The translations under genes were made by a program, and so were the position numbers. Source: an uncultured Desulfobacterales bacterium (lineage in GTDB: Bacteria; Desulfobacterota; Desulfobacteria; Desulfobacterales; SpSt-501). From it: a DNA stretch of 64,000 bases. Of this stretch, positions 1 to 64,000 are shown piece by piece; positions within the stretch are counted from its first letter, which is position 1, and each line of letters starts with the position of its first letter. Location of the stretch: positions 1 through 64,000 of the forward strand of contig CALIUY010000005.1 of NCBI GenBank assembly GCA_938048455.1, in the 5' to 3' direction. A model generated the notes under the pieces. The model did no database searches. It was not told the origin of the DNA and worked only from the letters and a program-made list of their open reading frames with translations.

Positions 1-177
1 GAGCGCGGTCTCCAGGGCCTGGATGTCCATGCGCGCGCGGACCTGCTTGGCCTCCTCGGGTCGGCCCATCAGCTTGGGGGCGACGTACATCGCCAGAATC
101 CCCAGAATGATGATCACCACCATGATCTCGATCAGGGTGAATCCCCGATCGCCAACGATTCTGCCGTTTCGTTCCAT
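1..177 (-). CDS. gspG: Type II secretion major pseudopilin GspG, N-terminal part (runs off the window)
   Basis: The visible 59 residues carry a class III (prepilin) leader: a short polar N-terminus, then Gly followed by [17 protein letters not shown], with the Phe and the Glu at position 5 of the mature part that prepilin peptidase substrates share. The next residues ([13 protein letters not shown]) fit GspG better than minor pseudopilins. GspG polymerises into the periplasmic pseudopilus that pushes folded exoproteins through the outer membrane. AAGGAGG lies upstream of the ATG. It follows gspF on the same strand with a 62 nt gap, the usual F-G order. The C-terminal half lies outside the window. 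Confidence 0.9.
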
Positions 178-239
178 GATGCAGCCCTCCTTGCAGGGCA
201 AGCGGCCGTGAGGGTAGCGCCCTCGAGGCGCTCCGGGGT

Positions 240-1466
240 CTAACGAATGAGCTGGTTCATCTCGAAGATCGGCAGGCAGATCGAAAGCACGATGAACCCC
301 ACGGCGCAGCCCATCACGAGGATCATGACCGGTTCGAGGTAGGAGGTGAGGCGCAAGATCGTGGTTTCCACTTCATTTTCAAAGACATCGGCGATCTTGT
401 AAAGCATTTTTTCAAGCTCGCCCGACTGCTCGCCGACCTGGATCATCTGCACGGCAAGTCCGGGGAAGACCCCCGATTCGGAGAGCGCCAGCCACAGCGC
501 CCTTCCCTTGCCGACCTCGACGGCGGCGCGGGAGACGGCCTCGGCGAGCCGTTCGTTGCCGACGATGTTGCGCACGATGTCCAGCGCGGTGAGCAGCGTC
601 ACCCCGTTTTCCAGAAGCGAGCCGAGCGTTCGGCTGAAGCGGCCGACGGCGAGCTTGCGGATCAGGCCGCCCGCCCCCGGAAGCCTGAGCAGCCAGTCAT
701 CGAGGCGGCGGCGGCCGCCCGGGCTTTTCCGCCAGCGAGCCAACCCGAAGAGGGCCAGGGCAAGCAAAGCCGCGAGCATCCAGCCGTTTTCTTTCAGGAA
801 ATCGCTCGTCCCGATGAGGATCCGGGTTGCGGCCGGGAGCTGCTGTTTCATGTCGCTGAAGATCGTCGTGATCGTGGGCACGATGTAGGTGAGCAGGATC
901 ACCAGGACGATCGTTCCGAAGCAGAGCATGAAAACGGGGTAGGCGAGCGCGGCTTTGATGCGGTTGGCGAGCGCCTGCTGCTTCTCGGTGATCTCGGCGA
1001 GGCGTTCGAGCACGATTTCGAGGGTGCCCGAGGTTTCCCCCGCGCGCACCATGTTCACGTAGATCGGGGGAAAGACGGCGGGAAACTGCGAAAGCGCCTG
1101 GGCGAAGCCGTTGCCCTCGACGACCAGGTCTTTGACCCGGGCGAGGGTGCGCTTCAGGGCGAGCGCCTCGGTCTGGGCAAGCAGGGCGTCGAGCGCGGAG
1201 ACGAGCGGGAAGCCCGCCCCGATCAGGGTGGCGAGCTGGCGCGTCAGGATGGCGACTTGCGCGGGCTTGACCCGGCGGAAGATTTCGCTCAGGCGCGGGC
1301 GGCGGCTCTGCTTCGGCCCTGCCGCCTCTTTCGCCTCGCGGATCGAGACCGGGTATTTGCCGGCCGCGCGGAGCTTCTGCCGTGCGGCCGGCAATCCTTC
1401 GGCGTCGATTACGCCCGATGTGCTTTTGCCCCTGGCGTCGAGAGCCGTGTATTCGAAGACAGGCAT
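240..1466 (-). CDS. gspF: Type II secretion inner membrane platform protein GspF
   Basis: The 408-residue length and layout match GspF/PilC. The N-terminus [20 protein letters not shown] is typical. Two repeated T2SSF domains (about residues 70-195 and 275-400) surround membrane segments near 170-200, 222-242 and 375-400. The protein connects the cytoplasmic ATPase GspE to the pseudopilus. It is followed directly by gspG. No gspE precedes it here: the upstream gene is an unrelated acyl-CoA dehydrogenase, so the secretion genes are split or this is the edge of the locus. PilC of type IV pili is the alternative, but the gspG neighbour and the N-terminus favour GspF. Confidence 0.93.
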
Positions 1467-1576
1467 GAGGGTCTACTGAATCCGGAATGATTAAAACAGG
1501 ATATCAGGGAGTCAGGCAAAAGACAAGAATCGGCGGGATCCTCTCCTCGAAGTCGGGCCACTTCGGCAGGGCTCCT

Positions 1577-1624
1577 GCGGGAGGCCTTCCCCCGGAAAAG
1601 CGGGCCGGAGAAAAGGCCTCCCGC
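1577..1624 (-). terminator. 12-bp inverted repeat downstream of the leftward catabolic operon
   Basis: Perfect arms GCGGGAGGCCTT (1577-1588) and AAGGCCTCCCGC (1613-1624) are separated by 24 nt, starting 13 nt past the stop codon of the 3-hydroxyacyl-CoA dehydrogenase gene. No T-run follows on the minus strand, so it is a possible mRNA 3'-end stabiliser or weak terminator rather than a classical Rho-independent site. Confidence 0.5.
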
Positions 1625-1636
1625 GGGGGCGGTGGA

Positions 1637-2551
1637 TCAGCGGACGAAATCGGGGCGCAGGAAGGCGGGATCCGGGTAGGTGTAGAAGCCCTTGCCGCTC
1701 TTTACCCCGAGCTCCCCGCGGTCGATCATTTCCTTCAAGGCCTGAGGCGGGTGATCCTTGGGGTCCTTCGACTCGTTGTAGTAGACCATCTCGATGTCCC
1801 AGATGACGTCCAGCCCGACTTTATCCATGAGGGCGAAGGGACCCTCTTTCATGCCGGTGAAAATCATCCAGGCGCGATCGACGTCCTGGAAATCAACGTA
1901 GCCGTTTCCCCACATGAAGAGCACCTCGCGCTTGACCGCACGCCAGACGCGGTTGAAGCAGAAGCCGAGGAGCTCCTTCTTCACCGTGAGCGGGACGAAG
2001 CCGATCGAGCGCACCCAGGCGATGCCCGTCGCGAGCACCTCGGGCAGGGTGCGGCTTCCGCCCATCACGTCCACCATGTTGACGCCCTGCATGGGAAAAT
2101 AAAAATGAATGTTGAGCACCCGCTCGGGCCGGCCGCTCTCCTCCTCCAGGCGCGAAACCGGAATCGAGGAGCTGTTGGTGGCCAGGATCGCCCCCGGCGC
2201 CGCCCGGGAGGCGATTTCGCGCCAGACCGCTTTCTTGAGCTCGAGGTTCTCGGGCACGGCCTCGAGCACGAGCTCGGCTTTGGCGACCGCTTTTCCGAGA
2301 TCGCGGACATGGCGCACTTGCCGCGCGCACTCTTCCCAGCGGTTCCAGGGGATGAGCGGTTTGACTCCCTTGGCCTTGAGATCGGCGCGCAACTTTTCGA
2401 AGGTCTGCCGGAAGGCCCCCGGCCGCGGGTCGAAAACCGTGACCTCGTAGCCCGCGCGGGCGGCGATCATGGCGATCTGGGTTCCTTGGATGCCGGTTCC
2501 CACGACGGCGAAGCGCGGGAACGGAAGCGCAGTGGAGGATTTCTTCGGCAT
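1637..2551 (-). CDS. 3-hydroxyacyl-CoA dehydrogenase (3-hydroxybutyryl-CoA dehydrogenase type)
   Basis: This 304-residue protein has an N-terminal Rossmann domain with the dinucleotide motif VVGTGIQG (about residues 16-23) and an acidic residue ending the second strand (TVFD). The conserved NSSSIPVS and NIHFYFP segments follow; the His and Glu region of this family lies there. The C-terminal 3HCDH domain ends in GVKSGKGFYTYPDP. The expected reaction is NAD-dependent oxidation of an L-3-hydroxyacyl-CoA. The frame is open 20 codons further upstream, but GGGGAGGAA sits just before the MPKKSS start. It is the last gene of the SDR-TRAP operon. Chain-length preference cannot be read from sequence. 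Confidence 0.88.
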   Translation of the reverse strand: MPKKSSTALPFPRFAVVGTGIQGTQIAMIAARAGYEVTVFDPRPGAFRQTFEKLRADLKAKGVKPLIPWNRWEECARQVRHVRDLGKAVAKAELVLEAVPENLELKKAVWREIASRAAPGAILATNSSSIPVSRLEEESGRPERVLNIHFYFPMQGVNMVDVMGGSRTLPEVLATGIAWVRSIGFVPLTVKKELLGFCFNRVWRAVKREVLFMWGNGYVDFQDVDRAWMIFTGMKEGPFALMDKVGLDVIWDIEMVYYNESKDPKDHPPQALKEMIDRGELGVKSGKGFYTYPDPAFLRPDFVR

Positions 2552-2635
2552 GGGTTCCTCCCCGGGGTCCGGAAACGGCGGGCCCCTGGCGAAACGGGGC
2601 CCGCCGGTCAAGCGGTTGCGTCGAAGAGCGGGGGA

Positions 2636-3973
2636 TCACCCGAGGACCGAGGGCCCGAAAAACTTGGCCGGGGCCCAGAGGATGATCTCGGGGATGAAGA
2701 TGCACAGGATCAGCCCGACCCACTGCAGGATGACGAAAGGCACGACTCCTTTGTAGATGTGGTAGATGGTGATCTCCGGCGGCGAAATGCCCTTCAGGTA
2801 GAAAAGCGAGTAGCCGAACGGCGGCGTGAGGAAGGCCATCTGCAGGTTCACGCAGATGAGGGTGGCAAACCAGAGGCCGTTGAAGCCGAGCTCCTGGCTG
2901 ACGGGGGTGAAGATCGGGATGACGATCAAGAGAATCCCCAGCCAGTCGAGGAAGCAGCCGAGGAAGAAGACGATCGCCATCATGACGAAGAGCAGCGCGA
3001 TCGGGGGAAGCTTCGTTCCCAGCATGAAGTTGCTGATCGCATCCCCGCCTCCCAAGCCCATGAAGACCGCCTGGAAGGCGTTTCCTCCCAGAAAGAGGGT
3101 CATGATCATCGAGGTCGTGATCGTGGTCGACCAGCAGGCCTCTTTCATCATCTTCCAGGAAAACTTGCCGTAGCCGATGGTCATGATCACGGCTCCGAGC
3201 ACCCCCATTCCGGCCGCCTCGGTCGGAGTGGCGATTCCGGCGACGATGCTGCCGAGCACGATGAGCACGAGAATGATCGGCGGGACGATCGATTTGGCGA
3301 ACATCGCCGCCTTCTGGGCGCCGCTGTGGCTTCCGCTTGTCTCGGCCGGACCGTATTCGGGTTTGATCAGGCAGAGGACGATGATGTAGGCGATGTAGAG
3401 CGCCGAGAGGAGAAAGCCGGGCCCGAAGGCGGCGGCGTAGAGCCAGCCGACCGAGATCTGGCTCAGGCTGCCGTAGACCACCAGCATGATGCTCGGCGGG
3501 ATGAGGATTCCGAGGGTTCCCCCGGCGGTGATGCAACCCGCGATCAGCGGGATGTTGTAGCCCGCGCGCAAAAGGGCGGGGATGGCGAGCAACCCGATCG
3601 AGACGACGGTGGCGCCGACCACGCCCGCGGTGGCGGAAAAGATCGTGCAGGCGATGATGACCGCGATTCCCAGCCCGCCGCGCAATCTGCCCATGACGAT
3701 GTGCATGGTCTCGAAGAGCCGCTCGGCGATCCCCGAGGCGTCGAGCACCTGGGCCATCATGATGAAGAGCGGGACGGCGACCAGGACGTACTCCTCCATC
3801 ACCCCGTAGGCGCGGTTGGCGAGAAGGGCGAGCACGGCGTCGATCGAGCCCCCCCAGCCGATGACCCCGAAGACGACGCCCAGCAGCCCCAAGGTGAAGG
3901 CGAGCGGGTGGCCTAACAGGAGCCCCACGAAGAGCGTGAAGAACATGACGACGGCGAGGGTTTCCGGGCTCAT
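2636..3973 (-). CDS. dctM: TRAP transporter large permease (DctM type)
   Basis: This is a 445-residue polytopic membrane protein with about 12 hydrophobic segments and family hallmarks such as the N-terminal LAVVMFFTLFVGLLLGHPLA and GGTLGILIPPSIMLVVYG. It forms the Na+-dependent translocation channel of a TRAP uptake system with the small permease and the periplasmic binding protein encoded next to it. The start was chosen at MSPETL, preceded by GGGGGAGAA and overlapping the dctQ stop codon (ATGA), which implies translational coupling. A longer upstream frame exists but lies inside dctQ. Confidence 0.95.
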   Translation of the reverse strand: MSPETLAVVMFFTLFVGLLLGHPLAFTLGLLGVVFGVIGWGGSIDAVLALLANRAYGVMEEYVLVAVPLFIMMAQVLDASGIAERLFETMHIVMGRLRGGLGIAVIIACTIFSATAGVVGATVVSIGLLAIPALLRAGYNIPLIAGCITAGGTLGILIPPSIMLVVYGSLSQISVGWLYAAAFGPGFLLSALYIAYIIVLCLIKPEYGPAETSGSHSGAQKAAMFAKSIVPPIILVLIVLGSIVAGIATPTEAAGMGVLGAVIMTIGYGKFSWKMMKEACWSTTITTSMIMTLFLGGNAFQAVFMGLGGGDAISNFMLGTKLPPIALLFVMMAIVFFLGCFLDWLGILLIVIPIFTPVSQELGFNGLWFATLICVNLQMAFLTPPFGYSLFYLKGISPPEITIYHIYKGVVPFVILQWVGLILCIFIPEIILWAPAKFFGPSVLG

Positions 3974-4473
3974 AGCTTCTCCCCCTTCAGCTGGTACCAC
4001 TCTTTGACGAAGTTCGCGAACCCTTGGAGGAAGAGCAGGAAGAGCGATACCGGGATCACGGTCTTGTAGGGGTAGAGCGGCGGCTTCCAGGCGCTCCAGC
4101 TGTGCTCCCAGTTGGTCCAGGACTTGGCCGCATACTCGGTTCCGGCCCACAGGAGCGCCCCCACGAAGGGGACGAAGACGAGCCAGTAGGTGATCAGGCG
4201 CAGCACGAGCTGCGCCTTGGGGGGGAGCTGGAGGGTGATGACGTCGATGCGCACGTGCCGGTCGAGGCAGAGGGTCGCCGCCATGGCCATCATGTAGTTG
4301 AAGCCGTAGAGGTAGATCGTCACCTCGAAGGCCCAGACGGTCGGCATGTTGAAGAGCTTGCGCATGAAGACCTCGTAGCAGACGACGAGGAAAAGCGGGA
4401 TCATCGCATAGGAAGTGACCCGGCCGACGAAGAGGTTGAAGGCATCGACGGCGCGGACGAAGGATTTGAGCAT
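3970..4473 (-). CDS. dctQ: TRAP transporter small permease (DctQ type)
   Basis: The 167-residue protein has four hydrophobic segments, as expected for the small TRAP membrane subunit that packs against DctM. The N-terminal FNLFVGRVTSYAMIPLF and the central YMMAMAATLCLDRHVRIDV are typical family signatures. It overlaps dctM by 4 nt (ATGA). A strong stem-loop at 4510-4543 separates it from dctP upstream. Confidence 0.92.
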   Translation of the reverse strand: MLKSFVRAVDAFNLFVGRVTSYAMIPLFLVVCYEVFMRKLFNMPTVWAFEVTIYLYGFNYMMAMAATLCLDRHVRIDVITLQLPPKAQLVLRLITYWLVFVPFVGALLWAGTEYAAKSWTNWEHSWSAWKPPLYPYKTVIPVSLFLLFLQGFANFVKEWYQLKGEKL

Positions 4474-4509
4474 GGGGGAATCCTTTCCTGCCGGTATTGC
4501 CGGAAGCGG

Positions 4510-4543
4510 CCGTCCCGCGGCGGGGACCTCCGCCGCGGGACGG
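4510..4543 (-). promoter_or_regulatory. Intercistronic stem-loop between dctP and dctQ
   Basis: Perfect 14-bp arms CCGTCCCGCGGCGG (4510-4523) and CCGCCGCGGGACGG (4530-4543) surround a 6-nt loop. It lies 11 nt past the dctP stop codon. No T-run follows in the direction of transcription, so read-through with mRNA stabilisation of the upstream dctP is the likely role. This would give excess periplasmic binding protein over membrane permease. The role is inference. Confidence 0.65.
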
Positions 4544-4553
4544 GGGAAGAAGC

Positions 4554-5720
4554 TTACTGCAGCAGGCGTCCTTTCAGGACGTCTTCCTTCGGCCAGGGGG
4601 CCACGCGGCCGCGCAGATCACGCCACTTCGCATATTCGCGCTTGAATTCTTCCTGCGAGTCGAGAACCTTCTTCACGTCCGGGTTCTTCGCCGCCAGCTC
4701 GTCCAGGTAGGCGAAGGAGACCTTGGCGAACTCGACGATCGCCGCGTCGTCCATCTTCACGAACTCGGTGGATTTCTCCATGATTTTCAAAGCTTCGATG
4801 TTCAGGTTCTCCTGCCAGGCCCAGGCCCAGAGCTGGGTCTCCTTGGCCGCGGTCTCGACGATGATCTGCAGGTCCTCGGGCAGCTCGTCCCACTTCTTCT
4901 TGTTGAAGACGACATCGAACTGGCAGGAGGGTTGGTGGACGCCGGGCTCGATCACGTACTTGGTGATCTCGTGGAAGCCGGAGGGGATGTTCGCGGCCGG
5001 GGTGCTGAACTCGCAGGCGTCGATGACGCCGCGCTCGAGGGCGAGGTAGATCTCCGGACCGGGAAGCGGGGTGACCGAGACCCCCATGCGGGTGAGGATG
5101 TCCATGTACCAGCCGACCGTGCGCACCTTCATGCCTTTGAAGTCGTCGAGCTTGGTCGCCTTCTTGTTCGAGTGCAGGCCGAGCTCCTGGCCGACGTTGC
5201 CGCAGAAGAAGGGCACCAGCCCGTAGCGGCCGTAGAGCTCGTCGAACATCTCCTTTCCGCCGCGCTCGTAGTACCAGATGTTGTAGCCCTCGGCGTCCAG
5301 TCCGAAGGGGACGGAGGCGAAGGCGACGAAGGCCTCGTTTCGGCCTTTCCAGTAGCCGGGCCAGGAATGGAAGGCATCGAGCGTTCCCTTGGCGGTCGCC
5401 TCGAAGATCTCCATCGCCGGGACGATCGCGCCGGTCGGGAAGACCTTGATGTTCAGCCGTCCGCCGGAGCAGCCGCGGACGGTGTCGGCGAAATGCATCG
5501 CCATGTCATGGAAGTTCAACCCCCCCCACGGGTCGCTCATGCGCCAGTTGAAGGTCTTGTTCGAGGTTTCGAACTTCTTGTTCGCCCACTCCTTGATGCG
5601 CTTGTCCTCGCCGAACTTCTCGATCTTTTTCTTCTGCTGGGCGAAACTATCGCCGGGAAGGGCCGCAACCAGGGCCGCGGCGGTGAAGACGACCAGCAAC
5701 GCGATGGCAAGTTTCTTCAT
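4554..5720 (-). CDS. dctP: TRAP transporter periplasmic solute-binding protein (DctP family)
   Basis: The 388-residue protein begins with a classical signal peptide (MKKLAIALLVVFTAAALVA, cleavage probably after SFA). The family core follows: WGGLNFHDMAMHFADTVRGCSGGRLNIKVFPTG, a mid-region LDDFKGMKVRT with the conserved Arg that usually contacts the substrate carboxylate, and GVIDACEFSTPAANIPSGFHEI. The subgroup with these features often carries 2-oxo or hydroxy acids and other monocarboxylates, but the ligand is not determined. GGGAGGAAAG precedes the ATG. Confidence 0.93.
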   Translation of the reverse strand: MKKLAIALLVVFTAAALVAALPGDSFAQQKKKIEKFGEDKRIKEWANKKFETSNKTFNWRMSDPWGGLNFHDMAMHFADTVRGCSGGRLNIKVFPTGAIVPAMEIFEATAKGTLDAFHSWPGYWKGRNEAFVAFASVPFGLDAEGYNIWYYERGGKEMFDELYGRYGLVPFFCGNVGQELGLHSNKKATKLDDFKGMKVRTVGWYMDILTRMGVSVTPLPGPEIYLALERGVIDACEFSTPAANIPSGFHEITKYVIEPGVHQPSCQFDVVFNKKKWDELPEDLQIIVETAAKETQLWAWAWQENLNIEALKIMEKSTEFVKMDDAAIVEFAKVSFAYLDELAAKNPDVKKVLDSQEEFKREYAKWRDLRGRVAPWPKEDVLKGRLLQ

Positions 5721-5790
5721 TTGCTTTCCTCCCTCGAAGACGTTGGGGTTCGGCTGGATGGGTTTCAGGCTCCGGGGCTGCAGGGCCTCT

Positions 5791-5820
5791 CTAAGCAGCG
5801 ACCACCTCCTTTCGCGTCAT
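5791..5820 (-). other. Possible 9-codon leader ORF with an embedded strong Shine-Dalgarno, upstream of dctP
   Basis: On the minus strand an ATG at 5820 opens MTRKEVVAA and a TAG at 5791. Inside it lies AAAGGAGGTGG (5802-5812), almost perfectly complementary to the 16S anti-Shine-Dalgarno, yet no annotated start codon follows at the right distance. It may be a leader peptide, a relic of a lost start, or a ribosome standby or mRNA-stabilising site. It sits about 70 nt before the real dctP ribosome binding site. Confidence 0.25.
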
Positions 5821-5823
5821 GGG

Positions 5824-5844
5824 GTGCGGCCCGGAAGGCCGCAC
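5824..5844 (-). promoter_or_regulatory. Intercistronic stem-loop between the small membrane protein gene and dctP
   Basis: Arms GTGCGGCC (5824-5831) and GGCCGCAC (5837-5844) surround a 5-nt loop, immediately after the stop codon of the upstream gene (5850). There is no T-run. It is one of three hairpins that fall at gene borders of this operon. Confidence 0.45.
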
Positions 5845-5849
5845 GCGGT

Positions 5850-6158
5850 TCAGAAGTTGAGCGACCCCGGCCGCTTGAGCAGAAAATAACCGTCGGCCGG
5901 GGTCCGGGCGACGATTCCGGCTTGTAGCAGGGCCGCGACGGCCTTGGGCCGGAAATCGCGCAGGCCGATGCGGAAGAACTGGGTCCGGGCGTAGGGCAGC
6001 GCGACCGCCGTGTCGGCGCTGTAGGCCTTGCGGCGGTCGAGATCGGCGACCACCCAGCGCGCCGCGCGCTTGATGCGCCAGCCTACGACCATCTGGGTGA
6101 GCACATACACCACGACCAGAAGGAGCAGGCCGAGAATGATCTGCACCGTTTCGGGCAT
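5850..6158 (-). CDS. Small single-pass membrane protein of unknown function
   Basis: The 102-residue protein has one N-terminal transmembrane segment (about residues 5-26, QIILGLLLLVVVYVLTQMVV) followed by a basic stretch (RIKRAARW), which suggests N-out/C-in topology with a cytoplasmic domain of about 70 residues. The soluble part (FRPKAVAALLQAGIVARTPADGYFLL) looks like a helix followed by a small beta-wing and could be winged-helix-like, but I do not recognise the family. AGGA precedes the ATG. It lies between the SDR gene and dctP in the same direction, so it is probably co-expressed with the uptake system. Confidence 0.72.
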   Translation of the reverse strand: MPETVQIILGLLLLVVVYVLTQMVVGWRIKRAARWVVADLDRRKAYSADTAVALPYARTQFFRIGLRDFRPKAVAALLQAGIVARTPADGYFLLKRPGSLNF

Positions 6159-6182
6159 ATGCTGATTCCTGAAGGGGGTTCA

Positions 6183-6219
6183 GCCGCCGAGGCGGCGTTT
6201 TCTCGATGGGGGATCCCCC
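6183..6219 (-). promoter_or_regulatory. Two small inverted repeats between the SDR gene and the small membrane protein gene
   Basis: GCCGCC/GGCGGC (6183-6188 and 6191-6196) and the palindrome GGGGGATCCCCC (6208-6219) lie in the 77-nt gap after the SDR stop codon. Neither is followed by a T-run on the minus strand. They may act as mRNA processing or stabilising elements. Confidence 0.4.
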
Positions 6220-6235
6220 TTTTAAGAGACCGCAT

Positions 6236-7075
6236 TCAGTAAGTCAAGACGACACCGCCGTCGAAGAGCAGATCCCCGCCGACCAGGAAGCGTGCATGGC
6301 GGGAGAAACCGAAAAGGAAAAGGTTCGCCACTTCGATCGGGTTCATCATCTCCTTGATGCGCGATTTTCCGAGCATGACCTCGCGCACCACCTCCTCGGG
6401 GGTGATGCCGCGTTGGGCGGCCTGGGCCGGGATCTGGTTCAGCGCCAGCGGCGTTTTGATGAAGCCCGTGCTCACCGTGAAGGAGCGGATCCTGCCCTCC
6501 CCCTCGGCCGAGATGGACTGGGCGAGCGCGCGCAGGCCGAACTTGGTGATGTTGTAGACAGGTTTGTTTTTGGTGCAGATGTGGGCGTGGATCGAGGCCA
6601 TGTGGCCGATCACGCCCGTTCCGCCGGGGCTGTTGCGCATGTGCGGGATCACGAGCTTGGAGAGCAGAAAGGGCGCGCGCAGCATCAGGCGCTGCATCCG
6701 GTCGTACATGTCCATGGGGAAGTTTTCGATGCTGTCGATGTGCTGGATGCCGGCGATGTTCGCGAGAAACTTGATCGCCCCCAGGCGGGCGGCGTCGGCG
6801 ACACAGCGGCCGACCTCCTCGTCGTCCAAGAGATCGCAACGCATGAAGATCATCTGCCCGCCGAGATCCCGGGCCATTTTTTGCGTTTTTTTGCCTTCCT
6901 TTTCGTTGATGTCGAGCCCGACGGTCATGAGCTGGTTGGCCGCGGCGGCGATCGCCGTCGCCCGGCCGATTCCCGTGCCGGCGCCGGTCACGATGCAGAC
7001 GTTCTGAACGCAGAAGTCCTTGTCCTGGAGGGTCAGGATCTGGTCGGGGGTGATTTCCGGCTCGCGAATTTCCAT
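6236..7075 (-). CDS. Short-chain dehydrogenase, 3-hydroxybutyrate dehydrogenase-like
   Basis: The 279-residue classical SDR carries the cofactor motif TGAGTGIG (residues 30-37). After the second strand comes GLDIN, whose Asp favours NAD over NADP. The structural motif is NIAGIQHIDSIENFP, and the catalytic triad is Ser161, Tyr174 and Lys178 (YNITK). The AGIQH stretch is strongly reminiscent of D-3-hydroxybutyrate dehydrogenases. An N-terminal extension of about 20 residues precedes the Rossmann fold. GGGAGGA lies upstream of the ATG. It is the first gene of the leftward TRAP operon and lies about 145 nt from the predicted sigma-54 start site. The likely job is interconversion of a 3-hydroxy acid and its 3-oxo acid. 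Confidence 0.85.
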   Translation of the reverse strand: MEIREPEITPDQILTLQDKDFCVQNVCIVTGAGTGIGRATAIAAAANQLMTVGLDINEKEGKKTQKMARDLGGQMIFMRCDLLDDEEVGRCVADAARLGAIKFLANIAGIQHIDSIENFPMDMYDRMQRLMLRAPFLLSKLVIPHMRNSPGGTGVIGHMASIHAHICTKNKPVYNITKFGLRALAQSISAEGEGRIRSFTVSTGFIKTPLALNQIPAQAAQRGITPEEVVREVMLGKSRIKEMMNPIEVANLFLFGFSRHARFLVGGDLLFDGGVVLTY

Positions 7076-7230
7076 GAGTGCTCCGTCCTCCCGCGGGGTG
7101 GTTGTTTCCGCCGGCTGATGCCAATCGATTACGACGGCACGACCTTGCGCCTCTCCTCAGGCAAAGCGATCCAGGATCTGAAGGGGAAAGCGAAAGCTGA
7201 AGACCGGTTCAGTCCTGATGCGGGAAGAAA

Positions 7231-7246
7231 AGCAAATCCTGCGCCA
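7231..7246 (-). promoter_or_regulatory. Sigma-54 (-24/-12) promoter for the leftward SDR-TRAP-dehydrogenase operon
   Basis: Reading the minus strand: TGGCGCA (7246-7240), four bases, then TTGCT (7235-7231). The GG and GC dinucleotides are 10 nt apart, exactly as in the RpoN consensus TGGCACG-N4-TTGCW. Transcription would start near 7220, leaving a leader of about 145 nt before the SDR gene. It mirrors a second sigma-54 site at 7727-7742 on the other strand. Confidence 0.75.
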
Positions 7247-7726
7247 GTGCCCGGTAAAAACCGAGCCGAAATCCACGTAGAAATTTTTCGCTGCAATTTA
7301 TTTGGGTTATGCGGAATTCCCCTCATGCCGGACTCTGCTGCAAGATCCTAATCGCCCCAAAAAACGTATCAAATAATATACATGTCACCTTTTGCTACTT
7401 TTTAGGCCTCACTTTGAGGTTGGAAATAGAAGAGTAGTGAAGAATAACGAGTAAAAACAATGGATAAAAATCGTGATGCCCCAAAACAGCATTTTATTTT
7501 GTATCAATTAGAATACACTTCAACCGCGATCTTGCCGCTCGTTGCAAGCCTTTTCCCCCGGCCATGGTCAGCCGAAATTGTAGGTCAACACTTAAATTAC
7601 AACGAGTTGGGCTGGGATGCGGCCCGCGGCGACACCCCTCCGGATGCCGCCACGGGGGGAAGTCGGCGGAGGATTCAAAATCAAATCAACTAATTGTTTT
7701 TATGAATAATCCTTGATGTCCTAAAA
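7247..7726. promoter_or_regulatory. AT-rich divergent control region between two sigma-54 promoters
   Basis: This 480-nt stretch has no convincing gene, and much of it (about 7260-7560 and 7670-7726) is far richer in A+T than the rest of the window. It separates the two divergent RpoN-type promoters, so it should hold the upstream activator sites and bend sites (IHF-like) needed for enhancer-binding proteins. A visible inverted repeat is CCTCA-CTT-TGAGG (7407-7419). An open frame of 77 codons at 7460-7693 has atypical composition and no ribosome binding site, and is not called. No activator gene is present nearby. Confidence 0.55.
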
Positions 7727-7742
7727 TGGCATGTTAATTGCT
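7727..7742 (+). promoter_or_regulatory. Sigma-54 (-24/-12) promoter for the CoA-transferase operon
   Basis: TGGCATG (7727-7733), four bases (TTAA), then TTGCT (7738-7742). The invariant GG (7728-7729) and GC (7740-7741) are separated by 10 nt, matching the RpoN consensus with one substitution in the TGGCACG element. The expected transcription start is near 7753, about 50 nt before the ATG at 7804. Confidence 0.8.
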
Positions 7743-7803
7743 TAAGGCTATTTTGGAAACGGCTCACCCGTGCAGGATCCAAACAACTTCGGAGGGCAGG
7801 ACG

Positions 7804-8787
7804 ATGAAGGTTCTCGATCAGGGTTTGAATCCGGTTTTCATGGATCCCGACCCGGACAAGGCGCGGGAGTTCTTCCGCCAAAAGCCCCGGGCGATGGTCG
7901 ACAAGCGCATGACCGAAAAGGAGGTCGTCGAAAAATTCATCCCCGACGGCTGCTACCTCGGCATCGGCGGCTTCGGCGCCAACCGCATTCCCACCGCGGT
8001 GATCCACGAAATTTTGCGGGCGCGCCGGAAACATTTAGGCTTTCTGGGCCACACCTCGACCCACGATTTCCAGCTGCTCTGCGCCGGCAAATGTTTCAAC
8101 CGCCTCGACGCCGCCTACATCGTCGGCCTCGAAGCCCGCGGGCTGTCGCCCAATGCGCGGCGCTACATGGAATCGGGCGAGGTGAAGGTCTGCGAATGGA
8201 CGAACTACTCGCTCGCCGCGCGCCTTCGGGCCGCGGCCGAGGGCGTCTCCTTCGCCATCGTGCGCTCGATGCTCGGCACCGACACCTTCCGCATGTCGGG
8301 GGCCAAGGTGATCGAGTGCCCCTTCACGGGCAAGAAATTCGCCGCGGTTCCGGCCCTCTGGCCGGATGTGGTCGTGATCCATGTGCACGAGGCCGACATG
8401 TACGGCAACGCCGTCTTCCGCGGCATCTCGATCGCCGACATGGAGCTCGCGCGTGCGGCCAAACGGGTGATCATCACCGCCGAGCGGCTGGTCAACAATT
8501 TCACGATCCGCAACAACCCCACGGCGACCTCGATTCCCTTCTACCTTGTCGACGCCGTGGTGGAGGTCCCCTACGGGAGCTATCCGGGGAACATGCCCTA
8601 CCTCTACTTCTCCGACGAGGAACACCTCGCCGCGTGGATGAAGGCCGAAAAGGATCCCCGGGAGTTCGAGAAATTCCTCGACCACTACATCTACGGGGTT
8701 TCCTGCTTCGAGGAATACCTCGACCGTTGCGGCGGGTTGAAGAAACTCAAGCAGCTGCAGAAACTCGAGACCCTGGTCGAGAAGTGA
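7804..8787 (+). CDS. CoA-transferase family I, alpha subunit (glutaconate CoA-transferase subunit A type)
   Basis: The 327-residue protein contains the CoA-transferase I core: GCYLGIGGFGANRIPTAVIHEI with the glycine-rich loop, and further on HVHEADMYGNAVFRG. It is larger than AtoD/ScoA alpha subunits (about 220 residues) and matches glutaconate CoA-transferase subunit A in size. With the next gene it would move CoA between an acyl-CoA donor and a carboxylate. The start at MKVLDQ has GGAGGGCAGG just upstream; the frame is open 22 codons further back, but that would overlap the promoter leader. Confidence 0.9.
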   Translation: MKVLDQGLNPVFMDPDPDKAREFFRQKPRAMVDKRMTEKEVVEKFIPDGCYLGIGGFGANRIPTAVIHEILRARRKHLGFLGHTSTHDFQLLCAGKCFNRLDAAYIVGLEARGLSPNARRYMESGEVKVCEWTNYSLAARLRAAAEGVSFAIVRSMLGTDTFRMSGAKVIECPFTGKKFAAVPALWPDVVVIHVHEADMYGNAVFRGISIADMELARAAKRVIITAERLVNNFTIRNNPTATSIPFYLVDAVVEVPYGSYPGNMPYLYFSDEEHLAAWMKAEKDPREFEKFLDHYIYGVSCFEEYLDRCGGLKKLKQLQKLETLVEK

Positions 8788-8856
8788 GGCTGGCACGATC
8801 CGGAACCCCTTCCCGCGGCATCGGCTTCCGCGGAACCCCTTGAAGGAGTGGCGGCG

Positions 8857-9627
8857 ATGACATCCCAATACAACATGATGGAAATGATGATTTGCGTCGC
8901 TTCCCGTTTTCTTGAAGACGGCAAGACGGTCGCCGTCGGCACCGGCGCCCCCTGCGCCGCGGCGATGCTCGCCCAGAAGCTGCACTCGCCGAACCTGATC
9001 ATCCTCTTCGAGGCCGGAGGCGTGGCGCCGCTTTTGCCGCAGATGCCCATTTCCGTCGGCGATTCGCGGACCTTTTTCCGCGCGGTCATGGCGGCGGGCA
9101 TGAACGAGATGATGACCACCTGCTGCCGCGGGCAGGTCGATTACGCCTTTCTCGGCGGAGCGCAGATCGACAAGTACGGCAACATCAATTCCACCGTGGT
9201 CGGGGACTACGCCAAGCCCAAGGTGCGCTTCCCCGGAAGCGGCGGGGCGAACGATTTCGCCTCGTTCTGCTGGCGGACGATGATCATGACCGTGCACAGC
9301 AAGGCGCGCTTCGTGGAAAAATGCGATTTCGTCACCTCTCCCGGCTTTCTCACCGGCGCCGGGGCGCGCGAGGCGGCCGGGCTCCCGGAGGGTGGACCTT
9401 ACAAGATCATCACCGATCTGGCGGTGATGGGGTTCGACGAGGAGACCCGGGCGATGAAGGTCGAGTCCCTGCACCCCGGCGTCGAGCTGGACCAGGTACG
9501 CGCGGAAACGGGCTTCGAGCTTCTCGTGGCGAAGGATCTCGGCCGGACCGCGCCGCCGACCGACGAGGAGCTGCGCATTCTGCGGGAGGAGGTGGATCCC
9601 CTGCGCCTGGTGATCGGCCGCGCCTGA
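8857..9627 (+). CDS. CoA-transferase family I, beta subunit (glutaconate CoA-transferase subunit B type)
   Basis: This 256-residue partner of the preceding gene begins 69 nt downstream. It contains VAVGTGAPCAAAMLAQ and then LFEAGGVAPLLP, where the Glu of EAGG is in the position of the catalytic glutamate that forms the glutamyl-CoA thioester. A later QIDKYGNINSTVVGDY is typical of the family. AAGGAG lies 9 nt before the ATG at 8857; an in-frame GTG at 8848 overlaps that site and is unlikely. It is the last gene before the terminator at 9744. Confidence 0.9.
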   Translation: MTSQYNMMEMMICVASRFLEDGKTVAVGTGAPCAAAMLAQKLHSPNLIILFEAGGVAPLLPQMPISVGDSRTFFRAVMAAGMNEMMTTCCRGQVDYAFLGGAQIDKYGNINSTVVGDYAKPKVRFPGSGGANDFASFCWRTMIMTVHSKARFVEKCDFVTSPGFLTGAGAREAAGLPEGGPYKIITDLAVMGFDEETRAMKVESLHPGVELDQVRAETGFELLVAKDLGRTAPPTDEELRILREEVDPLRLVIGRA

Positions 9628-9743
9628 GGGGTGAGCGATCCCTTTCGGGGAGGGTCGGGCCGGAGCGCAGAGCCTTTTTCGGGATTCGGCCTTGGGCCGG
9701 CCGGCGGACGGGGCCCCGAAGACCCTTCCCGGACTTTCCGTCG

Positions 9744-9781
9744 CCCCGTCCCGGCGCAATCGCCGGGACGGGGCTTTTTTT
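9744..9781 (+). terminator. Rho-independent terminator of the CoA-transferase operon
   Basis: A perfect 13-bp stem, CCCCGTCCCGGCG (9744-9756) with CGCCGGGACGGGG (9761-9773), a 4-nt loop and a following run of T from 9775. It lies 116 nt past the beta subunit stop codon and abuts the end of the convergent HerA-like gene. Confidence 0.92.
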
Positions 9782-12206
9782 AGCCGCTCTTCCAGGCGGG
9801 GACGGCCTCTCCGGCGGCATCGCGGCGGAACGGAACCCAGAGCAGGGCGAAGAAGGAGGGGACGAGTTCCCCGGCGGCGGGGGAAACGAGGATCTCTTCC
9901 GGGGGGGCGGCCTCCGGGTCGACGGAGACCTCGATCGCCGCGATGTCGGCCTCGAGGGCGGCCTCGAGCTCTGCGATCCGCTCGCGTACGGCGGCGGCGC
10001 TTTCCTCGGCCCGGGCCGCATCCATGCTTTCTTTGCGCAGCCGTCCGGCCGACTTGGCCGCGGTTCCGAGGCGCCCGGCCGAGGTTGCGCTCACGGCCCG
10101 GCGGCCGAGGAAGGCCCCCAGGATCGCCGTGCCGAAGGAGATCGCGGTTTCCACCTTCTTGGCGGCGAGTTGTTCCTTCTCCCGGGCCACGGCCTGCTCG
10201 GCCCGCAGCAGCCGCTCGCGCAGCACCGCGAAGCGCTCCGCGTAGCGACGGCGCAGGGCCTCGACGCGGCGGTCGCGTTCCTCGCGCCAGAGCTGCCCTC
10301 GCCGGGCGAGAAACTCGGCCCGGGACTCCCCCGGCCGGGAGATCGCACCGGTCTTCGGGCAGCGAAGCAGCCGAAGGGCAAGCCCCCGTCTGGCCCAGCG
10401 CGCAAGATCGCGCTTCCAGCCCTCGTAGGATTTCGCCTGGTGCGCGGCCGCGGGCAGCGCCCCGAAACGCCCTACGGCCGGAGGCCCTTTAGGGAAATCC
10501 GCCGGATCGAGATCCAGGGGGCGTGCTTGCTCCCAGTCGACGGGGGCCGCCTGCGCCGCGGAAAGAAAGGCCAAGAGCCCCACGCGGCGGGTGAAATCGA
10601 CCCCCAGCCTGCCGTTCGTGTGGCGCAGCTCCAGGCGGGCGAAGAGGGCGGGGGCGTATTCGAGTGTCTCCTGCGGGCTCTCCGGCGGAAGGGTGAAGAC
10701 CGGGATTCCCGGCGGCGAAAGCGGGGGGGAGCTTTCGGCTGCCGCCGAAGGGGGGATGTCCGGAGGGGCCGAAGGTGTCCCGGACGGCGTTTCCGGATGA
10801 CCTCCTTCCGATGACGACAGCCTCCGGATGTCCTCGCGGGTCATCGGGCCGCGGAGGTAGGAGAGGGTCCAGCGGGTCTGGAAGAGAAGCGGCTCGTTTT
10901 CCTTCACCCGGTGCAGCAGAAAGACGCGTTTTCCCAGCCCGGAGAGCATCCGCTCGAGCCCCCGGCGGTCGATGCCGCCGGCCGCCGCCCCCTCGAGGCC
11001 GGCCAGGACCCGCTGGCGGTCGGTCTCGGTCTGCAGCCTGCCGATGAACCAGGTGCCGGCGTTGGAAAGCCCTTTGTAGTCGAGATCCACGGGGTTCTGG
11101 GTGGCGAGCACGACCCCCAGCCCGAAAGCGCGGGCTTGTTTCAAAAGCGTCAAAAGCGGCGTCTTGGAAGGGGGGTTGGCGACCGGGGGAAAGAAACCGA
11201 AAATCTCGTCCAGGTAAAGGATCGCCCGCAGGCTCGCCGTTCCCGGCTGCGCGCGCATCCAGGCGATCGTTTCGATCAACAGCCGGGTGATGAAGAACAT
11301 GCGTTCGGCGTCGTCCAGGTGGGCGACCGTCAGGACGGCCGCCCGCGGGCGGCCGTCCTCGGTGTAAAGAAGCCTTCCCAGGTCGAGGGGGTCGCCCTCC
11401 GTCCAGGCTTCGAAGCCCGGCGCGGCGATGAGGTTGTTGAACCGCAGGGCGAGCGCGAAACGCTCTTTCGCGGGGAAGAAGGATTCGAGGTCGAGGATGC
11501 CCACGCGCCCGAAGGGCGGGTTCTGAATGCCGTGGACGAGGGCCGGAAGATCGAGGCTTCGCCCCTCGGCCCAGGCGGAGGAAAGCAGTTGGGCGACCAA
11601 AATGTGCTCGCGGCTCGTCACCGGATCGGCGGCGATCCCGACGAGGGCGAGAAGACCCGTCGTCGTCTGCTGCAGGTGCCCGCGCAGCAGGTCGCGCTCG
11701 GCACGCACGGCCTCGGGCGGCGGGGCGATTTTGCCGAGCAGGTTGATGGGACGCCCGGCGCGGCTTCCCGGGGTGTAGAGCGCAAACTCGGCCGACCGCC
11801 GCAGGAGCCGGATGCGCTCGGCGTCCTGGTCCCACTCGGCCAGACCTTTGCGCCACAGCGCGGCCTGGCGGGCGGCGAACTCCCGGCGGTCGAGCCCGGC
11901 GGTGACGGCGTCGGCCTCGCTCATCCAGGGGAGAAAGGCCTCGGCGGAAAGATCCGGCAGCGTGAGCAGCAGGTTCGGCAGATCGCCTTTGGGATCGACC
12001 GCGATCACCGGAACGCGGTCGATCAGGGCCTCTTCCAGAAGCGCGATCCCGAGACCGGTCTTTCCCGATCCGGTCATGCCGATGATCACCGCATGGGTGG
12101 TGAGATCCCGGGAGTCGTACAGCACGGCCTCGCCCCCGGGGGAGCCGGTCGCGGGATCGATCCTGCGGCCGAGGTAGAAGACACCGAGCTGTTCGAAGTG
12201 CTTCAT
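9780..12206 (-). CDS. HerA-like (DUF87/VirB4 class) ATPase with C-terminal coiled coil
   Basis: The 808-residue protein has Walker A GMTGSGKT at residues 43-50, the following VDPKGDLPNLL typical of HerA/FtsK-type ATPases, Walker B ILYLDEI near residue 330, and an ATQNPVDLDYKGL segment (sensor/Q motif) near 370. The region after 600 is rich in Arg, Glu and Ala and predicts long coiled coil, followed by a short beta domain. Related large proteins are annotated only as ATP-binding proteins. DNA translocation or a defence-related role is possible but not shown. AGGGG touches an ATG at 12212, whereas the ATG at 12206 has correct spacing, so the latter was chosen. Confidence 0.8.
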   Translation of the reverse strand: MKHFEQLGVFYLGRRIDPATGSPGGEAVLYDSRDLTTHAVIIGMTGSGKTGLGIALLEEALIDRVPVIAVDPKGDLPNLLLTLPDLSAEAFLPWMSEADAVTAGLDRREFAARQAALWRKGLAEWDQDAERIRLLRRSAEFALYTPGSRAGRPINLLGKIAPPPEAVRAERDLLRGHLQQTTTGLLALVGIAADPVTSREHILVAQLLSSAWAEGRSLDLPALVHGIQNPPFGRVGILDLESFFPAKERFALALRFNNLIAAPGFEAWTEGDPLDLGRLLYTEDGRPRAAVLTVAHLDDAERMFFITRLLIETIAWMRAQPGTASLRAILYLDEIFGFFPPVANPPSKTPLLTLLKQARAFGLGVVLATQNPVDLDYKGLSNAGTWFIGRLQTETDRQRVLAGLEGAAAGGIDRRGLERMLSGLGKRVFLLHRVKENEPLLFQTRWTLSYLRGPMTREDIRRLSSSEGGHPETPSGTPSAPPDIPPSAAAESSPPLSPPGIPVFTLPPESPQETLEYAPALFARLELRHTNGRLGVDFTRRVGLLAFLSAAQAAPVDWEQARPLDLDPADFPKGPPAVGRFGALPAAAHQAKSYEGWKRDLARWARRGLALRLLRCPKTGAISRPGESRAEFLARRGQLWREERDRRVEALRRRYAERFAVLRERLLRAEQAVAREKEQLAAKKVETAISFGTAILGAFLGRRAVSATSAGRLGTAAKSAGRLRKESMDAARAEESAAAVRERIAELEAALEADIAAIEVSVDPEAAPPEEILVSPAAGELVPSFFALLWVPFRRDAAGEAVPAWKSG

Positions 12207-12364
12207 GTTCATCCCCTGGCGGGCGGAGGGGAAAGAGAGGAAATCAGGCTTCCCGGCCGTTGATTAGCGGTTGCGGCTAGGGATGTCAAACGGGAAGAAA
12301 AGATGGAGCGAAAAAAGAGCGAACGGCTTTCCGGGTGCTTCCGGCGTGGACTTGAAGACGGAGC

Positions 12365-12433
12365 TCAGGCGAGGATGAGCCGCACGAGGGCCGTGAGCAC
12401 GATCAGAACTCCCATCAGATCGAGCATGTCCAT
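12365..12433 (-). CDS. Putative 22-residue hydrophobic (transmembrane) peptide
   Basis: An ATG at 12433 preceded by GAGGTG with 5-nt spacing opens a 22-codon frame ending in TGA at 12367-12365. The product begins MDMLDLMGVLIV and is hydrophobic almost throughout, with one Arg near the C-terminus, enough for a single membrane helix. It lies 159 nt upstream of the HerA-like gene on the same strand and about 50 nt downstream of a sigma-54-like sequence. It is below the length most gene finders report. Function is unknown. The ribosome binding site and composition support it, but conservation could not be tested. Confidence 0.45.
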   Translation of the reverse strand: MDMLDLMGVLIVLTALVRLILA

Positions 12434-12482
12434 AAGCCCACCTCGATCAAGAAATCGCCTTCCGGCGGATGCCACGCGCGTA

Positions 12483-12498
12483 AGCAAAAAGCGTGCAA
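12483..12498 (-). promoter_or_regulatory. Degenerate sigma-54-like element upstream of the hydrophobic peptide
   Basis: On the minus strand TTGCACG (12498-12492), four bases, TTGCT (12487-12483). Spacing and all other positions match the RpoN consensus, but one of the two normally invariant G residues of the -24 element is T. It may be a weak promoter or chance. The rest of the 12213-12661 intergenic stretch shows only a small inverted repeat at 12581-12598. Confidence 0.3.
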
Positions 12499-12580
12499 AC
12501 ATCCGGCGATTATTTTTTCAAAGAATTCCAGGGGGGATTTCCTGCAATCGTCCTGCCGTGAGTAAATCGGGAAAAGAGAT

Positions 12581-12598
12581 TGGGAAGAAAATTTCCCA
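12581..12598. promoter_or_regulatory. Short inverted repeat with a downstream T-rich tract
   Basis: TGGGAA (12581-12586) and TTCCCA (12593-12598) surround 6 nt and are followed by a T-rich stretch (to 12609). It lies about 60 nt upstream of the ferritin-like gene. It could be a weak terminator or an operator; no rightward gene precedes it, which favours an operator. Confidence 0.3.
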
Positions 12599-12661
12599 GG
12601 TTTTCTTTTGAGCGTTCCTCGTGATAGGTTTTCGGGAAATCGCCTCGGGGAGGGAAAGCCC

Positions 12662-13147
12662 ATGTTTCGGATCGGCGAGATCCTGGACCTGGCGGTCCGC
12701 ATCGAGCAAAACGGCGAGAAGACTTACCATCAAGCGCGGGAGCGCTTCGGCGAAGAAGAATTGCGGGAGCTTCTCTCCTGGATGGCCGCGGAGGAGGCAC
12801 GCCATGCCGCGTGGTTCTCTGAGCTGAAACGAAGAGTCGAATCGGGTCGCGGAAACCCCTTCCTCGAGGAAATGACGCGCCAGGTCCTCGACGACCTCGT
12901 CGCCGGCAGAAGCTTTTCTCTGGAGGAGGTCGATTTCGAGGCGATCGAAGATCCCGCCCGGCTGATCGAGGTCTTCTTGGGCTTCGAGGAGGATACGGTC
13001 CTTTTCTACGAGATCCTCTCCTCCTTTGTGGAGGAGGAAGAGACCCGCCGGCATCTCGAGGCGATCATCGCCGAAGAGAAACGGCACATCGAAAAGCTCG
13101 AGGAAGTCCGGGGCGAACTCGCGCAAACCGCAGAGGAGCGACCCTGA
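12662..13147 (+). CDS. Ferritin-like diiron protein (rubrerythrin-type, no rubredoxin domain)
   Basis: The 161-residue four-helix protein carries paired metal-ligand motifs: Glu in AVRIEQNGEKTY, EEARH in the second helix, Glu in FEEDTVLFYE, and EEKRH in the last helix. This is the pattern of rubrerythrin/ferritin-like diiron sites. There is no rubredoxin CxxC domain. The protein probably acts in peroxide or oxygen detoxification or iron handling in the cytoplasm. GGGGAGGG precedes the ATG at 12662; longer frames to 12608 lack a site. Its 3' end overlaps the convergent CAP-like gene. Confidence 0.82.
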   Translation: MFRIGEILDLAVRIEQNGEKTYHQARERFGEEELRELLSWMAAEEARHAAWFSELKRRVESGRGNPFLEEMTRQVLDDLVAGRSFSLEEVDFEAIEDPARLIEVFLGFEEDTVLFYEILSSFVEEEETRRHLEAIIAEEKRHIEKLEEVRGELAQTAEERP

Positions 13148-14372
13148 ACCCTTGCGCCCGGCCTGCCGCGAGGAGCAGGATCCAAAACGCCGCCGCGGCT
13201 CCCGGGGCGGTCCGTCCGCTGACGAAGGCCGAATCCAGGAAGCAGCCTCCGCCGCCCCCGCCCCCGCTTGCGGCTGCTTGGGGGACCGAGAAGTTCGTGC
13301 AGGAGGCCGCATAGGTTTCAAGATCGAGCAGTGCGCTCGTCGATCCCACGCTCACGGTGCAGGCGAAGCTGCCGTCGAGCTCGCCTCCGCTGAAGGTAAC
13401 GTTGTAGACGCCGGGCTCCAAGATGGGGATCGCCCAACCGCCGCTTTCCCCGGTCACGGCGAAAAAGGCGCCGTGATCGGGGGTCACCCGCACCTCCGCC
13501 AGGCCCTCGCCGGGATCGTAGAGGCCGTTGCGGTTGGTGTCCTCCCAGACGGTCCCGACCAGGAAGCGGTTGTAATGGTCGGCCCAGGCCGTGTTCGCCG
13601 CGGCGAAGTTGCCGGTGATCACCTGCGGGCCGACCTGGGTCGCCGGGTTCGTCTCGGCGGCCACGGCGTAGCCCGCGTTCGTCCAGTTGCCGCTGATCCC
13701 CATGATGGCCCGGCGGTGACCGGGCGGATCCTGCATGCCCTCCGGCCCGAAGCCCCAGTCGATGTTGAAGGCCGCGTGTCCGTAAAGGGCGTTTCTCGCG
13801 TAGGAATAAACGATGCCGGCGGCCGAGGTGTACTTGAAACCCGCTTCCTGGATGCGCACGAATTGGCCGTCGTGGGTCTGGCCGTCGATCGCGATGAGGT
13901 AATCGCAATGCGCCCGGGCGGCGGCCCAGAGCCGCGCATCGAAGGCCGCGGGCGGCCTGGCGGGAATGGCGGCGAAGGCTTCCTTCATCGCCTCGAGGTT
14001 CACCCCGAAAAAGAGAACCGCCTGGCGCACATCGGGGTTGTTCGCCGCCAGCTCCGCAAGCCACAGCCCCTCGCGCACGGGGTTGGCGCGCGCGCGGTTG
14101 GCGAGCCAGAGCAACTGCTGCTCGTTTCCGTCCGGGTGGCGGCCGTCCGCCGTCTTGTGGTAGGTCCATTCGATCTCCGGGGCGCCGGAGAGCGCGGGCT
14201 GTGGCTCCCCGCCTACGATTCGGAAATCGTCCGCGGCTTCGACGACCGGAGGGTCGGGTTCGGGGAAATACACTTCCGCGGCGGCCGGAAGTGGCCCGGA
14301 AACGAGGAGCAAAACGAAACCGAGGGCGGCGATCCAAAGGAAGGCGGATTTTCGCATCGTTCGCAGGTTCAT
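13065..14372 (-). CDS. Exported CAP-domain-like protein with SdrD-like domain and Gly-rich Cys C-terminal sorting signal
   Basis: The 435-residue protein starts with a signal peptide (SAFLWIAALGFVLLLVSG, cleavage near AAA-EV). A CAP/SCP-like domain follows (about residues 90-255) with NRARANP, an AAARAHCDY helix, HDGQ and DPPGHRRAIMG. A beta domain comes next, opening GTVWEDTNRNGLYDPGEG, a common SdrB/SpaA-like repeat. The C-terminus has GGGGGGGCFLDS, a hydrophobic helix (AAAAFWILLLAAG) and an Arg-rich tail: the layout of CTERM sorting signals processed at or near the Cys. The same Gly7-CFLD motif recurs in the next gene. Start alternatives at 14372 and 14357 both lack a clear ribosome binding site. 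The 3' end overlaps the convergent ferritin-like gene by 83 nt. Confidence 0.78.
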   Translation of the reverse strand: MNLRTMRKSAFLWIAALGFVLLLVSGPLPAAAEVYFPEPDPPVVEAADDFRIVGGEPQPALSGAPEIEWTYHKTADGRHPDGNEQQLLWLANRARANPVREGLWLAELAANNPDVRQAVLFFGVNLEAMKEAFAAIPARPPAAFDARLWAAARAHCDYLIAIDGQTHDGQFVRIQEAGFKYTSAAGIVYSYARNALYGHAAFNIDWGFGPEGMQDPPGHRRAIMGISGNWTNAGYAVAAETNPATQVGPQVITGNFAAANTAWADHYNRFLVGTVWEDTNRNGLYDPGEGLAEVRVTPDHGAFFAVTGESGGWAIPILEPGVYNVTFSGGELDGSFACTVSVGSTSALLDLETYAASCTNFSVPQAAASGGGGGGGCFLDSAFVSGRTAPGAAAAFWILLLAAGRAQGFRVAPLRFARVRPGLPRAFRCAVSLRR

Positions 14373-14435
14373 GGGAGCAGCGGCGAAAGAAGGGTACAGC
14401 TAATGCAAAGACTCCTCCGGTGCAAGAGGGAAATG

Positions 14436-16668
14436 ATGGGAAAATCATCCCCCAGCCGGTTTATCGGCTTCTTCGGCCTGCGATTGAGGCGATTTTTTCA
14501 CGGCGACCCGATGGGTCCTGAATCTCCGCGCCGGCGAAGGGGGGGGCGGATCGCGCCGGCGGTGCTATCGCTCATTGCTGTGGGGATCTTCATCCCCGGT
14601 ACGGCCTCGGCCTTCCGCCCTTTCCCGCATCACGCACCGGGGGAGATTCTGGTGCGCGCGCGCTCTCGATCCTCCCGCGGCCGCAAGGCGACTGGGAGCC
14701 CGGGCGATGCGGCCGCTGCCGTTCTCCGGGTTGCAAAGGATGATCCTGCCGGCGGGCGTGAGCGTCCCCGAGGCGCTCGCCGTTTTGCGCGGGGACCCCG
14801 AGGTCCTTTACGCCGAGCCGAACGCCCTGCGCCGCCTGAACAAATCCCCGGATGATCCTCTTTTCCCCTCGCTTTGGGGCCCCGAACGCATGCGCGCTCC
14901 GCTGGCCTGGGATTCCCTGACCGACTGCCGGGAGACGGTCGTCGCCCTGGTCGACTCCGGCCTCGACACGACCCACCCGGATCTGGCGGCCAACCTCTGG
15001 GTCAACCCCGGCGAGATTCCCGGAAACGGCCGGGACGACGACGGAAACGGCCGCGTGGACGACATTCACGGCTGGGATTTCCTCTTCGAGGATCCCGACC
15101 CTCGGGACGCCAACGGCCACGGCACCCATGTGGCGGGAACGATCGCCGCCGTGGGCGATAATGCCGCCGGGGTCGCGGGCCTGTGCTGGCGCGCGCGGCT
15201 CATGGTGCTCCGGGCCTTCGACGCCTCGGGTACGGCGACCGTGGCCGACCTGGTCGAAGCGCTCGCCTATGCCCGGGACATGGGCGCCCGCATCGTGAAT
15301 GCGAGCTACACGGGCGAGCTCGCCTCCCAGGCGGAAAAGGAGGCCCTCGAAGCCCTCGCGGCCGCAGGCATCCTCGTCGTGACGGCGGCCGGAAACGACG
15401 GCCGCGACATCGACCGGGAACCGGTTTACCCCGCGGGCTACGATCTCCCGAACCTGCTCGTGGTCGCCGCCTCCGACACCTCCGACCGACCGGCCGCCTA
15501 CACCAACCGCGGCGTGCGCCGGGTGCACGTCGCCGGCCCCGGGGAGGCGATCCTGAGCGCGCAGATGGGAGAGGAGGAGGCGCTCCCGCTCCAGGACTTC
15601 GAAGGCGGAACGGGCGGCTGGGTGCTTGAGCCGCCCGCCGGGCGCGCGAGCCCGGGTTTCGACAGCCTCTGGGCCCTCGCCGACAGCCCGGCCGGGAACT
15701 ACGGCGACGCCGTGAACGTCTTGCTCGCCTCGCCCTCCTTCGATCTATCCGGGTTCGCGGGCGGGACGCTCGAGTTTTTTTTGCGCCACGACATCGCCCC
15801 CGACGGAGACAAGCTTGTCGTGGAGAGTTTTCCCGGTGCGGCAGGGACCTGGACTTCGCAGCAGGTTTGGACGTTCGGGGCCGCGGGAAGCGCACTTTAC
15901 GCCCAAGGGATCGACGGGCGTTCGGCCGGCTGGGTCTTCGCCGCGGCCTATTTCGACGACCCGGATCTTCAGACGGGAAGCCGGGTGCGCTTCCGCCTCC
16001 AGACGAACGCCGCCGGCACCGCCGACGGCTTCGCCGTCGACGAGGTGCGGGTGCGGGCCCAGCGGCCGGGGCAGGACACCTACGGGACGCTTTCGGGCAC
16101 CTCCATGGCGGCGGCTCACGGCTCCGGGATCGCCGCGCTCGTGTGGGCGAGCGATCCGGCGCTGACGGCCGGGCAGGTGAGGCAGCGTCTCGTCGACGGT
16201 GCCGAGCGCACCGCCGCGCTCGCCGGCCGGGTCTTCTCCGCCGGACGACTCGACGCCTATCGCGCCGTGAACGGCATCCCGGCTCCTCCGGCCGCCTTCA
16301 CCGCCCGCGGGGTTTCGGGGGCGCGAATCGACCTCTCCTGGCAGGGAGGCTACCTCGGGGCGGTGCAGATCCGCCTCGAGCGGCGCCGCGCGGAGGGGAC
16401 CGATTTCACGGAGCTCGCCGTCGTGGATGCGGCGGCATCCGGATGGTCGGACACGGCGGTGGAGGCCGGGGTCTCTTATGTCTACCGTGCATGGGCGGAC
16501 AACGGCAGAAACCTCTCCGATACCGCGGTCGAGGCCGCGGCGACGGCGGCCGCGCCTGCATCCTCCGGCGGGGGAGGCGGAGGCGGGTGCTTTCTCGACG
16601 CCTTATCCGTGGGAGCGGCCCCGAAAGGCGTGAAGCTTCCCGCTATCGAGCGTCGACCACCTCGCTGA
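14436..16668 (+). CDS. Secreted subtilisin-like serine protease (S8), interrupted by a frameshift at a GC-dinucleotide repeat
   Basis: The N-terminus with signal peptide (APAVLSLIAVGIFIPGTASA) and the propeptide start HAPGEILVRAR read in one frame from 14436 (GAGGG upstream). The rest of the propeptide (ARRLGARAMRPLPFSGLQRM) and the whole catalytic domain read in another frame. The switch falls at a (GC)5 run, 14654-14663; one more GC unit or one base fewer joins them. Catalytic residues are Asp at codon 14953, His at 15118, oxyanion Asn at 15394 and Ser at 16102 (GTSMAAAH). A beta-sandwich of about 150 residues is inserted between Asn and Ser. A fibronectin-III-like domain and GGGGGGGCFLDA follow, but the usual membrane helix is missing. 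Either phase variation, pseudogenisation or a sequencing error. Confidence 0.8.
14654..14663 (+). repeat. (GC)5 dinucleotide run at the subtilisin frameshift point
   Basis: Five GC units lie exactly where the reading frame has to change. Adding one unit restores an uninterrupted propeptide reading LVRARALDPPAAARR. Such short repeats can slip in replication, and are also difficult for some sequencing chemistries. Confidence 0.6.
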
Positions 16669-16960
16669 TCTGGCGGATGGGGGCGATGTCCGTGAAGTTG
16701 GGGATGTCGCCGCGGAGCGCCCCGCCCGAGGCCGCCACCCCCTTTTCGTAGCCGTCGGCGGTCTCGAAGTAGAGGTTTCCGATGCACACATAGGGGGCGG
16801 GTTTTCCCTCGCCGCCGGAGAGCCCCTTCAGCACCTCGGTGCGCACGAGGCCGAAGGGTTGGAGGAGCCGGAAGACGAGATCCATGTGCGTGGTCCGGTA
16901 GTAGTCGAGATCGAAGCGTGCCCCTTGCCGGTTGGGGTACATGACGCTCACCTTGTACAT
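16643..16960 (-). CDS. EthD-domain (dimeric alpha/beta barrel) protein
   Basis: The 105-residue protein starts MYKVSVMYPNRQGARFDLDY followed by YRTTHMDLV, the hallmark of EthD-family ferredoxin-like-fold proteins, and ends with GDIPNFTDIAPIRQISEVV, where such proteins usually have a conserved strand. GGGAGG lies before the ATG and within the end of the upstream gene, which it overlaps by 13 nt. Family members have been linked to ether and polyketide degradation, but most are uncharacterised. Its last codons overlap the end of the convergent subtilisin gene by 26 nt. Confidence 0.82.
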   Translation of the reverse strand: MYKVSVMYPNRQGARFDLDYYRTTHMDLVFRLLQPFGLVRTEVLKGLSGGEGKPAPYVCIGNLYFETADGYEKGVAASGGALRGDIPNFTDIAPIRQISEVVDAR

Positions 16961-17496
16961 CGCTTTCCTCCCTGAAATTCGTTCGGCGGATCGCCCTGAT
17001 CGCTTTCGCCCGCCTTTTCCGGGATGCGGTGGCGGCGATCGCCGGTTTCGAGAAACAAGCCTTCTTCGGAAAAGCCCATCCGCGGCGAAAGTTGCACCAT
17101 GGCCTGCTCCGTGAACCGGATGCGCTCGCCCTCGTGCGTGAGGTAAAGGGCCTCCCCGGAGACGAAGAGGGATTGCGGGTCGAGGGGGAATTCCATTCCG
17201 GTGTTCAGCCGCAGGCGGATCTCTTCTCCGAGCAGGACTTCGCGCACGAAAAGCGCGGTGTCCTCGTAAGGGAAATAGACCTTTTCGAGGCGGGCGCCGT
17301 GCCGCTGGCCGACGTAATAGCCGCCCGCGTCGCGTCGGATCGAACGATGAAAATAGGCGCTGATGCGCGCGTTGCGGAAGGGGCCGTGGGCGTTTCGCCA
17401 GCGGCCGCGGCGGTCGAGCCAAAACACCGCCTTTTCCCGCGGCACCACGATCACGCCCGGCTCTTCGCTCGGGGACTCTGCGGGCGGGTCGACCAC
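16948..17496 (-). CDS. Conserved cytoplasmic protein, DUF1285-like
   Basis: The 182-residue all-beta-looking protein has a central GRWRNAHGPFRNARISAYFHR and then RDAGGYYVGQRHGARLEKVYFPYEDTA. This resembles DUF1285 proteins, in which a Trp/Gly strand and a substrate-like pocket recur; the assignment is tentative. It starts at a GTG with AGGAG 4 nt upstream. It is the middle gene of a three-gene leftward operon (ArdC-like, this, EthD) with overlapping or nearly abutting ends. Confidence 0.65.
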   Translation of the reverse strand: MVDPPAESPSEEPGVIVVPREKAVFWLDRRGRWRNAHGPFRNARISAYFHRSIRRDAGGYYVGQRHGARLEKVYFPYEDTALFVREVLLGEEIRLRLNTGMEFPLDPQSLFVSGEALYLTHEGERIRFTEQAMVQLSPRMGFSEEGLFLETGDRRHRIPEKAGESDQGDPPNEFQGGKRCTR

Positions 17497-17508
17497 GTCG
17501 CTCCTGCT

Positions 17509-18432
17509 TCAGGGGGACCCGCGGCCCCGGCCGTGCCGGAAAGCCGCATGGCCGACGGCCTCGATGCGGGTCGCGGCCTGAAAGACGGCATGCAGGCTGA
17601 AGGGCGGAAGCTCTTCCTCCGGCCGTTCGCGCAGCAAGGAGAGCAGCGGCGCTCCCGCCGCCGCGAAGCCGAGGCGTCGGCAGGCGAGGGCGGCTGCGGT
17701 TTCGGCCTCGAGATCGATCTGTTCGAGCGGCATCTCGCCGCGGTCGGGAAAGCCGGCCTCCTCATCGCCTCCCAGGTGGCCGCAGAAAAGATGCGCGAGC
17801 TCGACGGCCAGCGCGGCCAGACGATCTTCCGGGTCCAGGGCTTGCGGCAGGCGGATCAAGGCGCGCATGCGCGCGGGAGGTGCCGCGGCACCCAGGCTGC
17901 GGCGCAGCGCCGGGGTCAGCCGCAGCGTGCGTTCGCCCGGGGAAAGGGAAGTCTCCGTCAACGTGACGGCCAGCCGCTCGGCGGCGAGTCGTTCCGTCAA
18001 GGCCTCGAACATCCTTGCGGCGCTCTTTTTCGCCTGCGCCACCGACGGCGGTCTGTCCAGGAGCGGCGGAGGGCCGACGGTGTCGGCGATGTCGAAAACG
18101 AAGACCACCGGGGACATCGGGGCGAGGATGGCGATCGGCCGCGCCTCCGGCCGGATGCGGCGCCGGCGGCGGGTGACCCAAGCGCGGGCGGTCGCAACCT
18201 CGGTCGCCTGCGGGTTCTGCAGATAGATGAGGAAGGCGTTCAGCGGCGTGTAGCCGGGAAAGCGGCAAAGGAATTCCCAAAGCGCGAGAAAATCCCGGCC
18301 GCGCTTCCACCGGCCGGAGGCCCGCAACAATTCGTCCACGCCCCCCGCGGGGCCCTCCCAGGGGGGCTCGCGGGAATCCTGCCCGGTCCTTTGCGTGTCG
18401 GCGTCCTCGAAGAGGGGAAGTTGCTCGGTCAT
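17509..18432 (-). CDS. ArdC/ImmA-like zincin protein lacking the first zinc-binding His
   Basis: The 307-residue protein has an ArdC-N-like half (WEFLCRFPGYTPLNAFLIYLQNP, then ATARAWVTRRRRRIRPEARP and PVVFVFD). A second half follows where the metallopeptidase helix would be. The expected HELAHLFCGHLG appears here as VELAHLFCGHLG (residues 210-221), so the first His of HExxH is Val (codon GTC), while the Glu, second His and the downstream acidic helix EQIDLEAETAAALA are kept. Related proteins occur as antirestriction factors on mobile elements and as chromosomal proteins of unknown role. It is probably not a normal zinc protease. First gene of its operon. Confidence 0.65.
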   Translation of the reverse strand: MTEQLPLFEDADTQRTGQDSREPPWEGPAGGVDELLRASGRWKRGRDFLALWEFLCRFPGYTPLNAFLIYLQNPQATEVATARAWVTRRRRRIRPEARPIAILAPMSPVVFVFDIADTVGPPPLLDRPPSVAQAKKSAARMFEALTERLAAERLAVTLTETSLSPGERTLRLTPALRRSLGAAAPPARMRALIRLPQALDPEDRLAALAVELAHLFCGHLGGDEEAGFPDRGEMPLEQIDLEAETAAALACRRLGFAAAGAPLLSLLRERPEEELPPFSLHAVFQAATRIEAVGHAAFRHGRGRGSP

Positions 18433-18512
18433 CCGGCCCGTTTTCGCTCAGGATCCCCCGCGTCGGGGATGAGGCAGTGTAGGCGGAGAGAGACGCCGTC
18501 GTCAAGGCGGCC

Positions 18513-18547
18513 GAAGGTTTGACAACCTTCCGCCCGATGCTCAACAT
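18513..18547 (+). promoter_or_regulatory. Candidate sigma-70 promoter with an operator-like palindrome, upstream of ferritin
   Basis: TTGACA (18519-18524), a 17-nt spacer and CAACAT (18542-18547). The -35 lies inside the inverted repeat GAAGGTT-TGAC-AACCTTC (18513-18530), with 7-bp perfect arms. A repressor bound there would block the -35. The sequence does not look like a Fur box; the regulator is unknown. Confidence 0.5.
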
Positions 18548-18623
18548 CCGGCGTTGCACCGAATCCCATCACGACGCAAGCCGTCCAAATTCCGGCGGCG
18601 GCTTTCAGGAAAGGAGATGCGCG

Positions 18624-19160
18624 ATGATCGGAAAGAAGCTGAACGACGCCCTGAACGAGCAGATCAAGAACGAACTGGAGTCTTCTTATCTCTACCTTGC
18701 CATGGCGGGCTACTTTGAATCGCTCTCCCTGGAGGGCATGGCGAACTGGATGCGCGCCCAGGCGCACGAGGAGATGACGCATGCCATGAAATTCTTCAAC
18801 CACGTGCTGGAGCGCGGCGGCCAGGTGGAGTTGAAGGACCTCAAACTCCTCAAGTCCGGCTGGAAGTCGCCGCTCGAGGCCTTTCGCGACGCCCACAAGC
18901 ACGAGCAGTTCATCAGCAGTCGGATCGACGCCCTGATCGCGCTCGCCCGCAAGGAGCAGGAATTCGCCAGCGAGCCGCTGCTCGCCTGGTTCGTCAACGA
19001 GCAGGTGGAAGAGGAGGCCAACGCCGGGCGGATCGCCGAGCAGCTCGGCATGGTGGGGACCGACAAGCCGGGGTTGCTGATGATCGATCGGGAACTCGGC
19101 ACGCGCCCCTTCCCCGCCGCCAGCCCCTTCAATCCCCAGGCCGTGGTCGCGGCGGAGTGA
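18624..19160 (+). CDS. ftnA: Bacterial non-heme ferritin (FtnA type)
   Basis: The 178-residue protein has the FtnA opening LNDALNEQIKNELESSYLYLAMAGYF and the ferroxidase ligands Glu in KNELESSY, EEMTHAMKF and the later NEQVEEEANA. It assembles into a 24-mer that oxidises and stores iron. AAGGAG lies 8 nt before the ATG at 18624; an upstream extension of 35 codons is open but would contain the promoter. It stands alone, with a strong -35 and palindrome upstream. Confidence 0.93.
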   Translation: MIGKKLNDALNEQIKNELESSYLYLAMAGYFESLSLEGMANWMRAQAHEEMTHAMKFFNHVLERGGQVELKDLKLLKSGWKSPLEAFRDAHKHEQFISSRIDALIALARKEQEFASEPLLAWFVNEQVEEEANAGRIAEQLGMVGTDKPGLLMIDRELGTRPFPAASPFNPQAVVAAE

Positions 19161-19199
19161 TGCGGAGGGGGGAAGCGCCCGAGACCCCGTCGGCTCGCC

Positions 19200-19586
19200 T
19201 CACGGGATGATGATGCGCGAGCCGGGGGTTTCGATCCGCGGAGCGGTCTGCTCTTCCTTCATTTTTTTCAGCTCGGCGGACAGGCGGCGCAGGCCGGCTT
19301 CAATCGCTTCGGGAAAACGTTTGAAGGCCTGCGCCAATTCCTTGGCCGGAATCGGCGCCTGGAGGGGGAGCGGACCGTGAGGGGTCTCAAGGTGGGTTTC
19401 CCCGATGAAGATCGGCTTGCGGGTCTTGTCGGGCAGGCCATCCGGGGTGACCGGAGTGAGCCGCTTGACGATCCCGACCTTGAGATCGGTGAAGGTCTCC
19501 TCGAGGTAAAGGTTGGCCCGGTCCAAAGCGAGATCCGCTCCGGGGGGTTCAGGGCTCGGGCGATCTTCTGCGCGGGATTCTTCCAT
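19200..19586 (-). CDS. Conserved hypothetical cytoplasmic protein
   Basis: The 128-residue protein has no signal peptide or membrane segment. After a low-complexity acidic/Pro start (to about residue 25) comes a well-ordered region NLYLEETFTDLKVGIVKRLT, then KPIFIGETHLETPHGPLPLQ and a C-terminal helix AQAFKRFPEAIEAGLRRLS. The combination looks conserved, but I do not recognise a named family. CGAGG precedes the ATG at 19586. It is transcribed divergently from the ferredoxin gene. Confidence 0.68.
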   Translation of the reverse strand: MEESRAEDRPSPEPPGADLALDRANLYLEETFTDLKVGIVKRLTPVTPDGLPDKTRKPIFIGETHLETPHGPLPLQAPIPAKELAQAFKRFPEAIEAGLRRLSAELKKMKEEQTAPRIETPGSRIIIP

Positions 19587-19730
19587 GGTATTGCCTCGGC
19601 TGGAGCGATGGGATAAAAGCTTCTTCCCTGTCACCTATCAGAATCGGGACCGCCTGGCAAACGGCCCGGAATCCACCTTTCCTCCCCCGGCGCAACGGGG
19701 GGGAAAATCATCCCTCGAGGAGGTGCGGCA

Positions 19731-19925
19731 ATGGCCAAGCGTGTGGTGCTGGACAGCGACGAATGCGTGGGTTGTCAGACGTGCGTGGAACTCTGTCCGG
19801 AGGTCTTTTCCTTCAACGACTCCACGGAGAAGGCGGAGGTGATCAAGCCCGAGGGCGGCCCCGAGGACTGCATCGAGGAGGCGATCAGCTCCTGCCCCGT
19901 CGAGTGCATCAAGTGGGAGGAGTGA
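19731..19925 (+). CDS. Ferredoxin, single [4Fe-4S]
   Basis: The 64-residue protein has one complete cluster motif: CVGCQTCVELCPEVF near the N-terminus plus the distal CP in SSCPVECIKWEE. This is the arrangement of Desulfovibrio-type ferredoxin I with one cluster. It is a soluble cytoplasmic low-potential electron carrier and a plausible partner of the pyruvate and aldehyde oxidoreductases encoded further right. GAGGAGGTG lies before the ATG. Its 3' end overlaps the convergent transporter gene by 17 nt. Confidence 0.93.
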   Translation: MAKRVVLDSDECVGCQTCVELCPEVFSFNDSTEKAEVIKPEGGPEDCIEEAISSCPVECIKWEE

Positions 19926-21243
19926 TCGCGGCACGAACCGGATCGGGGCGCAGGTCGCGGCGAAGCGCGGTGTGCATCGTCGCCGCCGAGGCGAGGCTGC
20001 CGGCGGTGAGACCGAGCGCCCCGATCAGGCTGCCCGGGGTGTCCAAAGCGAGGGCGAGGGCCGCAGTCGCAAAGGCGGCGCACAGCAGCACGGCGTGGCC
20101 GAAAAGGACGACCCGCGGCCGTTTCAGCGCCGCCGCGAGTCCCTCGCCGCGGGCGCGCAGCGCGACCGCGAGGGGAAAAAAGACGAAAAGCGCCGCCGTG
20201 CGTCGGATCCAGGGCAGGTCCACGGGATCGAGGTTCTGCAGCGTCACGTAGTAAAGCCGGTCGAGACCCGGAAGCAGGAAGATCAACGGCAAAAGCCCCA
20301 GCCCTGCCCCGGCGGCCAGAGCGAAGCGCAGCGTACGACCGCGGTTTTCCGCGACGGGGGGAAAGGCGAGCACGAGGGTCTGGATGCGGGTGGCGCTGAA
20401 AGCCACGGGACTGGCCAGACCGAGGGCGAGGTAATAGACGGGCAGCATGCGCTCGGGTTCCGGGGCGCGGGCGAGGATCGCGGCCACGACCACGGCGGCG
20501 AAGGTGAGAAAATAGCCGCCGAACGTGAGCGGCAGGCTGAACTCGAAGATCTCCCGCAACCGGGGGGGGGCGCCGTCGAGTGCGGGCTGGCGCGCCAGAA
20601 AGGGACGCGCCATGGCCCGGGAGACCAGAGCCTCCAGCGCGACCGGAAGGCTGAGCGCCACCACCGCCCACACCGGACCCACCCAGCCGGCGAGACAGAA
20701 GAGCGGCGTGAGCGCCGCGGTCAGCGCGACCCGGCCGATCGTCGCCACGCTCGCCAGGCCCGAGGCCTGGAAGGTGTACATGGCGACGAAATAGGGGATG
20801 CGGCTGAAGAAGAGGATCTGAAGCGGGATCCCGGCCAGAAGACTTCGGCGTGCCGGGGCGGCGATCGTGGGCGGAAGCCCGATCAGTTTCTCGAAGATGA
20901 CGACGGCGACCGGTTCGAGACAAATCAGGGCTTGCAAGGCCGAGGCGCAGAAGCCGGCGGCGAGTGAGACGCGATAGAACTGTCGATATCCCTCGCGGCT
21001 GCGGGCGAAGACCATTCCCGTGGGCACGAGGCTGATGGCGAACATCCCCAGGAAAAAAAGGACCGTGTTCGCCTGGGCCAGACCCGCCAGATCGAGCGTT
21101 CCTCCGGGGCCGCGCGCGGCCACCATGGCGACGAGAGGGTAGCACAGCGACTGCGAGGCCGCCTGCAGGGCGAGCGGCAGGAAAAACCGCGCCAATCGGC
21201 CGTAGCCGGGCGGAACGAAGGGTTCGGTGCGGGCCCCGTTCAT
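19909..21243 (-). CDS. MATE/Wzx-like polytopic membrane protein
   Basis: The 444-residue protein has about 12 hydrophobic segments. The first segment region (FFLPLALQAASQSLCYPLVAM) and the repeat of two six-helix halves recall the MOP (MATE/flippase) superfamily; exact family and substrate are unclear. The gene starts within the murB stop codon (ATGA), so it is translationally coupled to murB. This hints at a cell-envelope role such as lipid-linked precursor flipping, but that is inference from context. Confidence 0.72.
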   Translation of the reverse strand: MNGARTEPFVPPGYGRLARFFLPLALQAASQSLCYPLVAMVAARGPGGTLDLAGLAQANTVLFFLGMFAISLVPTGMVFARSREGYRQFYRVSLAAGFCASALQALICLEPVAVVIFEKLIGLPPTIAAPARRSLLAGIPLQILFFSRIPYFVAMYTFQASGLASVATIGRVALTAALTPLFCLAGWVGPVWAVVALSLPVALEALVSRAMARPFLARQPALDGAPPRLREIFEFSLPLTFGGYFLTFAAVVVAAILARAPEPERMLPVYYLALGLASPVAFSATRIQTLVLAFPPVAENRGRTLRFALAAGAGLGLLPLIFLLPGLDRLYYVTLQNLDPVDLPWIRRTAALFVFFPLAVALRARGEGLAAALKRPRVVLFGHAVLLCAAFATAALALALDTPGSLIGALGLTAGSLASAATMHTALRRDLRPDPVRAAITPPT

Positions 21244-22181
21244 GAACGATCTTCGAACTCCCCGACGAGGCGGACTTCGCGCTCCAGGCGGACCCCGAAG
21301 CGCTCGAAGACCCGCTCCTCGATGCGGCGGATCAGGCGGTAGACATCCGCGGCCGTCGCGCCTCCCCGGTTCACGATGAAGCCGGCATGCTTGGGGCTCA
21401 CCTGGGCGTTTCCCACGCGCTCCCCCTTGAGCCCCGCCTCCTCGATCAGGGCGCCGGCGTAATAGCCGGCGGGGCGTTTGAAGACGCTGCCGCAGGAAGG
21501 CAGATCCAGAGGCTGACGGCGGCTGCGCATTTCGAGGATTTCCGTGACGCGGCGCCGGAGGACGGCGCAGGAACCCCGCTCCAGGCGCAAGCGTGCCGCG
21601 GTGATCAGCACTCCGTGCAGGTCGGGGCTTTCCCGGTAGCCGAAGGAGAGCCGGTCACGCTCGGCTTCGAAAGGATGCCCTTCGAAGGTGAAGCCCCGGA
21701 CCGCAACCACGAAGTCGGCGATTTCGCGCCCGAAGGCCCCGGCGTTCATCTGCAGCGCCCCCCCCACTGCCCCGGGGATGCCGGCCAGGGGCTCGAGTCC
21801 CGCAAGACCGCGCTCCACCGCGGCGACCACGAGGCGGTGGAGCGCGCAGCCCGCTTGGACCTCGACCTCGGGATCCGCGAAACGCATCCCGCCGAGGGCC
21901 TCGCCCACATGAAGCGTGACCCCCGGCCAGCCGCGGTCGGAGACGAGGACGTTGCTGCCGCGGCCGAGGATGAAGAGCGGCAGGCCCGCTTGCCGGACGG
22001 CACGCAGGATCGCCGGCAGATCCTCCTCCCGGGTCGGGGCGACCCACAGGGCGGTCGATCCGCCGATCCCGTAGGAGGTGTGGGGGGCCAGGGGGTGGTC
22101 GGCACGGATTTCGGCCCGCGTGCGGTCCCGCAGGAGGGCCGCCAGTGCGGCAAGATCGCGGGCGGAAGGAGGCGGCTTCAT
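21240..22181 (-). CDS. murB: UDP-N-acetylenolpyruvoylglucosamine reductase
   Basis: The 313-residue type I/II MurB has the FAD-binding stretch PHTSYGIGGSTALWVAP and LGRGSNVLVSD, then AGIPGAVGGALQMNAGAFG with the proton-relay region, RSRRQPLDLPSCGSVFKRP with the Ser that protonates the substrate, and AGFIVNRGGATAAD. It makes UDP-MurNAc from the enolpyruvyl ether with NADPH. The start MKPPPS at 22181 has AGAGG upstream; a GTG 6 codons earlier lacks one. Coupled to the downstream transporter. Confidence 0.95.
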   Translation of the reverse strand: MKPPPSARDLAALAALLRDRTRAEIRADHPLAPHTSYGIGGSTALWVAPTREEDLPAILRAVRQAGLPLFILGRGSNVLVSDRGWPGVTLHVGEALGGMRFADPEVEVQAGCALHRLVVAAVERGLAGLEPLAGIPGAVGGALQMNAGAFGREIADFVVAVRGFTFEGHPFEAERDRLSFGYRESPDLHGVLITAARLRLERGSCAVLRRRVTEILEMRSRRQPLDLPSCGSVFKRPAGYYAGALIEEAGLKGERVGNAQVSPKHAGFIVNRGGATAADVYRLIRRIEERVFERFGVRLEREVRLVGEFEDRS

Positions 22182-22258
22182 CGTCGGGCCTCTAATCACA
22201 GAAGCTGCACGAAATCAATCGGCGCGCCAGGCGTCGGGTGCGGAAACGGAGGGCAGGG

Positions 22259-22450
22259 TTGGAAACGCTGATCGCCGCTGTCGGAGCGCTCCTCGCCTTT
22301 CTTTTTTTCTTTTTCGCCCTCGGGGTGCTGCGCCGTCCCGAGCGGCGTACGGAAGGCCCGGGCGGCTGCGCACGCTGCCGCTGCGGAGGCGCGGCTTCGG
22401 CTTCCGCGGAAGCCTCCCGCTGCCGGCAAGCGGATGGAGACCTCCGCTGA
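22259..22450 (+). CDS. Small Cys-rich membrane protein of unknown function
   Basis: The 63-residue protein is read from a TTG with GGAGG 6 nt upstream (an in-frame GTG at 22238 is the alternative). Residues 3-24 form one membrane helix, then basic RRPERR, then CARCRC (residues 37-42) and a further Cys near residue 55. One helix plus a clustered-Cys tail recalls small maturation or metal-handling proteins such as NqrM or FeoB-associated proteins, but no family is certain. It is divergent from murB. Confidence 0.5.
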   Translation: METLIAAVGALLAFLFFFFALGVLRRPERRTEGPGGCARCRCGGAASASAEASRCRQADGDLR

Positions 22451-22465
22451 ACCCCCCGTTCCCCT

Positions 22466-23215
22466 TCAGCGGCCGGGGCCGGTTTCCCCGGAGGACGGCG
22501 CCTCCACCAGAGCGGGAATCTCAGACCAGCCGCTCGCCCGTTCGACGCCCGGCTCCTTTTCAAACCCGATCCGCTTCGCCCCGGTTTCCCGCGCCGCGGC
22601 GGTCACCTCCCCGGAGCCGATGACCGCGGCGATCGGGATGCCCGTTTCGCTCAGGCGCCGCAGGGTCGTCCCGCCGCGCCAGGAAAGAGCGACGGCGCGG
22701 GTAAGCCCGTCCTGCTCGATGCGTCGCCGGGCGATTTCCCGGCCGAAGAACCGGGTGACGAAGAGCAGGCCGAAGCTGCGCTCGAGCCGCTGCAGGGCCG
22801 CACGGCAGGCCGCGCTCTCCTCGGGCCGCAGCGCGGTTTTGAGCACGGATTCCATCTCGATCACCACGAGCGGCTCCCCGGGGGCGAGAACCAGCAGTCT
22901 TCCCGAGGCGTGCTGATTTCCCGCCCGGGCCGCGAGCTCCAGCCGCCCCGGCGCCTCCGGGCGGAAGCGGAAGTAGCCGAAACCGTCGCCTCCGGTCAGG
23001 ATTTCGACCGGCTTTTCGCCGGCGATCGTCAGCGTCACCCGTTTTCCGCCGGCGGCGGCGAAGAAGGCCGTGGTGCGCACGGCGAGCGTCACCGGGCGTC
23101 CGGCGACGGCCACGGCGTCGCCGACCTCGAGGCCGGCCGGCGCCGGAGCGGCGGCGGAAAGCACGCCGAGCAGCACGCCGATGAGGATACCGATCCGGCG
23201 AGGGGTTGCGGTCAT
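22466..23215 (-). CDS. Exported protein of unknown function
   Basis: The 249-residue protein has a signal peptide (RRIGILIGVLLGVLSAAAPA, cleavage near PAPA-GL). A beta-rich segment of about 90 residues follows (VTLAVRTTAFFAAAGGKRV...), resembling an Ig-like or carboxypeptidase-regulatory fold. The alpha/beta half starts VVIEMESVLKTALRPEES and includes TGIPIAAVIGSGEVTAAARETGA; this has some resemblance to HAD-like phosphatases of the LNS2 type, but the nucleophile Asp is not in place. GAAGGAAC lies before the ATG at 23215; the longer frame to 23371 is not credible. Confidence 0.65.
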   Translation of the reverse strand: MTATPRRIGILIGVLLGVLSAAAPAPAGLEVGDAVAVAGRPVTLAVRTTAFFAAAGGKRVTLTIAGEKPVEILTGGDGFGYFRFRPEAPGRLELAARAGNQHASGRLLVLAPGEPLVVIEMESVLKTALRPEESAACRAALQRLERSFGLLFVTRFFGREIARRRIEQDGLTRAVALSWRGGTTLRRLSETGIPIAAVIGSGEVTAAARETGAKRIGFEKEPGVERASGWSEIPALVEAPSSGETGPGR

Positions 23216-23342
23216 GGAGGTTCCTTCGCGAGGCGAGGGATTCTGCTCCCCGGGGATCGCGGTGTCCAAGGCCCGACAAGGCCGCGGCACCTTGTCACCC
23301 CGGCGGCTCTTCGAGTAGCATGAGCGTGCGCCGGAGGAAAGG

Positions 23343-24266
23343 GTGAGCCGGCGCGGAGCACAGCAAGCCATGGCCGTCGGGCGTCTGCGATCCCGCGTTT
23401 CCCTCTCCGGCGTGCTTCTCGCCGCGGTGCTGGCCGCGGCCGGGGTCGCCGAGTTTCGGCTGCACTGGGTGGAAAGCCTCCTCGGCGCCTATCTCGCTTC
23501 GACCAATGCCGAGCGGCCCGAGTCGGGGCTGATCTGGGAGCAGGGGCGCCGCACCCAATCGGCGCTTTCGGTCGTGGAACAGCTGGCGGGCGACCGGGAG
23601 GCGCAGCAGCGCCGGGCCCGCAACGCTGCAAGTCTGGGCGAGCTGCTCGCCCTGCTCGCCCCCGGGCAGGCGGTGATGCTCTCCGCGGAGCACTTCCGCG
23701 AGCTCTACCAGAAGCTGCCGCCGGCGCTCGCCCACGAGCTCCTCTCGCCCTTTGAGCTCCTGCGGCTTGCCGGCGAGGGACGCTGGAGCCGGACCTATCT
23801 CGAGCGCTCCTCCGACGGGCTGATGATTTATCTTCTCGAGCCCGGAAACCATGTGCTCCGGCAGTTCCGGCTCTCCGATGCGCCGCTCGCCTTGGCGGCG
23901 CGGCGCAGCGAGGGGGTGGAGCGGACGCTCGAGCAGATCGCCGCCTTTCGGGGCCGGATTTACCCCGCCGAGCGTTTTTTCGCCGCGCTCTCCGAGCTGG
24001 GCGAGGAGGAGCGCCGCGGCGTGCTCCCCCAGCCGGAGCGGCTGCTCGGCGTCGCCGCGCAGATCGTCCGTGTGGGCCTCTCCGACGAGGCTCTCGGGGG
24101 CTTCGTGGAACTCGGCTTCGAAATCCGCACCCCCTCGGGTCCCCGCGTGCTTTCGCTCCCGGGCCAGGATTGGGCCGTCTGGCGGCTGCGGGCGCGTATG
24201 GAAGGCAGGCGGGAGGCCGGGGGGCCTTCCTCCCCCCTTTCGCCCGCCGATGCGAGGGGGCCATGA
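23343..24266 (+). CDS. Membrane-anchored protein of unknown function, coupled to pbp1A
   Basis: The 307-residue protein is read from a GTG with GGAGG 5 nt upstream. One N-terminal membrane helix (LSGVLLAAVLAAAGVAEFRL) anchors a large Ala/Leu/Glu-rich, probably helical and periplasmic domain. I see no catalytic motif. Its stop codon overlaps the start of the penicillin-binding protein gene (ATGA), so it is translationally coupled and may assist peptidoglycan synthesis. That role is inference from position alone. Confidence 0.68.
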   Translation: MSRRGAQQAMAVGRLRSRVSLSGVLLAAVLAAAGVAEFRLHWVESLLGAYLASTNAERPESGLIWEQGRRTQSALSVVEQLAGDREAQQRRARNAASLGELLALLAPGQAVMLSAEHFRELYQKLPPALAHELLSPFELLRLAGEGRWSRTYLERSSDGLMIYLLEPGNHVLRQFRLSDAPLALAARRSEGVERTLEQIAAFRGRIYPAERFFAALSELGEEERRGVLPQPERLLGVAAQIVRVGLSDEALGGFVELGFEIRTPSGPRVLSLPGQDWAVWRLRARMEGRREAGGPSSPLSPADARGP

Positions 24267-26293
24267 AACGGAGCCTGCGCTTGCTCCTCCAGCTCGGACT
24301 GTTCTCGGCCGGGGCCGCCGCCGCGGCCGCCTGGGTCTACGTTTTCTTCGTCCTGCGGGACCTGCCGCGCGTTCCCGAGCCCTTGAGCCGCATTATCGAG
24401 ACGCCGGCGACCGAGATCTACGCCGCAAGCGGCGAACGCCTGCTCGTCCTCGGAGGAAGAGAGCTCGTCCCCCTGCACCGCATTTCCCCCCATTTCCTTC
24501 AGGCCGTGATCGCCGTGGAGGACCACCGGTTCTGGGAGCACCGCGGGATCGACAAGCTGCGCCTGCTCAAAGCCTTCTGGGTGAACCTTTTCCGCCGCGG
24601 TCGTCTCGAGGGGGCCTCGACGATCACCCAGCAGCTGGCGAAGAACCTCTTTTTCACCTTCCGCCGGACCTTCGAGCGCAAGTTCCGCGAGATGCTGGTC
24701 GCCTTGCACATCGAGGCCCGCTTCGGCAAGTCCGAGATCCTCGAGGCCTACGTGAACCAGATCGCCTTCGGGGTGGGAGCCCTGGGGGTCGAACAGGCGG
24801 CACGCTCGTTCTTCGGGAAGTCCGCCTCCCAGCTGACGCTCGCCGAGGCCTCGCTTCTCGCCGGGCTGCCCAAGTCGCCCACGCGCTACAACCCTTATCG
24901 CCATTTCGAGCGGGCGAAGCAACGCCAGCGCACGGTGCTCCGCCGCATGGTCGCCACCGGCGCCGTCACCGCGGCCGAGGCCGAGGAGGCCTTCCGCGCC
25001 CCGCTTGCGCTCCGGCCGCGGTCCCGGGAAACCCCCGCTTCGGGCGGCTACTTCCTCGACTGGGTCATGAAGGAGCTGGAGGATCGCTACGGCTCGGATG
25101 TCGTCCATCACGCCGGCCTCAAGGTCTTCACCACGCTCGACGCCCGGATGCAGGCCCAGGCGGAGGAGGCGTTGACCGCAGGGCTCGCCCGTCTCGACCC
25201 CCTGCTCAAGCCCCCGCCGGCCGCGGAGGGCGAAAGCCCCCCTCGGCTCCAGGTCGCGCTCGCGGCCGTCGAGGTGCACTCCGGGGCGGTGCGCGCCCTG
25301 GTCGGCGGGCGCGATTACGCGGAGAGCGAATTCAACCGCGCCGTCCAGAACAACCGCCAGCCGGGTTCGGGCTTCAAGCCCTTCGTCTACTATGCCGCCT
25401 TCGAAAAGGCGGGCTTGCACCCGGCCTCGGTTTTCGTCGACCAACGCGTCTCCATTCCCATCCCCGGGCAACCCTCCTGGACCCCGCGCAATTTCAGCGG
25501 CGACTACGAAGGGCCGATGATTCTCAAGCGCGCCCTCGCCCAGAGCGTCAATTCCATCGCCGCGCAGCTCGCGCAGCGCGTGGGGACGCCCGCGATCATC
25601 GACGCCGCCCGGCGTTGCGGCATCAAGAGCCCGCTCGCCGCGGTGCCCTCGATTGCGCTCGGGACCTCGGGAGTGAGCCCGCTCGAAATGGCCTCGGCCT
25701 TCGCCACCTTCGCCTCCGGCGGCATTCGGCACGAGCCCTTCGCGATCCGCCGCGTCGAGGATTCGAGCGGGCGCATTCTCGAGGAGCGGCTGATCGGCGG
25801 GCGGCGCACGATCGATGCCGCGATCGCCTTCCAGGTGGTGGACATGATGCGGGCGGTGATCCGCGAGGGGACCGGCCGGGCGATCCTCCAGCTCGAGTTC
25901 CGGGCGCCCGCCGCCGGCAAGACCGGAACCACCGACGACTACCTCGACGCCTGGTTCACCGGCTTCACCCCCACCCTGAGCGCGAGCGTCTGGGTCGGCT
26001 ACGATCGCGCCGCACCCCTGCGCGACGCCAACGGGCGCGGCCTGACGGGCGGACGCGCCGCGGCCCCCCTCTGGGCGGAATTCATGAAACGGGCGACCGA
26101 AGATGAGCCCCGGCGCGAATTTCCCATCCCGCCCGACATCCGTTTCGTGACCGTCGTTCCCACGACCGGCGAGCCCCCGCCGCCGTGGGGCGGCCGGGGG
26201 ATGGAGGTCGCCCTGCGGCTCGGCCAGGCGCCCTCCCTCATCCCGCGGCAGGAGGATCCGACCGTGGCCGTACCCCCGGGGTCCGGTCCGTAA
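24263..26293 (+). CDS. Bifunctional penicillin-binding protein 1A-type (transglycosylase/transpeptidase)
   Basis: The 676-residue class A PBP has an N-terminal membrane anchor (residues about 7-32). Its GT51 domain shows EDHRFWEHRGID with the catalytic Glu, STITQQLAKN and the downstream ARFGKSEILEAYVNQI. The transpeptidase domain shows SxxK in PGSGFKPF, SxN in QSVNS and KTGTTD. It polymerises and cross-links peptidoglycan in the periplasm. It starts within the stop codon of the preceding gene; a 31-codon upstream extension was discarded. Confidence 0.95.
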   Translation: MKRSLRLLLQLGLFSAGAAAAAAWVYVFFVLRDLPRVPEPLSRIIETPATEIYAASGERLLVLGGRELVPLHRISPHFLQAVIAVEDHRFWEHRGIDKLRLLKAFWVNLFRRGRLEGASTITQQLAKNLFFTFRRTFERKFREMLVALHIEARFGKSEILEAYVNQIAFGVGALGVEQAARSFFGKSASQLTLAEASLLAGLPKSPTRYNPYRHFERAKQRQRTVLRRMVATGAVTAAEAEEAFRAPLALRPRSRETPASGGYFLDWVMKELEDRYGSDVVHHAGLKVFTTLDARMQAQAEEALTAGLARLDPLLKPPPAAEGESPPRLQVALAAVEVHSGAVRALVGGRDYAESEFNRAVQNNRQPGSGFKPFVYYAAFEKAGLHPASVFVDQRVSIPIPGQPSWTPRNFSGDYEGPMILKRALAQSVNSIAAQLAQRVGTPAIIDAARRCGIKSPLAAVPSIALGTSGVSPLEMASAFATFASGGIRHEPFAIRRVEDSSGRILEERLIGGRRTIDAAIAFQVVDMMRAVIREGTGRAILQLEFRAPAAGKTGTTDDYLDAWFTGFTPTLSASVWVGYDRAAPLRDANGRGLTGGRAAAPLWAEFMKRATEDEPRREFPIPPDIRFVTVVPTTGEPPPPWGGRGMEVALRLGQAPSLIPRQEDPTVAVPPGSGP

Positions 26294-26303
26294 TGGAAAC
26301 CCC

Positions 26304-27527
26304 ATGATCCGCACCCTGAAACTGCTGAACGCCGGTCTCTGGACGGGCCTGGCGGTGGTCGGGCTCGGCGGGTTGCCGCTGCTTTCGGCCGTCCACCGTC
26401 TGGTGGGCATGGAAGGGATGCCGCTCGTCGCCGCAGCGGCCCTTGCCGCGGCGGCGAGCGGTTCGGCCTGGGCCTTCCGCCGCCGGGCGCAGGCCGGTCT
26501 CCGGCGCCGCCTGCAGGCGGCCGATCGTGCCTGCCGCGAGGGCCTCCTCGAGGAAGCCGAGGAAATCCTCGGAGACACCCTGTCCCGGCTCGAGGGCGCC
26601 GCGGTATCCCCGGCGGCGCGAAGGCGCATCGAGCGCGAAATCGCCGCCCGGCTCGCCCGGCTTCTCCACGAGCGGCCGCGGCCGGCCGAAGCCGAGGATG
26701 CCTCGCTTCGCCCCCCTCCGGAAGAACCGCCCCGTCCCCTCCGGCCGGCCGAGCGCCGGCTTCCCGGGATCGCCGAACGCGCAATGGAGCCCGAGGATGA
26801 GGAGGTCCGCCCGGCCGGGGAAACGGCAAGCGGGTCCCCCGCGCCGACCGGCGGAGCGCCTCCCGATCCCCTTCCGGCCGTGCCGGAGCCGCATGCTTTT
26901 CCGGCGAGCTCTTCGCGCGGGGCCGGGCAGGATCCGGGGGAGAGAGCCTTCCGATTCCCGACAGCCGCGGAGGGGCTCGAGGAGGAAGAGGAGGAGCCCC
27001 CGCCCACGCTCTGGGAAAGGGGTGAGGCTTTTCGTCCGCTCGGGCGATTTTTCTCCCGGAGCCGGGCCGCGGTCCAAGCCTTTTGCCGCGCTCGGCGGGT
27101 TGCCGGCGTTGCGTTTCCCTTCCCGCGACGGAGGTTTCTTGCCCGATCGGGGCTTGTGCTCGCCGCGGCCGTCGTGCTGGCGGCGGGGGGGAAGGTCGCG
27201 ATCGACTTCCTGCAAAGATCCCCGGCGGGGGAGACCTTTTCCGGCGCCGCCCCTCCGCCGCCGGCCGAGAACCTGCCCGCCGCTCTCCAGCCCTACACGC
27301 TCCAGGTGGCCGCTTATCTCAAAGAGGAGACCGCCCTGCGGCGCGTGGAAGAACTGAAACAGCGGGGGCTCGAGGCTTACCTCTCCACGGCGGAGCGCGG
27401 CGGCAAACGCTGGTACCAGGTGCGGATCTCCCATTTCGCCGATCCCCAGTCGGCGCGCGAGGCGGGACGCGCGTTGCGCGAGAAGGGCTGGATCGAGGAT
27501 TTCTACGTGGCCAACACCGCCCGCTGA
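26304..27527 (+). CDS. SPOR-domain membrane protein
   Basis: The 407-residue protein has two N-terminal hydrophobic segments (about residues 10-62), a helical Arg/Glu-rich stretch (EEAEEILGD...), a long Pro/Glu-rich linker and another membrane segment around 280-305. A C-terminal SPOR domain (about 330-407) opens PYTLQVAAYLKEETALRRVEEL and has WYQVRISHFADPQSA. SPOR domains bind denuded glycan strands and bring proteins to division sites. It follows pbp1A by 10 nt, in keeping with an envelope operon. Confidence 0.8.
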   Translation: MIRTLKLLNAGLWTGLAVVGLGGLPLLSAVHRLVGMEGMPLVAAAALAAAASGSAWAFRRRAQAGLRRRLQAADRACREGLLEEAEEILGDTLSRLEGAAVSPAARRRIEREIAARLARLLHERPRPAEAEDASLRPPPEEPPRPLRPAERRLPGIAERAMEPEDEEVRPAGETASGSPAPTGGAPPDPLPAVPEPHAFPASSSRGAGQDPGERAFRFPTAAEGLEEEEEEPPPTLWERGEAFRPLGRFFSRSRAAVQAFCRARRVAGVAFPFPRRRFLARSGLVLAAAVVLAAGGKVAIDFLQRSPAGETFSGAAPPPPAENLPAALQPYTLQVAAYLKEETALRRVEELKQRGLEAYLSTAERGGKRWYQVRISHFADPQSAREAGRALREKGWIEDFYVANTAR

Positions 27528-27563
27528 AAAAGGGCGGGTTCCGGCCGGCAAGAGGGGAAGAGA

Positions 27564-28013
27564 ATGGAAAACCGCAGGGTCCCGGCGGCGGGGAGGCCGC
27601 CCCTTTCCGCCCGGCGGGCGCCGCGGGGGAACCGAGAGGCCGGGGGCCGGGCGCAGCCGGCTTCGGGGTCGGATCCGGCGCGTCTGGCGCTCGAGGATCC
27701 CTGGATCCGCTGCCGCGCCTGCGGCGCCGGGATCGCGCGCCCCGCCGATCGCATCGCCGTGGGCGGCCGCCACCGCCACCGTTTCGCCAACCCCTACGGG
27801 ATCGTCTTCGAGATCGGCTGCTTCGCCGCGGCCGAGGGCTGCACCGCGGTCGGAAACCCCACGGAGGAGTTCACCTGGTTTTCCGGCTACCGTTGGCGGG
27901 TGGCGCTGTGCGCCGCCTGCCGGGTCCACTTGGGCTGGCGCTTCTCCGCCGCGGCGGGAAAGGGGTTTTTCGGCCTGATCCTCGAGCGCCTGGTCGAGCC
28001 GCCCCCAGGGTAG
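27564..28013 (+). CDS. CULT-domain (cereblon-like) protein
   Basis: The 149-residue protein has a disordered basic N-terminus (1-42) and then one CULT domain. Zn ligands are C50, C53, C116 and C119. The aromatic cage is W105, W111 and W125 plus F127. The spacing between the three Trp (6 and 14) and the final Phe (+2) equals that of human cereblon W380/W386/W400/F402 as I remember it. Other family marks are HRFANPYGIVFEIGCF and a final GFFGLILERL. Bacterial CULT proteins of unknown function bind uracil- and glutarimide-type ligands in vitro. GAGGGGAAG precedes the ATG. There is no signal peptide here, although some relatives have one. Confidence 0.85.
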   Translation: MENRRVPAAGRPPLSARRAPRGNREAGGRAQPASGSDPARLALEDPWIRCRACGAGIARPADRIAVGGRHRHRFANPYGIVFEIGCFAAAEGCTAVGNPTEEFTWFSGYRWRVALCAACRVHLGWRFSAAAGKGFFGLILERLVEPPPG

Positions 28014-28019
28014 GGGGCT

Positions 28020-28634
28020 TCAGCCCCGAGGGCCGTCGGCGGCGGCCAGCCGGCGGTAGATTTCCTGCACTCGGGCCCTCGTCTCCGCGGGCGTCCCTGA
28101 ATTGTCGATCACCCAGTCGGCGCGGGCGCATTTTTCGGCGAGCGGCATCTGGGCGCGGATGCGGCGGATCGCCTCCTCGCGGTCGAGTCCGTCGCGGGCG
28201 GCCAGGCGCTCGAGCTGGAGGTTCTCCGGAAGCCAGACGACGATCACCCGGTCGCAGTCCCGATCCATCCCGGTTTCGAAGAGGAGCGGGACCTCGAGGA
28301 GGACGATCGCCGCATCCGGCGAACGCGCGATTTCCGCCAGGCGCCGCCGCACCGCCTCCCGGACGCGCGGGTGCACGATGGCCTCGAGCGCGCGCCGCTC
28401 TTCCGCGTCGCGGAAGATCCGCGCGGCAAGGCCCTTGCGGTCGATCCGGCCGTCGGCGAGGAGAATTCCGCGGCCGAAACGGCAGACGGCCTCCTCCCAG
28501 CCCGGCGCGCCGCGTTCCAGGGCCTCGCGGGCGAGGCGGTCGGCATCGATGCGCCGGGCGCCCAGCTCCTCGAAGATGCGGGCGACCGTCGACTTGCCGC
28601 TGGCGATCCCCCCCGTGAGCCCGACGACGATCAC
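28020..28634 (-). CDS. coaE: Dephospho-CoA kinase
   Basis: The enzyme phosphorylates the 3'-OH of dephospho-CoA, the last step of CoA synthesis. The P-loop GLTGGIASGKST is followed by DADRLARE, the CoA-binding lid with LEVPLLFETGMD, and RDGLDREEAIRRIRAQM. I start it at the GTG at 28634 (204 residues), which has GGGAGG 5 nt upstream and puts the P-loop at the normal distance from the N-terminus; a GTG at 28667 would add 11 residues but has no ribosome binding site. It is convergent with the CULT gene, 6 nt apart. Confidence 0.94.
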   Translation of the reverse strand: MIVVGLTGGIASGKSTVARIFEELGARRIDADRLAREALERGAPGWEEAVCRFGRGILLADGRIDRKGLAARIFRDAEERRALEAIVHPRVREAVRRRLAEIARSPDAAIVLLEVPLLFETGMDRDCDRVIVVWLPENLQLERLAARDGLDREEAIRRIRAQMPLAEKCARADWVIDNSGTPAETRARVQEIYRRLAAADGPRG

Positions 28635-28803
28635 GACCCCCTCCCGCGTTTCCTTCCCGGTCGCCACTGCTATGTGAGGCCACGGCGGTTGTCAACCCGA
28701 GTGCGCCTTGCAATTCCTCCCGCCTGCCTTAGAGTCCTTCAAGTTTACGGCCGCCCTGCGGGTGGGGTTTCCCCAGGGCCCGACGAGGACAGGAGGTGCC
28801 GTG

Positions 28804-29112
28804 ATGTCTTCCGAAAAAGAAAAACTGCGCATGGCCGCCGATGTTTGCTCTTACATCGACGAAGAGCAACAGCGGATCCAACTGGAAATCTGCCTTCCGG
28901 GCGTGAAGAAGCAATCCATCCAGCTCAAGGTCCGCGACGACAGCTACAACCTCGTCGCCCCGCGCGAGGACTTCGATTATGTCTCCGCCGCCGCCTTTTG
29001 CTACCCGGTCGACTCCCGCAAGGCGAAGGCGTCGTACAAGGACGGCGTACTCAAGGTCTCGATCCCGCTCAAGGATCCGATGGAGGGGGCGCGGACCGTG
29101 AAAATCAGCTGA
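28804..29112 (+). CDS. Small heat shock protein (Hsp20/alpha-crystallin family)
   Basis: The 102-residue protein is essentially one alpha-crystallin domain: YIDEEQQRIQLEICLPGVKKQSIQLKVRDDSYNL and the closing YKDGVLKVSIPLKDP, where the usual G-V-L-x-V motif is present. It lacks the extended N- and C-terminal arms (no clear IxI), so it may form small oligomers or be a CS-type co-chaperone. AGGAGG lies upstream of the ATG at 28804; the 32-codon upstream extension contains the promoter region. Confidence 0.85.
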   Translation: MSSEKEKLRMAADVCSYIDEEQQRIQLEICLPGVKKQSIQLKVRDDSYNLVAPREDFDYVSAAAFCYPVDSRKAKASYKDGVLKVSIPLKDPMEGARTVKIS

Positions 29113-29130
29113 CCCTCGGCAAACGCCCGC

Positions 29131-29154
29131 CGCCGGGCCGGAAACGGCCCGGCG
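29131..29154 (+). terminator. Stem-loop after the small heat shock gene
   Basis: Arms CGCCGGGCC (29131-29139) and GGCCCGGCG (29146-29154) with a 6-nt loop begin 19 nt past the stop codon. A pyrimidine-rich stretch with scattered T follows, so termination may be only partial. Confidence 0.55.
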
Positions 29155-29202
29155 CTTCCCGCCTTCTTCCCGATTTCCCCGCGGGTTCGCCGCAAAAAGC
29201 GA

Positions 29203-29230
29203 TTGACAGCGGATCGCTTCTCCGTTTAAG
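29203..29230 (+). promoter_or_regulatory. Sigma-70-type promoter for the hmc operon, with a long leader
   Basis: TTGACA (29203-29208), a 16-nt spacer and TTTAAG (29225-29230). The start would be near 29237, leaving a leader of about 220 nt before hmcA. The leader (29237-29457) contains short GC-rich inverted repeats (for example around 29300-29325) but no open frame I trust. It could host post-transcriptional control. Confidence 0.6.
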
Positions 29231-29457
29231 AAGGCATCTCCGGTTTCCTTCGGAGTCGTCTTGTTCCCTTACCGCGAAACCGAACGTTTCCAACCCGCAG
29301 GCGGGCTGCCCGCTTTGATCCGGCCGTCCCTACCTGCCGCGGGTCACGGCTCCGAGAAGCGGGAAAAGAGGAGCGGCGTCGGCGGCGGATCCCTCGGTCT
29401 ACCGGCGATGCCGGGTGACGCTGTCCCGGTTCCCCAATCCGCGGGAGAAGACCCTTC

Positions 29458-31047
29458 ATGACGACCTCGACGAACGACCGAGCGCTCCGGATGATTTTGC
29501 TTTCCGCCGCGTTGATCCTTGTGTTTTCGGCCTTGGTCCTCGGGGTTCACGGCTCGGCCCCGCCGGTGGCGTTCGATCCCGAACCGGGTCGGCCCCGGGC
29601 GGACGTTATCCGCATCGACGGCTTGAAGCGCTTCGGCCCACTCGAGCGGCCCGCGGTGACCTACCTCCACGAGAAGCACACCCGGGCGCTCGCCGCCCGA
29701 AACCTCGACTGTCTTTCCTGCCATCTTCCGGGGGAAAAAGCCCTCTCCACGAAGTTCAAACGACTGGAGGACGCCTCCCGCGAGCAGACGATGGCGGTCT
29801 ACCACACGCACTGCACCGGCTGTCACCGCGAGACCGCCTCCCGCGGCGAGCGCTCCGGGCCCGTCTCCTGCGCCGGCTGCCACCAGGAGCGGCCCGTCGC
29901 CTCTTCCTGGCGCGACATCGGGATGGACCAGTCGCTGCACTACCGCCACGTGAAAGCCCAGGAGAACCGCTGTGAGACCTGCCACCACCAGCGTGACCCG
30001 GCGACCGAGAAGCTCACGTACGTGAAAGGGCAGGAAAACAACTGCCGCTCCTGTCACCGGGAGACCCCGGTCGAGAAGGTGCGGCCGCTGCGGCAGGCGG
30101 CCCACGAGCAGTGCATCGACTGCCACCGCCGGCAGATCGCCCGCCAGAAGGAGGCGGGACCCATCCACTGCTCCGGGTGTCACGACCCGGCTCTTCAGGC
30201 GCGGATCGAAAAGCTGAAGGAGGTGCCGCGGCTGCTGCGCGGCCAGCCCGACCAGACGCTCGTCAAGGCCGCACGACGCAACGCCCCGCCGATCGACCCG
30301 GCCGAGCGCGTGAACCTGGTCCCCTTCAACCACCTCGGGCACGAGAGCTACGTCGACACCTGCCGCGCCTGCCATCACGTTACGATGGAGTCCTGCGCCG
30401 CCTGCCACAGCCTCGAGGGATCGAAGGAAGGCAAGTTCGTCACCCTCCAGGCGGCGATGCACCGGGCGACGGCGCAGCCGAGCTGCATCGGCTGCCACAA
30501 CGCCGCGAAGGCCAAACCCGCCTGCGCCGGCTGCCACGACGCCATCCCGGTCAAGGATCCGCCGGATGTCGCCGGCTGCGCGAGTTGCCATGTGCCGAAG
30601 CCCGAAGGCCTGGAAAAAGGCGCCGACCGCCAGGCCGTGGCGCGCCGCCTGATCGAGGCCCGCCAGGTTGTGGCGGCGACCTACGCCGAGGAGGAGATCC
30701 CGGAGAACGTCGAGATCCGGGCCCTCAGTCGGATCTACGAGGGGGTGAAGCTTCCGCACCGGCGCATCGTGAAGGCGCTCGCCAAGGGTGCCTCCGAGAG
30801 CCGGCTCGCGGGGGCCTTCCACCGCGACCCCGGCACGCTCTGTCAGGGGTGCCATCACCACAGTCCGGTCGCCAAAAAGCCGCCCGCCTGCGCGAGCTGC
30901 CACGGGCAACCCTTCGACCCGCGGCAGCCCGGTCGGCCCGGACTGCAGGCGGCCTACCACCTGCAGTGCATGGAATGCCACCGCAGCATGGGGATCGCCA
31001 AACCGGCCGCCACCGACTGCACCGGCTGCCACAAGGAAAAGCGCTGA
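29458..31047 (+). CDS. hmcA: High-molecular-weight cytochrome c HmcA, 16 hemes
   Basis: The 529-residue periplasmic protein has an N-terminal export helix ([19 protein letters not shown]). I count 16 CxxCH motifs from CLSCH to the final CTGCH, with many additional His for bis-His ligation, the number known for HmcA of Desulfovibrio vulgaris. It takes electrons from periplasmic c3-type cytochromes (for example downstream of hydrogenases) and passes them to the membrane HmcB-F complex. It heads a complete hmcABCDEF operon. Confidence 0.96.
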
Positions 31048-31087
31048 GCCGGGCGGACCGGCTTCCGCGCAAGGTGAGGTTCGTCGC

Positions 31088-32182
31088 ATGTCGATTTCGC
31101 GAAGACGATTTCTCGGCTGGATGGGAGCCGCGGGCGCCGGTTTCGCCGCGGCCGGTCGCGCACACGCCGGCTCCTCCCCGCGAGGCGCGGCGAACCCCGA
31201 GACCCTGGGGGTACTCTTCGATGCTACGCGCTGCATCGGCTGCCGCAAGTGCGAAGAGGCCTGCAACCGGGTCAACGAGCTTCCCCCGCCCGAGCGGCCC
31301 TTCCACGATCTCGGCGTGCTCGAAAAGCGGCGCCGCACCGACGCCCGCACCTACACCGTCGTCAACCGCTACACGGGGATCGAAGGCGCCCGGGGGCCGG
31401 TCTACCGCAAGATCCAGTGCAACCACTGCCTGGAGCCGGCCTGCGCTTCGGCCTGTTTCGTGCGCGCCTTCACGAAGAACGCCGACGGCTCGGTGACCTA
31501 CGACGAGTCGGTTTGCGTCGGCTGCCGCTATTGCATGATCGCCTGCCCCTTCGAGATCCCCGCCTACGAGTACGACAAGGCGTTCACCCCGCGGGTGATG
31601 AAGTGCACCTTCTGTCACCCGCGGCTCGTGCAGGGGCTGCTTCCGGGCTGTGTCGAGATCTGCCCGGCCGAGGCGCTCACCTTCGGCCGCCGGCGCGACC
31701 TGTTGCGCATCGCTCGGTCGCGCATGGCGCAATCCCCCGGCCGCTATCTCGATCATATTTACGGCGAGTTCGAGATGGGCGGGACGACCTGGCTGACGAT
31801 TTCCGGGGTGCCCTTCCGGGCGATCGGGATGCGCGAGGATCTGGGGACCACCCCGGCCCCCGAGCTGACCAAAGGCGCCCTCGGGGTTGTCCCCGTGGTG
31901 GCGGCGATGTGGCCCGTCCTGCTCACGGGAATTTACGCCATCAACCGCCGTCGGGACCGGATCGCCCGCGAGGAGCGCGAGGCGGCCGTGGCCGCGGCGT
32001 TGGCTCGGGCCGAGGCCGAGGCCAAGAAAAAGCTCGCCGAGGCGCTCGCCAAGGCCGACAAGGACAAGAAGGCGGCCGTCGAACGCGAGGTGAAAAAGGC
32101 CCTCGAGGAGGCGGCCCGCGCCCGTACCGAGGCCCCCGCCCCGGCATCCCCGGAAGGGGGCGGCGAAACGAAGTCCGGCTGA
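31088..32182 (+). CDS. hmcB: Hmc complex iron-sulfur protein HmcB
   Basis: The 364-residue protein has a twin-arginine signal ([20 protein letters not shown]), so the folded Fe-S domain is exported. Four cluster motifs follow: [35 protein letters not shown] and CTFCHPRL...CVEIC. A membrane helix ([19 protein letters not shown], about residues 263-281) and a charged, Ala/Lys/Glu-rich coiled-coil tail on the cytoplasmic side complete it. It links the periplasmic cytochrome to HmcC. The start at 31088 fits the Tat motif; upstream frame extensions lie inside hmcA. Confidence 0.93.
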
Positions 32183-32194
32183 GGAGAAGCGACG

Positions 32195-33364
32195 ATGCAA
32201 TTCCCCAAGGTCACCCTGGAGCGGCCGCGCTGGACGCCCTTCAACATCGTGGCGGCGATCATCGTCGTCGTCGGTCTCGTGATCACCGGCATCCGTTTCA
32301 CCCAGGGCCTGGCGGCCACGACCCGCCTTTCCGACTACAACCCCTGGGGCATCTGGATCGGCTTCGATCTCCTCGTCGGGGTCGCCCTCGCCGCCGGCGG
32401 TTACGTGACTTCGGCCGCCTGCTACCTCTTCGGCCTGAAGCGTTTCCATACCGCGGTGCGGCCGGCCATCCTGACCGGGTTTTTGGGCTATGCGCTCGTC
32501 GTGCTCGCCCTGCACTACGACGTCGGCCGGCCGTGGCGGCTGCCCTATCCCTTTCTCGTGCAGCAGGGGACGACCTCGCTGCTCTTCGAGGTGGCGGCCT
32601 GTGTCGCGCTCTACCTGACCGTGCTCTTCATCGAGTGGACCCCGGCCGCTTTCGAGTGGCTCGGCCTCAAGCGGGCGAGAAACCTCGTCGTGCGCCTGAC
32701 GCTCGTGCTGACGATTTTCGGGGTCGTGCTCTCGACGCTGCACCAATCCTCGCTCGGGGCGCTCTTCCTGATCGCCCCCTCGAAGCTCCATCCGCTGTGG
32801 TACTCCCCCTATCTGGCGCTCTTCTTTTTCGTCTCGAGCATCGTCGCCGGCCTTTCGATGGTGATCTTCGAGGGCGCGCTCGCCCACCGCTATTTCCACC
32901 ACAAGATGGACGAGACCCACCGCCGCGAGGCGGACGGGGTGGCCCTCGGCTTCGCCAAAGCGGCTTCCTGGGTGCTCGCCGGCTACTTCGTCCTCAAGCT
33001 CGTGGGCGTGGCCCAGGCCGACGCCTGGCACCATCTGGCGAGCGGCTACGGGGCCTGGTTCCTGCTTGAGGTGGTCGGCTTCGTGCTTTTGCCCTGCTTT
33101 TTCTTCGCCGTCGGGGCGCGGGAGAAGAACCTGAGGATCGTCCGCTTCACCGCCGCCTGGGCGGTGCTCGGCATCGTGATCAACCGCTTCAACGTCGGCC
33201 TGATCGCCTTCAACTATCACCTGCCGGCCGAGGAGCGCTATTTCCCGCACTGGATGGAAATCGGAATTTCGCTCTTCATCGTGACGATCGGCATTCTCGC
33301 CTACAAGTTCATCGTCCGCCACATGCCGATCCTCTACGCGCATCCGGATTACGAGCCGCACTGA
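32195..33364 (+). CDS. hmcC: Hmc complex NrfD-like integral membrane subunit HmcC
   Basis: The 389-residue polytopic protein has about ten membrane helices of the NrfD/PsrC family: PWGIWIGFDLLVGVALAAGGYV, VLALHYDVGRPWR and LHQSSLGALFLIAPSKLHPLWYSP are typical. NrfD subunits bind menaquinol and may take part in charge translocation without heme. The gene begins 12 nt after hmcB, with GAGGAGAAG before the ATG. Confidence 0.95.
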   Translation: MQFPKVTLERPRWTPFNIVAAIIVVVGLVITGIRFTQGLAATTRLSDYNPWGIWIGFDLLVGVALAAGGYVTSAACYLFGLKRFHTAVRPAILTGFLGYALVVLALHYDVGRPWRLPYPFLVQQGTTSLLFEVAACVALYLTVLFIEWTPAAFEWLGLKRARNLVVRLTLVLTIFGVVLSTLHQSSLGALFLIAPSKLHPLWYSPYLALFFFVSSIVAGLSMVIFEGALAHRYFHHKMDETHRREADGVALGFAKAASWVLAGYFVLKLVGVAQADAWHHLASGYGAWFLLEVVGFVLLPCFFFAVGAREKNLRIVRFTAAWAVLGIVINRFNVGLIAFNYHLPAEERYFPHWMEIGISLFIVTIGILAYKFIVRHMPILYAHPDYEPH

Positions 33365-33395
33365 ACCGGCGGCCGGCGAAAGGAACGAGCGTTCC

Positions 33396-33590
33396 ATGGG
33401 CGAAGGGGTTCACAGCCTGCACGAGTTCATGCTGCGCACCGAGAGCATCACCTACATCCTGATCGCCGCGGCTCTCTGCGGCTTCGTCTTCTTTTGGCGC
33501 TTCCTGAGCGAACGGGACGAGGACCGGGATTACCTCGGGGCCGACCGGCCCGGCGGGGAGGAGGAAGGGCAGGGTGGGGCGCATCACTAG
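33396..33590 (+). CDS. hmcD: Hmc complex small membrane subunit HmcD
   Basis: The 64-residue protein has one membrane helix (ITYILIAAALCGFVFFWRFL) and a charged C-terminus rich in Asp/Glu and Gly. Size, single helix and position between hmcC and hmcE match HmcD. AAAGGA lies upstream of the ATG. It probably acts as a structural subunit. Confidence 0.88.
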   Translation: MGEGVHSLHEFMLRTESITYILIAAALCGFVFFWRFLSERDEDRDYLGADRPGGEEEGQGGAHH

Positions 33591-33626
33591 TCGGATCGCG
33601 GTGCACGCCTTCGGAGGGGACCGTCC

Positions 33627-34304
33627 ATGTATGAATTCGTGACCGGACCGCTGGCCTGGCTGGCCTTCGCCGTCTTTTTCGTCGGCAACCTCGTGCGCCT
33701 CGTGCGCTACGTGCGGGGGCTCGACTGGAAGCTCGACCGCGTGACCTACGGGACGAACATCGCCTACGGGGTGCGGGGCGCCCTGCGCTCGATCGTCTTC
33801 TGGCTGATCCCCTTTGGGACCCACAGCTGGCGCAACAACCCGGGATTCACGATCCTGGTCTTCACCCTGCACGCCGGCCTGATTTTCACCCCCCTCTTTC
33901 TCCTCGCCCACAACATCTTCCTCCAGGAGCGCTGGGGGTTCAGCCTCTGGTCCATGCCGGGGGGACTCGCCGACACCCTGACCGTCGCCGTCCTGGTCTC
34001 GGCCGCCCTGCTCGCCCTGCGCCGGATCGCGCTCCCGGAGGTGAGGCGGATCACGAGCGCTTACGACTACGCGCTCCTCGCCGTGGCCGCGGCCCCTTTC
34101 CTGAGCGGCCTGATCGCCCGTTACGCCTACGCGAACAGCGAATTCTGGCTCATCGTGCACGTGCTCTGCGGCGAGATCTTCCTGATCGCGATCCCGCTCA
34201 CGAAGCTGTCGCACTTCGTCCTCTTCTTTGCGACCCGCGCCCAGATCGGCATGGACTTCGGCATCAAGCGGGGCGGCATGAAAGGCCGCGGCCTGCAGTG
34301 GTAG
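33627..34304 (+). CDS. hmcE: Hmc complex cytochrome b-like subunit HmcE (NarI/DsrM type)
   Basis: The 225-residue protein has five to six membrane helices of the NarI gamma-subunit type. Conserved His in [30 protein letters not shown] and KLSHFVLFF are suitable heme b ligands. It would exchange electrons with menaquinone and hand them to the cytoplasmic HmcF. The paralogous tmcC product in this window has the same plan. GGAGG lies upstream of the ATG. Confidence 0.93.
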
Positions 34305-34359
34305 GCGGGAGGCCAGGCCGGCGGTCCCGCCCAGCGAACGGAGGTTCAAAAGAGTCATC

Positions 34360-35745
34360 ATGCCCGAGGGAAAACTCTGCAACCGGCAGCCCGTGACGAC
34401 GCTCGAACAGCTCCAGGCGCTGCTCGCCGACAAGGGCGGAAAGCAGTACTACGAAGAGATGAACCGCCTCGAGGTGGACGCCAAAGCGCTCTGGGACACC
34501 ATCCAGCGCACCTGCAAGTCGCGCATCCGCACCTGGCTGGAGATCTGCACGCACTGCGGCCTGTGCGCCGAGAGCTGTTTCTACTATCTCGCCAACCACA
34601 AGGACCCGAGCCAGGTTCCGGCGTACAAGATCCAGAGCACGCTGGGCGAGATCATCCGCCGCAAAGGGCGAGTGGACAACGCCTTCCTGCAGTACACGAT
34701 GGACACGGTGTTCGCGAAATGCACCTGCTGCAACCGCTGCGCGATCTACTGTCCGCTCGGGATCGACACCGGGGTCATGGCGAGCTACACCCGCGGGCTG
34801 CTCTTCTCGCAGGGCTTCACCCCCTGGGAGATGAAGATCGGCTCGGGCATGCATCGCATTTTCCGCGCCCAGATGGACGTCACGACCGAGGACTGGGTCG
34901 AGACTTGCCAGTGGATGGCCGAGGAGACCAGCGAGGACTGGCCGGGCCTGGAAATTCCGATCGACAAGGAAGGCGCCGACATCCTTTACACGGTGAACGC
35001 GCGCGAGCCCAAGCACTACCCGGAGGACATCGCCCAGGCCGCGATCCTCTTCCACGTCGCCGGGGAAAACTGGACCGTCCCCAGCGAAGGCTGGGAGGAG
35101 ACCAGTCTCGCCATGTTCGCGGGCGACTGGGAGGGCTGCCGCCAGCAGGTGCAGAGCGTCTACGACGCCATGGCCCGGCTGCGGCCCAAGCGCATGGTGG
35201 TGACCGAATGCGGGCACGCCTACCGTGCGACGGTGATCGAAGGCCCCTACTGGGCGGGGCTGCCCACGGGGAAGACCCCCGTCGAAACCCTCCACTACGT
35301 GGAATGGGTGGCCGAGGCGCTGCGCACCGGAAAGCTCAAGATCGATCCCCGCAAGAAGATCAAGGAGCCGGTGACCTACCAGGACTCCTGCAACTACATC
35401 CGCAACGGCGGGCTGGCCGACGCCGCGCGCTACATCATGAGCCGGATCGCCGAGGACTTCCGCGAGATGGGCCCGAGCCGCGAACACAACTTCTGCTGCG
35501 GCGGCGGCGGCGGGTTAAACGGCATCGGCCGCTACCGCGAGCAGCGCAACATCGGACTCAAGGTGAAACGCGACCAGATTCTCGCCACCGGGGCGAAGCT
35601 CGTGGTCGCCCCCTGCCACAACTGCTGGGATGCGATCCGGGATCTCGAGGAGATCTACCGCATCGGCATCCGCTGGACCTTCCTCAAGCCGCTCTTGATC
35701 AACATGATCGAGGTGCCCGAGCACCTCCGGCCGAGGGAGGAGTGA
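34360..35745 (+). CDS. hmcF: Hmc complex cytoplasmic iron-sulfur subunit HmcF (HdrD-like)
   Basis: The 461-residue soluble protein has two N-terminal [4Fe-4S] motifs ([11 protein letters not shown] and [11 protein letters not shown] with a following Pro) and C-terminal CCG domains ([18 protein letters not shown], and PCHNCWD), as in the HdrD subunit of heterodisulfide reductase and DsrK. It is thought to couple the membrane quinone pool to a cytoplasmic thiol/disulfide partner. It is paralogous to TmcB at 43603-44934. GGAGG is present but 16 nt from the ATG. Confidence 0.94.
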
Positions 35746-35750
35746 GTCCG

Positions 35751-36287
35751 ATGGACAAGGTGCAGATCGCCGGCGACGGCGCCCTCACTCAAGGGGGCAA
35801 ACCGGTCGTCACCGACCCGTTGCTTCATCTGGGGAGCCGGGTCGAACTCGACCCGGGATTCACCTTGCGGAGCTTCTTCCGCATGATCGAACGCTACCCC
35901 GACTTCTCCCGCCTGAACGCCTTTCTGCCCGAGTGCCTCGAGCTCTACCGTGCCTGCCCCGCCGGGGAGTGCACCGCCCCGGGGATCGGCCGCCTCGAAT
36001 TCTACAAGACGGTCGAGATGAGCGGCTTTCCCGGCGAGCCGCGCCTCGAGATCTACCACACCCTCTGCGGCCGGGAGGGGGAGACGGCCTGCGAGATCCG
36101 CGAGCTTCCCCTTGAGCACCTCCTCGACCTTCCCCTGCGGATCGGCAAGCTCAAGCACGTCGTCTTCGGCGACCGGGTCGACGTCCTCGAGTTCGACACC
36201 GTCTTCAATCTCTTCGAGTTCATCGAGGGGATCGTCTGGCAGCTCAGCTTTCACCGCAGCCCCAAAGAGTGTGCGCTGAGGAGATGA
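35751..36287 (+). CDS. Unknown protein linked to the hmc operon
   Basis: The 178-residue soluble protein, with GGGAGGAG before the ATG, starts 5 nt after the hmcF stop. Sequence features are FTLRSFFRMIERYPDFSRLN, a mid-region with Cys in YRACPAGECTAPG, and a C-terminal beta-strand-rich part ending FDTVFNLFEFIEGIVWQLSF. I do not recognise a family. Tight spacing with hmcF and the following usp gene suggests it belongs to the complex or its assembly. Confidence 0.75.
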   Translation: MDKVQIAGDGALTQGGKPVVTDPLLHLGSRVELDPGFTLRSFFRMIERYPDFSRLNAFLPECLELYRACPAGECTAPGIGRLEFYKTVEMSGFPGEPRLEIYHTLCGREGETACEIRELPLEHLLDLPLRIGKLKHVVFGDRVDVLEFDTVFNLFEFIEGIVWQLSFHRSPKECALRR

Positions 36288-36290
36288 GCC

Positions 36291-37214
36291 ATGTTCAAGA
36301 AACTGCTCTTCGCGACGACGGCGTCCCCGGTCTGCGACAACGCGGCCAAGGTGGCCTTCGACCTCGAGATGAAATGGGAGGCCAAGCTGATCCTGCTGCA
36401 CGTGCTCGGCATCCCCAGCCGCGGCTTCGGCCTGCAGGTGGTCGATGTGCGCACCGGGGAAAAGGAGCAGCCGAGCCCCGACTACCTCGAGTGGGTGACC
36501 GAGGAGCTGAAGACCACCTACGCCGCCTTCCTTGAAGAGAGCAACGCCCGGATCGTCACCGCGATCGGTGAGCCCTACCGGGAGATCCTGCGGCTCGCCC
36601 GCAAGGAGGACGTGGACATGATCCTCATGGGGGCCCACAGCCGCGACGAGGAGGTCGGCGCCGCACGGCACCGCCAGGTGGCCGGAAGCACGCTGCGCCG
36701 GGTCGCCAAGGCGGCGCGCTGCCCGGTCGTCATCGTGAACCGACCCTGCACGACCTGCTGGAAGCTCTTCTCCAACATCGTCGTCGGGACCGACTTTTCG
36801 AAGGCCTCGGAGTCGGCCCTGCTCTGGGGCTACAAGCTCGCCCGCGAAGTCGGGGCGAACCTGCACGTGTTCCACGCGGTCGACATCACCGCCGGGGGGT
36901 TGACCCGGCCGGCCGGGCAGACGGATCTGGAGCAGCGCATCCAGGAAGCGCGTCGTCGCATCGAGCACCATCTCCTGCCGAAGATCAAGGGCTACGAGAA
37001 AACCACGGTCGAGGTCTGGGAGGGCATTCCCTACGTCGAGATCCTCAAGTTCGCCCGCGCGCGGCAGGCGGACCTGATCGTGATGGCCCACCACACCCGC
37101 GAGGTCGACCCCGAGGAGGCCGAAATGGGCAGCACGGTCGAGGAGGTGGTCCTGCGCTCCTCCTGCCCCGTGGCGAGCGTGAATCACCCGGACAAGGTGG
37201 CCGATCTCCTCTGA
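36291..37214 (+). CDS. Tandem universal stress protein (two UspA domains)
   Basis: The 307-residue protein consists of two Usp repeats (about 1-150 and 155-307). Each begins with a strand and Asp/Thr near the nucleotide site (KKLLFATTASPVCDNAAKV; IVVGTDFSKASESAL) and ends with an ILMGAHSR or IVMAHHTR strand and a GST-containing loop (AGSTLRRV; GSTVEEVV). Both repeats keep part of the ATP-binding G-2x-G-9x-G(S/T) signature. It begins 3 nt after the upstream stop, so it is in the hmc transcript. Confidence 0.9.
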   Translation: MFKKLLFATTASPVCDNAAKVAFDLEMKWEAKLILLHVLGIPSRGFGLQVVDVRTGEKEQPSPDYLEWVTEELKTTYAAFLEESNARIVTAIGEPYREILRLARKEDVDMILMGAHSRDEEVGAARHRQVAGSTLRRVAKAARCPVVIVNRPCTTCWKLFSNIVVGTDFSKASESALLWGYKLAREVGANLHVFHAVDITAGGLTRPAGQTDLEQRIQEARRRIEHHLLPKIKGYEKTTVEVWEGIPYVEILKFARARQADLIVMAHHTREVDPEEAEMGSTVEEVVLRSSCPVASVNHPDKVADLL

Positions 37215-37230
37215 CCCCGCGCGAGGCGGC

Positions 37231-37629
37231 GTGGAGAAAAAGCGCATTCTCTTCGTCGACGACGAGCTCGACATGCGCATCTACCTCGCCACCGTGCTCC
37301 GCACTGCGGGCTACGAGGCGAGCGGCGCGCGAAACGCCCGCGAGGCGCTGGATGCGGCCCGGCGCACCCCGCCCGACCTCATCCTCATGGACGTGATGAT
37401 GCCGCAGGCCGGAGGGGTCGTCCTTTACCAGGAACTCAAGAAAGACCCTCGCCTGCGCGACATCCCCGTCGTGGTCCTGACCGGAGTAGGCGAGAAGCCC
37501 TTCGCCCACCACCTGCGCATGCTGAACCTGCGGCTTCCGGAGCCGCTGCCCCCGCCCGAGGGCTACCTCGAAAAACCGGTCGAACCCGACCGGCTGCTCC
37601 AGACGATTGAACCGCTGCTGCGGCGGTAG
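37231..37629 (+). CDS. Receiver-only response regulator
   Basis: The 132-residue CheY-like protein is read from a GTG with GAGG upstream. Phosphoacceptor Asp lies in LILMDVMMP, the acidic pair in FVDDE, and the conserved Lys in GYLEKPVEP; the Thr of VVLTG is present. It has no output domain, so it must act by protein-protein contact or as a phosphorelay intermediate. An insertion-like loop of about 15 residues before the Lys (KPFAHHLRMLNLRLPEP) is unusual. First of four signalling genes after hmc. Confidence 0.88.
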   Translation: MEKKRILFVDDELDMRIYLATVLRTAGYEASGARNAREALDAARRTPPDLILMDVMMPQAGGVVLYQELKKDPRLRDIPVVVLTGVGEKPFAHHLRMLNLRLPEPLPPPEGYLEKPVEPDRLLQTIEPLLRR

Positions 37630-37642
37630 GCGGAAGGCTCCC

Positions 37643-39286
37643 ATGGAAGACCCCCTCGAGAGCGGCCCCCCCCTCGCCGTCCCCGCCTCGGAGCGGCGGC
37701 TCCTTCTCGCCGACGACGAGGAGGGCATCCGCCGAGTGCTCGGGATCACGCTGGCCGACGCGGGCTACGAGGTGCTGACCGCGGCCGACGGTGAGGAGGC
37801 GCTCGCTGTATTCCGCCGCGAGCGCCCGGCCATCGTGCTCGCCGACATCCGCATGCCCGGCATGGACGGGATCGAGCTGTTGCGCACGATCAAGGCCGAG
37901 AGCCCGGAAACCGAGGTCATCCTGATCACCGGCCACGGCGACCTGGAGCTCGCCATCCAGAGCCTGAAGCTCGAGGCGACCGATTTCGTCACCAAACCGA
38001 TCCAGGAGGACGTGCTCGACATCGCGCTCAAGCGCGCCCGCGAACGTCTGGCGATGCGCCGCCAGCTGCGGGAGTATACCGAAAACCTGAAACGGCTGGT
38101 GCGCAAGCAGGCCGCGCGCCTGGTCGAGCGCGAACGCCTGGCGGCCGTCGACCAGGCGATCGAGGGCTTCTCCTCGGCCTTCCGAGGGCTTGCCGGGGAT
38201 TTCGAAGGGGGGGTGCGCTTTTTCAACGATCTGCCCTGTTTCGTCTCCGTGCACGACCGGGATCTCGTGGTCGTTTCCGCCAATCCCCTCTACGAATCCC
38301 GCCTGGGCGACCGAATCGGCCGGCGCAGCTGGGAGATCTACCCCGAACGCCGCAACGACCCCTACCGCTGCCCCGTGGCGCTGACCGTGGAATCCGGCCG
38401 AAGCCAACGCCGCCAGGAGATCCTCGAAGCCGCGGACGGCACGCGCTTTCCGGCGCTCGTGCACACCGTGCCGATCCGCAACCGCGCCGGCGAGGTCGAA
38501 CTCGTGCTCGAATTCGCCCTCGACATCTCCGAGGTGACGCGCCTGCGCGAGGAGCTGCGCACGACCCAGGAGCGGCTCGCCGCGCTCGGCCTGATGGTGA
38601 GCTCGGTCTCTCATGGGGTCAAAGGGATCCTGACCGGTCTCGATGCCGGGCTCTATCTCGTCGGCTCGGGACTTTCGCGCAACCGCCCGGAAGAAGCCCG
38701 GGAAGGACTCGAGATCGCCACCGAAATGGTCGAGCGCCTGCGGCGCGTGGTGCTCGACGTGCTCTCCTTCGCCAAGGAGAGGCCGCTGGAGGCGCGGCGC
38801 ATGAAGGTCGCCGCCTTCGCCGAGGCGCTTCTTTCGATGGCCGCCCACAAGGCCCGCCGCCACGGCATCGAGCTCGCCGCCGAGATCTCCCCCGAGGCGG
38901 GGGAGTTCGCCGTGGACGAAGGGATCGCCCTGTCGGCGATGCTGAACCTCTTCGACAACGCCGTGGACGCTTGCCTCGCCGCTGCCGACGGCAAACCGCA
39001 CACGATCCGCCTGCGGGCCTTCGGGGAACCCGATGCCGTGGTCTTCGAGGTCGAGGACGACGGGGTGGGGATGGACGATTCCGTCCGCGGACGACTCTTC
39101 GAGCTCTTCTTTTCCTCGAAGGGCAAGGCCGGGACGGGGTTGGGTCTCTTTCTCACCCGCCAGGCCGTGCTGCGGCACGGCGGGGAGCTCGAGGTTCGCT
39201 CCGCGCCGGGGCGCGGCTCCTGTTTTCGGGTGCGGTTTCCGAGGACGCCGCGGCCCGCACCCGGCAATCCCCCTCCGCCCCCCTAG
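37643..39286 (+). CDS. Receiver-PAS-histidine kinase hybrid (cytoplasmic)
   Basis: The 547-residue protein lacks membrane segments. Receiver (about 20-140) with Asp in IVLADIRMPGMDG and Lys in FVTKPI; coiled coil (REYTENLKRLVRKQAARLVE); PAS (about 185-310) with a LVVVSANPLYESRLGD core; dimerisation helix with His in SSVSHGVKGI; HATPase with N box NLFDNAVDAC, G1 EDDGVGMDD and G2 GTGLGLFL. A receiver at the N-terminus of a kinase suggests that another kinase controls it. It shares long near-identical stretches with the gene at 41625. Start MEDPLE at 37643. Confidence 0.9.
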   Translation: MEDPLESGPPLAVPASERRLLLADDEEGIRRVLGITLADAGYEVLTAADGEEALAVFRRERPAIVLADIRMPGMDGIELLRTIKAESPETEVILITGHGDLELAIQSLKLEATDFVTKPIQEDVLDIALKRARERLAMRRQLREYTENLKRLVRKQAARLVERERLAAVDQAIEGFSSAFRGLAGDFEGGVRFFNDLPCFVSVHDRDLVVVSANPLYESRLGDRIGRRSWEIYPERRNDPYRCPVALTVESGRSQRRQEILEAADGTRFPALVHTVPIRNRAGEVELVLEFALDISEVTRLREELRTTQERLAALGLMVSSVSHGVKGILTGLDAGLYLVGSGLSRNRPEEAREGLEIATEMVERLRRVVLDVLSFAKERPLEARRMKVAAFAEALLSMAAHKARRHGIELAAEISPEAGEFAVDEGIALSAMLNLFDNAVDACLAAADGKPHTIRLRAFGEPDAVVFEVEDDGVGMDDSVRGRLFELFFSSKGKAGTGLGLFLTRQAVLRHGGELEVRSAPGRGSCFRVRFPRTPRPAPGNPPPPP

Positions 39287-39351
39287 CCGGTCTCTTCCCC
39301 TGTCGGGGCGGCGTTTGCCCCGATGCGGCGTTTTTCGGTATAGTGGAAGCC

Positions 39352-41625
39352 ATGACCGGGCTCTTCGCCGCCATCCAGCGCAGCCTCGCCGCGAAGCTCA
39401 TCTTGAGCGTCGGCCTGATCCTACTGCTCACCATCACCACCTGGTCTTACTTCAGCATCGCCTATCAGAAGCGCAGCCTCGAACAGCAAGTCGTCCAGCA
39501 CACCGACACCTTGGGGGATGCGATCAAGCTCGGCGCCCACTACGCGATGATGCTCAACGCCCGCGAGGACATCAACCAAATCATCACGAACATGGGGCGT
39601 CTGCCCCAGATCCGCAACATCCGCATTTACAACAAAGAAGGGGCGATCAAGTTTTCCAATCGTTCCCAGGAAGTCGAGCAGGTGACGAACATCATGTCCG
39701 AGGCCTGCCACATCTGCCACCACTCGGAGCCCGCGCTCGTCGAGGTGGGGCTGCGCGAGCGCATCCGCTATTTCCGCGACGAGGACGGGCAAGCCGTCCT
39801 CGGGCTGATCAGCCCGATTTACAACGAGCCCGGATGCGCAACGGGGGGCTGCCACTTTCATCCCGCCGACAAAAAAGTGTTGGGCGCCCTGGACGTCGTG
39901 GTCTCGCTCGCCGGCACCGAGGATGAAATCCGCTTCATGGAAAAGGGGGTCCTCGGACTCGCGCTCGCCGCCTTTCTCGTCACCTCGGCGATGATCTTTC
40001 TCTTCGTCCTGCGCTTCATGAACCGGCCGATCCGCACCCTGATCGCCGGGACCCAGGCGATCTCGCGCGGGGACTACGGCGTGCGCCTGACGATCGACCG
40101 CACCGACGAGATGGGGCAGCTGGCGGCGGCGATGAACTTCATGTGTCGCGAGATCGGGGAGAAACAGGCCGAGCTCAACCGTCAGCGCGACGAGTACCTC
40201 AATCTCTTCAACAACGTCCCTTGCGTGATCACCGTCCAGGACCGCAACTTCCGTCTGCTGCAGTACAACCGCGAGTTCGCCGATCTTTTCGATCCCCGCC
40301 CCGGCGATTTCTGCTACCACGCCTACAAGGGCCGAAGCGAACCCTGCCCCCACTGCCCGGTGGAGAAGACCTTCGCCGACGGCAAGATCCATCTGAGCGA
40401 GGAGCGGGGCATCCACAAGGACGGCTCGCCCGCCTACTGGATGGTCAAGACGACTCCGATCCGCAACGCCGCGGGCGAGATCGTCGCCGCCATGGAGGTG
40501 AACCTCGACATCACCCATCTGAAGCAGCTCGAATTCCTCCTCGAGCGCTCGGAGCGCAAATACCACGAGATCTTCAACAACATCCCCAACCCGCTCTTCG
40601 TCCTCGACGACGAAACGCTCGAAATCCGGGACGGAAACGAAGCGGTGGGGCGCGTCTACGGGTTTTCCCGGGAAGAGATCCTCGGCCGCAATTTTCTCGA
40701 GCTTTTCCCGCCCGAGGAACGTCCCCGCATTCAGGAGCGGATCCGGCGCTCGAACGTGATTCACCAGATGCGGCACCTGCGCCGAGACGGAAGCCTGTTT
40801 TACGTGGACATGTGGATTTCGCCCGCCGAATATCCGGGACGCCGGGCGCTGCTGGTCACCACGAGCGACATCACCCAGCGGCTCGAGACCGAACAGCAGC
40901 TCATCCAGGCGAGCAAGATGGCGACCTTAGGCGAGATGGCGACGGGGGTGGCCCATGAGTTGAATCAGCCGTTGGCGGTGATCAAGACGGCGAGCCGTTT
41001 CTTCATCCGGAAAATCCGCGCCGGCCAAGAGATCGCCCCCGAGGTGCTCGCGACCATGGCCGAGGAGATCGACAGCCACGTCGATCGGGCGAGCCGCATC
41101 ATCAATCACTTGCGGGAATTCGGGCGCAAAAGCGAGCAGGCGCTGCAGCCGGTCGCTCTGAACGAGGTCCTGCGACGCACGGCCGAGATGTTCAGCCAGC
41201 AGTTCAAATCCCGCGGCATCGAGATCCTCTGGGATCTCGAGGAGGGGCTGCCGGCCGTGCTCGCCGAGACCAACCGCCTGGAGCAGGTCTTCATCAATCT
41301 GCTGATCAACGCGCGGGATGCGATCGAGGAGCGGGTTCTCGCCCATCCCCACTCGAAGGGGGAGAAGAAGATCTTCGTCAGCAGCCGGCGCAACGCGGGC
41401 AAGGTCCTGGCCCGGGTGGAGGACACCGGCACCGGCATTCCACCGGCGATTTTGGCCCGGATCTTCGAGCCCTTCTTCACGACCAAAAAGGTGGGCAAGG
41501 GGACCGGGCTCGGCCTCTCCATCAGCTATCAGATCGTCCGCGATTTCGGGGGGACGATCCGCGCCGAATCTTCGCCGGGCGGGGGTGCGGTCTTCGTCGT
41601 CGAGCTTCCGGTCCAGGAGGGGTGA
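39352..41625 (+). CDS. Membrane sensor histidine kinase with a putative c-type heme periplasmic domain
   Basis: 757 residues. TM1 about 16-38, periplasmic domain 39-197, TM2 198-222, HAMP 222-275, PAS 280-390, PAS 400-512, HisKA with His535 in GVAHELNQP, and HATPase to the end ([29 protein letters not shown]). The periplasmic domain holds CHICH (C119-H123), a canonical c-heme attachment motif, and C162-x4-C167-H168, a variant spacing, so one or two covalent hemes are possible. The first PAS has a C321...C332xxC335 trio. It sits between hmc and tmc and is followed by a kinase/receiver gene with 1-nt overlap. It is a likely sensor of periplasmic redox state. Confidence 0.92.
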
Positions 41626-42791
41626 TGCCCGAAACCGCAGGGGAAGACCGTCGCATCCTGCTGGTCGACGACGAGCCCGGGATCCGCCGGGTCCTTTCGC
41701 TCACGCTTGCCGATGCCGGCTGGGAGGTTCTGTGCGCCGAGAACGGCGAGGAGGCCCTGGCGCTTTTCCGCGAAAAAAAACCGCCCATCGTGCTGACCGA
41801 CATCAAGATGCCCGACATGGACGGCATCGAACTTTTGCGCCGGATCAAGGCCGAAAGCTCCGAAACCGAGGTGATCATGTTCACCGGGCACGGCGACATG
41901 GAGCTCGCCATCCAGAGCCTGAAGCACGAGGCGACCGATTTCGTCACCAAACCGATCCACGACGAGGTCCTGGAAATCGCCCTCAAGCGCGCCTGCGAGC
42001 GCATCGCCCTGAGGCGCCGGCTGCGGGAGTACACCGAGAACCTGGAGCGGCTGGTCGAGGAGAAGGCGCGCCGGCTGATCGAGGCCGAGCGGCTGGCGGC
42101 GGTGGGGCAAACGGCGGCCGAGCTCGCCCACACGATCAAGAACATCGCCAACGCCTTGGGGGGGAGCCTCTTCGTGCTCGGCAAGGGGATCGAGCTCGAG
42201 GAGAAGGAAACCCTCCTGCAAGGCTGGGGAATGGTCCAGCGCAACGTCGAGCGGATCAAGACCCTCGCCCTCGACCTGCTCCACTTCGGCCGTTACGCCG
42301 TCGTGCAGCCGGTTCCGGCCGACCCCAACCTTCCCGCCGCGGAGGCGGCGCGGCTCCTCGAGGAAAGGCTGCGCAACGCGGGGATCGCCTTGACGGTGGA
42401 AACCCTGCCCGATCCCCGTCCGGTTCCGCTCGATGCCGGGGCGATCCAGCGTGCGCTCGTCAATCTCCTGACCAACGCCGTCGAAGCCTTCGAAGAGCTG
42501 CCGGAAAACGACGCCCGGGAAAGACGGGTCGCGCTGCGTGTGCGCTCCCTGCCGGAGGGGGGCGTTCTTTATGAAGTCGAGGACAACGGCTGCGGCATGG
42601 AGGAGGAGGTCCGCGGCCGACTCTTCCAAGGGTTTTTCACCACCAAGGGCACGGCGGGTTCGGGGATCGGTCTTTGGCTCACGCGCCGCATCGTGGAGGG
42701 GCACGGCGGGAGGATCGCCGTCGAAAGCCGCCTCGGCGAAGGAACGCGCCTGCGGATTCTTCTGCCCGCCGCCTCCGAGGCTTCGCGCTAG
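41625..42791 (+). CDS. Receiver-histidine kinase hybrid (cytoplasmic), coupled to the heme sensor
   Basis: The 388-residue protein starts at the ATG that shares one base with the upstream stop (TGATG), after AGGAGG. Receiver (1-125; Asp in VLTDIKMPDMDG, Lys in FVTKPI), coiled coil, His in AELAHTIKNIANALGG, and HATPase (NLLTNAVEAF, EDNGCGMEE, GSGIGLWLT). Compared with the gene at 37643 it lacks the PAS domain, but the stretch ELAIQSLK(H/L)EATDFVTKPI is almost identical, so the two are a local duplication. It probably receives phosphate from the heme kinase. Confidence 0.9.
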   Translation: MPETAGEDRRILLVDDEPGIRRVLSLTLADAGWEVLCAENGEEALALFREKKPPIVLTDIKMPDMDGIELLRRIKAESSETEVIMFTGHGDMELAIQSLKHEATDFVTKPIHDEVLEIALKRACERIALRRRLREYTENLERLVEEKARRLIEAERLAAVGQTAAELAHTIKNIANALGGSLFVLGKGIELEEKETLLQGWGMVQRNVERIKTLALDLLHFGRYAVVQPVPADPNLPAAEAARLLEERLRNAGIALTVETLPDPRPVPLDAGAIQRALVNLLTNAVEAFEELPENDARERRVALRVRSLPEGGVLYEVEDNGCGMEEEVRGRLFQGFFTTKGTAGSGIGLWLTRRIVEGHGGRIAVESRLGEGTRLRILLPAASEASR

Positions 42792-42810
42792 GACGCCGCC
42801 CGCCCCGCTT

Positions 42811-43161
42811 TCAGCCGATCGTGTTCTTGACGATCCCGATCAGCTTTTCGGGGTCGAAGGGTTTCTTCACGAAGGCCACCGCGTCCTTGACGGCGTGGTC
42901 GCCGTCGATTCCGCTGATCACGATGACCGGGATGTTTTTCAACTCCCGGTCCTGGCGCAGCTTGCGGTAGAACCGCGGCCCCCACTCGCCGGGCATCTGC
43001 AGATCGAGGGTGATCAAATCCGGCTTCTCCCGGCGCACGACCTCCAGCCCCTCCATGCTGCTCGAGGCCGTGCAGGTGGCGTAGCCGTTGTCGCTGAAGA
43101 CGGCCTGGAGGTAGCGGACGATCACCGGGTCATCGTCGATGATGAGGATTTTTTTGGGCAT
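42811..43161 (-). CDS. Receiver-only response regulator in the tmc operon
   Basis: The 116-residue CheY-like protein has the acidic pair in ILIIDDDPV, the phosphoacceptor Asp in LITLDLQMPGEWG, Ser in VIVISG and Lys in FVKKPFDP. It starts 41 nt after the tmcA stop on the same strand and so may be co-transcribed with tmcDCBA. It converges on the hybrid kinase gene with a 19-nt gap. The upstream extension of the frame is a shadow of tmcA. GAGAG is a weak ribosome binding site. Confidence 0.85.
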   Translation of the reverse strand: MPKKILIIDDDPVIVRYLQAVFSDNGYATCTASSSMEGLEVVRREKPDLITLDLQMPGEWGPRFYRKLRQDRELKNIPVIVISGIDGDHAVKDAVAFVKKPFDPEKLIGIVKNTIG

Positions 43162-43202
43162 CGTCGGTACTCTCTTTGCGGTTCGGGGCGACGGCCGCGC
43201 TC

Positions 43203-43586
43203 TCAGCTCCTGCGGTGGCACTCCCCGCAGACGATCGGTCCCTGCCGCCGCTCGAGGTGGCAGCCCCGGCAGTTGCGGTGATAGGCCTTGCGCAGCCCGG
43301 GCCGGCCGCCCTCGTCGGCCAGGCCGTGGCAATCCGCGCAGCGCCGGTCCTCGGAGGATTCCTCCTCCCGGCGCTTGCCGTCTTCGTAGACGTGGTGACA
43401 CTCGTTGCAGGCCTCGATGCCGGCCTTCGCGTTGTGGGCGTCGTGCAGGAAGACCGCAGGCGGCCGCTGCGGACGGGGGAAGGGGTCGGAGGAAACCTGT
43501 TTCATCTCCTCCTGGGACCGCACCCCCATCCCCCCGAAGACGGCCAGGGCGACGGCGGTCAGGACGGTTGCGGCGAGGCGTTTCAT
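43203..43586 (-). CDS. tmcA: Tetraheme cytochrome c3, Tmc complex subunit TmcA
   Basis: The 127-residue protein has a signal peptide ([19 protein letters not shown]). Four CxxCH motifs (CNECH, CADCH, CRGCH, CGECH) with extra His ([26 protein letters not shown]) fit a class III cytochrome c3. Genetic linkage with HdrD-like, cytochrome b and Trp-rich genes identifies it as type II c3 (TmcA). It passes electrons from periplasmic hydrogenases or formate dehydrogenases to the Tmc membrane complex. Confidence 0.93.
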
Positions 43587-43602
43587 CGCGGCCTCCCCCC
43601 GG

Positions 43603-44934
43603 TCAGGGTTTTTCCATCACCTGGTAGAGGATGTCTCCCAGAAACCGCGTCTCCACCCCCAGTTCGTAGTGGTGGATGATGTCCTCGATGCCGCTGTGGC
43701 AGTTGTGGCAGGGGGTGATCACGACTTTCGCCCCTTTGAGCTTGGCGGCCGCGATCTGCTCGGCTTTGACGCGGTTGCTCTCGACGCGGTGTTTCTTGTA
43801 GGGCGGCCCGCAGTTGATCACCCCGCCGCCCGCACAGCAGCAGTAATTGTGCTCGCGGTTGGGCTCCATTTCGATCAGCTGCGCGCAGGTGCGGCGGATC
43901 ACCGCGCGCGCCTTCTCGTGCAGCCCTCCCCCGCGCACCACGTTGCAGGGGTCGTGCAGGGTGACCGGCTCCTCGAACCGGCGGGCGACCCGGATCCGCC
44001 CCTCTTCGAGCAGCTCGTGGTAGAAGTCGATCGCGTGCACGATCGGGATCGGGGGCATGCTCCAGCCGAGCCAGCGGTTGCCCACGTCGTAGACCGAGCG
44101 GAAGGCATGGCCGCACTCGCCCATGACGATGCGGTTCACGCGCAGGCGGGCCGCCGTCTCGAAGTGCGCGCGCTTGAGACGCCCCATGAGCTCGTTGTCG
44201 CCGACGAACATCGCCATGTCGCTGTTGTCCCAGCCGGGGGTGGCCGGCATCGTCCAGTCGACGCCCGCCACGTGGAGGATCACGGCCGCCTGGTAGATGA
44301 GCTGCGCCTGAAACTTGGGCTCGGGGCCGATCACCGAATAGAGAATGTCGGCCCCCTCCTTTTCGAGCGGGATGCGCAAATCCGGGATCTCCCCCCGGGC
44401 CTCCTCTTCCTGCCACATCAGGGTGTCGATCCACTCGTCGTCCTTGACCCACATCTGGTTCAGGGTCGCGGCATGGCTGTGTGCGGTGTCCTGGATGTAG
44501 AGCGGGGTCACCCCGAGGAGATGGCAGATCCGGCGCACGACGAGCATGAGGTAAGCGACGTCGATGCCGAAGGGGCAGTACATCGCGCAGCGCTTGCAGA
44601 GGTTGCAGTGCGTGGAGGCGATGATCCGCGCCTCTTTGATGAAGTCGGGGCTGACCCGGCCGTCCCGGCGGAGGATCTCCCACAGGGTTTGTTTCACCTT
44701 GCCGACCGGGGAATAGGCGGGGTCGCGGTCGCGGGAGAGAAAGAAGTGGCAGGCCTCGGAGCACAGGCCGCAGTGGATGCAGGTGTCGACATAAGCCTTG
44801 AGCCGGGCCCCGGTCTCCCCGGCGAGCACGCGGCGGATGATCCGGCGGATCCGCTCCTCGGTCAGGCCGGCGATGCCGCGTTCCAGGCCCTCGTCGACGG
44901 TTTTCGCCGGGGGCGGTGTCTTGGATCCGGTCAT
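43603..44934 (-). CDS. tmcB: Tmc complex iron-sulfur subunit TmcB (HdrD-like)
   Basis: The 443-residue cytoplasmic-side protein has two [4Fe-4S] motifs ([11 protein letters not shown] and [11 protein letters not shown] followed by PFGID) and CCG domains ([19 protein letters not shown] and PCHNCHSG). It is paralogous to HmcF in this window, with the same order of motifs. Together with TmcC it should exchange electrons between quinone/heme b and a cytoplasmic disulfide-type acceptor. It lies 16 nt from tmcA. Confidence 0.93.
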
Positions 44935-44971
44935 GGGCGAACGCCTTTCTTGCTTTCCTGAGCCTCCGCCT

Positions 44972-45631
44972 TCACCAATCCCGCGCGTGGCGCACGGCCC
45001 CGAATTCGCTTCCCATGTAAGCCCGCGTCAGGGGGGCGAAGAGCATGTGGCGGATCCGCGTGAAAGGAACGGCGACGAGCATCGCCTCTCCGCTCAATAC
45101 GTGCAGCACGGTGAAGAGCCGCACGTCGAACCATTGCAGGTAGGCGATGACGCCGGTGACGAAGGGGGCGGCGGTCAGCAACAGGATCCCGTAATCCGAG
45201 GCCGAGGTCACGTAGGCGACCTCGGGAACGACTCGGCGGCGGGCGAAGAAGAAGAGGCAGCCTCCGATCACGACGAAGGACATCCCGATCGCCCAGTCGT
45301 CGGGGAGCGCCGGCCAGCTCACGTTCCAGGCCTCCTCCCAGAGGACGATGTGGGCGAGGAGAAAGATCGGGGTCAACAGCAGACAGAGATGAAAAGCGAA
45401 GGTGACGGCCGTGAGGGCGGGGTGGCGGCGCCAGTTCGTCGCCGCAAAGGGGACGACCCAGTGGGCGATGGAGCGCAGGCCGTAGCGGAGGCTGAAATAG
45501 GTGAAGAGGAAGCGCTCGCGGCGGCGGGCGAGCAAGAACAGCTCGAGGAGGCGATAGAGGCTTCCGCCGACAAAGACGGCGAAGGCCGCCCACAGCAGCG
45601 GTCCGGTCGCCAGGCGGTAGAGCTCGTTCAT
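44972..45631 (-). CDS. tmcC: Tmc complex cytochrome b subunit TmcC
   Basis: The 219-residue protein has five to six membrane helices in the NarI/DsrM plan, with His in FAFHLCLLLTPIFLLAHIV, VLHVLSGEAMLV and RIRHMLF as candidate heme b ligands. It is a paralogue of HmcE. The start MNELYR at 45631 lies 4 nt after the tmcD stop; the longer frame to 45760 overlaps tmcD and was discarded. Confidence 0.92.
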   Translation of the reverse strand: MNELYRLATGPLLWAAFAVFVGGSLYRLLELFLLARRRERFLFTYFSLRYGLRSIAHWVVPFAATNWRRHPALTAVTFAFHLCLLLTPIFLLAHIVLWEEAWNVSWPALPDDWAIGMSFVVIGGCLFFFARRRVVPEVAYVTSASDYGILLLTAAPFVTGVIAYLQWFDVRLFTVLHVLSGEAMLVAVPFTRIRHMLFAPLTRAYMGSEFGAVRHARDW

Positions 45632-45635
45632 CGGT

Positions 45636-46901
45636 TCAGACCTTTCCGAAATCGGCGAGCGGGAGCACCCGGCGGCGGAAAACCCCCTGCTCGAGGCTGC
45701 GCAAAAGCAGTCGGTCCCCGTCGGGGCTGAAGACCGGGTCCCAGGCCGCCTCGGCGGCAAGCTCCCAGGGCCGGTCGTCGAGGAGATAGCCGAAGCGCCC
45801 CTTGTCCTTGAAGCGCACGCAGACCCGGCTTCCGTCGGGCGAGAAGACCGGGGAGAAGACCATCCCCCGCCTCTGGTTCCAGACCCGGCCGTCGACGGCG
45901 ACCGTCCAGCGGCCGGCCTCCTTGAAGCGGGCGGCGAGGCGGCCGCCGTCGGGGCTGAAACAGGGATCGCTCACCATCTCGCCCGCGTCCGCCTTCCACG
46001 GGCGGCCGTCGACGGCGACCGTCCAGCGCCCGAAGGAGGGGGCGACGACGGCGGCGATCCGCTTTCCGTCCGCGGAGACCCGCTGCTGCCAGAGCTGCAC
46101 GAAGGGCCGGTCCCAGAGAATGCGGCCGTCTTCGGCAAGCCACCAGCTTCCCCCGCGCCGCACGGGGGCGAGCACCGTTCGGCGCTGCGGATGAAAGAGA
46201 GGATCCCAGACGCAGGCGAAGGTTTCCTCCCAGGGCGTTGCGTCCACGGCGATCGTGTAGTCGCTCGGCCCCAGGCGCACCGCGGCGGCAAGCGAGCCGC
46301 CGTCCGGCCGGAAGGCGGGGCTCCAGGCGTTCATGAAGCGCCGCTCCCAGGGACGACCGCCCACGGCGGCGGTGTAGATCCCTTGCCGGTACTTGAAGAT
46401 ATCCCCCTCGTTCAGCGGCTCGGTCTGGACCACGGCGGCGCAGGAGGCGCCGTCAGGGCTCAACAAGGGGTGAGTCAGATTGGGGAAGCTTTCCTCCCAG
46501 GGGACATCGTCCACGGCCATGCCGTAGGCCATGTCCTGCTGGAAGGCGACGGCGATCCGGCCGCCTTCGTCGCTGAAGAGGGGGTTCCAGACGAAGGAAA
46601 AGCGGTTCTCCCAGGCAACCCCGTTCACGACCACCGTCCATTCGCCCTCCCGGCTGCCGAGAGCGACCAGGCGCCCGTCGGGAGCGTAGCGCAGATGCCA
46701 GAGCTTTTCGTAGGGCTCCGGCCAGGTCTCGCCGTTCACGCAGACGGTGAAGCCCTCCTGCCCGAGGCGGACGATCGCCGCAGCGGCATCGCCCGAGGGG
46801 CTCGCCTGGATCTCCTCCACCCCGAGAAACCGTTCGCGCCAGGAGGACAGCGGGAGGTCGAAAATCGCGGGGTTCCAGCTCCCATCGGTGAACCGGTTCA
46901 T
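45636..46901 (-). CDS. tmcD: Tmc complex Trp-rich beta-propeller protein TmcD
   Basis: The 421-residue protein is made of about nine repeats of roughly 45 residues, each with a W-x-x-x-(F) strand, a (D/N)P-x-F-S-x-D-G loop and a V-(N/D)-G/D-x-x-W segment (for example [20 protein letters not shown]), as in PD40/WD40-like propellers. This Trp-rich composition is the mark of TmcD. It has no signal peptide, so it is probably cytoplasmic and associated with TmcB. First gene of the leftward tmc operon; AAGGAG precedes the ATG. Confidence 0.9.
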
Positions 46902-46965
46902 GCCCGCTCCTTGGTTGGGGTCGGCTGGAGAAGCAGGAGCGACCCGCCCGGCGGCGGGGAGAGAT

Positions 46966-46979
46966 GCGGTCAAGACCGC
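46966..46979. promoter_or_regulatory. Palindrome in the tmcD/fumarase divergent region
   Basis: GCGGTC-AA-GACCGC, perfect 6-bp arms with a 2-nt centre, lies 65 nt upstream of tmcD and about 85 nt upstream of the fumarase -35. It could be an operator for either gene. No clear tmc promoter was found around it. Confidence 0.35.
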
Positions 46980-47062
46980 CGGGCGATGTGCAGAGCCTGA
47001 AACCGAACCGAGTTTATCCGGGGCTCCCGGAAAATGCAAGCGCGGGAAAAGCCTTGAAATTC

Positions 47063-47091
47063 TTGACAGACCTCCCGCCGGTTGGTAAAAA
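47063..47091 (+). promoter_or_regulatory. Sigma-70 promoter of the fumarase gene
   Basis: A perfect TTGACA (47063-47068), a 17-nt spacer and TAAAAA (47086-47091). The start would be near 47098, about 30 nt before the ATG at 47129. Confidence 0.7.
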
Positions 47092-47128
47092 ACCTCTTTC
47101 CTTTTTCCCTCGAAAAGAGGCGCAAGCC

Positions 47129-52397
<5,269 letters not shown>

Positions 52398-52424
52398 ATC
52401 GGGCTTCGGCAAAAGGCAGGCGAT

Positions 52425-52461
52425 GCGGGGCGGCCGCAGGTTCGGCCGCCCCGCGCGTTTT
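52425..52461 (+). terminator. Terminator downstream of the pyruvate oxidoreductase gene
   Basis: A perfect 12-bp stem, GCGGGGCGGCCG (52425-52436) with CGGCCGCCCCGC (52443-52454), and a 6-nt loop, followed after 3 nt by TTTT. It abuts the end of the convergent ABM gene. Confidence 0.8.
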
Positions 52462-52757
52462 CAGGCGGCCGGCCCGTAGCCGTAGACCGCGTATTCGGTC
52501 GGCCGGCCCAGCCGCCGGTCGATCTTTTCCTGGAGTTCGCGCCGCACGGGGTTCTGGAACCACCTCTGCCAGGCCTCGGCCGACCGCCAGGTGCTGATCA
52601 CCAGGATCTCGCCGGGGGAATCCAGGCGCCGCAGGGTCTCCCCGGAGATGTATCCCTCTTGTTTCATGGCCAGCATGCGCAGTTCGCGGAGGAGCTCGTG
52701 GACGAGCGCGTCGGCTTCGTCCGGAAGGCTTCGCCGGATCAGGATCTTCACCGCCAT
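52461..52757 (-). CDS. Antibiotic biosynthesis monooxygenase (ABM)-domain protein
   Basis: The 98-residue ferredoxin-fold protein has VKILIRRSLPDEADALVHELLRELRMLA, then GYISGETLRRLDSPGEILVISTWRSAEAWQRWF, which is the ABM pattern with the conserved strand-helix W...W. Such small dimeric proteins include heme-degrading and quinol monooxygenases, but most are uncharacterised; in an anaerobe a heme- or quinone-related or sensing role is possible. AAAGGAGG lies before the ATG at 52757. Confidence 0.82.
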   Translation of the reverse strand: MAVKILIRRSLPDEADALVHELLRELRMLAMKQEGYISGETLRRLDSPGEILVISTWRSAEAWQRWFQNPVRRELQEKIDRRLGRPTEYAVYGYGPAA

Positions 52758-52793
52758 CCCGTCCTCCTTTCCGCTTGAGGGGTCCCGGAAGCG

Positions 52794-52826
52794 AAAACCC
52801 CGCTCCTCACACGCAAGAAGCGGGGT
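52794..52826 (-). terminator. Terminator of the leftward pgi-AOR operon
   Basis: On the minus strand the arms ACCCCGCT (52826-52819) and AGCGGGGT (52804-52797) are followed by TTTT (to 52794). The hairpin starts 59 nt past the AOR stop codon and lies just upstream of the ABM gene. Confidence 0.65.
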
Positions 52827-52884
52827 ACAGGGGGCTTCGGGATCATCGAGGCCTCCACCCGAAAAGGGGGATCCCGCCGCTTTC

Positions 52885-54687
52885 TTAGCCCTCCGCGGGA
52901 GGCCCGTCAACTGCCTTTGGCCCGGTGTCGGCGCCGTTTTCTTTCTCGGCCTCGGCCGCAAGCTCGCGGATCCGATGCGCGGCTTGGGTTTTCAACTTTT
53001 CGAGCAACGCGGGGTCGATCGGCCCTCGGGCCGTGACGACCTCGGTGAAGCGGCGGGGAAAGCAGACCGCCTCGGGGGCGAATCCGCCGGCCAGCCGCAG
53101 CCGCCAGCGCTCGGCCTGGACCCGGCGGCCGATCGCGGGCAGACGGGCGGCGATGTCGCCGAAGCCCGCCGCCTCCAGGCAGGCCGCCAGCCGCTCCTCG
53201 GTATAGACCGCGCGGGCGAAGAGGCAGGCCGCCATGGAGGTGAGCAGACAGCGGCTTTGCTCTTCGGAGAAAAGATAACGGCAGGCGGATTCGGCCTGCG
53301 GGGTTTCATGCCGCTGGTCGTAGGCGTAACCCGCGCTGTCGAGGTGGGAGTGGCGGAAGCCCAGGGCCTGGGAGACGAAGAAGACCTCGCCCGTGGCGTA
53401 CCCCGCCATTTCCTGGCCCAGCAGACAGGCGAACTCCTCGCCTCCGTAATGCGCCGCGGCGCGCTCGACCCCGGAGGCGAGCAGGCGGTAGAAGTCGTTT
53501 TCCGGCCGGGCGAGATGGCCGATCGCCCGCGCGTAAGCCCGGGCGTCGCCGAAGCGGAGGGGGACAAGCGTCTCGCGCGCGGAGAGGAGGCCTTTCTCGC
53601 TCGCTTCGGTCGCCCAGGCGAGGGCCACTCCGGCCGAAATGACGTCCAGACCGGCACGGTCCGCCGCCTCCATGAGGTCGAGAGCGGCGAAAGGGTCGCC
53701 GACGGCAAGCATCGCCCCCACGGCGAAGATCGGCTCGTGGTCGTAGGAGACCTGGCGGTAGATATACTGGTTGGGCTCCATGAACTTCTCGCGCACGAAG
53801 CCGATGTGGATGCACCCCACGGGACATCCGGCGCAGGCGGCGTTGCGCAGCAACGTTCGCTCGGCGAAGGCCTCGCCGCTGATCGCGGCGGCCTCCGGGG
53901 AGTGGGTCCGTTGGAGATTGCGGAAGGGCAGGGCCTGCAGCGCGTTCAACACGGCCACATTCTCGGCGGTTCCGAGGTTGTGGTACTTGTGCATCATGTC
54001 GGTGGCGGTCGCCAGCCGGTAGACCTCCTCAAAGCGCCGCGGGTAGTCCTTGCCCTCCGGGATGGCGGGGGAGCCGTCCCCCTGGACGGCGATCGCCTTG
54101 AGGTTTTTCGCGCCCATGACCGCGCCCGCGCCCAGGCGGCCGAAATGGCGGTAGGTGTCCACGTTGATGCAGGCGATCGCGGCGAGCGTCTCGCCCGCCG
54201 GGCCGATGCGCAGGATGCTGCGGTGTCCGGCTCCGGGGAGGATGCGCCGCAGAATCTTGCCCGCCGCCTGAACGTCCAGGCCTTGCAGGAAATGAACATC
54301 CTGCAGGGCGAGATGCCGTGAGCCGAGGGAAAGACAGCTCAGCCGGGCGGCGCGGCCGGTGATCACCAGGGCATCCAATCCGGCGAAGCGCAGCGCCAGC
54401 GCGGAGCGCCCCCCGCCGTGGCTTTCGGCGACCTGTCCGTGCCGGGGGGAGACGAAGGCGCAGACCGTTTTGCTCATCAGGGGGTAGAGGCCCGTGAGGG
54501 GGCCGATGGCGAAAACGAGCGGCTGCTCCGGGTCGTCCCAGGGGCGATCCAGTCGCGCGAAGCGGCCGAGGAGCATCGCCGCGAGCCCCGAGCCGCCCGC
54601 CCAGCGGGAGCGCCCCTCGAGTTCGAGAAGTTCTCCCTTGCCCGAGGCGAGATCCACACGCAGCACGCGGAAGGGGGAGTCGCTCAC
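52885..54687 (-). CDS. aor: Aldehyde:ferredoxin oxidoreductase (tungsten/molybdenum pterin enzyme)
   Basis: The 600-residue AOR-family protein has an N-terminal RVLRVDLASGK, GGSGLAAMLL and AIGPLTGLYPLMSKT. Pterin- and cluster-binding parts include RLGAGAVMGAKNLKAIAV, the [4Fe-4S] ligands in CAGCPVGC, and a distal Cys in TSMAACLF. It oxidises aldehydes to acids, or reduces acids, with ferredoxin-type carriers. It is read from a GTG with GGAGG upstream, and overlaps the stop of the Fe-S subunit gene (GTGA), so the two are coupled. The substrate is unknown. Confidence 0.92.
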   Translation of the reverse strand: MSDSPFRVLRVDLASGKGELLELEGRSRWAGGSGLAAMLLGRFARLDRPWDDPEQPLVFAIGPLTGLYPLMSKTVCAFVSPRHGQVAESHGGGRSALALRFAGLDALVITGRAARLSCLSLGSRHLALQDVHFLQGLDVQAAGKILRRILPGAGHRSILRIGPAGETLAAIACINVDTYRHFGRLGAGAVMGAKNLKAIAVQGDGSPAIPEGKDYPRRFEEVYRLATATDMMHKYHNLGTAENVAVLNALQALPFRNLQRTHSPEAAAISGEAFAERTLLRNAACAGCPVGCIHIGFVREKFMEPNQYIYRQVSYDHEPIFAVGAMLAVGDPFAALDLMEAADRAGLDVISAGVALAWATEASEKGLLSARETLVPLRFGDARAYARAIGHLARPENDFYRLLASGVERAAAHYGGEEFACLLGQEMAGYATGEVFFVSQALGFRHSHLDSAGYAYDQRHETPQAESACRYLFSEEQSRCLLTSMAACLFARAVYTEERLAACLEAAGFGDIAARLPAIGRRVQAERWRLRLAGGFAPEAVCFPRRFTEVVTARGPIDPALLEKLKTQAAHRIRELAAEAEKENGADTGPKAVDGPPAEG

Positions 54688-55121
54688 GATTCCTCCTTTT
54701 CCTCGGCGGAGGCATCGCCCGCTTGCGTCTCCCGCTGTTCGAGACAGTCATGCGGGCAGAAGGGCACGCAGCGGCCGCAGTGGATGCAGACGAAAGGCTC
54801 GCCGTCGGGTTCGAGGTGCACCGCGCCCACGGGGCAGGCGGCGGCGCAGGCGCCGCAGCGGATGCAGCGCTTCCGGCGCACGACCACCCCCCCGCCGCGG
54901 CGGGGCGCGAAGGCCGCCGTCGGGCAGGCCGCCGCGCAAGGCGGCGGGTCGCAGGCGAGGCAGAGCCGGGCCTCGAAGCCCGTGGACAGGCCGCCCGAGG
55001 AGGCGATGCGGATGCCGGCCGTGTTCCAGGAAAGCCGCCGGTGGACGAGCCGCGCGCAGGCGAGCGAGCAGGAGTGGCAGCCGATGCAACGCTCCATGCG
55101 GGGGGCGGTGAGGATCTTCAC
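54684..55121 (-). CDS. aorB: Polyferredoxin-type electron transfer subunit of the AOR
   Basis: The 145-residue protein, read from a GTG after GAGGAGG, has four [4Fe-4S] motifs: [35 protein letters not shown] and [11 protein letters not shown]. The first two are of the HycB/NrfC style and the last two of bacterial ferredoxin style. An acidic tail follows. Both ends overlap neighbours by 4 nt (GTGA with pgi upstream and with aor downstream). It probably conveys electrons between AOR and a hydrogenase, NADH module or ferredoxin. Confidence 0.85.
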
Positions 55122-56791
55122 GGTTCCTCCTCGGGGAGCCGGCGGAGCGCAAGGCAGGCTTCGATCAGGCCGGCGGTCGAGGCGTCGTGCCGCCCGGGGG
55201 GGTGGGTTCCCTCCAGCTCGGGCAGGATGCGGCCGGCCAACGCCTTGCCGAGCTCGACCCCCCACTGGTCGAAGCTGAAGATGTTCCAGATCACCCCTTG
55301 GACGAAGATCTTGTGCTCGTACATCGCGATCAGCCGCCCCAGCATGCGCGGGGTGAGCTTGCGGAACAGGATCGTCGTGCTCGGGCGGTTGCCCTCGAAG
55401 ACCCGGTGCGGGGCGAGGCGGCGGATCTCCTCCTCCGGGGTTCCCGCGCGCCGGAGCTCTTCTTCGACCTCCGCGCGCGTTTTGCCGTTCATCAGGGCCT
55501 CGGTCTGGGCGAAGAAGTTCGCGAGCAGCATGTCGTGGTGCCGGCCGAGCGGGTAGTGGCTGACGGCGGGGGCGAGAAAATCGCAGGGGACCAGCCGGGT
55601 TCCCTGGTGCAAGAGCTGGAAGAAGGCATGCTGGCCGTTCGTTCCCGGCTCCCCCCAGAGGATCGGGCCGGTCGCGTAGGAGACGCGTCGCCCGTCGCGG
55701 TTCACGGATTTGCCGTTGCTCTCCATGTCGCCCTGCTGGAGATAGGCCGGGAAGCGGCGCATCGACTGGTCGTAGGGCAGGAGGGCGAGGGTCTCGGCGC
55801 CCAGGAAGTTCACGTACCAGACGCCCAGCAGGCCTAAGATCACGGGGAGATTCCGGGCGAGCGGCGTCTGTCGGAAATGGCGGTCCATCTCGTGCGCCCC
55901 GGTGAGCAATTCCTCGAAACGCGCGAAGCCCACCGCACAGGCGACGGGCAGCCCGATCGCCGACCAGACGGAGTAGCGCCCGCCGACCCAGTCCCAGAAG
56001 ACGAACATGTTCTCGGCGGCGATGCCGAAGTCGCGCACGCGGGGGGCGTTCGTCGAGACGGCGACGAAATGGCGCGCGACATGGGCGGGGTCGCCGGCCC
56101 GGGCGAGGAACCATTGCCGGGCGCTGAAGGCGTTCGCCATGGTCTCCTGAGTGGTGAAGGTTTTCGAGGCGATGATGAAGAGGGTGGTCTCCGGGGCGAG
56201 CCTCTCGAGGCTCTGGGCGAGGTGCGCTCCGTCCACGTTGGAGACGAAATGGACGGCCGGGCCGCCGCGGGCGTAGGGCCGCAGACACTCGCAGACCATG
56301 GCCGGTCCGAGATCCGAGCCCCCGATCCCGATGTTGACCACGTCACGGATCGCCTGCCCCGTGAACCCGCGCCAGGCTCCCGTGCGCACGGCCTCGGAGA
56401 ACCGCCGCATCTGCTCGAGGACGGCGTTCACCTCCGGCATGACGTTCCGGCCGTCGACGAAGACCGGCTCTCCGCTGCGGTTGCGGAGCGCGGTGTGCAG
56501 CACGGCGCGGTGTTCGGTTTCGTTGATCTTCTCGCCCTGGAAGAGGGCCTCGATCGCCCGCGGCAGCTCGCAGGCCTCGGCGAGCGCGAGCAGCCGGACC
56601 ATCGTTTCGTCGGTGATGCGGTTCTTCGAGTAGTCGACGAGGAGCTCGTCGCCGAAGCGCAGCGAGAAGCGGCGGAAGCGGTCGGGGTCTTCGGCGAAGA
56701 GCCGCCGCAGATGCAGCGGCCGGATCGCCTCCGCGTGCCGGAGAAGCTCGCTCCAGGCCCGGGTCCGGCTGGGGTCGATGTGCGGCAGCAT
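55118..56791 (-). CDS. pgi: Glucose-6-phosphate isomerase
   Basis: The 557-residue PGI has the signature [15 protein letters not shown], the active-site stretch [17 protein letters not shown] (with SIS domain), and the C-terminal [13 protein letters not shown]. Catalytic Glu and His lie in [11 protein letters not shown] and QLLHQGTRL. It interconverts glucose-6-P and fructose-6-P. AAGGAAG lies before the ATG. Its end overlaps the Fe-S subunit gene of the aldehyde oxidoreductase, an unusual pairing of sugar and aldehyde metabolism. Confidence 0.95.
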
Positions 56792-56815
56792 GGGAGACTT
56801 CCTTGCCTTTGCGGT

Positions 56816-58249
56816 TCAGGCGGCGTCGAGGTCGATGATTTCGAGCCGGTGGTTCCGCTGCGGGTAGCGGCGCGAGGGCCCCTCGGTCAGGAAGACGAAG
56901 CGCCCGTCGAATCCCTGCGCCGTGCGCAGCGCACGGCACCAGTCGCGCCAGCGCGCGGGGTGCTCGGGCTCATGGACCGGATACACGCCGTAGGAGAAGA
57001 GCAGGTCGCGGCAGGTCTTGCGGATCGAGCTGACCGCGGTGATCCAAACGGGCAGACGGAAGCGGGCGATGCCGCGCGCCGTGCGGCCGCTGTGGGTCGG
57101 AACGACGATCGTCCCCGGGGTGAGCCGCCGGACGGCGGCTTCGACGCTGGCCGCGATCAGTTCCCCGGGGTGGGGCGGCGCCCCTTGCGGCTTGCAGTCC
57201 GCCGGCGGGTCCGCGGGGGAGAGTACGTCGCGGTGGGCCTCGGTCGCGGCTGCGATGCGCCCGAGCATGGCGACCGCCTCCACCGGAAAGCGCCCCAGAG
57301 CCGACTCGCCGGAGAGCATCACGGCGTCGGTTCCGTCGAGAATGGCGTTGGCGACGTCGGTTGCCTCGGCGCGCGTGGGGATGCGGTGGTCGGTCATCGA
57401 TTCCAGCATCTGGGTGGCGGTGATCACGGGCTTGTCCAGGCGGTTGGCGAGGCGGATCAGGCGCTTTTGGGTGACGGCGATCTCCTCGATCGGGATTTCG
57501 ACGCCGAGGTCGCCGCGGGCGAGCATGATGCCGTCGGCGGCCTCGAGGATCGCCTCGATGCGCTTCAAGGCCCCGGCGCGTTCGATCTTGGCGACGATCA
57601 GAGGATCGTGGCCGAGTTCCCGTGCGGCCGCGCGCACGGCGTGCACGTCCTCGGGCCGGTCGACGAAGGATTGGCCCACGGCGTCCGCCCCGTGGCGCAA
57701 GGCGAACTCGAGGCAGCGCCGGTCGTGCTCCGTGAAGGCCCGCTGGCCGAGGTCGACGCCGGGAAGGTTCAGGCCTTTCCGCGAGCGCAGTTCCCCGCCC
57801 ACGATGACCCGGCAGACGACCTCGGAGCCCTCCACCCGTTCGACCTCGAGGGCGATGAAGCCGTCGGCGACAAAGATCCGGTCCCCGGGCCGCACGACCC
57901 GGGGAAGGGGCTCGAAGCCGACCGTGACGCGATCGGGGGTGCCGGTGACCGCCTCGGTGGTGAGGACGAATCGTTCCCCGGGCGTCAGGTTCACCGGCTC
58001 TTCGGCGAAGGCCCCGATGCGGATCTTGGGGCCGGGAAGATCGGCGAGCACGGCGACATCGCGGCCGGCCGCGTCCGCGGCTTGCCGGATGCGGGCGAAG
58101 GTCGCGGCGTGTGCGGCGAAGTCCCCGTGGGAAAAGTTGATCCGGGCGACGTTCATCCCGGCCTGGATCATGTGCCGGAGCACCTCCGGGTGATCGGAGG
58201 CCGGACCGACGGTGGCGACGATTTTGGTCTTGTGTGCGGGGTAAGCCAT
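56816..58249 (-). CDS. pyk: Pyruvate kinase
   Basis: The 477-residue enzyme has KTKIVATVGPAS and the substrate loop NFSHGD at the N-terminus. The metal/catalytic signature is IVAKIERAGALKRIEAIL, followed by GIMLARGDLGVEIP, PVITATQMLESM and DAVMLSGESALGRFP, and a C-terminal regulatory domain. It makes pyruvate and ATP from PEP. The Shine-Dalgarno GGAGG is 12 nt from the ATG; the interval contains the 12-bp palindrome AAACGGCCGTTT (58250-58261), which could affect initiation. Confidence 0.95.
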   Translation of the reverse strand: MAYPAHKTKIVATVGPASDHPEVLRHMIQAGMNVARINFSHGDFAAHAATFARIRQAADAAGRDVAVLADLPGPKIRIGAFAEEPVNLTPGERFVLTTEAVTGTPDRVTVGFEPLPRVVRPGDRIFVADGFIALEVERVEGSEVVCRVIVGGELRSRKGLNLPGVDLGQRAFTEHDRRCLEFALRHGADAVGQSFVDRPEDVHAVRAAARELGHDPLIVAKIERAGALKRIEAILEAADGIMLARGDLGVEIPIEEIAVTQKRLIRLANRLDKPVITATQMLESMTDHRIPTRAEATDVANAILDGTDAVMLSGESALGRFPVEAVAMLGRIAAATEAHRDVLSPADPPADCKPQGAPPHPGELIAASVEAAVRRLTPGTIVVPTHSGRTARGIARFRLPVWITAVSSIRKTCRDLLFSYGVYPVHEPEHPARWRDWCRALRTAQGFDGRFVFLTEGPSRRYPQRNHRLEIIDLDAA

Positions 58250-58261
58250 AAACGGCCGTTT
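58250..58261. promoter_or_regulatory. 12-bp perfect palindrome between Shine-Dalgarno and start codon of pyk
   Basis: AAACGGCCGTTT fills the gap between GGAGG and the pyruvate kinase ATG, and widens the usual spacing. In mRNA it could fold or dimerise, or in DNA bind a dimeric protein. Functional meaning is unproven. Confidence 0.25.
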
Positions 58262-58287
58262 CCTCCGGAGCGGTGAGCGCGGCCCGG

Positions 58288-60405
58288 TTATGCGGGAAGA
58301 TTCAGAAACTCCGTTACGCCCCGGCCGAAGCGGGCCCGGAAGGCCCGGTCGATTTTTTCCACGGGGTTGGCCCCGAGGAAACCGAGGAGCCCCTCGAGCT
58401 TGCGCCGGCGCTCCTGCGGGTCGGAGAGGTCCCGGAGGCCGGCCAGTTCGTCTTCGATCTCGAAGTAGCGCAGTTTGTCTTGGAGCGGCAGCTGCCAGAA
58501 GAGCAGGAAGCCGCGCTCGGGAAAGTCGATCCCGATCCGGCGGTAGGCGGCGAGCATGAAGCTCCTTTCCAGCCGCTCGCGCAGCCCGGCCAGATGCGCC
58601 CGCACGCGGGGCAGTTCCTCGGGGGAGCAGGGTTTGCTCAGGATCTCGAAGTACATCTTGATCTTGGGCTCGGTCCCCGAGGGGCGGACCGTGATGCGCA
58701 CGCCGTCGGTCTCGGGGGTGTCGGCGAGGTGGAAGACGACCACGTTGCGGGCCGCCGTGTCCGTCTCCGAAAGGTGAGGCTGCGGATCGCCCCGCCAGCG
58801 GTCGACGGTCTTCACGACCGCGAAATCGCCGAAGCGCTCGATCCGCTCGTTGCGGTAATGGTCCATCAGCGCGGCGATTTGCTCCATGCCTTTCGCCCCG
58901 AGAAGGCGGATTTCGGTCAGGTGGTTGTGGCCGCAGCCGTAGGTGCAATAGATCTCCTCGAGGGCGTCGCCGAGGGTGCGGCCGGAGGCCTGGAGTTCGG
59001 AAGCGTACTCCGCGAGCCAGACCGCGGCGCCGGCCGCATCCTTGTCGCGGGCATAGGTTCCGGTGAGGTAGCCGTGGCTTTCTTCGCAGCCGAACAGGAA
59101 ATCCTCCCCGCGCCCCGCCGCCTCCAGGCGGTTCATCTCGGCGGCGATGTACTTGAAGCCGACCAGCAGATCCCCGATGCAGCGGATTCCGTGGCGGGCG
59201 GCCATGCGGTCGATCAGGGAGGTGGTGACCTCGGTCTTGACGATCACCCGGTCGGAGGAGAGCCGCCCGCTTTTTTCGAGCGTGCCGATCGCGTAGCGCG
59301 CGAGCAGCAGGGCGATCTCGTTTCCGTTCAGGAAGACCCATTCCCCGCGGTGTCGCACCAGAACCCCGATGCGGTCGGCGTCGGGGTCGGTGCTGAGGAG
59401 AAGGTCGGCCCCGGCCTCCTCGGCGAGCGGCCGGGAGGTGTGGAAGGACTCGATCACCTCGGGGTTCGGGATCTGAAAAGTCACCCGCTCGAAGGCTCCG
59501 CTTGGGTTCGAGGTCGCCGGGCAGGGCGTCACCGTGAAGCCCAGGCGTCGCAGCACAGGAAGCACACTCGTCGTTCCCGTGCCGTGGAGGGGGGAGTAGA
59601 AGAGGCGCACCGTACGGGCCTTGGAGAGCGAAACCCGCCCGACCGCCTCGTGGAAGGCGCCATCGACCTCCTCGCCCAGAATCGTGACCCAGCCGCGGCG
59701 TTGCGCCTCCTCGAAGGGCAGGCGGCGGATCTCGCGCACCTTTCCGGTGACCTCGTCCACGAGGGCCTGGTCCTCGGGGGGGATGAGCTGGCCGCCGAAG
59801 GCGTCGTAGACCTTCTTGCCGTTGTCGGGGGGCAGGTTGTGGCTGGCGCTGAACATGTCGCCGGCGACCGCCCCCAGATGGCGGATGGCGAAGGAGAGCT
59901 CGGGGGTGCTCCGCGGCGCGTCGAAGAGCATCACGCGGATCCCGTTGGCCGCATACACCTCGGCCGCGGCGCGGGCGAGCGCCAGTCCGTCCAAGCCGCG
60001 GACGGGGTTGGGCAGATCCGCCGCGTAGAGGCCGCCCTCCTCGAAGCGCCGCACGTCGAAGGCCATCACCACCCCGCGCCGGCCGGCCTCCTCGCCGTGG
60101 TGGCGCAGCAGGTACTGGCTGTGCCCCTGGGCCGAGGCCTGGATCGTCCAGGGGTTGATGCGATTGGGCCCGATCCCGACCGGGCCCCGGCGTCCGCCGG
60201 TGCCGAAGGGAATGACCTGGTAGAAGGAGTCAAGCAGAAGGTCCCAGCGGCGGCCGGAAATCAGGTGGCGGATCTGGGGGACGTAGTCGGCGAAGGCGGG
60301 ATCCTCGAGCCACTGCTCGAGGTGGGCGAGCGCCCGGGCCTTGACCGCGTCGGAGACTTCCAGGGCGGCGAATCCCTCGCGGGTGCGTTGCAGCCAGGGG
60401 GTCAA
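58288..60405 (-). CDS. Phosphohexomutase (phosphoglucomutase/phosphomannomutase family) with C-terminal extension
   Basis: The 705-residue alpha-D-phosphohexomutase has an active-site Ser in FSASHNLPPDNG, Mg loop DPDADR, sugar-binding GCEESHGYLTG and phosphate loop RPSGTEPKIKMYF. It is longer than the usual 550-600 residues: about 95 helical residues follow the fourth domain (from SFMLAAYRRIGIDFPERG). It reads from a TTG with AAGGAG 9 nt upstream; the nearby ATG is out of frame. The likely reaction is glucose-1-P to glucose-6-P interconversion, fitting the neighbouring glycolytic genes. Confidence 0.9.
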   Translation of the reverse strand: MTPWLQRTREGFAALEVSDAVKARALAHLEQWLEDPAFADYVPQIRHLISGRRWDLLLDSFYQVIPFGTGGRRGPVGIGPNRINPWTIQASAQGHSQYLLRHHGEEAGRRGVVMAFDVRRFEEGGLYAADLPNPVRGLDGLALARAAAEVYAANGIRVMLFDAPRSTPELSFAIRHLGAVAGDMFSASHNLPPDNGKKVYDAFGGQLIPPEDQALVDEVTGKVREIRRLPFEEAQRRGWVTILGEEVDGAFHEAVGRVSLSKARTVRLFYSPLHGTGTTSVLPVLRRLGFTVTPCPATSNPSGAFERVTFQIPNPEVIESFHTSRPLAEEAGADLLLSTDPDADRIGVLVRHRGEWVFLNGNEIALLLARYAIGTLEKSGRLSSDRVIVKTEVTTSLIDRMAARHGIRCIGDLLVGFKYIAAEMNRLEAAGRGEDFLFGCEESHGYLTGTYARDKDAAGAAVWLAEYASELQASGRTLGDALEEIYCTYGCGHNHLTEIRLLGAKGMEQIAALMDHYRNERIERFGDFAVVKTVDRWRGDPQPHLSETDTAARNVVVFHLADTPETDGVRITVRPSGTEPKIKMYFEILSKPCSPEELPRVRAHLAGLRERLERSFMLAAYRRIGIDFPERGFLLFWQLPLQDKLRYFEIEDELAGLRDLSDPQERRRKLEGLLGFLGANPVEKIDRAFRARFGRGVTEFLNLPA

Positions 60406-60432
60406 AGCGGCATTCTCCTTGATGCGTCCGGA

Positions 60433-61191
60433 TCAGGAGCGGATCCGGGCTTGTTGGAGTTGGTCGGCCACCGCCTGGGCGGCCTTGCGGACCGCCTCGG
60501 GATCCCCGAGATAGCGGTGGCCGAGGGGCTTGAGGTCGGAATCGAGTTCGTAGACGAGCGGGATTCCGGTCGGGATGTTCAGCTCGAGAATGTCCCGGTC
60601 GGAGATGTTGTCCAGGTACTTGACGAGCGCCCGCAGGCTGTTGCCGTGGGCGGAGATGATGACCCGCTCTCCGCGCCGGACGGCCGGAGCGATCGTTGCG
60701 TGCCAGTAGGGCAGGAAGCGTTCGACGGTGTCCTTGAGACACTCGGTGAGCGGAAGCTCGGAGGGCGGAACCTGGCGGTAGCGCGGATCGCGGCCGGGGA
60801 AACGCGGGTCCTCGGGGGTGAGGGCGGGCGGCCGGACGTCGTAGCTGCGGCGCCAGAGCAACACCTGCTCCCTGCCGTGGCGCTCGGCGGTTTCGGCCTT
60901 GTTCAAGCCCTGCAGCGCCCCGTAGTGGCGCTCGTTCAACCGCCAGTTCAGCTCCACGGGAATCCACATGCGGTCCATCTCCTCGAGGACGAGCCAGAGC
61001 GTCTTGATCGCGCGGTTGAGGACCGAGGTGAAAGCGCGGTCGAAGTCAAAGCCCTCCCGGCGCAGCAGCCGCCCGGCGGCGATCGCCTCTTCGACGCCCT
61101 TTGCGGTCAGACCCACGTCGGTCCAGCCGGTGAAGCGGTTTTCACGGTTCCAGAGGCTTTCCCCGTGGCGCAGCAACACGACCGTGTACAT
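60433..61191 (-). CDS. gpmA: 2,3-bisphosphoglycerate-dependent phosphoglycerate mutase
   Basis: The 252-residue histidine phosphatase-fold enzyme has [20 protein letters not shown] with the phospho-His, [26 protein letters not shown] and the second catalytic His in [16 protein letters not shown]. It interconverts 3- and 2-phosphoglycerate. GGAGAAGG precedes the ATG at 61191; the longer frame up to 61314 overlaps the divergent promoter. First gene of the leftward glycolytic group. Confidence 0.95.
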
Positions 61192-61246
61192 GGCCTTCTC
61201 CTCAAGGAAGGCGGGCGCAAGAAAACTGCGCCGCCGCGGCGCCGCG

Positions 61247-61274
61247 TTGACTTCCCGCCTTGCTGTGCTACGAT
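61247..61274 (+). promoter_or_regulatory. Sigma-70 promoter of the Mla operon
   Basis: TTGACT (61247-61252), a 16-nt spacer and TACGAT (61269-61274), each 5 of 6 to consensus. The start would be near 61281, about 78 nt before the chosen mlaE ATG. Confidence 0.65.
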
Positions 61275-61358
61275 GAATGCAGTCCATCTTACGGTTTTTT
61301 TCCTGTCCGCTCAAGAAAATCTTGGCTCCCTGCGGAGCACGGTCACGACGCCTTGCGA

Positions 61359-62204
61359 ATGGAACCCCGCCCTGACGCCGACGAAAGAGCCGATCCTCCC
61401 TCGGCGGGACCCCGCCGCCGTGAGCTTCCGGGAGTCTGCGCGCTGGGGCGTTTCGGGCTGAGACTGAACGCCTCGCTCGGTGCGCTCGCCCTCTTCTTTT
61501 TGCAGGCCCTCTGGCGGATGTTCCACTGGAGGCAGCTTCCGGAAATCCTCCAGCAGATCTATTTCATCGGCGCCAAGTCGGCGAGCATCGTCGCTCTGGT
61601 CGGTTTTTTCACGGGGATGGTGCTCGGGCTGCAGCTCGTTTACGTGATGAACAAATTCGGCGCCGTCGGCTTTCTGGGAACCGCGGTCGCCCTCGCGCTC
61701 ATCCGCGAGCTCGGCCCGGTGCTCACCGCGATCATGATCACCGCGCGGGCCGGGTCGGCCATGGCGGCCGAGATCGGCATCCAGCGCATCTCCGAGCAGA
61801 TCGACGCCCTGCAGACGATGCGGATCGATCCGCTCGGATTTCTCGTGAGCCCCCGGCTGGCCGCCGGCCTGGTGAGCTTTCCCATCCTCACCGCGATCTT
61901 CGATTTGATCGGCATCCTGGGCGGATACGTGAGCGGGGTGATCCTTCTCGGGGCGAATGCCGGCTCCTATCTGTACCGGATCGATGCCAGCGTCGACTGG
62001 GCCGATGTCCGGGGCGGCTTCCTCAAGGCGCTCGTTTTCGCCGCGATCGTGATCACGATCTCCTGTTTCCAGGGTTTTTTCACCCATCGGCGAACCGACA
62101 GCCACGGCTCGAAGAGTGTGAGCCTGTCGACGACTTCGGCGGTCGTGCTCTCCTGCGTGTGGATTCTGATCGCCGATTACGTCGTCACCTCTTTTTTGTT
62201 GTAA
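61359..62204 (+). CDS. mlaE: Lipid-transport ABC permease MlaE
   Basis: The 281-residue MlaE/YrbE-family permease has a membrane-proximal amphipathic N-terminal helix, about five further helices and signatures [37 protein letters not shown] and [17 protein letters not shown]. It moves phospholipids or sterol-like lipids between inner membrane and periplasmic MCE protein. The exact start is uncertain: the ATG at 61359 lacks a clear ribosome binding site, and about 40 N-terminal residues before the conserved helix are Pro/Arg-rich. Confidence 0.9.
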
Positions 62205-62219
62205 GCGGGGTCGGCCGGA

Positions 62220-63467
62220 ATGGAACGCGAGCCGCTGATCGAATTCCGCGACGTCGTCAAGCGCTTCGGCGAGCGCACGATCCTCGACGGGGTGAGCTTT
62301 CGGATCTACGAGGGCGAGGTGACGACGATCATCGGGTTGAGCGGCACGGGAAAAAGCGTCACCCTGAAGCACATCATCGGCCTGCTCCGGCCGGACGGGG
62401 GCGAGATCCACTACCGGGGCACGCCGCTCGGGCGGATGAACCGGGCGCAATGGGACGCCTACATCGGCCGTGTGAGCTACATGTTTCAGAACAATGCGCT
62501 CTTCGACGCGATGACGGTGTTCGAGAACGTGGCCTTGCCGCTCCGGCGCACGACCCGGCTTTCCCGCCGCGAAATCGAATCCCGCGTCATGAGCCGCATC
62601 GAGCAAACCGAACTCACCGAGGTCGCCCACAAGTATCCCTCGGAGATCTCCGGAGGCATGCAGAAGCGCACGGCGCTCGCGCGGGCGCTCGTGACCGATC
62701 CGCAGATCGTCCTCTTCGACGAGCCGACGACGGGCCAGGATCCCATCCGCAAGAACGCCATCCTGCAGATGATCGCCGAATACAAGCAGAAGGTGGGCTT
62801 CACCGCGGTGTTGATCAGCCACGAGATCCCCGACGTCTTCTTCATCTCCAATCGCGTCCTCGTTCTCTGGGACAAGCGGATCGTCTTCGAGGGAACCCCC
62901 GAGGAGATGGCTTCCTTCGACCACCCGTTCCGCGAAGAGATCCTGCGCAGCCTCGAGAGCCTTCAGGAGGGGATCACCGGCGTCTATTCCGCGCGGCACT
63001 TCAAGATGCGCTACCAGACGGAGTTCGGCCGCCACGGGAGCGAGGAGACGTATGCGCTGCTCGTCTTCTCCTTCGACAACTTCGACGAGATCGACCGCGA
63101 TGTGGGCCCGCGGGCGGCCCAGGAGACGCTGCGGGCGCTCGGCACCTATATCGGCAAACATTTCGGTGCCGTCGGCGGGTTCACCACGAGGCAGACGATC
63201 CGCGAGTTCGTCACCCTGTTGCCCTTTTCCGATCTCGAGGAGGCGCGGCGCATCCTCGAGCGCTTTGCGGCCGACTTCCAGGGCGAGGGGCTGCCGCAGC
63301 TGATCGCGGAGTTCCGCCGCGAAGTGCCCCCCGAGCGTTGCTTCGACTTCGCCATTTCGGTCGGGATGGCCCAAGGCAAACCGCTGATCGAGCTCGAATC
63401 GGTGATCGAGTTCGCCCGTTTCGACAAAAAACCCATCGCCGCCTTTTCGTGCGACCTGCGGAGGTGA
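62220..63467 (+). CDS. mlaF: Lipid-transport ABC ATPase MlaF fused to a degenerate GGDEF-like domain
   Basis: 415 residues, against about 270 for usual MlaF. The ATPase has Walker A GLSGTGKS (39-46), signature SGGMQ (144-148), Walker B IVLFDEPT (163-170) and H-loop His201. From about residue 278 there is a second domain whose order of motifs matches a GGDEF cyclase: FSFDNFDEIDRDVG in place of DxDxFKxxND, IREFVTLLPFSDLEEARRI where GGDEF and its following strand should be, and FDFAISVGMAQ for the vSxGva strand. The catalytic GGDEF itself is absent, so it may be a regulatory or dimerisation module. Confidence 0.88.
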   Translation: MEREPLIEFRDVVKRFGERTILDGVSFRIYEGEVTTIIGLSGTGKSVTLKHIIGLLRPDGGEIHYRGTPLGRMNRAQWDAYIGRVSYMFQNNALFDAMTVFENVALPLRRTTRLSRREIESRVMSRIEQTELTEVAHKYPSEISGGMQKRTALARALVTDPQIVLFDEPTTGQDPIRKNAILQMIAEYKQKVGFTAVLISHEIPDVFFISNRVLVLWDKRIVFEGTPEEMASFDHPFREEILRSLESLQEGITGVYSARHFKMRYQTEFGRHGSEETYALLVFSFDNFDEIDRDVGPRAAQETLRALGTYIGKHFGAVGGFTTRQTIREFVTLLPFSDLEEARRILERFAADFQGEGLPQLIAEFRREVPPERCFDFAISVGMAQGKPLIELESVIEFARFDKKPIAAFSCDLRR

Positions 63468-63473
63468 CCCGGC

Positions 63474-63926
63474 ATGCCGCGCTATTCCAAGGAATCCGTC
63501 GTGGGGCTCTTCATGCTGGCGGGGCTCGCCTGCATCGGCGTTCTTACCCTTCAGCTGGGCGATCTGGGGCTGTTCGCCGACGACACCTACCCGCTGACGG
63601 CGCAGTTCAACCGCGTGACCGGTCTGCGTCCGGGCAGTGCGGTGGTGATGCACGGTCTGGAAATCGGCCGCGTCGGACGGCTCACCCTCGATTCCGAGCA
63701 GCGCTTTGCGGTGGTCGAGCTCAAGATCCGCCGGGGGATCCGCGTCTACGACGACGCCATCGCCTCGATCCAGACCGAAGGGTTGATCGGCGACCGTTAC
63801 GTGAGCATCGACCCCGGCGGAAGCGGAACGTTGCTGGAGCCGGGCGAGCGCATTCTCGAAACCCAATCGCCGACGGAGATCATGGATCTCGTCGGCCGCT
63901 ACGCCTTTGGGGATGTGAAAAAATGA
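63474..63926 (+). CDS. mlaD: MlaD-family (MCE domain) periplasmic lipid-binding protein
   Basis: The 150-residue protein has one N-terminal membrane anchor (VVGLFMLAGLACIGVLTLQL) and one MCE domain: FNRVTGLRPGSAVVMHGLEIGRVGRL, then ASIQTEGLIGDRYVSIDPG with the ring-forming loop. It forms a hexameric ring on MlaFE and takes lipids across the periplasm. It starts 6 nt after mlaF; its stop overlaps the ATG of the next frame. Confidence 0.94.
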   Translation: MPRYSKESVVGLFMLAGLACIGVLTLQLGDLGLFADDTYPLTAQFNRVTGLRPGSAVVMHGLEIGRVGRLTLDSEQRFAVVELKIRRGIRVYDDAIASIQTEGLIGDRYVSIDPGGSGTLLEPGERILETQSPTEIMDLVGRYAFGDVKK

Positions 63927-64000
63927 AACGGCCCGCCGCCCGGCGATCCGGGCGGCGATGCCCGCGTCGGCCCGGTCGCGGCGGGCGACGCGGCGGAGGG
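63923..64000 (+). CDS. Start of the next gene in the Mla operon (truncated by the window end)
   Basis: An ATG sharing bases with the mlaD stop (ATGA) opens a frame that stays open for the remaining 26 codons and is strongly Arg/Gly/Pro-rich. By position an MlaC-type lipid-binding protein or an outer-membrane component would be expected, but the visible part shows neither a signal peptide nor a family motif. Confidence 0.35.
   Translation, partial: MKRPAARRSGRRCPRRPGRGGRRGGG

Follow-up and report, generated by a model that had tools for sequence, protein, structure and literature searches.

A predicted divergent sigma-54 control region between TRAP transporter and CoA-transferase operons in an uncultured Desulfobacterales bacterium

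How are two operons controlled that point away from each other across a gap much richer in A+T than the DNA around it? The question is raised by contig CALIUY010000005.1 (assembly GCA_938048455.1) of an uncultured Desulfobacterales bacterium, of which positions 1–64,000 of the forward strand, hereafter the window, were analysed. The first-pass annotation had proposed that a divergent pair of sigma-54 promoters, dependent on an activator encoded elsewhere, controls a cluster of CoA-transferase, TRAP and hydroxyacid genes, and such genes do flank the gap, namely those for an SDR oxidoreductase and DctP, DctQ and DctM on the left and both subunits of a glutaconate-family CoA-transferase on the right. 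In the reading preferred here, the gap is likely to be a divergent sigma-54 control region, a conclusion that is well supported and ordinary in kind, and the region probably serves the use of small organic acids. The features on which the discussion draws are as follows (UAS, candidate enhancer dyad).

2636–3949, minus strand: TRAP large permease DctM, 5' end approximate (family search)
3970–4473, minus strand: TRAP small permease DctQ (family search)
4554–5720, minus strand: TRAP solute-binding protein DctP (family search)
5850–6158, minus strand: 102-aa ORF, conserved in the genus (comparison with relatives)
6236–7075, minus strand: first gene of the left operon, for an SDR oxidoreductase resembling 3-hydroxybutyrate dehydrogenases (family and structure searches)
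7231–7246, minus strand: predicted leftward sigma-54 -24/-12 box, TGGCGCA-GGAT-TTGCT (pattern match, weight matrix, counterparts in four relatives)
7247–7726, no strand: AT-rich control region between the predicted promoters (G+C content)
7365–7382, no strand: UAS1, CGTATCAAATAATATACA, 119 nt from the left -24 box
7500–7517, no strand: UAS2, TGTATCAATTAGAATACA, 210 nt from the right -24 box
7684–7696, plus strand: AATCAACTAATTG, which fits the IHF consensus WATCAAN4TTR exactly and separates UAS2 from the right promoter
7727–7742, plus strand: predicted rightward sigma-54 -24/-12 box, TGGCATG-TTAA-TTGCT (pattern match, weight matrix, 15–16 of 16 bases kept in five genomes)
7804–8787, plus strand: first gene of the right operon, for subunit A of a glutaconate-family CoA-transferase (family search)
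8848–9627, plus strand: CoA-transferase subunit B (family search, GctB alignment)

The two promoter elements and the AT-rich gap

Both elements read as first described, with the exact GG-N10-GC spacing of RpoN promoters and with divergent orientation, the left one departing from the TGGCAYR context by a G for A (TGGCGCA). Transcription is predicted to start at about 7753 on the right, with the CoA-transferase ATG 51 nt further on, and at about 7220 on the left, with the SDR ATG 145 nt further on. Across the 64 kb, only three GG-N10-GC 16-mers match the degenerate consensus at 12 of 12 positions: the two boxes and a site at 50922–50937 on the minus strand. This third site falls within a coding frame (read by eye) that has a cysteine-rich motif, and it is taken as a chance match. 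When the window was scanned with a sigma-54 weight matrix, hand-made on the model of the published consensus, the two boxes were again among the top three matches, the right box ranking first (17.7 bits), the in-gene site second (16.1 bits) and the left box third (14.7 bits); Markov-simulated sequences of 64 kb are expected to hold 0.0 matches at 17.7 bits and 0.27 at 14.7 bits. In the genome as a whole there are 11 copies of the strict pattern TGGCAYRN4TTGCW, versus two of the reversed control. The genome also carries rpoN, the absence of which the first-pass annotation had named as an observation that would speak against the promoters.

The gap itself is as distinct in composition as had been claimed, with 44.6% G+C versus 66.9% for the window; the lowest-G+C stretch of 480 nt (43.1%) is found at 7275, and the next that does not overlap it (53.8%) at 12160. 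A composition so unlike the rest of the window might point to AT-rich leftover DNA, from an old insertion or a decayed gene, in which the promoter matches are accidental. We consider this very improbable. AT-rich patches are also seen at several further sigma-54-like sites in the genome, which makes the island resemble an ordinary control region; in addition, the boxes are conserved inside otherwise diverged DNA, and sigma-54 sites at CoA-transferase genes are found in rpoN-bearing genomes versus none in actinobacteria lacking rpoN, as described below. A search of the island for RNA families found none, one sub-threshold match falling in the SDR gene, and an RNA element was rejected on this ground. 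Sigma-70 promoters in the gap were likewise rejected, since sigma-70-like sites are there no more frequent than expected by chance.

Conservation of the promoters in the genus and beyond

The same cluster, in which the SDR gene, the small ORF and the TRAP genes lie opposite the CoA-transferase, is found in five genomes of the genus: the present one (G000), G001 (L044/L175, on a contig that stops before CoA-transferase subunit B), G002 (L174), G003 (L043/L172) and G004 (L045/L173). In two incomplete genomes of the genus, G005 and G006, the cluster was not found. Their intergenic regions are 640–1820 nt long and 40–52% identical in pairs, yet the right box, which reads TGGCATGTTTATTGCT in four genomes and TGGCATGTTAATTGCT in G000 (15–16 of 16 bases identical), forms the block in which the alignment is most strongly conserved. 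The left box reads TGGCGCAGGATTTGCT, TGGCGCATGTTTTGCT, TGGCCTGGGATTTGCT, TGGCCCGATATTTGCT or TGGCCCAAGAATTGCT; its conservation is weaker in the variable -24 half, while TGGC and the TTGCT end are retained. A left site matching at 11 or more of 12 positions, in the right place and orientation, is present in all five genomes, where 0.03–0.08 would be expected per region. The -24/-12 elements have thus been kept in relatives while the surrounding DNA diverged, although a lack of such conservation had been foreseen as possible evidence against them.

The variability of the left box, together with its lower score and the long 5' leader predicted for the leftward transcript, is what would be expected if only the rightward sigma-54 promoter worked, the left operon being read from another promoter and the left match being incidental. 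This alternative appears improbable in view of the recurrence of the left site in 5/5 genomes, the maintenance of its distance to UAS1 and the chance-level frequency of sigma-70-like sites in the gap. A control region with two working sigma-54 promoters remains the preferred reading.

Beyond the genus, a sigma-54-like site lies 60–140 nt upstream of the CoA-transferase at six loci (L046, L049, L053, L054, L067 and L072), all of them from rpoN-bearing genomes, whereas 12 actinobacterial genomes with a CoA-transferase gene and without rpoN have no upstream site matching at 11 or more of 12 positions. Sigma-54 control of the CoA-transferase is not universal, because six other rpoN-bearing relatives (L047, L050, L051, L055, L062 and L064) show no sigma-54 site at this gene. 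An AtoE-family transporter (PF02667, short-chain fatty acid) adjoins the CoA-transferase divergently in L046, which additionally carries a leftward sigma-54 site, and in L072, and lies upstream of it in L067. This neighbour ties the CoA-transferase to the use of short-chain acids and supports the comparison with the ato and hbc regulons drawn earlier. Comparison of these loci suggests that sigma-54 control of this CoA-transferase is common to several rpoN-bearing lineages, and that the neighbouring transporter differs, being either of AtoE type or of TRAP type with an SDR. Upstream of the CoA-transferase -24 box in L049, L053 and L054 lies another dyad-like sequence (such as TTTTACATCATGTAAAA in L053), which suggests that lineages differ in their enhancer and perhaps also in their activator. 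Genes for enhancer-binding proteins (EBPs) near the distant CoA-transferase loci L084, L115 and L116 were dropped from consideration, as there is no sigma-54 site at the CoA-transferase there.

Candidate enhancer dyads and the protein that may bind them

Conserved palindromes, for which the first-pass annotation had proposed aligning the intergenic region among relatives, are present as TGTATC-N6-GATACA dyads at conserved distances from the promoters, a new finding which makes them candidate enhancers. A repeat search pointed to GTATCAAATAATATAC at 7366 and GTATCAATTAGAATAC at 7501. In its own genome, GTATC-N7-ATAC occurs in three places only, two of them in the island. The pattern GTATC-N6-GATAC, matched at 9 or more of 10 positions, has seven sites in the five intergenic regions versus about 0.06 expected from Markov sequences, an expectation that overstates the case because the motif was derived from the same five regions. 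The spacing is a stronger argument than the counts. Measured from the 16-bp promoter core, the distance between UAS1 and the left box is 119 nt in both G000 and G002, 124 nt in G003 and 132 nt in G001; that between UAS2 and the right box is 210 nt in both G000 and G001, 207 nt in G003, 208 nt in G002 and 217 nt in G004. Some of these dyads match at 8/10 only (UAS1 in G002 and G001, UAS2 in G003 and G001), and G001 has a better dyad closer to its right promoter. A second dyad (7/10 or better) follows exactly 18 nt after UAS1 in G001, G002 and G003. In addition, the IHF consensus match at 7684–7696 has an expectation of 0.04; the strict consensus was not found in the intergenic regions of the relatives.

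In G002, a gene of about 250 codons for a GntR/FCD-family regulator lies between UAS1 and UAS2 (L174:7319-8083; G002:C74:86318-87082). Both UAS-promoter distances are intact despite this insertion, as though separate enhancers served the two promoters. This GntR protein was rejected as a common regulator, its best match elsewhere showing 36% identity.

The genome encodes 29 strong EBP domains (sigma-54-activator domain, score of at least 199 bits), to which three weaker matches can be added. All 29 strong ones are on other contigs and none is on that of the window (C5), which agrees with the earlier statement that no activator gene is in the window. Identification of the activator through linkage failed, no TGTATC-type dyad being found within 3 kb of any EBP gene. 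Among 20 EBPs scanned, the 10 of the response-regulator-type batch included, none reaches the cut-off of the AtoC equivalog model (best 514 versus 714 bits). The suggestion of an activator of AtoC/HbcR type is therefore an analogy and no identification; the putative target genes are of families related to those for short-chain acid or 3-hydroxybutyrate use.

A different assignment of the dyads was weighed, which accepts the sigma-54 promoters but has the dyads serve as operators for some other regulator, either a repressor or a global activator, while the EBP binds elsewhere in the island. No EBP gene lies near any dyad, a GntR gene lies within the control region of G002, and the same dyad is found upstream of a gene with sigma-70-type promoters and without a sigma-54 site. 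The last observation concerns a kamA-family gene. A perfect TGTATC-N6-GATACA stands upstream of it in G000 (L153:1500-1517; G000:C1:61465-61482) and G003 (L157:1502) and imperfect copies do so in G004 and G005, so that the dyad is present in 4/7 genus genomes altogether. Across all seven, two sigma-70-type promoters are conserved at this locus and a sigma-54 site (GG-N10-GC) is not, and the kamA-like gene was rejected as a sigma-54 target on these grounds. The binder would then either act at both kinds of promoter or not be an EBP. However, the dyads lie 119–217 nt upstream of the promoters at conserved spacing, where enhancers and not operators are expected, and they occur in 5/5 genomes while the GntR gene is confined to G002. 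We regard the operator reading as unlikely, if less so than the two alternatives considered above.

Further evidence comes from a sulfopropanediol locus of the same genome (L195:10680-11400; G000:C12), where a TRAP operon lies opposite a (2S)-3-sulfopropanediol dehydratase gene with divergent sigma-54-like sites. The enzyme matches family NF048011 at 1589 bits (cut-off 1000), which ruled out an isethionate lyase. As in the window, this hpsG-type locus has TRAP genes on one side and an enzyme gene on the other, an AT-rich gap and dyads of about 18 bp; its conserved TGTTGC...GCAACA dyads are partly in tandem, 20 nt apart. The two differ in their half-sites (TGTTGC versus TGTATC) and in the gene for a PAS-AAA-HTH EBP that adjoins the TRAP genes at L195. 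The dyads of this EBP-linked locus (TGT-N12-ACA) are close in size to those of the window, which favours an EBP as the binder of the latter. The L195 EBP was dropped as a direct activator candidate, since the TGTATC-like site TGTATCAGATGCTATGCA there is unconserved and the conserved dyads are of TGTTGC type.

A single regulator of TGTATC-N6-GATACA might also combine both roles, as a distant activator of sigma-54 promoters here and at the sigma-70-type promoters of the kamA-like gene, the GntR gene of G002 having been added inside the control region. TyrR and PhhR, whose sites share the dyad geometry, offer a comparison for a regulator serving both promoter kinds. We hold this dual role to be improbable; if true, it would link small-acid use to another pathway.

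Flanking genes, proposed mechanism and known systems

The closest solved structures to the SDR are 3-hydroxybutyrate dehydrogenases; against the NCBIfam models of the 3-hydroxybutyrate dehydrogenase subfamily it scores 176 bits, below the cut-offs of 258–307. The closest TRAP binding proteins to DctP include binders of keto acids and lactate. The 102-aa ORF between the two genes is 55–94% identical within the genus and has no match in Pfam or NCBIfam. The CoA-transferase subunits resemble GctA and GctB and belong by match to the glutaconate CoA-transferase family. The glutamate of the VESG motif in GctB, which we take to be catalytic, has an aligned glutamate in subunit B, and this alignment argues for transferase chemistry. 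Convergent to this operon, at 9780–12212 on the minus strand, is a gene whose 810-aa product carries a P-loop motif (GMTGSGKT) and has no Pfam match at 1e-5; the protein is conserved in two or more relatives.

We propose that RNA polymerase with RpoN would sit as a closed complex on both -24/-12 boxes, and that an EBP encoded elsewhere in the genome, responding to a small organic acid, would bind the dyads near each promoter. The bound protein would loop to the polymerase, perhaps aided by IHF on the right, and spend ATP to open both promoters. The leftward transcript would supply the SDR and the TRAP importer, and the rightward one the two-subunit CoA-transferase, so that the acid may be taken up, oxidised and activated to its CoA ester. 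Activation of both operons by an unlinked EBP, by analogy with ato- and hbc-type regulons, is in our judgement likely. What the sequence shows are the promoter boxes and their conservation, rpoN, the dyads with their spacing and the gene families; binding of the dyads by an EBP, the inducer, the substrate, the identity of the activator and transcription itself are inferred.

Among experimentally studied systems, the layout is most closely matched by the orp region of Desulfovibrio vulgaris, whose divergent operons have been shown to be controlled by sigma-54, IHF and the EBP DVU2106, which acts at palindromic sites (PMC3897727). There, too, two divergent sigma-54 promoters share a gap with palindromic sites, and an IHF-like site lies between activator site and promoter; in contrast, the DVU2106 gene belongs to the orp cluster, whereas the EBP predicted for the window is unlinked, its presumed target genes bear no relation to the orp genes, and strict agreement with the IHF consensus is unconserved. 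In Escherichia coli, the short-chain-acid CoA-transferase operon atoDAEB is under the EBP system AtoS-AtoC (PMC3118216). It shares with the present loci a CoA-transferase and, in L046, L067 and L072, the AtoE-family transporter beside a homologous one, but the window differs in its glutaconate-family enzyme, TRAP importer, SDR and divergent operons, and in having no linked AtoSC. HbcR of Pseudomonas, an RpoN-dependent EBP activated by (R)-3-hydroxybutyrate, controls 3-hydroxybutyrate catabolism (PMC10482368), and the likeness to its regulon consists of predicted sigma-54 control and a gene resembling those of 3-hydroxybutyrate dehydrogenases; no HbcR was identified here.

As a mechanism, this is textbook knowledge. 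Genomes of this group encode dozens of EBPs, most of them without known targets, and the window presents a testable regulon with defined promoters and candidate enhancers at fixed spacing, the two halves of whose control region are naturally separated by the insertion in G002.

Follow-up and report, generated by a model that had tools for sequence, protein, structure and literature searches.

A membrane histidine kinase encoded in the window (the whole 64,000-nucleotide stretch of DNA analysed here, from a sulfate-reducing bacterium) carries two putative attachment sites for c-type heme in its periplasmic domain, the unusual one of which appears, from alignment to solved relatives, to be the site that its family has conserved. 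The protein is, with slightly better than an even chance, a two-heme c-type Cache sensor kinase in which a Met-on/Met-off switch reports the redox state of cytochromes in the periplasm. By what means sulfate reducers gauge how heavily these cytochromes are loaded with electrons, and adjust Hmc, Tmc and Hdr accordingly, is a question to which we know no answer. It becomes directly testable with a kinase family that has two putative heme sites and, in about two thirds of the loci examined (29/42), a gene-order tie to such complexes.

A sensor kinase and its gene neighbourhood

The open reading frame, its strand and the positions of CHICH (residues 119-123) and CX4CH (162-168) were exactly as an earlier note on this DNA had given them. 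Hydropathy analysis of the kinase placed two membrane helices at about residues 10-36 and 198-224, with the periplasmic domain between them, and HAMP, two PAS domains, HisKA and HATPase_c all scored above the Pfam cut-offs (Table 1). Like other kinases of the HisKA type, the protein has a phospho-acceptor histidine (H535) together with N, G1 and G2 boxes. Among named relatives the closest (L040; L numbers denote homologous loci) shares 90% identity and comes from a MAG labelled Desulfatibacillum sp., and when a paralogue of the sensor domain was sought in the rest of the genome the sole match was the kinase itself. Promoter-like sites showed no excess (1, against 1.2 in shuffled sequences), and a terminator-like stem 5′ of the gene, at 39301-39325, may set it apart from the upstream gene run.

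Table 1. Features of the kinase and of its neighbourhood in the window.
Feature	Position	Strand	Basis or remark
Hmc complex genes hmcA, B, C, E, F	29458..35745	+	NCBIfam equivalogs, all above cut-off
HmcA	29458-31047		
181-aa protein between hmcF and the Usp gene	35742-36287	+	No Pfam match
Universal stress protein, two Usp domains	36291..37214	+	PF00582
Single-domain response regulator	37231..37629	+	PF00072
Receiver-PAS-kinase protein, upstream of kinase	37607..39286	+	Pfam
Membrane histidine kinase, 757 aa (putative diheme Cache sensor - HAMP - PAS - PAS - HisKA - HATPase)	39352..41625	+	Translation, Pfam
Met66, candidate distal ligand of site-2 heme	39547..39549	+	Invariant 100/100; aligns to GSU0935 Met60
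Motif 1, CHICH, C119-H-I-C122-H123 (119-123), predicted added c-heme site	39706..39720	+	Invariant 52/52; 71/100 in wider set
Motif 2, CATGGCH, C162-A-T-G-G-C167-H168 (162-168), predicted conserved c-heme site, widened CX4CH	39835..39855	+	CXnCH 100/100
His170 of CHxH, candidate distal ligand of motif-1 heme	39859..39861	+	68/71 with motif 1, 0/29 without
HAMP linker (218-264)	40003..40143	+	PF00672, E 1.9e-12
First cytoplasmic PAS domain (about 284-388), with C291, C321, C332, C335	40201..40515	+	Pfam
Second cytoplasmic PAS domain (403-510)	40558..40881	+	Pfam
Kinase core: HisKA (H535 in HELNQP) and HATPase_c, all boxes present	40927..41616	+	Pfam, sequence reading
Receiver + HATPase protein, overlaps kinase stop by 4 bases	41622..42791	+	Pfam; adjoins kinase in many homologous loci
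Receiver-domain response regulator (domain in second half of frame)	42811..43401	-	PF00072
Tmc complex genes tmcA, B, C, D	43203..47039	-	NCBIfam equivalogs, all above cut-off
TmcA	43203-43586	-	

The earlier note was also right in placing the gene next to multiheme cytochromes, here HmcA and TmcA, and all nine of the Hmc and Tmc genes tested around the kinase (9/9) exceeded the NCBIfam equivalog cut-offs. The receiver + HATPase protein encoded immediately downstream is likely to be a partner of the kinase; of the regulator genes scanned beside the latter, none matched a DNA-binding domain. Homologues of the 181-residue protein were seen at L040, L060, L063, L123, L124 and L126. A similar arrangement has been described in Desulfococcus multivorans, in which response regulators, a universal stress protein and four histidine kinases adjoin hmc and tmcA1 (PMC5109826); the accessible part of that paper does not mention a heme sensor.

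Neighbouring genes were scanned at 46 homologous loci, 42 of which contain the sensor. Hmc, Tmc, Hdr/MvhD or HmcBC-like neighbours were present at 29 of these 42 (28 distinct), with Hmc or Tmc genes at 5, HdrA, HdrB, HdrC or MvhD at 21 (L129 by a weak match only; L055 and L125 on the same contig) and HmcB/HmcC-like genes at 3. None of them was found at the other 13, which include the long stretches L051, L127, L128, L130 and L135 and several short ones; at two of these 13 a related sensor from the same alignment is joined to HAMP and GGDEF (diguanylate cyclase) domains (L127:8867-10282 and L128:8608-10005). At L133 the sensor is on a kinase that has a sigma-54 type regulator after it, and at L063 a homologous kinase (7863-9446) belongs to a Tmc cluster of similar gene content and has no match to the periplasmic sensor.

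Twelve rows (11 distinct contigs) had a nearby HdrA with an inserted receiver domain, which Pfam confirmed in all three cases tested (E about 1e-31). These are flavin/iron-sulfur proteins of the HdrA type, about 1140-1180 aa long, in which a complete receiver lies at about 192-304; their genes are near that of a diheme kinase (L048:2971-6399, L057:1122-4649, L054:2794-6222 and 8 further contigs). The receiver of L048 retains the acid pair and the phospho-Asp, as read by eye. The insert suggests that the Hdr enzyme may be under direct phosphorylation control at these loci. Of five long HdrA-like places among the best matches in the window's own genome, C1, C9 and C24 are clearly without a receiver insert; the remaining two are C33 and C7.

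Two predicted heme sites in a Cache-type domain

An AlphaFold2 model of the sensor domain, built on the alignment, had a pLDDT of 87.8 and a pTM of 0.79, and VIA-align matched it to the Cache domain of WalK (4ywz; Z 13.5, rmsd 2.1 over 137 residues). Foldseek returned GSU0935 (3b42) at rank 7 (E 1.4e-5) with a low TM-score; the GSU0935 crystal is a swapped dimer, according to the part of its description that is accessible (PMC3460858). The PAS/Cache-like fold that the earlier note had expected between the two helices is thus borne out, in the model and through the WalK match, as a single Cache domain. The CX4CH helix (160-163) of the model lies between strands 148-157 and 176-185, and the loop that holds CHICH (helix 120-123) comes earlier, between strands 98-102 and 138-142. 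In sCache_heme domains, as far as the available text describes them, the heme-bearing insertion falls between the third and fourth strands of a single Cache fold (PMC12889525), and the modelled CX4CH helix occupies that same place (beta3-beta4).

In a core alignment of the 52 closest sequences (the window sensor and 51 homologues, 32-92% identity), 14 columns were invariant in 52/52: M66, R91, G97, C119, C122, H123, R139, I156, C162, C167, H168, H170, G178 and D181. A lack of conservation of the cysteines among homologues, which the earlier note had named as a result that would count against heme, was therefore not what we found. C119, C122, H123, C162, C167, H168, H170 and M66 were also invariant in 31/31 near-full-length kinases, in which the heme residues of the sensor and the boxes of the kinase are equally invariant. 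Judged from these alignments, the conservation of the motifs exceeds chance, and the broader proposal of covalent c-type heme sensing by a Cache-type domain is well supported by homology and invariance; its suggested tie to cytochromes is strengthened by the conserved neighbourhood.

A single-protein phmmer search of the sensor against PDB sequences gave chance matches only, and a profile was required. The profile of the 52 sequences found GSU0935 (3b42) at E 0.00068 and GSU0582 (3b47) at E 0.0088, with C162, C167 and H168 aligned to residues 106, 109 and 110 of the 3b42 chain and M66 to chain residue 26. The heme residues of GSU0935 are given in the accessible text as Cys140, Cys143, His144 and Met60 (PMC8396549), and an offset of 34 between chain and GSU0935 numbering fits all four. 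Because of this fit, CX4CH (site 2) is predicted to be the family's conserved heme site, with its methionine, and the canonical CHICH an added second site. A second alignment, of low probability and covering only part of GSU0935, also puts M66 on Met60, and H168 and M66 supply the equivalents of the proximal histidine and distal Met60 that characterise PF21563. These results reverse the roles assumed previously, when suspicion had fallen on CX4CH; the idea that this motif may bind nothing is unsupported, as it would lie at the heme site of solved single-heme relatives with the distal methionine kept.

As the 52 sequences had been chosen by similarity, weaker matches were added from a profile re-search of 47 genomes (45/47 with a match, 30 loci taken) and from 20 further regions (19 useful). 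Own-genome copies (L001, L009, L010) and two partial pieces of L095 were dropped before counting, to give a wider set of 100 sequences (99 homologues and the window), in which L017 and L055 have the same sequence and L055 and L125 share one contig. Site-2 CXnCH and M66 were each present in 100/100, motif 1 in 71/100. Where motif 1 was present, the site-2 spacing was X3-X5 in 69/71 and the CHxH histidine occurred in 68/71, whereas without motif 1 the spacing was X2 in 27/29 and the histidine occurred in 0/29; longer site-2 spacing was thus seen in 69/71 against 2/29. The exceptions with motif 1 were L114 and L088 (CX2CH, no histidine) and L104 (CX4CH, no histidine); those without it were L113 and L071, which keep CX4CH or CX3CH. 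At site 2 of L103 the spacing is CX5CH, with both motif 1 and the histidine of CHxH retained. Tree building placed the diheme rows in one cluster of 72 (L071 and L113 included; support 90/94, not starred), with the long-branch L088 outside. Since they cluster together, neither the association nor the Fisher values computed for it can be taken to count many independent events, and it amounts to something close to one origin of motif 1, the long spacing and His170, with a few later changes. As His170 mostly appears and disappears with motif 1, we infer that it may be the ligand of the motif-1 heme, just as we infer the binding of two hemes.

The genome contains a ResB-like gene beside a Cytochrom_C_asm gene (two Cytochrom_C_asm matches and one ResB) and only a sub-threshold match to CcmE, which points to System II for heme attachment. 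A special lyase may serve CX4CH; the genes around the two Cytochrom_C_asm places of the genome did not point either way. According to the available text of one report, CXXCK and CX15CH have proteins dedicated to them, and attachment goes wrong at unnatural spacings (PMC3601427); that of another describes CX4CH as a heme motif occurring twice in the tetraheme cytochrome c3 (PMC10454114). The other class III cytochromes read here (HmcA, TmcA and the ORFs behind L146, L149, L150/L152 and L151) contained only CX2CH and neither CX3CH nor CX4CH; the cytochrome ORF listing required three or more CX2CH motifs, and the ORF behind L143 fell outside it.

What the kinase may sense and control

In the accessible account of GSU0935 and GSU0582, the oxidised heme is high spin and the reduced heme low spin, probably with Met60 bound, and the oxidised form is taken as active (PMC8396549). 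By homology, the site-2 heme (C162/C167, proximal His168, distal Met66) should switch in the same way and would be the inherited switching heme: Met66 would stay on the iron on reduction and be released on oxidation (or on binding of a gas), and its release would shift the N-terminal helix leading into the membrane. The added heme at site 1 (C119/C122, proximal His123, distal perhaps His170) would serve as an electron relay between the switching heme and class III cytochromes of the periplasm. The adjoining receiver proteins would then be phosphorylated by the kinase, so that the Hmc and Tmc electron-transfer complexes are adjusted. Because the gene lies between those of electron-transfer complexes, the kinase may let the cell feel the electron load of its cytochromes. 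If two hemes are indeed bound, the domain would be a sensor with an internal electron relay rather than one with a single gas-binding heme.

A possible but clearly less probable reading is that of a gas sensor: NO (or CO) would displace Met66 from the site-2 heme, and the role of the second heme would be confined to setting the potential of the first. It is a serious reading because a published kinase-type relative, an HAMP-linked sCache_heme protein, binds NO (PMC12889525, from the accessible text), and GSU0582 and GSU0935 are likewise described as binding NO and CO with displacement of Met60 (PMC8396549); the genes that adjoin the window kinase, however, encode electron-transfer complexes, and on casual inspection none for NO or nitrite metabolism stood out among them. 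We think it improbable that heme is held at just one of the two sites, be it the site-2 motif or CHICH, with the other cysteine pair forming a disulfide or metal site. The plain CX2CH spacing seen in every other class III cytochrome read here, and a ResB/Cytochrom_C_asm pair with CcmE matched only below threshold, would fit such a sensor, but a histidine follows each second cysteine in 52/52, which a disulfide would not need, and the cytochrome c3 hemes on CX4CH also speak against it.

The first PAS domain contains four cysteines (C291, C321, C332, C335; window positions 40222-40356) that were invariant in 31/31 near-full-length kinases. In NreB-like iron-sulfur PAS sensors four PAS cysteines bind an Fe-S cluster, and those found here may form an Fe-S or metal site, so that the kinase may sense the cytoplasm too. 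Taken to its extreme, the periplasmic domain would be a redox-inert relic and the kinase would respond mainly through this PAS domain, as might be argued from the invariant cysteines and from the L063 kinase, which sits in a Tmc cluster without a sensor match. We regard this as very improbable, given that the heme residues of the sensor are as invariant as the kinase boxes. The two-heme redox sensor that we favour can be extended, tentatively and with low likelihood, to a redox comparator spanning the membrane, in which the two hemes would read the periplasmic cytochromes, the PAS domain would read the cytoplasm and the outcome would set the activity of Hmc and Tmc, which carry electrons over the same membrane; in relatives, Hdr itself would be switched directly by phosphorylation of the HdrA receiver.

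Comparison with known sensors

One-heme relatives have been characterised, and two-motif sensors have been noted in print without characterisation in the accessible text (PMC3831638). A search of mainly open literature did not find the roles of the two sites, their coupled changes or the tie to Hmc, Tmc and Hdr, nor, beyond the mentions cited here, two-heme periplasmic sensor kinases or receiver-fused HdrA. GSU0599, GSU0591, Adeh_2011 and Adeh_3383 are reported, in the parts of the sources available, to have two heme motifs (PMC3831638, PMC8396549), and by that description alone share this trait with the window sensor.

The sCache_heme domains (DUF3365/Tll0287-like, PF11845) are likewise fused to HAMP and kinase domains, but are defined in the accessible text by one strictly kept CXXCH (PMC12889525), whereas the aligned site of the window sensor is CX4CH and its CXXCH lies in another loop. 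PF11845 was not listed for the window protein, and 1/52 members matched it at E <= 0.01. PF21563 (Mcp40H-20_sensor), the family of GSU0935 and GSU0582, was matched by 43/52 members at E <= 0.01; against its cut-off of 27 bits the window protein scored a borderline 26.9 for the domain alone and 22.7 for the whole protein, and a search across its own genome gave no match anywhere, controls included, and so carries no weight. Like the window protein, the Geobacter chemoreceptors GSU0935 and GSU0582 (PDB 3B42, 3B47), which hold one c-type heme, have a periplasmic Cache/PAS-like domain between two membrane helices, and the heme site and the distal methionine are at aligned positions. They differ in that their one heme is on CXXCH, whereas the window sensor has a second motif, CX4CH at the common site and the CHxH histidine, and in that their output is that of a chemoreceptor and that of the window protein is a kinase.
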